Shown here one piece after another: positions 1-33,332 of a stretch of DNA of 33,332 nucleotides (position 1 is the first letter of the stretch; every line of letters starts with the position of its first letter). Below the pieces are notes generated by a model that was not told where the DNA came from, ran no database searches, and saw only the letters and a list, made by a program, of their open reading frames with translations. The DNA is from Pseudomonadota bacterium (lineage in GTDB: Bacteria; Pseudomonadota; Gammaproteobacteria; Steroidobacterales; Steroidobacteraceae). The stretch spans positions 1-33,332 of the forward strand of contig JANXQL010000140.1 of NCBI GenBank assembly GCA_025356815.1, read 5' to 3'. Position numbers and translations under genes: made by a program.

Positions 1-306
1 CGAGCGTGGCGCCGGCGCGATCGTCAACATCGCGGCGACCGCTGCCGTGCCCGGACCCCGCGGCAATGGCGACATTGCCGAGGCCGCCGTCGGTGCGCTG
101 ACCCGCTCGCCGCCCGTGCAGGGTGCACCGGAGGGGATCGCACGCGCCGTGCCGTGCCGTGGCCTGCCTCCATCGAGCCCTGCTCCGTCCACGGCCAGGC
201 GCTGGCCGTGGACGAAGGGCTCACGATCACCGACTATCCAATTCAGCCCTGGCGGGCGTCAGTCGGCTCCAGGAAGCCGGCTGCGGACGTCGATGGCGAT
301 GACTGA
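1..306 (+). pseudogene. Decayed 3' remnant of a short-chain dehydrogenase/reductase (SDR)
   Basis: Two reading frames carry pieces of one SDR. From base 2, frame 2 reads the SDR core strand (AGAIVNIAATAA) and continues to a segment like 'AAVGALTR', which normally follows the active site. From about base 163, frame 1 reads a typical SDR C-terminus (HGQALAVDEGLTIT) and stops with TGA at 304-306. Between them the frame changes, and only about a dozen codons lie where a normal SDR has about 60 residues, so a deletion has probably occurred too. Where the catalytic YxxxK should be, the sequence reads GDIAE, so both Tyr and Lys are gone. The gene begins outside the window. The next gene starts 20 bases downstream, so it was probably the first member of the same operon. 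The SDR assignment is fairly safe; the original substrate is unknown. Confidence 0.6.
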
Positions 307-326
307 CCCCTGAGGAGACTTCGACA

Positions 327-1094
327 GTGAACGCGTCATCGATTGAGCGGGAACGCAGTACCCCGACGCAGGACTTGTGGCAAATGCGGGTCGACCTCGC
401 CGCGGCCTTGCGCCTCGCGGCGGCCATGAATTGGCATGAGGCGGTCGCCAATCACTTCAGTCTGGCGGTGTCGCCGGACGGTACGAAGTTCCTGCTCAAT
501 CCCCATCAGCGGCACTTCTCCCAGGTCAGGGCGAGCGAGCTGCTGCTGCTGGATAGCAACGACCCCGACACCATGAACAGGCCGAACGCGCCGGACCCGT
601 CGGCGTGGTGCATCCATGGGCGGATCCACGCGAACGTTCCAAAGGCTCGCTGCGTCCTGCACGTGCATCCGCCGTACGCGACAGCGCTGGCCGCGCTCGC
701 CGACCCGTCGATCAAGGCGATCGACCAGAACACCGCACGCTTCCACAACCGTATGGCGATCGACCGTGGCTTCAACGGCATCGCCGACTTCCGGGAGGAG
801 GGGGAGCGCCTGGTCCAAGTGCTCGGCTCCCGGCGTTACATGATGATGGGCAACCATGGCGTGCTGGTGACCGGCGATACGGTCGCACAGGCCTTCGACG
901 ACCTGTACTACTTGGAGCGGGCCGCTCGCACGCTGGTGCTCGCGTACTCGACGGGCCAGCCGCTGAACGTGATGTCCGACGAAGTCGCGGAAACGACTGC
1001 GCGCGGATGGGAGGCCTACCAGGCGGACGCGTTCGCGCACTTCGCCCAGCTCAAACTGGGGCTGGACCGCACCGACCCAAGCTACGCAACCTGA
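327..1094 (+). CDS. Class II aldolase/adducin family protein
   Basis: A 255-residue protein of the zinc-dependent class II aldolase/adducin fold, a family that includes fuculose- and ribulose-phosphate aldolases and epimerases, and related decarboxylases. The metal site is visible: HVHPP (His112, His114) and the later NHG (His177), followed by the usual helix (residues 185-205) rich in aromatic and acidic residues. The catalytic Glu of sugar-phosphate aldolases is not obvious before the HxH motif, where the sequence reads PSAWCIHG. This favours the adducin-like or decarboxylase-like branch over a true aldolase. No signal peptide is present, so it is cytoplasmic. Start: GTG 327, with AGGAG at 313-317. 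An MFS transporter follows 40 bases later and a secreted amidohydrolase after that, suggesting uptake and breakdown of a small organic acid or sugar-like compound. The substrate is not known. Confidence 0.85.
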   Translation: MNASSIERERSTPTQDLWQMRVDLAAALRLAAAMNWHEAVANHFSLAVSPDGTKFLLNPHQRHFSQVRASELLLLDSNDPDTMNRPNAPDPSAWCIHGRIHANVPKARCVLHVHPPYATALAALADPSIKAIDQNTARFHNRMAIDRGFNGIADFREEGERLVQVLGSRRYMMMGNHGVLVTGDTVAQAFDDLYYLERAARTLVLAYSTGQPLNVMSDEVAETTARGWEAYQADAFAHFAQLKLGLDRTDPSYAT

Positions 1095-1134
1095 TGGGCG
1101 CCGGCCGCGGCGGCGCCGCGACCGTGGGGAATCG

Positions 1135-2301
1135 GTGGACACACGCGATCATTTAACGACGAACCTTGTCGCCGGTGCTTTGACCAGCACCCACTTGAAC
1201 ATCCGCACGCTGATGCCGCTGCTGCTCGCCGTGCTTGCGCAGAGCAGCGGCTTCGGCGAAGCGCACCTGGGTGATCTGGGCGCAGCCTATAGCGCCGGCG
1301 CAACCATCGCAGCGATGACGTCGGTGCTGTGGATGCGCGGCCTGCGGATGCGCCTACCAGCCGGGCTGTTGCTCGGCCTGGGCCTCGTCGGTCTGGGCGG
1401 GACTCTGTGGGTGCGCGATTACGCCGGCTTGCTGCTGCTGTTCGTGCTGGCCGGCATTGGCCACGGCGGGGTGTTCGCGCTCATGATCGCGCTGCTGGCG
1501 CGAACCGACGATCCGAACCGCTCGTACGGCTGGCAGTGGTGCCTGGGCAGCGTGCCGGGGGTCGTGCTGGTGTACATGGCGCCTGCCTTGACTACGCCCG
1601 AGAACGCGTTGTGGATGAACTTTGGCTTGATACTCGTCGTCAACGCCCTGACCGGCATCGTCGTGGCGCGACTGCCAGTGCGTCTGCCGGCGCTGGCCGC
1701 TCAACCATCCCTCACCAGTGGTATCGGCGGCGGCCCCGGCTGGCCGGTGTTGGCGGGGCTGTTCGCGGTCTTCGCGATCTACTCGGGTGTGACCGGCGGC
1801 TGGGCCTTTCTCGGCCGCATCGCTGTCGCGCAGCAGCTGAATGGACAGTACGCCGGACTCGTGCTTGCGGTCGCGACGGCCGCATCCAGCATCGTCTCGC
1901 TGCTTGCAGGCGAACTCGGTAATCGCGGCGCACGACCGGCGTCAATGATTGCGGCCGTCGTCGTCATGCTACTGAGCTTCGGGCTGCTCGCGTCGTGCCC
2001 GGGACGGCTGGGCTACGGGGTCGGGGCGATCGTGGCGATCGCGCTCGCGGGCTTCGTGCTGCCGTTCGGCCTCGGGCTCGTCTCGCGCCTGGACGCGACC
2101 GGCAGGACGGCCGGCTTGCCGGCAGCAGCGCTGGGCATTGGTGCGATCACCGGGCCCGCACTCGCCGGTCATGTCTATCAGGCGCAGGGCCCGGTTGCGA
2201 TGCTCACCGTGGCCGGCGCCTCCGCAGTCGTGGGCCTGCTGGCATATCTGGGCGTCTATGGCCGCGCTTTCCCCCGCGGACTCACCTTGACTGTGCCTTG
2301 A
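1135..2301 (+). CDS. MFS transporter
   Basis: A 388-residue, very hydrophobic protein with about eleven or twelve membrane-spanning stretches in two halves, joined near residues 180-200 by a loop without hydrophobic character. This is the architecture of the major facilitator superfamily. After the predicted second helix there is a short basic loop (WMRGLRMR) like the MFS A-motif loop, but the full G-x3-D-R/K-x-G-R consensus is not present. Start: GTG 1135 with GGGGA just upstream; no ATG gives a better N-terminus. It lies between the aldolase-family gene and the amidohydrolase on the same strand and probably carries the substrate or product of one of them across the inner membrane. Transport direction and substrate cannot be told from sequence. 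Confidence 0.8.
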   Translation: MDTRDHLTTNLVAGALTSTHLNIRTLMPLLLAVLAQSSGFGEAHLGDLGAAYSAGATIAAMTSVLWMRGLRMRLPAGLLLGLGLVGLGGTLWVRDYAGLLLLFVLAGIGHGGVFALMIALLARTDDPNRSYGWQWCLGSVPGVVLVYMAPALTTPENALWMNFGLILVVNALTGIVVARLPVRLPALAAQPSLTSGIGGGPGWPVLAGLFAVFAIYSGVTGGWAFLGRIAVAQQLNGQYAGLVLAVATAASSIVSLLAGELGNRGARPASMIAAVVVMLLSFGLLASCPGRLGYGVGAIVAIALAGFVLPFGLGLVSRLDATGRTAGLPAAALGIGAITGPALAGHVYQAQGPVAMLTVAGASAVVGLLAYLGVYGRAFPRGLTLTVP

Positions 2302-2326
2302 CGGGCGCGCAGGCGGCCGCTAGCGT
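2298..2326 (+). promoter_or_regulatory. Possible sigma-70-type promoter for the amidohydrolase gene
   Basis: TTGACG (2298-2303, five of six to the -35 consensus) and TAGCGT (2321-2326, weak -10) are separated by exactly 17 bases. The -35 element overlaps the stop codon of the transporter gene. Transcription would start near 2333, about 37 bases before the ATG at 2370. The -10 is poor, so the gene may equally be read through from upstream. Confidence 0.35.
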
Positions 2327-2369
2327 GCATCGCGGCCGATCTACGGCGCTCTGTCGGGAGTGCCGTTGC

Positions 2370-4391
2370 ATGCCGAGCCTGTACCGAGTCCTGTGCATTT
2401 TGGCGGCGAGCGCGGCCATGCCGCTGGCCGCCGCGGCGCCTCTTCCACCGGCTGACCTGGTCATTCGACACGCACGCATCTACACGGCTGACGCTGCGCA
2501 TTCGATGGCGCAGGCGCTCGCTGTGCGTGACGGTCGGATCCTCTTCGTCGGCGCCGATCGGTCGGCCGCGGCCTACATCGGTCCACATACGCAGTTGCGC
2601 GATGCTGGCGGGCGGCTGGTACTGCCGGGGCTCATCGGCGCGCACCTCCATCCTGCTGGTATCGTGGACCTCGATGTGTGCGACCTGCGCAGCAAGCCCC
2701 ACTCGCTGCGCAAGTTGACCGCGTTCGTACGCGGCTGCATCGACCGATACCATGTGCCGGCGGACCAGTGGGTCAACGTCCGGCTGTGGAACTACACCGA
2801 CGGCAACCAGCCTGATGCGCAGCACCCCACGTTGCGGGCAGCGCTCGACCTCGCGTCCATCACTCACCCGATCCAGTTGATGGGCAACGATGGCCACCAT
2901 GGGGCCTTCAACAGCGTCGCCCTCGCCCGGGCAACCAACGCTGCGGGTCGCGTGGTAGGCTTTTCAAAAGCGACGCTATCGTCCGACTTCGAGGCGATGC
3001 GCAAGCTGATCGGTGTCGATACGAGGGGTGAGCCCAACGGCACCGCCAACGAGGAGGCCACCACAGCACTCGGCGCTCCGGACCTCATTTCCGTCGACTT
3101 TGAGGAGGTGATGCGGGCGCCGGGGCGCGTCACACGGCGTCTCAACAGCGCCGGGATCACCGGCATCCTCGATGCCGACGTGCCGCCGGCGCGGCTTGCG
3201 ATGTATGACGCCCTCTATGCGCGCGGCGAGCTGACGGTGCGCGCATCGCTTGCGCAATTTTATGATCCGGATGCGCAGCGGACGGCGGATGGGCGGCCGG
3301 ACTGGGATGCCATGCTCGCCATGGCGACGGCGACACGCGCGAAGTACGCCGGCCACCCACTGATCCGGGCAGGCGTGGTCAAGCTGTACGCCGACGGCGT
3401 GATCGAGGGCAACCCGTACGCGATTCCGCCCACCCTGCCCGAGTCGGCCGCGCTGCGACCCTATCTGCAACCCATCTTTGCGACCGGCGCGGATGGACGG
3501 CTCGCGGTGACCGGCTACGTCGACGCCGATGGCACCCCGTGTCGTGCGGTACTTGCGAGCCCGAGTGATTATCAAGGTGCCGCGGCCGCCGGTGAGTTCC
3601 TGCGCGCGCACGGATTCCACCCCGCCCAGTGCGCCACCTCGAGCGGACAGCTTCAGCATGAGCGCGCCGTCATTCTCGAGTTCGCCCGTCGCTTCCACAT
3701 GGCCGGCTTCGAGCTGCACATCCATGCCATCAGCGACGCTGCCGTGCGCGCCGCGGTGGATGCAATCGAGGGCGCCCGGGCGGCCGATGGGATCAGCGCC
3801 CAGCACGACGCGATCGCGCATGCCCAGCTGGTGCATCCGGACGACGTGACCCGGATCGGCCGCGATCGGCTGTATCTCGCGATGACCTATTCATGGATCT
3901 ACGCCGACGCAGCCTACGACATCAACGTCGTGCCGTTCTACGACCGCGTCCGCGGCGGCAGCCTCGCGGCACTGCACCCGGCCGATGGCTACTACGAGCG
4001 CAACGCCTACCCGGTTCGTTCGCTGAGGGATGCAGGTGCCATCCTGGTCGCGGGATCGGATGCGCCCGTGGATACCCGTGATCCCCAGCCTTTCGTGAAC
4101 ATGGCCAGTGCCGTGACTCGTGCCGCCAAGGGATTGGCACCGCTCAATCCGGCCGAACGCATAGGGCTGCGCGACGTGCTGGACGCCTACACGATCCGCG
4201 GCGCCGAGTACCTGCATCTGGCAAGCGATGCCGGGTCCCTGGAAGTGGGCAAGTCGGCAGACTTCGTCCTCGTTGACCGGGACATCCTGGCGCTAGCCGA
4301 CGCGGGTAGGGTGCGCGAAATCGCGCGCGCGCGCGTCCTCGGAACCTGGTTCCGGGGAAAGCAGGTCTACTCGTCGCCCGGCCGGCGCTGA
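2370..4391 (+). CDS. Secreted amidohydrolase (amidohydrolase_3 / YtcJ-like)
   Basis: A 673-residue metal-dependent hydrolase of the amidohydrolase_3 group. The N-terminus (residues 1-23) is a Sec signal peptide ending in an alanine-rich cleavage region, so the enzyme acts in the periplasm. Metal-site features in order: AHLH (His92, His94; the preceding Asp usual in DxHxH is Gly here), KLYADGV with Lys338 in the position of the carboxylated lysine, HIHAISD (His450, His452), and GSDAPVD (Asp564) near the end. A C-terminal beta-sandwich segment (GSLEVGKSADFVLVDRD) closes the fold. Start: ATG 2370, with GGGAG at 2356-2360. The frame is open further upstream, but that part overlaps the transporter gene and is not protein-like. 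Family members cleave varied C-N bonds, so the substrate is open. It ends 3 bases from the convergent GNAT gene. Confidence 0.88.
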   Translation: MPSLYRVLCILAASAAMPLAAAAPLPPADLVIRHARIYTADAAHSMAQALAVRDGRILFVGADRSAAAYIGPHTQLRDAGGRLVLPGLIGAHLHPAGIVDLDVCDLRSKPHSLRKLTAFVRGCIDRYHVPADQWVNVRLWNYTDGNQPDAQHPTLRAALDLASITHPIQLMGNDGHHGAFNSVALARATNAAGRVVGFSKATLSSDFEAMRKLIGVDTRGEPNGTANEEATTALGAPDLISVDFEEVMRAPGRVTRRLNSAGITGILDADVPPARLAMYDALYARGELTVRASLAQFYDPDAQRTADGRPDWDAMLAMATATRAKYAGHPLIRAGVVKLYADGVIEGNPYAIPPTLPESAALRPYLQPIFATGADGRLAVTGYVDADGTPCRAVLASPSDYQGAAAAGEFLRAHGFHPAQCATSSGQLQHERAVILEFARRFHMAGFELHIHAISDAAVRAAVDAIEGARAADGISAQHDAIAHAQLVHPDDVTRIGRDRLYLAMTYSWIYADAAYDINVVPFYDRVRGGSLAALHPADGYYERNAYPVRSLRDAGAILVAGSDAPVDTRDPQPFVNMASAVTRAAKGLAPLNPAERIGLRDVLDAYTIRGAEYLHLASDAGSLEVGKSADFVLVDRDILALADAGRVREIARARVLGTWFRGKQVYSSPGRR

Positions 4392-4394
4392 CGC

Positions 4395-5036
4395 CTATCG
4401 CCGCCGATGAACCATGCGGCGATGGTCGGCGACCGTGGCCGCAGCCGTCGACAGGCGCGACCGTCGCAGTAAGAGGGACTCGAAGCCCAGACGCAGATAG
4501 AGAGACTCGGCACGCGAGTTGGTGACGGCCACGTCCAGGGCGACGTAGTCGTGCAGCGCGTCCTGCCGTCGTTCCATCAGGTACCCGATCAAGGCGCTAC
4601 CGATGCCCATGCCACGGGCAGCCGGGGCGACGCCGAGGTGGCACAGGTAGAGCTCGCGCGGCCGTGGTGGGCGGATTACCGATTCGACCCGCAGCCCCCT
4701 TGCGATCACGCCCAGTCCAGAAAGCACGCCGTAGAAGCCGAGGATCTGCTTCGCGGCAGCCAGCGTGAACCGCAGCGTCTGTCGGCCGTCGAAGACTGCG
4801 CCTGCGCCCACGATGGCGCCCCCGACCACCGCAACGTCGTGGCTCCGGTAGCTGAATTCGCCAACAGCATGCGCGAACGCATAACGCAGGAACTGCTCAG
4901 CACGGCCTGCGCGTCCCCGACCGAAGACGTAATCGAACGCGGCAGGTCCCGAGCTGTAGATCAGGGGCACGACCGCGTCCGCATCGGCCGCCGTCGCGGG
5001 CCTGAACGCGATGGCAACGTCGGTGAGCCCGTTCAC
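4395..5036 (-). CDS. GNAT family N-acetyltransferase
   Basis: A 213-residue GCN5-related acetyltransferase that would transfer an acetyl group from acetyl-CoA to an amine. The acetyl-CoA-binding motif A is clear: strand LYLCHLGV, then the pyrophosphate loop R-G-M-G-I-G and its helix, around residues 130-155. Motif B is also present (AVTNSRAESLYLRLGFE), with the Tyr that usually acts near the active site. It carries no signal peptide and is cytoplasmic. Start: GTG 5036, because no better start fits the conserved N-terminal strand (IAFRPATAADADAVV). It lies 28 bases after the beta-helix cytochrome gene on the same strand and could be the last gene of that transcript, although its function has no evident link to it. 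The acceptor substrate is unknown. Confidence 0.85.
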   Translation of the reverse strand: MNGLTDVAIAFRPATAADADAVVPLIYSSGPAAFDYVFGRGRAGRAEQFLRYAFAHAVGEFSYRSHDVAVVGGAIVGAGAVFDGRQTLRFTLAAAKQILGFYGVLSGLGVIARGLRVESVIRPPRPRELYLCHLGVAPAARGMGIGSALIGYLMERRQDALHDYVALDVAVTNSRAESLYLRLGFESLLLRRSRLSTAAATVADHRRMVHRRR

Positions 5037-5064
5037 GCGCCGTGATGCGTTCGGCGGTGGTACG

Positions 5065-6609
5065 TCACGGTCGGGCTGGCACCGGCTTTGGTGGCGCCAC
5101 GGTCAACAGGTATTGCGCAACCGCGAGGCGCAGGTCCGCGTTCAAGTGGCTCTGCGGTGGCATGGGCGGGAAATCCGCGCGCTTCTTGACGGGATTGGCG
5201 ATGTAGTCGGCGATCCCCTGGGCGTTGCCGAGGTACAGCGCCTGGATGATCTGCGTCGGGGGGCCGACCATGCGGACGTTGTAGGCATGACAGCCCGCGC
5301 AGACGGACGAGTAGATTAGTTTGCCGCGATCCGCCGTGGTCAGTGCCCGCGGCGCGGCCGGCTTGTCCAGCAGGTAGGTCGCGATATCGGCGGACGAGGT
5401 ACGCTTGCAGGCTCCCCAGCCGCCGATATTCAGCGCCTTGAGCGTGCCGGCAGCGGCTACGCAGCTGCCGCTGCCGCCGCCGACCGCGACCAGGTCGGGC
5501 CCCTCGCGCGTGAGCCCCGCCACCATCAGCGCGCGCACTTCTTTGATCGGATCGGAGCCGTTGTTGTCGAACAGGTTCCACAGCACCGAGACCCGGTCCG
5601 GGTTCGGATCCGCTTCCGGATCTGGCGTGATATTCGCGAACGACTTGTGGTCGGCGACGATGATGCCGGCGTTCTTGTTGTCGCGAATGAAGTTGTTCTC
5701 GATGATGACATCATCCGCGGCCATGACGATGATGCCAGTACCGCTCGGCACACCGGAGACGATCGAGCCCGGCGCACCAAAGTTCTTGTGGTTGTTCGCG
5801 ACGACGAAGTTGTTGCGGATCACCACGTCGAACGTCGTCTTGATGGGCAGCCCCGGCGTGATGAAGGCGAGGATGCCGCCGGCATTGTCATACGCCGTGT
5901 TGTTTTCGACGATCGCGTGTCGCGAGTTTTCGATTTCGATGCCGGCGACGTTGCCATGAACTTCATTGTGGGCGACCTCGATGTTGTCGCACATGCCGAC
6001 GTAGATCGCCGCGTCCTCGATGCCCGTCAGTTCGTTGTATTCGATTAGGCCGTTCTGGGCGAACTCAGGGAAGATTCCGTAGACACCGGAGTTCGCAATC
6101 CGGTTGTGCCGTATCACGAAGTTGTTGCCGGCCTGGCCCATGATCGCGTTGCCCTTGTAGTTCACGATCTTGAGGTTTTCGACCCGCACGCCGTTTCCCG
6201 AATACAGCACCGCGTCGTTGCGCTTGCCTTCGCCGTCGAAGGTCGGCCAGTCGCTGCCATGGATGACGCCGACCAGGGCGATGTCATCCTTGTCGATGTA
6301 GACGGTCTGGTGATAGACGCCCGGCATGATCTGGATGGTGTCGCCGGGCTGTGCCCTGGCGACCGCATCCTGGACCGAGTCCTCAGGCTTGACGACGAGG
6401 ATCTGCCCCGCCGCGCGGCCGGGGTCGACAAGGTAGCCGGGCACCGCGCCTGCCGCACCGCGCGCGCCGGCCAGCGCCATGGAGGTCGATTCCGCCGGCG
6501 CCGACGGCGCAGTCACCATCGTATGGCGCGTGTAGATATGGCTGGCGCCGGCCGCGACGATCGCGACCATCGCAATCACGGCGAATCGCTGCAGTTGTTT
6601 CTTGTCCAA
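5065..6609 (-). CDS. Right-handed parallel beta-helix protein fused to a C-terminal cytochrome c
   Basis: A 514-residue exported fusion. Residues about 6-23 form a signal sequence or signal anchor. Residues about 70-360 are a right-handed parallel beta-helix of the NosD/CASH type, with repeated turns such as 'NNFVIRHNRIANSGVYGI' and 'GIEIENSRHAIVENNTAYDN'. Residues about 420-514 are a mono-haem class I cytochrome c, with CAGCH (Cys437-His441) and a PPMPP segment likely to give the axial Met. Start: TTG 6609, chosen because GGAG precedes it by six bases and the signal sequence follows at once; the ORF extends upstream but only into the peroxidase gene. It lies 19 bases after the MauG-like gene. 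Beta-helices usually bind or cleave polysaccharides, so a haem domain beside one suggests electron transfer to or from a bound polymer or partner. That role is inference. Confidence 0.85.
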   Translation of the reverse strand: MDKKQLQRFAVIAMVAIVAAGASHIYTRHTMVTAPSAPAESTSMALAGARGAAGAVPGYLVDPGRAAGQILVVKPEDSVQDAVARAQPGDTIQIMPGVYHQTVYIDKDDIALVGVIHGSDWPTFDGEGKRNDAVLYSGNGVRVENLKIVNYKGNAIMGQAGNNFVIRHNRIANSGVYGIFPEFAQNGLIEYNELTGIEDAAIYVGMCDNIEVAHNEVHGNVAGIEIENSRHAIVENNTAYDNAGGILAFITPGLPIKTTFDVVIRNNFVVANNHKNFGAPGSIVSGVPSGTGIIVMAADDVIIENNFIRDNKNAGIIVADHKSFANITPDPEADPNPDRVSVLWNLFDNNGSDPIKEVRALMVAGLTREGPDLVAVGGGSGSCVAAAGTLKALNIGGWGACKRTSSADIATYLLDKPAAPRALTTADRGKLIYSSVCAGCHAYNVRMVGPPTQIIQALYLGNAQGIADYIANPVKKRADFPPMPPQSHLNADLRLAVAQYLLTVAPPKPVPARP

Positions 6610-6628
6610 GGTGGTCTCCGTCGCGGGA

Positions 6629-7774
6629 TCAGGTGGCCGGCGGCAATCCCGAAGGCACGGCCGTCGGGGTTGCCGGTCGGAACGATTCGTCACTCAGGGT
6701 CTGCAGGAAGTCGACCAGTCGGTCTAGCTCTCGGGACGACAGCTTCGGCTCCCAGATGTGCCAGTGCAGGTGCAGCGTCTCGCCGCGCGGCACGGCGTGG
6801 CCTCGGCCACCGGTATAGAAGGCGACCGTGTCGCGCAGGGTCGCGAACTGGCCGGCGTGCCCGTAGGGTGCGGTCAACGCGACGTTGCGCAGGCTCGGAA
6901 TCCGGAATCCGCCGCGCAGCGCGCTGTTTCCCGGCGTTGCACCAGCGCCGGGATCGAACGTGCGACCGGGTGGCTCGGGCATGCCGATGACGGCGACCTG
7001 CTGGTTGGTGAACAGCGGTGGCGTATGGCACTCAGCGCAACGGGCGACGAAGGAGCGAAAGACGTTCAGGCCTTCCAGCTCCGGCGCGCTGAGCGCATTG
7101 GCGACCCCATGGGCATAGAGGTCGTAGCGGCTGTTGAGCGAGACGAGCGATGACTCGAATGCTGCCAGCGCGGAATAGACCTGCTCCGAGGAGATGTTCG
7201 CAGGCCCGGCAGGAAAGGCGTCCGCGAACAGTCTGCGATAGGCCGGAATCCCGTTGAGGGTAGCGACGAGCTTCGCCGGCGTAGTCCCCATCTCCAGGGC
7301 GCCGTAGAGGGGGCCACGCACCTGCTCCTCCAGCGAATGGGCGCGGCCATCCCAGAAGAAGCGCTGCAGGAAGCCGACGTTCCACAAGCTAGGCGCATTG
7401 CGACTGACCTCCTGTCCGCCGACGCCGAGACTGCGAGACCGCACGTCCGCGAAGGCGCTCGCCGGACGGTGGCAGTTTGCGCAGGCGAGCTTCCCCGTGG
7501 ACGACAGCACCGGGTCGAAGAAAAGCAGCCGGCCGAGATCGATCTGCTCGGGGCTGAAGCCGTCACGGAATTTCGGCAACCCGCTCTTCAGGCCGCCGAC
7601 CCCCGCGTCGGTCACCGATCGATAGGCTTGGTAGGGGGTCGTCAGCCGACAGACCCGCTCGCGCAGCTCGAAGCTCGCCGGGCACTGCTGCGAGAGCGCG
7701 ATGCCATCGACGGTCAGCGCCTGGACGGAACCGGTCAGGGATGCGCCGAGCAGCAGCCAGAGCCGAAGCCTCAC
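6629..7774 (-). CDS. Di-haem cytochrome c peroxidase / MauG-family protein
   Basis: A 381-residue periplasmic protein with a signal peptide (residues 1-19) and two c-type haem motifs, CANCH (98-102) and CAECH (246-250). Between them lies the hallmark FFWDGRAHSLEEQ segment, whose Trp141 is in the position of the Trp that bridges the two haems in this family. The family reduces hydrogen peroxide or, as in MauG, oxidises a partner protein or small substrate through high-valent haem. Near the C-terminus a His/Trp-rich stretch (HLHWHIWEP) stands out. Start: GTG 7774, whose GTGA overlaps the stop codon of the upstream cytochrome gene by four bases, so translation is probably coupled. Position between two other cytochromes and behind a TonB receptor favours a substrate-specific oxidase over general peroxide defence. 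Confidence 0.9.
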   Translation of the reverse strand: MRLRLWLLLGASLTGSVQALTVDGIALSQQCPASFELRERVCRLTTPYQAYRSVTDAGVGGLKSGLPKFRDGFSPEQIDLGRLLFFDPVLSSTGKLACANCHRPASAFADVRSRSLGVGGQEVSRNAPSLWNVGFLQRFFWDGRAHSLEEQVRGPLYGALEMGTTPAKLVATLNGIPAYRRLFADAFPAGPANISSEQVYSALAAFESSLVSLNSRYDLYAHGVANALSAPELEGLNVFRSFVARCAECHTPPLFTNQQVAVIGMPEPPGRTFDPGAGATPGNSALRGGFRIPSLRNVALTAPYGHAGQFATLRDTVAFYTGGRGHAVPRGETLHLHWHIWEPKLSSRELDRLVDFLQTLSDESFRPATPTAVPSGLPPAT

Positions 7775-8400
7775 GGCCGCAGGCTGGCCGCATAGGCGAT
7801 GACATCACGCACGGTCTCGGCGTCCGGCAGCATGGTCGTGATGGTGCGCATCTGAATCCCGTAGCGATCGTCGGGTTGGTAGCCGCGCTGCCCGCTCTGG
7901 AATGCAGCGAACTGGCGCGCCAGATAAGCCTCCGGCAGGCCCGCGAGCCGAGGTGCGCCGAGCGCCGGATTTCCCTCGCCGCCGCTGCCGTGGCAGGCGC
8001 CGCAGACGGCATTGAAATAGTTCCGGCCATTGGCAGTGGTCCGACCGGGCGTTCTCTGGACGCCTGGCTTGAGGGTGGACAGGTAGGACGCAACCGCGGC
8101 TCGCTCTGTGTCCGACGAGAGAAGCGGCGCGCCCGCGGAACGCATGCTGGTGCCGTACTTGTCGCCGGGCTTCGCGCCGCGGGCGCCGCTCGCGAACGAC
8201 TGCAGTTGGCGCTGCAGGTACGCCGCATGAAGCCCCGCGAGTGGTGGCGCACCGGTCGATGCGACGCCCTCGGCTGCCACCCCGTGGCACGCGACACAGC
8301 GCAAGTAAACGCTTCGGCCGTCGGCGGCCACCGCGGCGCCCGCAGCGAACAGCACCGCTGCGAGCGCGGGTACCAGCAGGGCGTGCTTAGAACGAGGCAT
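7771..8400 (-). CDS. Di-haem cytochrome c (c4-like)
   Basis: A 209-residue periplasmic cytochrome with a signal peptide (residues 1-26, ending AAVAA) and two similar class I haem domains, CVACH (35-39) and CGACH (133-137). Each has the 'YLxRQLxxFxSGxRG' segment typical of cytochrome c4, followed by a Met-containing loop (GTSMRS and GIQMRT) that should give the sixth haem ligand. This arrangement matches two-domain c4 cytochromes that carry electrons to terminal oxidases. Start: ATG 8400, with GGAG four bases upstream. This start overlaps the end of the TonB receptor gene by 14 bases; an upstream in-frame ATG at 8415 adds only five residues. The gene is very likely the electron acceptor or donor for the two redox proteins encoded after it. 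Confidence 0.9.
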   Translation of the reverse strand: MPRSKHALLVPALAAVLFAAGAAVAADGRSVYLRCVACHGVAAEGVASTGAPPLAGLHAAYLQRQLQSFASGARGAKPGDKYGTSMRSAGAPLLSSDTERAAVASYLSTLKPGVQRTPGRTTANGRNYFNAVCGACHGSGGEGNPALGAPRLAGLPEAYLARQFAAFQSGQRGYQPDDRYGIQMRTITTMLPDAETVRDVIAYAASLRP

Positions 8401-10834
8401 GCAGCTCCACGCCATAGCGGCGTGGCGCGTTCACCGACGCGATCGGCGTGCCGAATACCGACGCGGTGATGTTGTTGATGCCCGTGACGTAGCGCTTGTC
8501 GAGAAGGTTCGATCCATAGGCGGACACGCTCCACCTGCCACCCGGGCTGCGCCAGCTGATCCGGGCATCCGTCTGGTTCTGCGCCACAGCGTACGGGAAC
8601 GGCGCCTGCGGCTGGCAGCCCCGCGTCACGGTCGACTCCTTGTTGCAGCGAGTCGCGCCGCGGTAGCTGTGCGCGAGGAACAAGTCGATGCTGCCGTGAT
8701 CTGCGAGCGATATGACGTAGTCCACGGTCGCTGCGAACGACAGGCTTGGCTCGCCGGTCGGCGCACCTGCCAGGTTTGCGTACGCCAGCAGGTCAGCGTC
8801 TTGCAATCCGAATGCCGCGCCTTGCTGCAGCAGCGCCGACGACTCGAACTTCGTGTAGGTCGAATTAATGTAGGCGGCGGACAGGCCTAGGGTCAGCGCG
8901 TCGATCGGCTGCCAGCGGGTATCAAGATCAATGCCATAGGCCTTCTGATCGCTCGACGAGACAGTGTACTGCGGAATCAGCCCCTGACCGCCAGTGAGCA
9001 CCAGCGACTGCTTGTTCTTGTACGCGTAGTAGTAAGCCGCACCGTTGAACAGAACGTGTGCGTCGGGGAAGGTGGTCTTGAAGCCTAGCTCGTAGTTCCA
9101 GACATCCTCGTTATCGTACTTGCCGTTGATCGAGACTGCATCGAAGCCGCCAGGCGTGAAGCCCTTGGCGATCGAGGCGTAGACCATCTTATTCGGGTCG
9201 AGCCGGTAGTCGAGTACCACGCGCGGGCTGGTGTCGCTCCAGGAACTCTTCGCCGAAAAGGGCGTGCCCTGCGCGGCGATTCCCCGTGGATCGCTGAAGA
9301 TCAGGTTGGGCACCGTGATGTCCACGAGGCCGCCGGTGGCCTCGAGAATCGCGGCGCCGTAGGCGTCGAGCTGCGGGGCCACGCGCCACGGCGCCACCCA
9401 AGTAAAATCCTTCGTGTCGTGCGAGTAGCGCAAGCCGGTGGTCAGGTTCAGCTTGTCGGTCAGATGCCAGATCACGTCGGCGAACACGCCGAGTGACTTG
9501 AAGCGCCCGTCATCGCGCATCGCCTCGTTCCACGTCAGGCCGAGCAGGTTCACCGGGATCCCCATCTCGGTGAGCGCCGCGCTGGTCGGCCCGAATACCG
9601 CCGGGCAGCCAGCGTCCGGTCCCAGCACGCACAAGTGTGTGAACAGCGTGTCGACGCCGTCGGTATACAGGTGCGTATCGCTGGTCTGCTGCGCGTGTTC
9701 GGAGGAATAGCTTATGCCTGCAACCCAGTCGGTGCGCGAGGTGCGGCCTGACAGCTTGAACTCCTGGTACCAGGCGTTGTTGTGCTCGATGTTGTTGGTA
9801 TCGAAGTACGTCGCGATGCGGTTGGTGCCGTCCTCGTCCTCGCGGTTGGTGGTGCGGAACTCGCGCCAGTCAGTCGTGGAGGATAAGTCGAAGCTATCAA
9901 AGTGGCGGCTGAAAGACAGCATGAGGTCATCGAACTTGCGCGTTTCCTGGTTGCCCACGACATCATTGTAGATCGGCGCCGTGATGGGGTTGAGGAACGT
10001 CGCCCCGCTCGGGTCGGCCGGATACACAGGCAGGCTTCCCTCGGCTGGCACCGGCACGAGGCCAATGGCAACGCGTGCGAGCTGATTCACGGCATCGTGG
10101 TTCCAGCTCAACAGCAGCTTGGTGTCCGCATCGATGTCCCAGCGAAATGCAGCCCGCGCGGCCCAGTTCTTTTCCGGGTTGAGCTTCTGGCCGGTGGCCG
10201 CATCCTTCAGAAAGCCGTCCGACTCGTTGCTCAGTGCGTTGAACCGCAGCGCCATGCCGCTCGCCAGCGGCACGTTCAGCATCCCCTCGACGCGTCGCTT
10301 GCCTTCGCTGCCGAAACGCGCGTCGACGCTGCCTTCGAGCAGGTCGGTGGGTTTGCGGGTGATGATCGAGATCGCGCCCGCCGCACTGCTTCGGCCGAGC
10401 AGAGTGCCCTGCGGACCCTTCAGCACCTCTATGCGCTCGACGTCGTTGAAAGCAAGGAACGACGCGCCGGAGCGCGCGGCGTAGACGCCGTCGACATAAA
10501 CGCCGACGGCAGGATCGGTGCCGACGCCGAAATCCGACGCGCCGATGCCACGCAACTGGTAGTGCGGCTGGGTCGGGCTGTCACCGGAGACGACCAGCCC
10601 GGGCACCCACTTGTCCAGCTGCGCCATGTCCTCGGCGACGTGCTTGGACATGGACTCTGTCGTCAGCACCTGCACCGCGATCGGCACATCCTGCAGCTTC
10701 TGTTCGCGACGCTGGGCGGTCACGACGACCTCGCCGAGCAAGTCGCTCCCGACCGGCGCGACCTGGGCATGGGCTGCCGGTACGCCGAGACAGGCAGCAT
10801 AGATGGCGATAGACAGTTTGTTGTTGCGAAGCAT
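8387..10834 (-). CDS. TonB-dependent outer-membrane receptor
   Basis: An 815-residue outer-membrane transporter. A signal peptide (residues 1-23, ending AHA) is followed by a plug domain starting at 'GEVVVTAQRR', which also looks like the TonB box. The plug contains the usual 'QLRGIG' and 'VERIEVLKGPQGTLLGRSSAAGAI' regions. The remainder is a 22-stranded-type barrel ending in a terminal Phe (HASF), the outer-membrane assembly signal. It resembles receptors for large organic substrates, rather than FecA types, because no N-terminal signalling extension is present. Start: ATG 10834 with GGGGGA about seven bases upstream; the longer reading to 10855 lacks a ribosome site. It heads the cytochrome/peroxidase/beta-helix cluster and lies divergent from a TetR-type gene. 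The ligand is unknown. Confidence 0.93.
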   Translation of the reverse strand: MLRNNKLSIAIYAACLGVPAAHAQVAPVGSDLLGEVVVTAQRREQKLQDVPIAVQVLTTESMSKHVAEDMAQLDKWVPGLVVSGDSPTQPHYQLRGIGASDFGVGTDPAVGVYVDGVYAARSGASFLAFNDVERIEVLKGPQGTLLGRSSAAGAISIITRKPTDLLEGSVDARFGSEGKRRVEGMLNVPLASGMALRFNALSNESDGFLKDAATGQKLNPEKNWAARAAFRWDIDADTKLLLSWNHDAVNQLARVAIGLVPVPAEGSLPVYPADPSGATFLNPITAPIYNDVVGNQETRKFDDLMLSFSRHFDSFDLSSTTDWREFRTTNREDEDGTNRIATYFDTNNIEHNNAWYQEFKLSGRTSRTDWVAGISYSSEHAQQTSDTHLYTDGVDTLFTHLCVLGPDAGCPAVFGPTSAALTEMGIPVNLLGLTWNEAMRDDGRFKSLGVFADVIWHLTDKLNLTTGLRYSHDTKDFTWVAPWRVAPQLDAYGAAILEATGGLVDITVPNLIFSDPRGIAAQGTPFSAKSSWSDTSPRVVLDYRLDPNKMVYASIAKGFTPGGFDAVSINGKYDNEDVWNYELGFKTTFPDAHVLFNGAAYYYAYKNKQSLVLTGGQGLIPQYTVSSSDQKAYGIDLDTRWQPIDALTLGLSAAYINSTYTKFESSALLQQGAAFGLQDADLLAYANLAGAPTGEPSLSFAATVDYVISLADHGSIDLFLAHSYRGATRCNKESTVTRGCQPQAPFPYAVAQNQTDARISWRSPGGRWSVSAYGSNLLDKRYVTGINNITASVFGTPIASVNAPRRYGVELHASF

Positions 10835-10944
10835 CAAGATTTCCCCCAGTGGCATTCCGGCTATCTGGTCCGGGCGATGGCGACGGTCGGCGCCGGAGTC
10901 TTCGATGGTTCTTGTGATCCGTGACCGCGCTCGTTATAAGGGCA

Positions 10945-10973
10945 TATATACTGCCTCGCGGCACTCTTGTCAC
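10945..10973 (-). promoter_or_regulatory. Predicted promoter of the TonB receptor/cytochrome cluster
   Basis: On the minus strand GTGACA (10973-10968) is followed after exactly 17 bases by TATATA (10950-10945), a good sigma-70-like pair. Transcription would begin near 10938, leaving a leader of about 100 bases before the receptor ATG. The -10 lies within the near-palindrome GGCATATATACTGCC (10941-10955), so a repressor bound there would block RNA polymerase. Confidence 0.5.
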
Positions 10974-10978
10974 GCCGG

Positions 10979-10996
10979 ACTCGGGGATCGCCGAGT
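10979..10996. promoter_or_regulatory. Candidate TetR operator: inverted repeat in the divergent intergenic region
   Basis: ACTCGGggatcgCCGAGT has perfect six-base arms, and the central GATC extends the symmetry to 16 of 18 positions. It lies just upstream of the predicted receptor promoter and about 70 bases before the TetR-type gene, the usual place for an operator serving both. Assignment to this regulator is inference from position and symmetry. Confidence 0.45.
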
Positions 10997-11063
10997 TTGG
11001 ACGCGGAACGGGAGTGGCGCTGATGGCAGTCGTTGTTCCCACACAACCCGAGCCTACATCCAC

Positions 11064-11717
11064 ATGGCGGAACGTCTCCACGTGGCGCGGACGGCTCGCG
11101 CAGCCCGTACGCAGCGCCGCGGCGATTGGCGTCGCGAGCGGCTGCTGGAGGCGGCCGGCGAGCTGGTCTGCGCCCGGCCGCTGCCGGCGGTGACCTACGC
11201 GGCGATCTGCGCTCGGGCGGGCGTGCCGGCGAGTTCCGCCTATCACTTCTATCGGGATCTCGACGCGCTGTTTCGGGCGCTGCTCCTGTCGGGCCGAGAA
11301 GGGTTCGACACGGCGCTAATGAAGCCGTTGCGCGCTTCGCAAAAGCGATCGTGGCAGGCGGTCGTGGAGGCGCTGGTAGGACGCGCGGCGCACTACAACC
11401 GGACGCACCCGATCGCCGCGCGGCTCGCCATCGGCGGCCACACGCCACCACAATTGAAGCGGCTAGATCGAGACGCGGACAGGGTCCGCGCCGGACTTGC
11501 GCTAGCGGCGCTGGAGAGCCTGTTCGTAGTGCCGCGCATGCGATACAAGCGCCAGGTCGCCTTCGCCGCGACGGAGATCGTCGATGCGGTGTTCACGACA
11601 TCGATGCTCGAGGCGGGTCGGCTCACTTCGGCCTACGTCACGCTCGCCAAACGAGCGGTTGTCGGCTTTCTGGGGCAGTACTTCGGCGCGCGATTGCCGC
11701 GCCGCAGGCAACTCTAG
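11064..11717 (+). CDS. TetR/AcrR family transcriptional regulator
   Basis: A 217-residue one-domain-plus-ligand-pocket repressor. The N-terminal DNA-binding domain (residues about 20-70) contains the TetR helix-turn-helix with the typical end 'AGVPASSAYHFYRDLDALFRALL', where SAYHFYRD corresponds to the conserved 'xxYxYFxxKxxL' recognition helix region. The rest is helical, as expected for the ligand-binding and dimer domain. Start: ATG 11064 gives the normal short N-terminus. The frame is open well upstream, but that stretch covers the promoter region and has no TetR similarity; no strong ribosome site is visible. It is divergent from the TonB receptor cluster and convergent with the SDR operon, overlapping its stop codon by four bases. 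Control of the receptor cluster is the likeliest role. Confidence 0.85.
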   Translation: MAERLHVARTARAARTQRRGDWRRERLLEAAGELVCARPLPAVTYAAICARAGVPASSAYHFYRDLDALFRALLLSGREGFDTALMKPLRASQKRSWQAVVEALVGRAAHYNRTHPIAARLAIGGHTPPQLKRLDRDADRVRAGLALAALESLFVVPRMRYKRQVAFAATEIVDAVFTTSMLEAGRLTSAYVTLAKRAVVGFLGQYFGARLPRRRQL

Positions 11718-12523
11718 CCCGCCTGATAGGTTGCCGTCAGCAGCTTCTCCACCAGAGCCGCCGGCAGGAACGGCTCAAGCGTAACCAAGGCTCGCTGCAC
11801 GGCGGTCGCGGTCGGGTACCGTAGGCGCGGCCGTGGCGCGTCGAGGATGCGACGCACCGTCCGCACGACCGGCTCCAGATTCGGGTTTGCCTGCTCGTCA
11901 CGCGCCATGATCGCAACCGCGCGCAAGGCCCGCGCGTGATACGCCGAAGCGAGGCCGCTCTGCGCCGTCATGCGACGGTGGCCGGTGAACCCGGTGGCAT
12001 AGTCGCCGGGCTCCAGGAGGCTCACGTGAATCCCGAAGGGTCTGGTCTCGATCCGCAGCGCCTCGCTGTAGGCCTCGATCGCGAACTTGCTGGCGCTGTA
12101 GAAGGCCTGGAACGGCAGCGGAATCAGCCCCGCGAGGGAGCTTACGTTCACGATCCGACCCCCGCCCTGCGCCCGCATCAGCGGCAGGACCGCGCGACAG
12201 ACGCGGTGGGTACCCAGGAAGTTCGTCGCCAGCTGCGCGGCCGCCTCCTCCGGCGTTGTGTCCTCGATGGCGCCTGCGATCCCGTAGCCGGCGTTGTTGA
12301 CGACAACGTCGATGCGGCCGGCCTGCTCCAGGATTGTCTGCACGGCGGCGTTGACCGAGGTCTGGTCATCGACGTCCATCACCAGCATGGTGAGCGGGCC
12401 GCCGTCCGTGGCAGGCCGCCGCGAGGTACCGAAGACGCGACCGTGGGAGGTGGCAAGTCCATTCGCGATGGCTTTGCCTAGGCCACTGGATGCACCAGTC
12501 ACCAGGATCACGGCCTCGCTCAT
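11714..12523 (-). CDS. Short-chain dehydrogenase/reductase (SDR)
   Basis: A 269-residue classical SDR that would oxidise or reduce an alcohol/carbonyl using NAD(P). Seen in order: cofactor loop TGASSGLG (9-16), NNAG (76-79), catalytic Ser in NVSS (128-129), and YSASK with Tyr142 and Lys146. The basic pair after the second strand (TSRRP) favours NADP(H). The sequence after the active site (LLEPGDYATGF) is like that of SDRs acting on hydrophobic or steroid-like substrates, but this is not decisive. No signal peptide is present, so it is cytoplasmic, unlike its operon partners. Start: ATG 12523, sharing ATGA with the stop codon of the upstream PLP-fold gene, which indicates translational coupling. 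The longer frame to 12547 is less likely. Confidence 0.92.
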   Translation of the reverse strand: MSEAVILVTGASSGLGKAIANGLATSHGRVFGTSRRPATDGGPLTMLVMDVDDQTSVNAAVQTILEQAGRIDVVVNNAGYGIAGAIEDTTPEEAAAQLATNFLGTHRVCRAVLPLMRAQGGGRIVNVSSLAGLIPLPFQAFYSASKFAIEAYSEALRIETRPFGIHVSLLEPGDYATGFTGHRRMTAQSGLASAYHARALRAVAIMARDEQANPNLEPVVRTVRRILDAPRPRLRYPTATAVQRALVTLEPFLPAALVEKLLTATYQAG

Positions 12524-13806
12524 GCCGACACCGGAAAGGTCGGCCAACGGTCCTTGAGCTCGCCGTCGTCATACACCAGCAGGTCGCCGAACTGCAGCAG
12601 AACCGCCTCGCTCTGGGTGGGCCGCAGGAACACATAGTCGTCCGGCCGAAGCGGGACCCGCCGCGAGCCGGTCAGCAGTTCCTGGTTGCTTGACCGACCG
12701 TACAGGCCGTTGTACTCAAGGCCAGGCGGCGACTCGGGTTCGGCGAGCCAGTGGCCACCGTATACAAAGAAGCCACGCCGTGCGTTGGCATCCATGAGCG
12801 GCAGGACCTTGTCGAGTGACTCGAGTCCAGGAATTTCCAGCGGCTCGACCGTCTTGAGCACCGGCGTGGCGATGAACGCAGCGGCGACGTGATGGGTAAG
12901 CGTCGGCAGGTCGAAGTCACGGGGCTTCAGGAACGCGGAGCCGATGGCAAGCTCGCTGGCCAGCGCGTCGGCAGCATGCATGCGGTAAGTCGGACTGCCG
13001 GCCGCATTGAAGGTGAGAGTCGGAAAGTCGGCCGCCGGTACACGTGCACGGACGACCTCGCGTGCGGCCGAGTAACGCGCGATCGCGTCGGCGTAGGCCT
13101 TGGCGGGGCGCGGCATCTTCGGGACGTGCGGGTCGTAGCCCATCAGTCCCGCGAACTGCAGTTCGGGCGACGCCATGATGGCCTCCAGCGCGGCACCGAC
13201 CGCGGGCGCATCGGCGAGACCGCCACGATGCAGCCCGACGTCGATTTCGAGGTTGATCCGCAGGCGGGTGTTGCGCGCGCGGGCGATCGCGGCGTAGCCG
13301 CGGATGCGCTCCACGCTGTCGGCGAGCCATTGCGGGCCCGGGCTGCCGGCAAGCAGCGGCAGCGCTGCGTCGAGCACCCGTCCGACCTCGAGCGCCGGTA
13401 ACGGCTTGCCCAGCAGCAGGTCGGCGTGCGGGTTCCAGCGGAGTGTGTCGAGGACCATCGGGCCGTTGAAGACCATGCAGCGGTTCGTCTGCAGACCGGC
13501 GGTGATCGCATCGAGCAAGCCCGGCACGGGCAGCGATTTCACGACCACCCGAACCGGCATCTTCGTGCCAGCAAGGGTCGCGCGTACGGCCTGGATGTTC
13601 GCGCGGAGCCGAGCGCGGTCGATGATCAGGACCGGGCGACCGATTCCCGCTCGTGCGAGCGCGCTCGACAGGCGGCTGAAGTACGCATCGTGCGGCCCGC
13701 CACGATCTGGCCTGCGCAGCGCAAGCACGCTTGCGCCCGCTGCGACCGCGAGGGCACCGCCAATCACGGCGCGGCGACTGAGGCGAGGCAGGCCTGATTC
13801 AGACAT
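12520..13806 (-). CDS. Tat-signal PLP-fold protein (alanine racemase N-terminal / D-threonine aldolase-like)
   Basis: A 428-residue protein of the fold-type III PLP family shared by D-threonine aldolase, D-serine dehydratase and alanine racemase. Lys90, in VVVKSLPV, is in the position of the PLP-binding lysine at the end of the first barrel strand. Later barrel segments (INLEIDVGLHRGG, LMGYDPHV, FNAAGSPTY) fit. The C-terminal domain ends with 'RPTQSEAVLLQFGDLLVYDDGEL'-type sequence, in which the His and Cys that bind zinc in D-serine dehydratases are not apparent. The N-terminus, with twin Arg in SRRAVIGG and a hydrophobic stretch to residue 30, is a Tat signal or anchor. Start: ATG 13806, overlapping the FAD oxidase stop by eight bases. 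A lactone-oxidase-like gene beside such a PLP protein also occurs, as I recall, in actinobacteria. Its reaction is unknown. Confidence 0.8.
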   Translation of the reverse strand: MSESGLPRLSRRAVIGGALAVAAGASVLALRRPDRGGPHDAYFSRLSSALARAGIGRPVLIIDRARLRANIQAVRATLAGTKMPVRVVVKSLPVPGLLDAITAGLQTNRCMVFNGPMVLDTLRWNPHADLLLGKPLPALEVGRVLDAALPLLAGSPGPQWLADSVERIRGYAAIARARNTRLRINLEIDVGLHRGGLADAPAVGAALEAIMASPELQFAGLMGYDPHVPKMPRPAKAYADAIARYSAAREVVRARVPAADFPTLTFNAAGSPTYRMHAADALASELAIGSAFLKPRDFDLPTLTHHVAAAFIATPVLKTVEPLEIPGLESLDKVLPLMDANARRGFFVYGGHWLAEPESPPGLEYNGLYGRSSNQELLTGSRRVPLRPDDYVFLRPTQSEAVLLQFGDLLVYDDGELKDRWPTFPVSA

Positions 13807-15205
13807 CGCCGAACAGCCGACGCAGGAATGGGTTGAGCAGGCGGCCTTGCGGGTCGAGCTCGCGCCGCACCGCCATCGCCTCCGCCCAACGCGGATACAT
13901 CGGCGCGAGTTCTTTCGCCGTCAGCGAGTGCAGTTTGCCCCAGTGCGGCCGCCCCCCGTGCTTGCGCAGGATCGGCTCGACCAGGTCGAACAGAAAGCGG
14001 TAGTCATCCTTGTAGTACGCATGTACGGCGAGCGACCCGGACGGGCGGTCGTGGAACGGCGAGAGCCAGGCGTCGTCTGGTGCGATCGAGCGCACCTCGA
14101 TCGGGAAGAATACGTCCGGCCGGTATTTCTCGATGGTGGTGAGCAGTTCCTGCAGCGCGGGCATCTGCGCCTCCCGAGGCAGATGGTATTCCATCTCGTT
14201 GAAGCGAATGTCGCGCTCATTCGACAGCAGCTTCCAGGCCTCCTCGACGGATTCCTCCGGCTTGAGCCCGGCCATCGCCGACTGGGCGAGCCGCCGACGC
14301 AGGGGCGTCGCGAATCCCGCCCAGTCGCGCAGCCACTTTAGGTCCAGCAGGACGTCGGCATCTTGCGATTTGCCAGGGGGTTCCGCCGGCCTGTCGGTTT
14401 CGTCGTGGGTCACGGTTGCCGACATGCCGGTAAAGGGTAGCGCGAAGAATTCCGCATTTCGATGGCGCGCACGCAGCGACGGCCAGTCCTCGATCACCTC
14501 TGCGGTCGGACGCACCGCCGTGCGCTTGAAAAGGCGCAGCGACGGCACATTCTGCAGTCGGTAGCGGGTCACGACGCCAAATGCGCCAAGCCCAACGCGG
14601 GCGGCGTCGAAGATCTGCGGATTTTCGCTGTGACTGCAGGTCAGCAGGCCTCGTGCCGGCGTTGCGATTCGCATTTCCATTACCTGGGCGTGCAGCGCAG
14701 CAGAGCGCTCGCCGCTGCCGTGGGTTGCGGTCGCGATTGCACCGCCCAGCGACTGCTTGTTGATATCAGGGAGGTTCGGCATGCACTGTCCAAGGGCCGC
14801 GAGGGCGGGACCGAGTTCCCCCAGCCGCGTGCCGGCCCAGACCGTCGCCTGGTAAGTCGCGTCGTCATGATCGACGATGCCGCTGAGCCCGTCGAGCGAC
14901 AGCAACGTGCCGTCCGTCGGGACGAGGGCCGTGAACGAATGGCCGGCGCCGACGGCACGGACAGGTGCGGGACCACGGGCCAGCGCCACCAGGACCTCGT
15001 CCTCGTTGGCTGGGCCTGCGCGCAGCGCGGGGTATGCACTCTGGATGCCTGACCAGTTGCGCCAGAGCATGCGGCGGTTCGCATCCTGCAGCGGCGGCGC
15101 CGGCGGCTCGGCATCGAGCCGGTGCTGGCGCAGCTTCACGCCCGCCGTCGCGGCGGCCGCGGTGACCGCCGCGCTCACAAGCAGCTTTCGCCGCGACAGG
15201 GTCAT
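13799..15205 (-). CDS. Tat-exported FAD-linked oxidase (D-arabinono-1,4-lactone oxidase / gulonolactone oxidase family)
   Basis: A 468-residue flavoenzyme. Residues 1-22 are a Tat signal (SRRKLLV followed by an alanine-rich core), so it is exported folded with its flavin. The FAD domain (about 45-230) shows VGAGHS, where His89 matches the histidine covalently linked to FAD in sugar-lactone oxidases, and GGAIATATHGSG, the second FAD loop. The C-terminal ALO domain (about 240-468) ends with the family mark PHWGKLHSL. Members oxidise aldonolactones or alditols, passing electrons to oxygen or cytochrome c. Start: ATG 15205 behind GGGGGAGGGG. It shares ATGA with the stop codon of a lipoprotein cytochrome c gene, which makes that cytochrome the natural electron acceptor. 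Confidence 0.9.
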   Translation of the reverse strand: MTLSRRKLLVSAAVTAAAATAGVKLRQHRLDAEPPAPPLQDANRRMLWRNWSGIQSAYPALRAGPANEDEVLVALARGPAPVRAVGAGHSFTALVPTDGTLLSLDGLSGIVDHDDATYQATVWAGTRLGELGPALAALGQCMPNLPDINKQSLGGAIATATHGSGERSAALHAQVMEMRIATPARGLLTCSHSENPQIFDAARVGLGAFGVVTRYRLQNVPSLRLFKRTAVRPTAEVIEDWPSLRARHRNAEFFALPFTGMSATVTHDETDRPAEPPGKSQDADVLLDLKWLRDWAGFATPLRRRLAQSAMAGLKPEESVEEAWKLLSNERDIRFNEMEYHLPREAQMPALQELLTTIEKYRPDVFFPIEVRSIAPDDAWLSPFHDRPSGSLAVHAYYKDDYRFLFDLVEPILRKHGGRPHWGKLHSLTAKELAPMYPRWAEAMAVRRELDPQGRLLNPFLRRLFGDV

Positions 15206-15606
15206 TGCCCCTCCCCCGCCATAAAGCGGATCAGCAACTGATAGTCGTCGGCCGTGCAGCGCACGCACTGCCCGCCGGCTGGCATGCCGTTGAGGCCGGC
15301 AATGGCGCTGACGACCAGCACGGGCATGCCTTTGTTCAGGCGTACCTGCCACGCATCGCGATCCCCCGTGAGCGGCGCGCCAGAGGTTGCGACGACATGG
15401 CATGCGCGGCAGGCGTGCTGGTACAGATCGGCGAGCCGCGGGTCGGCCGGCGTCAGTGTCACGGCGCGCGCCAGCAGTGTGGCTCGGTCCACGGACTGCG
15501 GCCTGGCGCATCCGGCGACCCAGAGCAACAGACCGGCGCACAGCGGCACCGGGATGAGGCCGAAAGAGTAGCCCAGGAGTGCAGTAGCAGAATTGCGTAT
15601 GTGCAT
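15202..15606 (-). CDS. Lipoprotein cytochrome c (c5-like)
   Basis: A 134-residue mono-haem cytochrome. The N-terminal hydrophobic segment ends in a lipobox, WVAGC, so Cys33 should carry lipid and tether the protein to a membrane. The haem site is CRACH (66-70). The C-terminal part reads 'LNGMPAGGQCVRCTADDYQLL', matching cytochrome c5, where the Met is the axial ligand and the Cys pair forms a disulfide. Start: ATG 15606; an apparent longer reading upstream is only the antisense frame of the dehydrogenase gene. Its stop codon overlaps the start of the FAD oxidase gene (ATGA), and the alpha-hydroxy-acid dehydrogenase lies 128 bases upstream. It probably accepts electrons from one or both flavoenzymes. 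Confidence 0.85.
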   Translation of the reverse strand: MHIRNSATALLGYSFGLIPVPLCAGLLLWVAGCARPQSVDRATLLARAVTLTPADPRLADLYQHACRACHVVATSGAPLTGDRDAWQVRLNKGMPVLVVSAIAGLNGMPAGGQCVRCTADDYQLLIRFMAGEGQ

Positions 15607-15734
15607 CGATGCGCGCTCTACCGCGACGAACGCTCGCTTGTGGGGCGGTGACAATCGCAGCAATCGGCATGCCAACGCAAGCGGCCGCCACCACGACGTC
15701 GCCTGCTGCGGCGCAAAAGCTCCGGGCCAGTAGC

Positions 15735-16889
15735 CTACGAGTGCGGGGCGGCAGCGACCGACGCGAGGATGCCGTCGCACAACTCGCTCGTCGTGTGGGT
15801 GCCCAGCTGAGCCATCACGCGGGACAGTTCGTCGGTCAGGATGTCGACGGCGAGGTTCGCGCCGGTCTCGCCGTCGGCGATCAGGCCGTAGAGGATGGCT
15901 CGTCCGGAAAATACAAAGTCGGCGCCGCGCGCCAGTGCAGTGGCGATGTCCGACCCGCGCCGAATGCCACCGTCTAGCATGATCGCCATCCGCTGTCCCA
16001 CCTGGCGGCGGATCGCCGGCAGCGCCTCCAGCGGCGTCAGCGCCCGGTCCAGCTGGCGCGCGCCGTGGTTGGAGACGATGATCCCATCGGCGCCACAGTC
16101 GAGGGCCCGTTGCGCGTCCAGCGGGTGCAGCAGTCCCTTGACGACGAGGGTGCCCGGCCACATCGCGCGGTAGGCCTCAATGTCCGCCCACGTCTGAGTC
16201 GGGTACTTCTGCGCGAACTGGAAAGCCGCGATTCCCGCGGAACTGGCGCCGGGGGAAGCATACGCTGCCCAGCTGCCCAGTGGCGGCAGCCCCCCGTGGC
16301 GCAGGTAGGAAAGCGTCCATGCCGGATGCGACAGGCCGTCCCACAGCAGGCGTGGGGTGTAACGCAGCGGCAGCGTGAAGCCGTTGCGGATGTCGCGCTC
16401 GCGCTTGGCCTCGATCGGCATGTCGGCCGTGATCACGAGCGTCGGATAGCCCGCATCGCGCGCGCGCCGGACGATGTCCTGCGAGATGCCTGCCTCGCGT
16501 GCGGGGTAGAGCTGGTACCACGCGCGTCCCGCACTCGCCGCCGCGATCTGCTCCAGCGGGGCCACGCTCACGCCGGAGAGCACGTAGGGGATGTTGGCCC
16601 GATCCGCGGCGCGCAGCATGAGGTGCTCGCCGCAAGGCCGGAGCAGTCCGGTGTAGCCAGTGGGTGAAATCCCGAACGGCCGGTCGTAGACGCGACCGAA
16701 CAGTGTCGTGCCGAGGTGCCGTCCGGACATGTCCAGCCCGTAGCGCGGCACCAGTCGCTGAGACTCGAAGCATTGGCGTGCCCGATCTAGCCCGAGCTCA
16801 TCGTCCGCGCCCCCTTCGACCCAGTCGAACAGGATGCGCGGCAGACGCCTGCGGGCGCGCAGGCGCAGGTCATCGATACTGAGAATCAT
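15735..16889 (-). CDS. FMN-dependent alpha-hydroxy-acid dehydrogenase (lactate/mandelate dehydrogenase family)
   Basis: A 384-residue TIM-barrel flavoenzyme that oxidises a 2-hydroxy acid to a 2-oxo acid. The catalytic pair is in SNHGARQLD (His275, Arg278). The FMN-binding Lys251 (VVKGLLHP) and the phosphate-binding DGGIRRGSDIATALARGAD are intact, and 'TADMPIEAKRERDIRNGF' matches the family loop. In the N-terminal substrate motif, usually F-D-Y-x-x-G-G, the sequence reads FDWVEGG, so the substrate-contacting Tyr is Trp; this may alter specificity. No signal peptide is seen, so it is probably cytoplasmic or membrane-associated like mandelate and L-lactate dehydrogenases. Start: ATG 16889 with GAAGG just before it; a TTG 18 bases upstream is unsupported. 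It is the first gene of the oxidoreductase run ending at 11714. Confidence 0.93.
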   Translation of the reverse strand: MILSIDDLRLRARRRLPRILFDWVEGGADDELGLDRARQCFESQRLVPRYGLDMSGRHLGTTLFGRVYDRPFGISPTGYTGLLRPCGEHLMLRAADRANIPYVLSGVSVAPLEQIAAASAGRAWYQLYPAREAGISQDIVRRARDAGYPTLVITADMPIEAKRERDIRNGFTLPLRYTPRLLWDGLSHPAWTLSYLRHGGLPPLGSWAAYASPGASSAGIAAFQFAQKYPTQTWADIEAYRAMWPGTLVVKGLLHPLDAQRALDCGADGIIVSNHGARQLDRALTPLEALPAIRRQVGQRMAIMLDGGIRRGSDIATALARGADFVFSGRAILYGLIADGETGANLAVDILTDELSRVMAQLGTHTTSELCDGILASVAAAPHS

Positions 16890-17048
16890 GAAGCCTTCGT
16901 CCGCCAAGGGTCGCCTTCATCGACAGGATAGCAGCCGTCGGGCCGCCGCCGCTGACCTCCCCCGTCCCGGCAGCGTCTGCGGCCGTAGCGCGCACACGTA
17001 GGTAGTTTACGAAAGCGCGGCCGCTGCGAGCGCGAGTTCGCCTCGCGA

Positions 17049-17090
17049 TTGATCCGCGTCAAGGCGCAGAAGGCGGAGCAGCCCTAGATT
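17049..17090 (+). promoter_or_regulatory. ANR/FNR/DNR-type class II promoter of the porin gene
   Basis: TTGATccgcGTCAA (17049-17062) matches the CRP/FNR-family oxygen- or NO-sensing site TTGAT-N4-(A/G)TCAA. A -10-like TAGATT lies at 17085-17090, which puts the site centre at -41.5 relative to a start near 17097, the arrangement of class II activated promoters. There is no -35 other than the site itself. The start codon follows about 29 bases later. This predicts induction at low oxygen or by nitric oxide. Confidence 0.7.
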
Positions 17091-17125
17091 GGCCGGCATC
17101 GATTCGTTCAGTTGAGGTGGCGCAG

Positions 17126-18346
17126 ATGAAGACGTACGTCGTGCTCGGATCGGTACTGCTCGTGGCCAGTGGTGCCGCGACGGCAGCCGATGTTGCCCCG
17201 CCTGCCGACAATGTCGCCGCTGCCCTGAGCGGCGGGCAGGCCCACCTGTCGTTCCGGCTTCGCTACGAGGATGTGGACGACGCGGCGTTCGCATCGTCCG
17301 CCGCCGCGGTGACACTGCGCAGTCGCGTGAGCTGGCAAAGCGCTGCTTATCAGGGGTTGCGAGCGGTGGTCGAAATCGACGATCTTCGCGCCTTGGTCGA
17401 TGACTACAACAGCACGACCAATGGCAAGACGACGCGCCCCATCGTCGCCGATCCGCGCGGCACCGACATCAACCGCGCCGCATTGGAATGGACGCTGGGG
17501 GCGACCCAGGTGGCGGTGGGCCGCCAGCGTGTCGTGCTCGACAACCAGCGCTTCGTCGGAAATTCCGGCTGGCGCCAGAACGAGCAGACGTTCGACGGAA
17601 TCACGCTGCGAAGCAAGGCGGTGGCCAAGCTCGAGCTTTCCTACGCCTACCTGTACAACGTCAACCGCGTGTACGGCCCGGACAATGGTGCCCAGGCCGC
17701 CGAATGGCACGGCCGCGTTCACTTGTTCAACGTCCGTCTCGATGCCGGCCGTGCAGGAACCCTGACGGCGTTCGCCTACCTGATGGATTTCCACAACGCC
17801 GCGACGAATTCCAACGCCACTACCGGCGTGCTGTGGAGTGGCAGCGCCGCCGTCGCCCCGGGTTGGAGCGTGCCATACAGCGCGTCCTACGCGCGGCAGA
17901 CCGACTATGCCGACAACCCGATCCCTTACTCGACCCACTACTGGCAGCTGGAGACGGGTGTCGCGCACGGCGGCACGACCGTGAAGATCGGCCGGGAGGT
18001 GCTCGGCGGTGATGCTGCTGCGAGCGGTCACCGCTTCCAGACACCGCTTGCGACGCTGCACCTGTATCAGGGTTGGGACGACAAGTTTCTCGTGACGCCG
18101 CCGAAGGGCATCGAGGATACGTACCTCGGCGTCACCCAGCGGGTCCGGGCGGGGACGTTGCAGGCATCCTGGCACGACTTCCACGCGGCGGCAGCGAGCC
18201 AGACGTACGGGCACGAGTGGAACGCATCGTTGGCCATGCCGTTCTGCGGTCGCTACGAAGCGCTGCTGAAGGCTGCCGATTACCGCGCACGTGGCTTCGG
18301 CACCGATAGCAGGAAGCTCTGGCTGATGGTCTCTGCAAACTTCTGA
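17126..18346 (+). CDS. Outer-membrane porin, alginate-export (Alginate_exp) family
   Basis: A 406-residue protein with a signal peptide (residues 1-20, ending ATAA) and repeated amphipathic beta-strands that end in a terminal Phe (MVSANF), as in outer-membrane barrels. The segments 'FRLRYEDVDD', 'RAALEWTLGATQVAVGRQ', 'RFVGNSGWRQNEQTFDG' and 'YLYNVNRVYGP' are characteristic of the alginate_exp/porin family, many of whose members pass anions or small organic solutes rather than alginate. Start: ATG 17126 with GAGGTGG at 17114-17120; a GTG at 17117 lies within that ribosome site. The FNR-like promoter upstream suggests a role when oxygen is scarce. It is convergent with the broken lysR gene, ten bases away. 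Confidence 0.85.
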   Translation: MKTYVVLGSVLLVASGAATAADVAPPADNVAAALSGGQAHLSFRLRYEDVDDAAFASSAAAVTLRSRVSWQSAAYQGLRAVVEIDDLRALVDDYNSTTNGKTTRPIVADPRGTDINRAALEWTLGATQVAVGRQRVVLDNQRFVGNSGWRQNEQTFDGITLRSKAVAKLELSYAYLYNVNRVYGPDNGAQAAEWHGRVHLFNVRLDAGRAGTLTAFAYLMDFHNAATNSNATTGVLWSGSAAVAPGWSVPYSASYARQTDYADNPIPYSTHYWQLETGVAHGGTTVKIGREVLGGDAAASGHRFQTPLATLHLYQGWDDKFLVTPPKGIEDTYLGVTQRVRAGTLQASWHDFHAAAASQTYGHEWNASLAMPFCGRYEALLKAADYRARGFGTDSRKLWLMVSANF

Positions 18347-18356
18347 GCCGCGACCT

Positions 18357-19276
18357 TCAGGCGTTGCGCTCGCGAACCACCTGCGCGAGCGCCTCGGCGA
18401 CCACTCTGGGGGCCGCGTCGCGCACCCGGGTCGAACGGTAGTGCGCGAACCAGGTCAGGAACTCACCGTTCGCGGTGAGCGGCAGCACCCGCAGTCCACC
18501 GGCGGCGAGGAACGGCGCCGCGCTCGTGCGGGTGGTCACCGTCAGCCCGAGTCCCGCGCGCACCAGCGCGATCACCGCCTCCATGTAACCGGCGCGCAGG
18601 ATCCGCGCCGGACGCATGCCGGCCGGCTCGAACAGCCGCTCGTATTCGCGACCACTCTCCTGCGTGGTCGTATCCGTGACGTAGGCCTCGCCCCCACGAG
18701 ATCGCGGACCTCGAGGTGGCGGCGCTTCGCCTTCGGGTGGTCCGCCGGGACCAGCGCAACCATCTCGTCCTGGAACAGGCGGACCGACGAGACTTCCCGG
18801 CCGCGCGTGCGGTTCGGCATCACCGCAAGATCGATGCGACGATCGCGTAGCGCAGCCATGGGGTTCAACGATACATCGATGACCATTTCAACCTCGATGG
18901 CGGGCTGTTTCGTCTCCAGGTGTCGCAGCAGGGTCGGCAGCCAGTCGTAGCCGCACAGCGTTGAGCCGCCCACGCGGACGATCTGGCGGATCACCCTGGC
19001 ACCGGCCCCCGCCTCGCGCTCGGCACTTTCGAGTTCTGCCAGGCAGCGGTGGGCGGCCAGCAGGAACCTTTCACCGGCGTCGGTGAGCCGTGCGCGGCGG
19101 CCGCCGCGCTCCACCAACGGCCGCGCAATACGGCGCTCCGCCTCCCGCAAACGGTGCGTCAGCGCCGACGGGGTGATGTTCAGTCGATGGGCCGCCTCGG
19201 CCAGCGTCGGCGACACCGCGATCGCCCTCAGCATCAACAAGTGGCGCAGTTCAAGTTTCGGCAGAAATTGAAACAT
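18357..19276 (-). pseudogene. LysR-family transcriptional regulator interrupted by a frameshift
   Basis: Residues 1-196 of one frame carry the LysR winged helix-turn-helix ('LAEAAHRLNITPSALTHRLREAE', about 26-48) and the first part of the effector-binding domain. That frame then loses similarity. The C-terminal half continues in another frame (last 86 codons to the TGA at 18357-18359, with 'YMEAVIALVRAGLGLTV'). The shift lies at the C-run 18691-18695: one more base there would restore a continuous protein reading DLVG-GEAYVTDTTTQESG. It is either a recent loss-of-function mutation or a sequencing error in a homopolymer. Start: ATG 19276; a TTG six bases upstream is possible. It is divergent from the tryptophanase-family gene and was probably its regulator. 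Confidence 0.85.
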
Positions 19277-19303
19277 TTTCAATGAAAGGCAACGAGAATT
19301 GAA
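19267..19303. promoter_or_regulatory. LysR-type binding site between lysR and the lyase gene
   Basis: ATTGAAACATTTTCAAT (19267-19283) is a perfect palindrome with seven-base arms and contains the T-N11-A LysR motif. A third half-site ATTGAA recurs at 19298-19303, 31 bases (about three helical turns) from the first. The palindrome covers the lysR start codon, as expected for autorepression. Confidence 0.6.
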
Positions 19304-19379
19304 CTGTACTCTATCATCAGAGCCGCTACTCTCAGCTTCGATTCCCTGCCGTCATGACTCCCGAGCTGCCGAGGTGTCC

Positions 19380-20753
19380 GTGCGTACGATCATCGAACCC
19401 TTTCGGATCAAGTCTGTTGAGCCGATCCGAATGACGACGGTCGAGGAGCGCCGCGGTCTGCTGCGCCGCGCCTGCTGGAACCTGTTCGGGCTCGCCTCCG
19501 ATGATGTGATGATCGATCTGCTGACCGACTCGGGCACCAGCGCGATGAGCGCCGCGCAGTGGGGAGCGGTGATGCGCGGCGACGAGTCCTATGCCGGGTC
19601 ACCGTCCTTCTACCGGTTCGAGCGGGCGGTCAAACACCTGATGCCATTCCGGCACGTGATTCCCACGCACCAGGGACGCGCGGCAGAAGCGATCCTCTTC
19701 TCCATCGTCGGCGGCGCCGGCCGCATCATTCCTTCCAACACCCACTTCGACACCACCCGCGGCAACATCGAGGCGACCGGCGCGACGGCGGTCGACCTGG
19801 TGATCGCCGAGGCCCACGACCACACCAGCCTGCACCCGTTCAAGGGCAACATCGACCTGGACCGACTCGAGCGCCTGCTCGAGCACAGTGCCGCGAAGAT
19901 CCCGCTGGTGATGATGACCGTGACCAACAACGCAGGCGGCGGACAGCCGGTCAGCCTTGCGAACCTGCGCGCGGCCGCAGCGCTCGCGCACGGGCACGGC
20001 AAACCATTCTTCATCGACGGCTGCCGCTTCGCCGAGAATGCATGGTTCATAAAGTGCCGCGAGCCTGGACAGGAGGGCCGCTCGGTCACCGATATCGTGC
20101 GGGACATGTTCGCGACCGCCGATGGCATGACGATGAGCGCAAAGAAGGATGCGTTCGCCAACATCGGCGGCTGGCTTGCGGTCAACGACGACGCGCTGGC
20201 CGCCGCGGCGCGAAACCGCCTGATCCTGACCGAGGGCTTCCCCACCTACGGAGGGCTCGCCGGCCGTGACCTCGACGCGATCGCGATCGGGCTCGAGGAG
20301 ATCGTCGACGAGCAGTACCTTCGCTACCGGGTGCGCACCAACGAGTACATCGGCGACAAGCTGCTGGCACTGGGCGTCCCGATCGTGCAGCCCGTCGGCG
20401 GGCACGCGGTGTTCGTCGACGCCCGCCGCCTGCTGCCGCACATCCCGCCGCTGCAGTATCCCGGCCAGGCGCTCGCGGTGGCGCTGTACGAGCTGGGCGG
20501 GATCCGTTCCTGTGAGATCGGAACCGTGATGTTCGGCCTGCAGCCCGACGGCACGGAAAAGCCGGCTGACATGGACCTCGTCCGACTCGCGATGCCGCGG
20601 CGGGTCTACACGCAGTCGCACGCGGACTACATCGTCGAGGTGTTCGAGCAGATCGTCGCCACGCGCAGCCAGGCCCGCGGCTTTAGAATCACCTCGCAGC
20701 CTCCGCGGCTGCGTCACTTCACGGCCCGCTTCGAGCCGCTCGACGGCGCGTAA
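19380..20753 (+). CDS. tnaA: Tryptophanase / tyrosine phenol-lyase family PLP enzyme, probable tryptophanase specificity
   Basis: A 457-residue PLP beta-eliminating lyase that would split tryptophan to indole, or tyrosine to phenol, with pyruvate and ammonia. Visible landmarks are EPFRIKSVE at the start, DLLTDSGTSAMSAAQW, PTHQGR, the PLP-binding SAKKD (Lys256), GGLAGRD, GGHAVFVDARR and a C-terminal FTARF. Overall it is closer to tyrosine phenol-lyase (typically 456 residues) than to E. coli tryptophanase (471). Two specificity positions, however, are tryptophanase-like: Asp124 where phenol-lyase has Thr124, and Ile380 where it has Arg381. Start: GTG 19380 with GAGG at 19371-19374, which reproduces the family N-terminus exactly; the reading to 19299 adds an unrelated extension. 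No tnaC-like leader peptide was found. Its divergent LysR gene is frameshifted. Confidence 0.88.
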   Translation: MRTIIEPFRIKSVEPIRMTTVEERRGLLRRACWNLFGLASDDVMIDLLTDSGTSAMSAAQWGAVMRGDESYAGSPSFYRFERAVKHLMPFRHVIPTHQGRAAEAILFSIVGGAGRIIPSNTHFDTTRGNIEATGATAVDLVIAEAHDHTSLHPFKGNIDLDRLERLLEHSAAKIPLVMMTVTNNAGGGQPVSLANLRAAAALAHGHGKPFFIDGCRFAENAWFIKCREPGQEGRSVTDIVRDMFATADGMTMSAKKDAFANIGGWLAVNDDALAAAARNRLILTEGFPTYGGLAGRDLDAIAIGLEEIVDEQYLRYRVRTNEYIGDKLLALGVPIVQPVGGHAVFVDARRLLPHIPPLQYPGQALAVALYELGGIRSCEIGTVMFGLQPDGTEKPADMDLVRLAMPRRVYTQSHADYIVEVFEQIVATRSQARGFRITSQPPRLRHFTARFEPLDGA

Positions 20754-20893
20754 CCGTCTGGTTCGGAGGCGGTTGACGGGGCGCGCGCTGCAGACGGCGT
20801 GCGTTTCAGCGGCCTTCGGCGGGCCACCGTTCCCCCAAGCGCCAACCAACAGTGTCACGACGCTGAGGACCGTCTGCGGCGAGCCGCGGACGC

Positions 20894-20918
20894 CTTCGGC
20901 ACTCAAGGAGTGCCGAAG
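20894..20918 (-). terminator. Hairpin at the 3' end of the kelch gene, stop codon in its loop
   Basis: CTTCGGCACTC (20894-20904) and GAGTGCCGAAG (20908-20918) form a perfect 11-bp stem with a three-base loop. On the minus strand the 5' arm encodes the last residues of the kelch protein, and its TGA stop (20905-20903) begins in the loop. No U-run follows, so it may protect the 3' end or act with Rho rather than be a classical terminator. Confidence 0.55.
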
Positions 20919-22558
20919 ACCCAAAAGTCACTCAGATAGCCGAAGGTAGTGTCCGTCGAGTAGCCGCCGCCACCATACAGCCACAGGCGTCCGCCCGGAT
21001 CTCGCCAGCCTGCCGCGCCGAGGCGTGCGCTGGGCGTATTGCCCACGGCCGCCGTACCCAGGGTGCCGTAGGTGCCGCCGGTGTTCGGCCGCGAGGCCCC
21101 CGCGATCCAGGACCAGCGACCTCGCGAGGGCCGGAAAACCCATAGGTCGTTATAGTACTCGAGCACGTACGTCGGTCCGTAGCCGTAGCCGCCAAACAGC
21201 CACAGGTCGCCATTCGCATCGGCCCACGCCACAGACTGACTGCGGGCGCCGGGGCCGTTACCGGCGGAGGCGAGCCCGAGCGTGCCGTAGGCGTTGACGG
21301 CGGAGGGCTGGTTCGAGCCACTGACCCAGGTCCACGAAAGGGTCGCGGGGTTCGACCTCCACAAGTCGTTCAGCGCGCCGAAGTAGCTCGAGCCGCCGAA
21401 CATCCAGAACACACCGGTCGCGTCGCGCCAGGCGGCCCCGCCATAGCGACCGCCCGGCGAGTTCTCGGTCGATTCCGTCCCCTGCGTCCCGTAGGCGGCA
21501 ATTGCGTTCGTCTGGGCCGAGCCTGCCTGCCAGGTCCAGCGGCCGGTCGAGGGCGCGTACATCCATAGCTCGTCCAGCGCGCCGCGCACCTGGCCGGTTG
21601 GTTCGTCTCCAAAGCCCCCGTAGATCCAGGCATTGCCCACCGCATCGGTCCATGCGATGACATTGTCACGTGCGCCGGGCGTGTTCGCAGCGTCCGCGAC
21701 GCCATGGGTCCCCTGCTGGCTCAGTGCGTAGGTGACGGTAGAGCCCGTCCACCAGGTCCACCAGCCTGTCGCCGGGTCGAAGCTCCAAAGATCGTTCAGC
21801 AGTCCCCAGTTGCCTGCGGCGTCGTAGCCGAGTCCGCCGAACAGCCACAGCCGGTTACCGGTGTCGGTCCACCCGGTCGCCCAGTGTCGACCCCCCGGCG
21901 TGTTGGTGGCGGCGGCGATGCCTTGGGTACCATAGACGCCTGGCGTCAATGCGGCCGCCTCGCCCGCCACCCAGGTCCACTGGCCGGTCGCAGGCGAGTA
22001 TTCCCATAGGTCGTTGGGGTAGCCGGCGCCGCCACTGAATGCTCCCTCGCCCCCGAAAAGCCACAGGTTGCCCGAGGTGTCTGTCCAGGTGACGGCATCG
22101 CGCCGGCCGCCGGGCTGGTTGGCGACCGGCGGCACAGCGACGAGGTCGTAAACAGCCGGCATGTCGATGCCGCTCGTGCCGCCCACCCAGGCCCACTGAA
22201 ACGATGTGCAGTTGATCGCGACCGAGGTGACTGGCGTTGTGGCAACGGTCCCGGACGCGCCCGTGATCGAACAGCGCTGGCCCAGCGGCTGGGCGACCAG
22301 CGTCAAGCCGTAGGAAGCCCCCTCCGGCAGCGAGGTCGGCAGCGTGAACGCGGTCGCGGTCGCGCCGACCGTCAGCTGATCCGCGCCGTTTGCGATGACC
22401 ATACCGTCGCTGGCGAGTCCCCGGACGGACCCGCCGACGCTGTGAACCCCTTCCTTCGGGGTGCCGCCACCGCCGCACGAGGACACAAGCACGGCCGACA
22501 GGGCGAGACTGATGCCGGCCGCGGCATGCCTGAAATGACTAGATTTCGGGGCATTCAT
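20903..22558 (-). CDS. Kelch-repeat lipoprotein
   Basis: A 551-residue surface or periplasmic lipoprotein. The signal peptide ends in VLVSSC followed by four glycines, so Cys28 should be lipidated. Residues about 40-118 form a small beta domain with paired Cys (QRCSITGASGTV and INCTSF), often found before repeat domains in such lipoproteins. Residues about 120-551 contain six kelch-type blades, each with 'R...W.D..GNLWLFGG' then 'NDLW.Y.P.TG.WTW..G', predicting a six-bladed beta-propeller. No catalytic residues can be named; kelch propellers usually bind proteins or glycans, and a few are oxidases. Start: ATG 22558. A GATAAT (22607-22602, minus strand) could be its -10, but no good -35 was seen. 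Neighbouring genes give no functional hint. Confidence 0.88.
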   Translation of the reverse strand: MNAPKSSHFRHAAAGISLALSAVLVSSCGGGGTPKEGVHSVGGSVRGLASDGMVIANGADQLTVGATATAFTLPTSLPEGASYGLTLVAQPLGQRCSITGASGTVATTPVTSVAINCTSFQWAWVGGTSGIDMPAVYDLVAVPPVANQPGGRRDAVTWTDTSGNLWLFGGEGAFSGGAGYPNDLWEYSPATGQWTWVAGEAAALTPGVYGTQGIAAATNTPGGRHWATGWTDTGNRLWLFGGLGYDAAGNWGLLNDLWSFDPATGWWTWWTGSTVTYALSQQGTHGVADAANTPGARDNVIAWTDAVGNAWIYGGFGDEPTGQVRGALDELWMYAPSTGRWTWQAGSAQTNAIAAYGTQGTESTENSPGGRYGGAAWRDATGVFWMFGGSSYFGALNDLWRSNPATLSWTWVSGSNQPSAVNAYGTLGLASAGNGPGARSQSVAWADANGDLWLFGGYGYGPTYVLEYYNDLWVFRPSRGRWSWIAGASRPNTGGTYGTLGTAAVGNTPSARLGAAGWRDPGGRLWLYGGGGYSTDTTFGYLSDFWVFGTP

Positions 22559-23258
22559 GGTGGTGATCGCATCCCCCAGTCGTGGTCAGGCCGATTCGGT
22601 CATTATCGCCGGGATTCGGCGCGTTGAAGTCGGTACAGACCGGCAGACGGTCGCGTCGGCGTGCAAGGGATCTCCCGCCTCCCCAAAACGGGCAAGCTCA
22701 CCACCCATCCGGCACGAATCGACAAATCCAAGGCCGGCGCGCTCGCCGTCCACCTGCTGCGCCGTCATTCCACCGCCGCGTCGACCGGACAGCAGCGCTG
22801 CGATTGGGGAGGTGCGAAATTCGCCGGCATCTCAAGCCCGAAGGGACTTTCGCCCGAGAGCCAATTCATGACTGTCTTTGGCGGTCGTTGCCGGACGCCT
22901 GTGCAAAGATAGTGCGATATTTCCAGCGCCTGGGCTTCGCTCGGACCTGACGAACGGCGGAATTTCCAGTAGCTCTCGTCCCGAACACGAAAGACCACGG
23001 CTGACATCCAGCGCACCGTTGTCCGCGTCCGGCGCAATGGCACCACGCGGCAGACACCGCTGCGGCTCGGCGCTCTGGTGGCGGGTCAACGCGAGGGAGC
23101 GATGATGGCGAAATCCCTATGGCAAGTAGGGGATCCAGCCCGCGGAGCACGCGGGCAGGTCCCGGAGTGACGCCGCCAACCGGCGGACTGTCCTCCCGGC
23201 AAGGCTGCGTCCGGCGCTGTAGACTCTGCCGCTGGACAATTTCGGCTGGAGATCCCGG
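22559..23258. other. 700-bp stretch without a convincing gene; possible helix-turn-helix remnant
   Basis: This gap separates the divergently transcribed kelch and esterase genes. Several short open frames exist, none with a ribosome site, homology or composition of a real gene. On the minus strand, about 22947-22813, one frame reads 'SEAQALEISHYLCTG' and then 'KTVMNWLSGESPFGLEM', which resembles the recognition helix of small phage-type helix-turn-helix proteins, but the frame breaks soon after. It may be a decayed regulator gene. Base composition is a little lower in GC than the flanking genes. A small hairpin with CCGCC/GGCGG arms lies at 23173-23186. Confidence 0.4.
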
Positions 23259-24875
23259 TTGTACAGTCTCGCTGGATTGCGCTCGACTCTCGCCTGGCTG
23301 CTCCTGCTCGCATGCCTTTCACCCACGGCGGTTCAGTCCGCAGGTGCCGGCGACCTCGTCGTGAACACCGACCGTGGCCCGGTCCGCGGGATGCTCGGCG
23401 GGGGGGTAAGGCAGTTCAAGGGTATTCCGTACGCGGCCCCGCCCGTCGGCGAGCACCGGTGGGCATCTCCGCTGCCGGCGGCGCATTGGCAAGACACGCT
23501 CGATGCCACGCATTTTCGCGATGCCTGCCCGCAGGTCGTCCGCTATGGGGTGACCGAGGCGAGCACCGTCGAGGACTGCCTGTACCTGAACGTTGCGGTC
23601 CCGGCGACCTCCGCCCGCGGCGGCAAGCCGCGGGCGGTTCTCGTCTGGATCTACGGCGGCGCGTTCGTCGGCGGCGGATCGAATCTCTACCCGATGGACT
23701 ATCTGGCCCGAACCGGGGATCTGGTGGTGGTCACTCTGAACTACCGCATCGGCGCGCTCGGATTCTTGGCGCACCCGGCGTTCGAGCGCGCGCGCAGCGG
23801 CGGTTACGCCCTCGAGGACCAACGTGCCGCGCTGCGTTGGGTGAAGCGCAACATCGCCGCCTTCGGCGGCGACCCGCGCAACGTGACCATTGCTGGCGAA
23901 TCGGCTGGCGCCGCCAGCGTCTGCATGCATCTGTATGCGCCGGACGAGTCCAGGGGTCTTTTCCAGCGCGCGATCATCCAGAGCGCAGGCTGCTCCCGTG
24001 CGCTTCGAACGGTTGCCGATGCCGAGGAAGTCGGGATCGACATGGCGCAGCGGCTCGGCTGCACCGATCCGAAGACCGCCCTTGCCTGCCTGCGCACAGC
24101 CCCGGTACCGGCGCTGCTGGAGGCGCAGACGGCGATTGCGGCGACGAGAATGCTCGCCTTCGCGCCAAGCGTCGGCTCGAAGACGTTGCCCCGCCAGCCA
24201 CGTGAGGCACTGCAGAGCGGTCGGTTCGTGCACGTTCCGATCCTCAATGGCGGCAACCGCGACGAGATGCGGTTGTATGTCGCTTACGATGTCGTCGCCG
24301 GTCGCGCCGTGACAGCCGACAACTACGCGGCGGCCCTGCAGGCAATCTACGGCGCGAACGCACCGCAGGTGCTCGAGCACTATCCGCTGTCCGCCTACTC
24401 ATCGCCGGCCACCGCGCTGGGCAGCGTCATGTCGGATTTCCAGCCAAGCGGAATCCTCGCCAACTGTGCATTCCAGGAAGCCGGTCGGCTCGCGGCACGA
24501 TTCGTTCCGGTGTACGAATACGAGTTCACCGACCGCGATGCCCCGCCGGTAATGGACGACCCTGGCTTCGAACTCGGCGCGGTGCACTCGGCGGAGCTGC
24601 CGTACGAATTCCCGGGCTTCTCGAACAAATCGGTATTCGACGGCCCGCCGCTGAAGCCGGCATCGCAGCGGCTGTCAGTGCAGATGGTGCGTTACTGGGC
24701 CGCGTTCGCACGCACTGGCCGTCCCATCGTTGCCGGACAGCCGAAATGGCCGCGGTGGCGCTCGCCGCGCGATGTGCTGCGACTTCACCCGGATGCGGTG
24801 GCCGTCTGGGATGCCGACGCGATCCATCAGTGTTCGTTCTGGCGCTCGAAGTATCCAGCGGAGCTGGGGAACTAG
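23259..24875 (+). CDS. Secreted type B carboxylesterase
   Basis: A 538-residue alpha/beta hydrolase of the carboxylesterase type B (cholinesterase-like) family, hydrolysing carboxylic esters. The catalytic triad is visible: Ser215 in GESAGA, Glu336 in NRDEM and His443 in AVHSAELPY. The oxyanion loop is YGGAF (132-136), and the family mark EDCLYLNV (105-112) is present. The N-terminus (residues 1-28) is a signal peptide, so the enzyme is exported. Start: TTG 23259 with GGAG at 23248-23251; no ATG or GTG gives a complete signal peptide. A PCu(A)C-fold protein follows 143 bases later on the same strand. The natural ester is unknown; bacterial relatives act on varied esters including para-nitrobenzyl esters and aromatic drugs. 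Confidence 0.92.
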   Translation: MYSLAGLRSTLAWLLLLACLSPTAVQSAGAGDLVVNTDRGPVRGMLGGGVRQFKGIPYAAPPVGEHRWASPLPAAHWQDTLDATHFRDACPQVVRYGVTEASTVEDCLYLNVAVPATSARGGKPRAVLVWIYGGAFVGGGSNLYPMDYLARTGDLVVVTLNYRIGALGFLAHPAFERARSGGYALEDQRAALRWVKRNIAAFGGDPRNVTIAGESAGAASVCMHLYAPDESRGLFQRAIIQSAGCSRALRTVADAEEVGIDMAQRLGCTDPKTALACLRTAPVPALLEAQTAIAATRMLAFAPSVGSKTLPRQPREALQSGRFVHVPILNGGNRDEMRLYVAYDVVAGRAVTADNYAAALQAIYGANAPQVLEHYPLSAYSSPATALGSVMSDFQPSGILANCAFQEAGRLAARFVPVYEYEFTDRDAPPVMDDPGFELGAVHSAELPYEFPGFSNKSVFDGPPLKPASQRLSVQMVRYWAAFARTGRPIVAGQPKWPRWRSPRDVLRLHPDAVAVWDADAIHQCSFWRSKYPAELGN

Positions 24876-25018
24876 CGCGCGCTGTCTGCACAGGCTGCGA
24901 CTGCCGCGATGACACGCCCGAAGTGACGAGGCCGGCATTGCGGTACTCCCGAACTGCTTCCGCCCGTTCCTACGCTATCCTGTGTGCAAGACCAATCAAC
25001 CTTCATGAGAAGTCGACG

Positions 25019-25486
25019 ATGAAATTCGCGCTTGGCGGCTTGTTGCTCGTCCTCGCCATCATGCCCGCGATGCCCTCCGGTGCCGCCGCGCAGCGACCAG
25101 CGCGGATCCGGGTCGATCAGGCAAGGATCCACGTCGCGGCCACTGGACAGTTCGAGACGTGGGCGTTTGCGACCATCTCGAATTCAGGCAAGGCCGATGC
25201 GCTCGTGGAAGTGCACTCGCCCGATGCCCAGAGCGTCGTGTTGCGGGCTACGACGCTCACCGATGCCGGGCGCAAGACGCGCTCGGTGCTGGCGATCCCG
25301 ATACCGGCCGCCGGCAACCTCGCGCTGTCGCCCGACACCTACTTCATTGCCCTCATCCAGGCCAGGCACGCGTTTCGCCCCGGGGAGACGGTAACTGCCA
25401 CGCTGCGTTTCTCGAGCGGTGAGAGTGTCCCGGTCACGTTCCGCGTCAGCGACGCCGAAGGCGATCCCGCAGACGCTGGCAACTGA
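25019..25486 (+). CDS. PCu(A)C-fold periplasmic protein lacking the copper ligands
   Basis: A 155-residue exported protein (signal peptide residues 1-24, ending GAAA). Residues about 45-143 follow the PCu(A)C copper chaperone family closely: FATISNSGKADALVEVHSP, then IPIPAAGNLALSP, then GETVTATLRFSSGESVPVTFRV. True members hold Cu(I) with H-(M)-x10-M-x21-H-x-M. Aligned to that pattern, this protein has Arg76 and Ala77 for the first His-Met, Thr87 for the second Met, and Phe109 and Ala111 for the last His and Met, so no copper ligand remains. It should therefore not deliver copper by the known mechanism. Start: ATG 25019 with GAGAAG upstream. It is convergent with the TPR gene of the multicopper oxidase region, 22 bases away, separated by a weak CCGGC/GCCGG hairpin (25490-25502). 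Confidence 0.75.
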   Translation: MKFALGGLLLVLAIMPAMPSGAAAQRPARIRVDQARIHVAATGQFETWAFATISNSGKADALVEVHSPDAQSVVLRATTLTDAGRKTRSVLAIPIPAAGNLALSPDTYFIALIQARHAFRPGETVTATLRFSSGESVPVTFRVSDAEGDPADAGN

Positions 25487-25508
25487 TTTCCGGCGCGGCC
25501 GGCGATTG

Positions 25509-26549
25509 TTAATGCCTCTCCAGCCGTGCGATTTCAGCGCCAGCGGCCGTATATTCAGGCTGCGAACGATCGCAACCGGTACGGGCGAGGGTCAGGTGCA
25601 GTCGTGCCTGCTCTGTATCGCCCGCCAGCAGATACCACTCGCCGACCTCGAATTGCGCGGCGCAGGATCTCGCCCGCTGCACGAGTGGGTCGCGGTCGGT
25701 GCTCGCCTGCAGCACTTGTGCAGCTGACAGCCGCCCCGCGAACAGCGCGACGCCCGCAGGCAGGCCCGCCGCCGCGTCACCCTCCCGGGCGATACCCGCA
25801 AGTTCTTCCTGCGCATCGCGGCCGGCACGGCGCAGCGAGATGATCCAGGCGACCGCCGATTCCTGATCTGGCCGCAGGCGGTGCTCCGCCGCAAAATCGA
25901 CTGCCGCGCCCAGGAAATCCCCCCGACAGAAGTGCACATAGCCGCGACCACTAAACGCGTTGGAGTACTTCGGATTCAGCTTCAGCGCCGCTTCGAAGTC
26001 CTGCTCGGCGCGGCCAAGATCCGCCTTCGACAGCCACGCTCGACCGCGCCCGGCAAGTGCCAGCTCAAGGCGTGCAGGCGCAAGCGAAATTGCCCGATCC
26101 AAATCGGCGATCGCGCGATCGCCGTCGCCCTTCATGAGCCAGGCATTGCCCCGGTTTGCCAGCGCCGATGCATAATCCGGCTTCAGGCGGATCGCAGTGT
26201 CGTAGTCGACGAGGGCGCGGTCGACGTCGCCCTGCTGCATGCGCAGGATCGCGCGGCTGTTGTAGGCCGGAAAGGAGCCTTCGTCCGTACGGATGGCCTC
26301 GTCATAATCGGCCGCCGCATGCTCAAGTTCACGCTTGTTGAACCAGGCCAGGCCTCGTCGGGCGAGGAGCGCGGCACGGGACTCGGCGCTGACCTGCGGC
26401 TGCTCCAGCGCCGCGGTGCAGTGAGCGATCGTCAGTTCCGGGCTCTGCGTCGCGCTGCCGCAGTCAGCCGGCGCGGCTGCGCGCGCCCATGCTGCTGCGA
26501 GCACCGGTGCCAATAGACAGCACGCCACCCATGTCGGCAACCTCCTCAC
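25509..26549 (-). CDS. Periplasmic tetratricopeptide-repeat protein
   Basis: A 346-residue exported protein: signal peptide to about residue 26 (AAWARAAA), then a short region with a Cys pair (Cys30, Cys44). About five TPR units follow from residue 60 to 230, for example 'AYNSRAILRMQQGDVDRALVDYDTAIRLKPD' (given only as an illustration of the family pattern: A at 8, G at 8-9, Y/F at 11, A at 20, P at 32). A less regular C-terminal part with two Cys (about 290 and 330) ends the protein. TPRs bind partner proteins, so this may be a scaffold for the neighbouring oxidase proteins. Start: GTG 26549; an AGGAGG inside the first codons could instead serve a GTG at 26528. It is the last gene of the minus-strand run beginning with the multicopper oxidase. 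Confidence 0.8.
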   Translation of the reverse strand: MRRLPTWVACCLLAPVLAAAWARAAAPADCGSATQSPELTIAHCTAALEQPQVSAESRAALLARRGLAWFNKRELEHAAADYDEAIRTDEGSFPAYNSRAILRMQQGDVDRALVDYDTAIRLKPDYASALANRGNAWLMKGDGDRAIADLDRAISLAPARLELALAGRGRAWLSKADLGRAEQDFEAALKLNPKYSNAFSGRGYVHFCRGDFLGAAVDFAAEHRLRPDQESAVAWIISLRRAGRDAQEELAGIAREGDAAAGLPAGVALFAGRLSAAQVLQASTDRDPLVQRARSCAAQFEVGEWYLLAGDTEQARLHLTLARTGCDRSQPEYTAAGAEIARLERH

Positions 26550-26585
26550 GGGCGGTGCCAGGTCAGCGACTCGCGCTGAGTGCTG

Positions 26586-27068
26586 CTACGGCGTCACGCC
26601 GACGACTCGCTGGTAGTCTGCCCGGTTCGTCATCAGGTAGCGCCTATTCGTCGCCGGGTTCATCCCGACGGCCGGCTGACCCGACACGTAGGCATCTCGC
26701 GTCCGCTGGATCGCATCGTCGCGCCGCTGGGCCATGAACGGCTTGGTGGCAGCCGAACTCGGCTTCGCGTCCGGCGCGGGAACTGCAGCGACCGCGGGTC
26801 GTGCTGACATCGCCGCGGCAGCCACGGCCGGCGCCACCGAAGTGCGCGGCGCGGCGCTCGGCACGGTCGCTTCGGCCGTCGGTGCCGACGGTGAGGGCGC
26901 CGCGTAGGCAAACAGCTTCTCGCAGCTGCTGTCGGTGGGGACGTTCGTGAGGGCCACCACGCCTTTCGCATCGCTGCACGAATACATCGCGTTCTCGGCG
27001 CGGGCAGTCGCGCCGACAACGAAGGTCGCGCCCACGGCGAGGAGGGTACCGAGCAATGCCATCTTCAT
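26586..27068 (-). CDS. DUF4124-like exported protein
   Basis: A 160-residue protein with a signal peptide (residues 1-23, ending ATARA). Residues about 26-50 (MYSCSDAKGVVALTNVPTDSSC) resemble the start of DUF4124, a short beta segment with the pattern 'Y-x-D-x-x-G-v-x-x-f-t-d-x-P' found at the head of many periplasmic proteins. Two Cys (about 29 and 47) could form a disulfide. The middle (55-110) is a low-complexity Ala/Pro/Val-rich linker, and the C-terminal 45 residues are polar, ending in 'RRYLMTNRADYQRVVG'. Start: ATG 27068 with GGGAG seven bases upstream; the frame extends further but only across the intergenic region. It is 36 bases before the TPR gene and 85 after the cytochrome fusion. 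Function unknown. Confidence 0.7.
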   Translation of the reverse strand: MKMALLGTLLAVGATFVVGATARAENAMYSCSDAKGVVALTNVPTDSSCEKLFAYAAPSPSAPTAEATVPSAAPRTSVAPAVAAAAMSARPAVAAVPAPDAKPSSAATKPFMAQRRDDAIQRTRDAYVSGQPAVGMNPATNRRYLMTNRADYQRVVGVTP

Positions 27069-27153
27069 GAGAGATCTCCCTGGAGGGACAGAAGCAGGTA
27101 ATCGGCCGCGGGGTGCCCCGGCAGGCCAGCATGGGGTCGAGCGTTCGGCGCTT

Positions 27154-28950
27154 TCACGGCACCGTCCAGTCGCTGTCGGCGACGAGCGTACCTGTGTCGG
27201 TGAAGCGGGTGATGTATGCGCCCTTCGAGGCGAAGCGCTGTCCGGGTCCCAGCGACAGCCGGGGGAACACGGAGGTGCCCTCGCGAACGCCGAAAGCGGT
27301 GCCGGCGAGGCGCAGCGCCTGCAGGCCCGGAGCCTCGACCGAGGTGGGAGTCGCTGCAATGACACCACCGGTCTGCGAGTGTGTGCGTACATGACCCTGC
27401 GTGCTGCTGTAGTACTCGGCCTCCGCGCGTCCCGCTTCGCGACGGCTGATCATGGTCTCTGCGCGCTCAAGCAGGTAGTCGCGATAGAGGTTGTCGAGCA
27501 TCTCGGAAATCGTGTCGGTCAGGAAGGCAAACGAGAAGTACACCTCCGACTGCATGATCTCGTCGACCAGCGGAACATGCCGCTGGTTGAGCCACGACTT
27601 GAAGTAAGCCAGGTTCGCTGCGCGACGCTCGGGCAGTTCGTAGGGATAGACGAGGTGCGCCGTCGCCTTCCAGGACGCCGGCATCGGAATCCGTTCGGCA
27701 CCGCCGAGCACGCCCGAAAAGTAGCTGGCCGCGCGCGGCGCCGGCAAGTCGCCCAGTCGCGCGATCTCCGTCGGATCCAGCCAGAACATGACGGCATCGT
27801 CGCTGGAAAGTGCCGCCAGCGAGGACGACAGCGCGGCCTCCGCCGCGCCGACTAGCGGCTGGTTCTCGACGATAATCCCGGATCCTTCGAGGGCTACTCT
27901 AAGCGCGCTGGCAGCGCCACGGCCAGTCGCGTCGTCACGAAATACCTGCAGCAGTCGCTTCGGCGCGTGCCGCGCGGGGTCGCGTAGCCGCAGCGACAGC
28001 ACCTTCGCCTCCAGCGCCACGCCGCCGCTGAAGTAGATGGAGTACTTCGGCGCGGCGGTCGGAGGCAGCGGCACGCTAGGGAACCAGCAGGGGATCGCGC
28101 GGCGATCGCAGAACGCATCCACCGGCCCCCAGTCCGCGCCGCTAAGGCCCGACAACAGCGCGAAGACAGGCTGCCTGGCGTAGAACTCGTCGAGCTGCTG
28201 CGGCCAGGTGCCTGGTGCCCCGCGCAGCTCCCAGACATCCACCGACCAGTTGCGCTCCGTGCCGAGGACGAGTTCGGCGGCTGAGGTCATGTGATGACGT
28301 GTGCCGTGCCCGGCCACCACCTTGGTGCTGCCGTTCTTCTGCGCCACGATCTTGGTCACCATGTCCGTGAACAGCGCGCGGCGCGCGGCGGGAACATCGG
28401 GCGTGATGACGGTGGCGAAACGGATCGTATCCTTGCTCACCCCGGGGGACCACTCGGTCGACAACCCGCGCAGATAGCCGAGCAACGCACTCATGTCGGT
28501 GTCGTCGAGCTCGTAACGCGGCATCAGCACGTTCATCGGGCGACCATCGACGTGCCGGCCGCTGCGCAGCGCGCGCTTCAACGCTTCTTCACTATACGCA
28601 TCGTGCGCAAGGTTGAAGGCCTTGCCCGAGCGCGGATCCATGGTCGCGATCACCTTGTCGCCGGTACCGAAGAGCGCGTTGCCGGTGACCGGCGGCGCCT
28701 GGATGTCACCTTCGACCCCGCCCATGCCGCTCGGGCGATGGCACTGGGCACAGGCCGCCTGACTGCCGGAGACCACGGCATTGTCCCAGCGGGTCCCCCG
28801 CAGGGAAGTGCCGTCGGAGCGGATCCCCTGTTCGTAGATACGCTTGCCAGCATCGACGTCGTTTGCGGCCGTCGCAGACGCACCGGCGGACAGCGCCAGC
28901 AGGGCGACGAACGCGACGTGCGGCAGCCAGTGCAGCGGTTTGCGAAGCAT
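27154..28950 (-). CDS. Cytochrome c fused to a periplasmic-binding-protein-like domain
   Basis: A 598-residue exported fusion. A signal peptide (residues 1-28) is followed by a mono-haem cytochrome c domain (about 33-140) with CAQCH (67-71) and a Met-rich loop (PMNVLMPRYELDDTDMSALLGYL) typical of class I cytochromes. The remaining about 430 residues resemble type I substrate-binding proteins of the branched-chain amino acid/LivJ kind, with alternating strands and helices such as 'KDTIRFATVITPDVPAARRA' and 'PKYSIYFSGGVALEAKVLSLRLRD'. Start: ATG 28950, although no strong ribosome site is visible. It lies 29 bases after the FKBP gene, so the two are co-transcribed. The fusion could sense or bind a ligand and couple that to electron transfer. 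That is inference; the ligand is unknown. Confidence 0.75.
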   Translation of the reverse strand: MLRKPLHWLPHVAFVALLALSAGASATAANDVDAGKRIYEQGIRSDGTSLRGTRWDNAVVSGSQAACAQCHRPSGMGGVEGDIQAPPVTGNALFGTGDKVIATMDPRSGKAFNLAHDAYSEEALKRALRSGRHVDGRPMNVLMPRYELDDTDMSALLGYLRGLSTEWSPGVSKDTIRFATVITPDVPAARRALFTDMVTKIVAQKNGSTKVVAGHGTRHHMTSAAELVLGTERNWSVDVWELRGAPGTWPQQLDEFYARQPVFALLSGLSGADWGPVDAFCDRRAIPCWFPSVPLPPTAAPKYSIYFSGGVALEAKVLSLRLRDPARHAPKRLLQVFRDDATGRGAASALRVALEGSGIIVENQPLVGAAEAALSSSLAALSSDDAVMFWLDPTEIARLGDLPAPRAASYFSGVLGGAERIPMPASWKATAHLVYPYELPERRAANLAYFKSWLNQRHVPLVDEIMQSEVYFSFAFLTDTISEMLDNLYRDYLLERAETMISRREAGRAEAEYYSSTQGHVRTHSQTGGVIAATPTSVEAPGLQALRLAGTAFGVREGTSVFPRLSLGPGQRFASKGAYITRFTDTGTLVADSDWTVP

Positions 28951-28979
28951 TTTCACGGATAGCACTTTGGCGGCGTTGG

Positions 28980-29666
28980 CTACTTGATGCCCAGCAGTTC
29001 CACCTCGAACAGCAGGACCTGGTTGGGGCCGACGTCGGTTCCCGTGCCGCGGTCGCCGTAGGCCAGGTTTGCCGGGATCGCGATCTGCCATTTCGAGCCG
29101 ACCGCCATCAGCTGCAGTGCCTCCTTGAAGCCCGGGATCATCTGGGCAACGACCAGCTGAGACGGCTTGCCCTCGGCCGAGGCGTCGAACTCGACGCCGC
29201 CGATGAGGGTTCCGCGAAAGTTCACCGATACGGTGTTGTTCAGCATCGGCTTCAGGCCGGAGCCTGCTTTGAGTACCTTGTACTGCAGGCCGGTACTGGT
29301 TGTCGTCACGCCGCTCTTCCTGCCGTTCTCGGCCAGGAATTTCGTGCCCTCTTCCTTGTTGCGCTCGCCGAGGGCGCGGCGATTGAGGACCATGTTCTTG
29401 TGGAGCTCCTGCTGGACGCGGGTCATGACACTACGCAGTTCCTTTTCGCTGACGAGCATCCTCTCGCCGCTCAAGCCGTCCCTGAGGCCACGAATCAGCA
29501 TCTCGACGTCGATCTCGACGTTGTCCTTCTTCAGCGTCCGCCCGGTCTGAGCACCGATGGCATAGCTGTCCTGTTCCTTCTGGTCCTTGAACGGTGAGAC
29601 CTCCCCCGCGAGTGCCCCCGCAGAGGCGCACAAAGCCAGTACAGACAAGATCCATTTCAGTTTCAT
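28980..29666 (-). CDS. FKBP-type peptidyl-prolyl cis-trans isomerase (FkpA/Mip-like)
   Basis: A 228-residue periplasmic or membrane-bound folding helper. The signal peptide spans residues 1-20 (ending ALA). Residues 25-115 form the helical dimerisation domain typical of FkpA and Mip (DSYAIGAQTGRTLKK, then IRGLRDGLSGE). Residues about 122-228 are the FKBP catalytic domain, with VSVNFRGTLIGGVEFDAS, the 'VIPGF'-like MIPGFKEALQLM, IPANLAYGDRG and VLLFEVELL. Start: ATG 29666 with AAGGG about seven bases upstream; the reading to 29696 only adds residues from the inverted-repeat region. It is placed between the giant multicopper oxidase and the cytochrome fusion, so it may help fold those large exported proteins. 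Confidence 0.93.
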   Translation of the reverse strand: MKLKWILSVLALCASAGALAGEVSPFKDQKEQDSYAIGAQTGRTLKKDNVEIDVEMLIRGLRDGLSGERMLVSEKELRSVMTRVQQELHKNMVLNRRALGERNKEEGTKFLAENGRKSGVTTTSTGLQYKVLKAGSGLKPMLNNTVSVNFRGTLIGGVEFDASAEGKPSQLVVAQMIPGFKEALQLMAVGSKWQIAIPANLAYGDRGTGTDVGPNQVLLFEVELLGIK

Positions 29667-29688
29667 CGTCAATCCCTTGATGTAGAAA

Positions 29689-29757
29689 ATCGCCATTCTC
29701 CTGAAGCTTCCGCCGGGAGGCCTGAGGCCTCCCGGCTTGCTTTCAGAGAATGGCGAT
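29689..29757 (-). terminator. Long multi-segment hairpin terminator after the multicopper oxidase gene
   Basis: Three nested stems form one 69-base structure: outer arms ATCGCCATTCTC (29689-29700) and GAGAATGGCGAT (29746-29757) are perfect over 12 bp; middle arms TGAAGC (29702-29707) and GCTTTCA (29739-29745) pair with one bulge; inner arms of 11 bp, GCCGGGAGGCC and GGCCTCCCGGC (29712-29722, 29726-29736), enclose TGA. On the minus strand the outer stem is followed directly by UUUU. It lies 50 bases after the oxidase stop codon and just upstream of the FKBP start. Confidence 0.7.
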
Positions 29758-29806
29758 GCAGTGCCCGAGCCGGTCCGAGTCGCTGACCCGGGCGTTGCAG
29801 CCTACG

Positions 29807-32800
29807 TTATAGCGAGGTCACCGAGTTGCTGTTGCCACTGGCGGTCGAAGTACCGCCCGCATCAACCGCCACCAGGTTGAACCGATAACGACCCGTAGCC
29901 GGCATCGGCAGCGCGATCACCTGCGCGGCTCCCGTGGCCACGACACCCGACTGGACCACCGTGACCGGCCCCCAGGGGATGCCGCCGGTTGTGCGGTACT
30001 GGTAGCTGATCGTGTAGGTGATCGCCGCCGTCTCGGTAGCCGGCAGGGCCGGTACCGTCACGGTCACCTGGTGGTTCGCCGCAGTGTTACCCGCGAGCGA
30101 CACGGTCGGCGTCGTCGGCCGTGACGGCACCGTGGTCGCGGACGTCGCTGCCGACTGCGCCGAGGTTCTTGCCGCCGTGGTCACCGTGAGCGTGAAGCCG
30201 TAGGTGTTGCCCGCGAGCTGACCGGTCTGGCGACGCGTCGTCGTAGTGCCGGTCCAGACCGCCGTGCCGTTGCGATACAGCGTGTAGCTGGTGGCACCGG
30301 TCACTGCCGGCCAGCTCAGAGTCACGCTGGTCGTCGTGACCGCACCCAGCGTCGGCTCGGCAGGAGCCGCCGGGCCGCCCGCGAGGGTAGTCGCATTGAC
30401 ACTGGAGGTGACCGCGCTGCTGGCCGTGGCATTGGTCGCCAGCACCCGGAACGAGTAGCCAGTCGATGCCGTGAGCCCCGAAACCGCCACCGACGTTCCT
30501 GCCGCCGCGACCGTATTGGTGAACGTCCCGGTGGGCCCGTATTGCACGCTGTAGCTCGCAGCACCTCCCGCCGGTGCCGCCCATGACAGGGCCACGCTGG
30601 AGGATGTGATCGTGCCCACCACCGGCACACCCGGCACGGACGGCGCCGTCAGCTGGCTGCCCACGAGGGCCGCCGGACTCACGCCCGAGGCGTTGCGCGC
30701 CTGGATGCTGAGCGTGTAGGTCGTATTACCGGTCAGGCCCGTCAGAGCATCCGTCACCGCAGCAACGTTCACGATCGGGCCACCATTGACCGTCACATCG
30801 TAGCTGGTCGCGTTGGCCGAGGCCGTCCAGCTCGCCGTCAGGGTCGTGGCCGTCACGTTCGTGAAGACCAGGCCCGTGGGCGCTGCCGGAATCCCCGCCA
30901 AAGTCGTCGCGGGCACAGCGGCCGAAGCGATACTGTTGCCCGTGGCATTGGTCGCGACTACCCGGAACGAGTACGGCGTCAACGGCGTCAGGCCCGTCAC
31001 CGTCGCCGAGGTCCCCGCCGCTGCCGGCGTGCTGGTGAACGTCGCAAACCCATCGGTGCTGAACTGCACGGTATAGGTCGCAGCACCTCCCGCCGGTGCC
31101 GCCCATGACAGGGCCACGCTCGAGAACGTGATCGTACCGACAGTCGGGGCGCCCGGCGCATCTGGGAGCGTCAGTAGGGTCGCAGCCGGAATCGGGCCAA
31201 AGGCACTGGCGCCACTGGCGTTGATTGCATCGACCTGAAAGAAGTAGGTCGTGTTGCCAGCAAGCCCTGTCACTACTTGACTGTTCGTGGCAGCGACCGG
31301 CGTGATCGCCGTCCACGGCCCTACAGCGGCCGCACCCTGCTGCAGCTGGTAGCTCGTCGCGCCAGTGACGGCTGACCAGTCACCGGTTGCGCCGGTGCTG
31401 GTGATCGCCGAGAAGGTTAGTGCGCTCGGGGCATCCGGTACCGTCGTCACGGCAGTCGCCGTGGACGGCACGCTATTGGGGCTGGTCACCGTGGCGTTGG
31501 CCGTCGTCGACGACAGCGTGTCGCCCGCGGCCGTGACGGCCGCTACGCGATAGGTGTAGTCCTGCTTGCCGGTAGCCGAATTGGCAACCAGCGTGTAGCT
31601 GTAGCTGGTGCCCGCGGTCAGACCGCCGTCCGTGTAGTTGGTCGTCGCCGCGGTGCTGCCCGTGACGGTACCAACGACCACGCCATCGCGCAGCACGCTG
31701 AAGCTCGCGACATCCGCTGCCCGAACCGGCAGCGTCAGGGTCACCGAGGTGGCCGTGGCGCTTACGAACACCGGCGCGACCGGGGTCGCAGGAACAGGGG
31801 CCGGCACAGCGGTCGCGTCCACGTAGGTCGTCGCGTTGGCCTGCGCGTTGGTCGCGCCCGTGATCGGATTGAGCTGCACCAGGCCAGCGCTCGCCTCAGC
31901 GAACGTCGGGCTGTTTACCGCGACATTATTGCCAGCTGCGCGCTCGACGCGGAATCCAATCTCGTTGTTCGGGTTACCGAGGAACCCGGTCGGAGCAAGA
32001 ATCGGATCATAGGCCGTCAGGACAGCCGGCACCGGAGTCGGATCGGTCCAGGTGACCGTGACGCCGGTCGCGCCGGGCGCCGCGCCACTGACCGCGAATC
32101 CGAGACTCGGAGCCAGTACTTCCTTCGCCTTGAAGATGAACGGACGCATGAAGTCGTTCTCTTCGTGACCGAGGATGTGGCAGTGCCAGACATATTCCGA
32201 ACCGTAGTCGACAGGCGCATTCGTGTACGGCGTGGCCGGTGCACCGCCCGTCGCCGCATCGATCTGCGTGATGCCGTGGTTGTCGGACGGCAGCTGGTTC
32301 GGCGCCGGCTGACGATAGCTGTGCGGCATGCCGAACGGGGTCGGCGGAGCCGTCTTCGCCCGCACCGCGACGATGATGTCCTCCAAGGGGTGCATCTTCA
32401 CGGTTTCCTTCCAGCCCACCTCGTCAGCCGGGATCGGCTTGATCGTGCCATCCCAACCCACGCGGTTGATGACCTGCACATTGATGAAGTGGAAGTGCAC
32501 GGGGTGCGAGTCGACGCCGTTGTGCGTGATCTTCCAGAACTGCGTTTCGCCGTTGGCGATGGTTTCCGTGGCCGGATCGACGTAGGCCAGCGGGATCGTC
32601 GTCTGGATGGTCACGTTCGTGAACGGCAGCTCGACGCCCAGGATCGCGTTCATGCGGCCGTAGTCGTTCTCGAACAGCTCCTGGATCGCCTTGCTTTCCA
32701 CATAGGCGTTGACCGGAAGACCGACCTTAGACTGCACCAGGCCGCCGTTGGCACCCTTGCGGATGTTGGTCAGCGTCGTGAGGCAGGTTGCCGTCGTGCT

Positions 32801-33332
32801 GCAGACCGGTGCCGGTGTGTAATTGAACACGTCCGCCGCAGCCGGGATGGTCAGCGCGTTGTACTTGTTGAGGTAGATCGAGCCCGTGAAGATGTGCTCG
32901 TACGGGGCGTTCGTGACGAACGTGGGAGTTGCCGCCGCACCCATCGGCGCGTACTCAGGCGTCGGCACAACCGGCCTTGGCTGCGTAGCGACGTAGGCCG
33001 CGATCAACTGGGCATTCAGAGCCGCCAGGTTAAGCGGTGCGGGCGTGCCTGCACTCACATTAATCTGCAGGATCGTGCGCGAGTTCGGGCCGTAGCCGGC
33101 GACCGTGTTTGGCGCGCCACCGGCGCCGGTCTGGTCGCCGTCGCCCGTGTAGTAGTCGATGCGCGGATCACCGGCAGGGACCGGCGCACCCGAGTCGTTG
33201 TACAGGATCAGCGTCTTGCCCGCGTACTGCGAGAAGTCGATGATCACGTCGGCCCGCTCGGCGGGGCCGAGCCACAGGCTGCGCTCGAGCACGTTGAGCA
33301 CCGTCACGGAGCGCTTGTTGTACTCGTAGTCG
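29807..33332 (-). CDS. Multicopper oxidase fused to fibronectin type III repeats (5' end outside the window)
   Basis: At least 1174 residues are visible, open to the right edge, so the N-terminus with the first copper domain is missing. The visible start lies in the second cupredoxin domain ('LGPAERADVIIDFS'). The last cupredoxin domain holds the copper sites: HPVHFHF (about 32491-32511) and HCHILGHEENDFM (32148-32186), giving type 2/3 histidines and a type 1 site with an axial Met. Soon after that motif, from about 32100 down to the stop, come about seven fibronectin type III-like modules of 85-90 residues ('VTWTDPTPVPAVL', 'VALSWAAPAGGAA', 'GLTPLTPYSFRVVATNATG'). FnIII repeats on a bacterial oxidase suggest extracellular attachment or display. 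Relatives of the oxidase part oxidise metals such as manganese or phenolic substrates; which applies here is unknown. A GTG at 33307 is internal, not the start. Confidence 0.9.
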   Translation of the reverse strand, partial: DYEYNKRSVTVLNVLERSLWLGPAERADVIIDFSQYAGKTLILYNDSGAPVPAGDPRIDYYTGDGDQTGAGGAPNTVAGYGPNSRTILQINVSAGTPAPLNLAALNAQLIAAYVATQPRPVVPTPEYAPMGAAATPTFVTNAPYEHIFTGSIYLNKYNALTIPAAADVFNYTPAPVCSTTATCLTTLTNIRKGANGGLVQSKVGLPVNAYVESKAIQELFENDYGRMNAILGVELPFTNVTIQTTIPLAYVDPATETIANGETQFWKITHNGVDSHPVHFHFINVQVINRVGWDGTIKPIPADEVGWKETVKMHPLEDIIVAVRAKTAPPTPFGMPHSYRQPAPNQLPSDNHGITQIDAATGGAPATPYTNAPVDYGSEYVWHCHILGHEENDFMRPFIFKAKEVLAPSLGFAVSGAAPGATGVTVTWTDPTPVPAVLTAYDPILAPTGFLGNPNNEIGFRVERAAGNNVAVNSPTFAEASAGLVQLNPITGATNAQANATTYVDATAVPAPVPATPVAPVFVSATATSVTLTLPVRAADVASFSVLRDGVVVGTVTGSTAATTNYTDGGLTAGTSYSYTLVANSATGKQDYTYRVAAVTAAGDTLSSTTANATVTSPNSVPSTATAVTTVPDAPSALTFSAITSTGATGDWSAVTGATSYQLQQGAAAVGPWTAITPVAATNSQVVTGLAGNTTYFFQVDAINASGASAFGPIPAATLLTLPDAPGAPTVGTITFSSVALSWAAPAGGAATYTVQFSTDGFATFTSTPAAAGTSATVTGLTPLTPYSFRVVATNATGNSIASAAVPATTLAGIPAAPTGLVFTNVTATTLTASWTASANATSYDVTVNGGPIVNVAAVTDALTGLTGNTTYTLSIQARNASGVSPAALVGSQLTAPSVPGVPVVGTITSSSVALSWAAPAGGAASYSVQYGPTGTFTNTVAAAGTSVAVSGLTASTGYSFRVLATNATASSAVTSSVNATTLAGGPAAPAEPTLGAVTTTSVTLSWPAVTGATSYTLYRNGTAVWTGTTTTRRQTGQLAGNTYGFTLTVTTAARTSAQSAATSATTVPSRPTTPTVSLAGNTAANHQVTVTVPALPATETAAITYTISYQYRTTGGIPWGPVTVVQSGVVATGAAQVIALPMPATGRYRFNLVAVDAGGTSTASGNSNSVTSL
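30556..31120 (-). repeat. 43-bp exact direct repeat within the fibronectin modules
   Basis: Bases 30556-30598 and 31078-31120 are identical over 43 positions. They lie 522 bases apart, exactly 174 codons, that is two FnIII modules, and encode the same segment (ending VALSWAAPAGGAA). The surrounding modules are similar but diverged, so this points to recent duplication or gene conversion between repeat units. It could allow loss or gain of a two-module block. Confidence 0.8.

Follow-up and report, generated by a model that had tools for sequence, protein, structure and literature searches.

The window analysed here, a stretch of 33,332 nucleotides from contig JANXQL010000140.1 of a Steroidobacteraceae bacterium (GCA_025356815.1), carries four consecutive genes on its minus strand and a regulator gene diverging from them (Table 1). 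The receptor stop at 8387 and the cytochrome ATG at 8400 overlap by 14 bases (ATGCCTCGTTCTAA), the cytochrome stop and the GTG of the MauG-like gene share the GTGA at 7771-7774, and 19 bases separate the MauG-like stop (6629) from the beta-helix TTG at 6609; the four same-strand genes, the overlaps and the gap described in the original prediction are thus confirmed. The gap contains CGGAG, a stretch resembling a ribosome-binding site, and is arranged alike in the relative G008. The receptor ATG at 10834, preceded by GGGGGAA, is also retained in this relative; a second in-frame ATG lies upstream at 10855. A GNAT gene (4395-5036) on the same strand, 28 bases away, was considered as a fifth operon gene and dropped because, among loci L031-L038, it adjoins the unit only in L031 (G008).

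Table 1 Features of the four-gene cluster and its upstream region (window coordinates)
Feature	Position	Strand	Remarks
Beta-helix protein with C-terminal c-type cytochrome	5065..6609	-	TTG start; TIGR03805 match
MauG-like di-haem enzyme	6629..7774	-	GTG start; CCP_MauG domain
Two-haem cytochrome	7771..8400	-	Cytochrome c domains; signal-peptide-like start
TonB-dependent outer-membrane receptor	8387..10834	-	Plug and TonB barrel; unit-linked clade
Promoter-like GTGACA-N17-TATATA	10945..10973	-	Found by eye; conserved in five relatives
Palindrome ACTCGG-N6-CCGAGT, probable TetR operator	10979..10996	.	Conservation
Divergent TetR-family regulator	11064..11717	+	Start probably Met88 (ORF numbering)

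Upstream of the receptor, promoter-like elements were recognised by eye on the minus strand, namely GTGACA (10973-10968) and, after 17 bases, TATATA (10950-10945). When six intergenic regions (the window, L031, L032, L033, L035 and L036) are aligned, AACTCGG, TGACAA and GTATA show no variation, and only L035 departs from the others in the second half-site of the palindrome. The exact palindrome occurs in five of the six close relatives L031-L036 and is absent from L037 and L038. It is found once in the source genome, as is a reversed control, so its rarity is uninformative and only position and conservation count. The predicted upstream promoter and operator are therefore supported by motifs that relatives keep, although a sigma-70 consensus scan listed no minus-strand promoter. 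Divergent TetR homologues adjoin the unit in all six close relatives (6/6), and the regulators identified next to units are of the TetR, AraC or LytTR types. The local TetR regulator had been overlooked previously.

An important question is whether these genes belong together. Of 80 loci collected with the beta-helix protein as the only query, 74 could be evaluated, and in 72 of these the MauG-like gene adjoins the beta-helix gene. Strong matches to the two proteins pick out an identical set of genomes, 9 of 60 among the relatives and 3 of 274 in the class. The divergence of the two proteins is correlated (Spearman 0.63 over 75 rows, species kinship included), and none of 999 permutations gave a value as high. 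Exceptions are G178, with a second MauG-like copy lacking a beta-helix gene, and L113, with a beta-helix gene lacking a MauG-like gene. The two-haem cytochrome is present in 46 of 73 loci and was not found in 27 of them at an 85-bit cut-off, which divergent copies could escape. A receptor lies within 2.6 kb of the unit in 37/80 loci, in varying gene order, and none was found within this distance in 43/80, a count that includes loci at contig ends. Versions of the unit occur in Proteobacteria, among them Ruegeria pomeroyi, and in Bacteroidota, Marinimicrobia and Myxococcota. Scattered homologues, which the original prediction had set against a common unit, are not what we observed for the adjacent MauG-like and beta-helix genes, and the cytochrome mostly accompanies them, whereas the receptor is attached more loosely and the order differs. 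The four genes are a genuine, recurrently conserved redox unit of the periplasm, equipped with a dedicated outer-membrane receptor, and the proposed combination of an uptake receptor with a redox part recurs across genomes. No description of it was found in the literature (titles, abstracts and counts, with subscription papers outside the scope), which agrees with the earlier statement that no named system has this combination.

The receptor falls within the generic TonB barrel and Plug families and scores below the siderophore cut-off TIGR01783 (145 of 223.5) and the haem cut-off TIGR01785 (68.9 of 316.85). Its linkage to the unit is evident from several counts: 24 of 25 unit-linked gammaproteobacterial receptors fall in one clade, receptor density per 10 kb drops from 1.81 at up to 1 kb from the trio to 0.13 at 5-10 kb, and, among the 60 relatives, a strong receptor orthologue is present in 8/9 unit-bearing genomes vs 0/51 others. 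In G056 the trio occurs without a receptor orthologue. Neighbouring genes, identified for representatives of recurring clusters and for some immediate neighbours, encode aldehyde dehydrogenase, SDR, homogentisate dioxygenase, TPP enzyme, FMO-like and sulfatase proteins. These were rejected as a substrate clue for being too diverse, and no substrate can be deduced from them.

The two-haem cytochrome contains CVACH (35-39) with Met86 and CGACH (133-137) with Met184, and we read it as c4-like. The MauG-like protein carries CANCH (98-102) and CAECH (246-250), both conserved in 51 rows (one Cys is read as X in one row), and HWH at 337-339. It belongs to PF03150 (175.3 bits, cut-off 25.6), is strongly similar to bacterial cytochrome c peroxidases and stays below both the MauG equivalog cut-off TIGR03791 (175.5 of 443.85 bits) and the MbnH hypothetical-equivalog cut-off TIGR04039 (207.7 of 362.85 bits). 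Its Tyr320, conserved in 51/51 rows, aligns to MauG position 294 (3l4m) and to a Tyr of 6e1c, which places a predicted MauG-type ligand at the sixth position of the second haem. This Tyr position had escaped earlier attention. A Foldseek search with the structural model, which is of low confidence at residues 241-310 (block means 54-74), where the second haem binds, gave the best E-value for 6e1c (MbnH), the title of which names a MauG-like protein associated with microbial copper homeostasis; several peroxidases had higher target TM-scores, so the search cannot separate the two. BthA also has a Tyr ligand and no known function in the account given in parts of PMC6405878, so that such a ligand is no proof of a protein substrate.

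The beta-helix protein has an N-terminal hydrophobic segment and a C-terminal cytochrome c domain with CAGCH (437-441), for which Met483 is the likely axial ligand; the haem motifs and Met ligands of the unit proteins are conserved. It is assigned to Beta_helix/TIGR03805 (188.7 bits, subfamily-domain cut-off 141.5), as is the R. pomeroyi homologue (163.2 bits, same cut-off), and it falls short of the NosD cut-off TIGR04247 (64.8 of 300 bits). No characterisation of the TIGR03805 family was found in the literature searched. Both this membership and the likely role of the protein as a target of the MauG-like enzyme had been overlooked. The conserved polar residues K152, Y177, Y203, D208, E225, E227, R230 and K257 are all kept in the R. 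pomeroyi homologue, and K152, Y177 and E227 are present in 8/8 rows of an alignment including three other TIGR03805-type proteins; clustering of the conserved residues was judged by eye from the strand register. W121 is found in 53 of 59 rows and no Trp is invariant, which gives no indication of a cofactor derived from Trp.

Several known systems resemble parts of the unit. Beta-helix proteins of TIGR03805 and di-haem cytochromes of the SO2930 family (TIGR03806) form an established pair with no assigned function. Like the unit, it joins a beta-helix scoring above the TIGR03805 cut-off to a cytochrome, and in Novosphingobium it adjoins TonB receptor, ADH and ALDH genes; the unit differs in its own C-terminal one-haem domain, its MauG-like partner and its two-haem cytochrome. 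TIGR03806 had no match among the four unit proteins and none in a profile search of the source genome, where the control was likewise silent, and the SO2930 protein has no similarity to the MauG-like protein beyond the haem motifs. No MauG-like gene is annotated within the 17 kb surrounding a canonical TIGR03805 protein with an SO2930-type cytochrome; thus, the TIGR03805 fold does not always depend on a MauG-like enzyme. In MbnH/MbnP, a MauG-like di-haem enzyme is also encoded in a pair with a protein partner, but the partner in the unit is the beta-helix cytochrome protein, the MbnH cut-off is not reached, and HWH, present in the MauG-like protein, is missing from the aligned stretch of 6e1c. 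MbnP (TIGR04052) had no match among the four unit proteins and none in the source-genome profile search, in which control genomes were also silent. A later report is said to describe a Trp-to-kynurenine reaction for MbnP/MbnH. In methanobactin operons, as outlined in parts of PMC3621798, a TonB transporter often adjoins the MbnH/MbnP pair. MauG and methylamine dehydrogenase share with the unit the Tyr at position 294 and the idea of an obligate partner (passages of PMC6405878), but the MauG cut-off is missed and no methylamine dehydrogenase occurs among the window proteins scanned. A MauG-like gene is likewise operonic with an oxidase in the mtoX-SCO1-mauG methanethiol oxidase operon (described in parts of PMC5739008), whereas the four unit proteins include no match to such an oxidase or to the SCO1 family.

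What, then, does the MauG-like enzyme act upon? One likely target is the beta-helix protein. We tentatively favour, at somewhat less than an even chance, a periplasmic oxidation unit that is induced by its substrate. The MauG-like enzyme would oxidise the beta-helix cytochrome protein as its partner, maturing or driving it, and electrons would exit via the cytochromes. A TetR repressor on the palindrome would control a single transcript, and the TonB receptor, judging by family and linkage, would carry a ligand into the periplasm. With H2O2, or with O2 and electrons, the MauG-like enzyme could reach a high-valent di-haem state, as its Tyr position suggests, and would take electrons from the beta-helix cytochrome protein, with which it is constantly paired. 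The oxidising centre thereby matured or driven would most likely lie among the residues K152 to K257 listed above. The beta-helix protein would then oxidise the imported ligand and probably hand the electrons, by way of the haem it carries, to the two-haem cytochrome and further to the respiratory chain. Precedents are the oxidation of preMADH by MauG (passages of PMC6405878), the mtoX-SCO1-mauG operons, where the oxidase cofactor is proposed (parts of PMC5739008), and the MbnP/MbnH gene pair, whose role is called a mystery in parts of PMC3621798. A bolder version, which we consider rather doubtful, is a new quinohaemoprotein-like dehydrogenase: a beta-helix enzyme in which a MauG-like enzyme reserved for this task builds the redox centre out of the protein's Tyr, Lys or Cys side chains (not Trp). 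Such a dehydrogenase would have an integral cytochrome outlet and, in many lineages, a dedicated TonB importer.

It is possible, though on the unlikely side, that the MauG-like enzyme attacks the imported compound directly, while the beta-helix protein merely binds or presents it and relays electrons. Receptor linkage and the catabolic neighbours at some loci would suit a small-molecule substrate. The fatty-acid di-haem CCPs PA2077/PA2078 and RoxA are also periplasmic di-haem enzymes of the CCP superfamily; we know of no beta-helix partner for them. Direct action of such relatives on fatty acids or rubber is described in parts of PMC4496055, but by that description they are larger and set apart by His ligands (axial in PA2077/PA2078), whereas the MauG-like protein has Tyr as in MauG. 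Conservation of the beta-helix also suggests a role beyond presentation.

Improbable, in our view, is a system for acquiring copper (or haem/iron) along the lines of MbnH/MbnP or CorA/CorB. The MauG-like enzyme would then modify a metal-binding partner and the receptor would import a metal complex, as some TonB receptors do. The copper-homeostasis title of 6e1c, the best structural match by E-value, the NosD-like similarity of the beta-helix, and its Met157, Met206 and Met296 (59/59 rows), Cys207 (53) and His231 (57) are consistent with this, but Ser, Asn and Val take the places of Cys207, His231 and Met296 in the R. pomeroyi homologue. The receptor scores below the siderophore and haem cut-offs, the types of the identified regulators also argue against metal acquisition, and so do the SusC/SusD, PKD and aldehyde dehydrogenase genes adjoining some Flavobacterial copies.

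The SusC/SusD and PKD genes would instead suit a carbohydrate-active or carbohydrate-binding beta-helix with the haem proteins as oxidative helper, as would a sulfatase-type gene cluster in 4/80 loci (L072, L077, L123, L124; the one member scanned is a sulfatase) and, in L077, a BNR/sialidase-type gene that follows the unit. We consider this still less probable: carbohydrate-type neighbours are few and in Bacteroidota, with none by the gammaproteobacterial units examined. Foldseek ranks mannuronan epimerases, alginate lyases and fructotransferases highest for the beta-helix, with target TM peaking at 0.70 in a short alginate lyase. These polysaccharide enzymes match weakly by query TM, however (0.24-0.43 at 9-15% identity among the 50 rows listed), such matches are expected for right-handed beta-helices, and a PDB profile search matched the cytochrome part only, with no sequence match for the helix part. 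The polymer binding originally predicted for the beta-helix thus gains faint support from generic fold matches and the sulfatase-type cluster, and it is retained because of some Bacteroidota neighbours.

Peroxide defence, with a cytochrome c peroxidase fed by both cytochromes and with the receptor and beta-helix as passengers, is very unlikely: it would suit the PF03150 membership, the peroxidase similarity and the two cytochromes, but the Tyr at the MauG ligand position keeps a classical peroxidase from being our first choice, and the constant partner is the beta-helix (72/74), not the cytochrome (46/73).

MauG-like enzymes are numerous and, to our knowledge, the partner has been identified for few of them. 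In this case genome data suffice to name a likely one, and the unit adds a receptor and a regulator. A version of the unit exists in Ruegeria pomeroyi DSS-3 (SPO_RS20595-20610), a genetically tractable marine bacterium; therefore, both the partner question and the role of TIGR03805 proteins are directly testable. Should the beta-helix carry a cofactor formed from its own residues, enzymes of this kind would gain a new scaffold.

Linkage between the MauG-like and beta-helix genes was assessed by scanning genome contigs with the beta-helix protein as query, and the 80 best of the 140 relatives obtained were retained; six loci in which the beta-helix frame begins less than 1,400 bases from the locus start were excluded. 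Among the remaining 74 loci, which are not independent because close species are among them, the MauG-like gene adjoins the beta-helix gene in 72, the other two being L062 (a fragment only) and L113. In 60 related genomes sampled without selection by beta-helix locus, strong beta-helix matches (E of 1e-171 or better) fell in the same nine genomes as strong MauG-like matches (6.6e-182 or better), and weaker matches to the beta-helix protein (E up to 0.001) were found in 10 more genomes, those to the MauG-like profile (up to 1e-60) in two. A class-wide draw placed both genes in the same three of 274 genomes, G000 among them (cut-offs 1e-60 and 1e-80), and they are neighbours in all three. The scattering of homologues that would have refuted the original prediction is not seen for this gene pair. 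The divergence of the pair is also correlated (Spearman 0.63, 75 rows, kinship left in; none of 999 permutations as high). An extra MauG-like copy stands alone in genome G178, and L119 carries two MauG-like genes, the second (8467-9441) after the beta-helix gene.

As contig C204, the window belongs to a 4.0-Mb genome in 207 contigs, probably a MAG.

Genes of the unit and the divergent TetR gene
Feature	Position	Strand	Basis
TonB receptor	8387-10834	minus	sequence + family scan
Two-haem cytochrome (two CXXCH motifs, two Met conserved)	7771-8400	minus	sequence + family scan
MauG-like di-haem protein	6629-7774	minus	sequence + family scan
Beta-helix protein with C-terminal cytochrome	5065-6609	minus	sequence + family scan
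TetR gene, divergent from receptor	begins about 11064	plus	

The 14-base overlap, GTGA overlap and 19-base gap noted among the four genes were all found in the sequence. CGGAG stands upstream of the TTG start of the beta-helix gene; the related genome G008 shares this layout, TTG included, and the L032 and L036 stretches have GTG at that place. Between the TetR and receptor genes lie GTGACA-N17-TATATA and the palindrome ACTCGG-N6-CCGAGT, and the predicted promoter and operator are supported by an alignment of six intergenic regions, in which the promoter-like boxes and palindrome are kept. The exact palindrome is present in the window and in five of the six close relatives L031-L036 and absent from L037 and L038; divergent TetR homologues adjoin the unit in all six. 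Elsewhere, window 11714-20753 encodes an SDR, an alanine-racemase-N protein (with a Tat-like leader by eye), an FAD-linked lactone oxidase, an FMN hydroxyacid dehydrogenase, a LysR-like frame and a tryptophanase-type lyase. All six also occur in L031, from G008, and within the 14-20 kb stretches of L032-L038 only L036 had one (racemase-type). The gene at 29807-33307 encodes a large fibronectin-III protein, part of which resembles a multicopper oxidase.

The four-gene order was conserved only in part: the MauG-like/beta-helix adjacency stood, but the place of the receptor varies by lineage. A TonB or SusC-type receptor lies within 2.6 kb of the trio (cytochrome, MauG-like and beta-helix genes) in 37 of the best 80 of 140 loci, 35 of these on the trio's strand, and receptors number 1.81 per 10 kb up to 1 kb from the trio versus 0.13 per 10 kb at 5-10 kb. 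In the window's genus the receptor precedes the cytochrome gene; in G033 and in Spongiibacteraceae it follows the beta-helix gene, and in Colwelliaceae it stands ahead of an AraC gene and then the trio. In several Flavobacteria the unit is preceded by a LytTR gene and its beta-helix gene is followed by SusC-SusD-PKD. A tree was built from 38 receptors, with SusC-type ones excluded. One of its branches (support 100/100) unites 24 of the 25 linked receptors (within 1.8 kb of the trio) with that of L056, which lies 7.4 kb from its trio; support is 85/79 for the 24 without L056, and L053 is a long-branch exception. This clade holds against the sampled receptors, in which the 13 other rows comprise five from the same loci and eight of 22 own-genome paralogues. 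With up to 16 candidates scored per genome, matches above 800 bits occurred in eight of the 60 relatives, all within the nine unit-bearing genomes; the next best scored 214 bits, and G056 carries the unit without a match above 800 bits.

The MauG-like protein is a PF03150 member scoring under the MauG and MbnH cut-offs. Its Tyr320 aligns to MauG chain position 294 and to a Tyr of 6e1c, a MauG-like protein associated with microbial copper homeostasis; MauG Tyr294 is an axial ligand according to a reference title in PMC6405878, and was mutated according to a PDB title. When 50 of 74 MauG-like sequences were aligned with that of the window, Tyr320, Trp131, Trp141 and an HWH motif were each kept in 51 of 51 rows; the aligned stretch of 6e1c lacks HWH. 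In a structure search, the AlphaFold model, with a pLDDT of 80.9 on average and less over residues 241-310, resembled both 6e1c and bacterial peroxidases and did not set them apart.

The beta-helix protein is well modelled (pLDDT 86.1, pTM 0.83), with an N-terminal helix followed by residues 20-61 below 50 pLDDT. Alignment of 58 of 81 collected sequences with that of the window gave invariant polar residues including K152, Y177, D199, Y203, D208, E225, E227, R230 and K257, and the conserved residues, as judged from strand register, would cluster. The Ruegeria pomeroyi homologue keeps K152, Y177, Y203, D208, E225, E227, R230 and K257, with Y136, C207, H231 and M296 replaced; K152, Y177, E227 and N228 are common to all eight rows of an alignment including three other TIGR03805-type proteins. 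The 58-sequence alignment holds no invariant Trp, which argues against known Trp-derived products. Beyond an SDR downstream of the unit, L100 encodes a second, stand-alone TIGR03805 protein (5315-6460, 281.8 bits).

How might the unit work? MauG oxidises a partner protein (PMC6405878), mauG-like genes adjoin genes of proteins they are thought to mature (PMC5739008), and one is paired with a partner gene in a role called a mystery (PMC3621798). The beta-helix cytochrome protein, as the constant neighbour, is the putative partner or substrate, which the MauG-like enzyme would mature once or drive in every turnover. The Tyr ligand is no firm rule for a protein partner, because BthA has one, yet no known partner (PMC6405878). 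The extra two-haem cytochrome, part of the trio in 46 of the 73 loci that extend 2.6 kb or more upstream (best 80 of 140), suggests sustained electron flow through the unit.

That a specific ligand is imported is suggested by the receptor clade and by the way the TetR gene is placed beside the unit. The identity of this ligand does not follow from the adjoining genes, which in some loci or others include aldehyde dehydrogenases, SDRs, a homogentisate dioxygenase, TPP enzymes, an FMO-like gene, sulfatase-type genes and one for fatty-acid oxidation. In L049, a TPP enzyme above the 5-guanidino-2-oxopentanoate decarboxylase model cut-off directly follows the unit (11523-13178), and an aldehyde dehydrogenase lies on its other side (3550-4929). 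In Arenibacter nanhaiticus (L124), the stretch just before the unit (1756-8393) has four frames that all belong to a single sulfatase-type cluster, the one member scanned being a sulfatase.

Among catalogued systems, MbnH/MbnP, MauG and the TIGR03805/TIGR03806 pair come closest. On Novosphingobium plasmid pABRDHK22, the latter pair adjoins TonB receptor, alcohol and aldehyde dehydrogenase genes, a single example that hints at a broader theme of beta-helix, cytochrome and receptor; two TonB receptor frames flanking an IS5 transposase directly precede the pair there (L128, 3994-7786). R. pomeroyi DSS-3 has the order c-type cytochrome, CCP, TPR protein and beta-helix; an AraC gene lies divergently, and the annotation of the 25-kb stretch covered includes no receptor. 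At a cut-off of E 1e-5, no frame of L031-L126 is homologous to its TPR gene, which lies between the MauG-like and beta-helix genes (L127, 10835-11911). In agreement with the claim that no named system has this combination, the literature searched yielded no paper on the unit. The unit is real, widespread, made of known families and, as far as searched, undescribed; as a variation on the MauG theme, it is new in the kind of protein that is the enzyme's likely partner and in the importer that often accompanies them.
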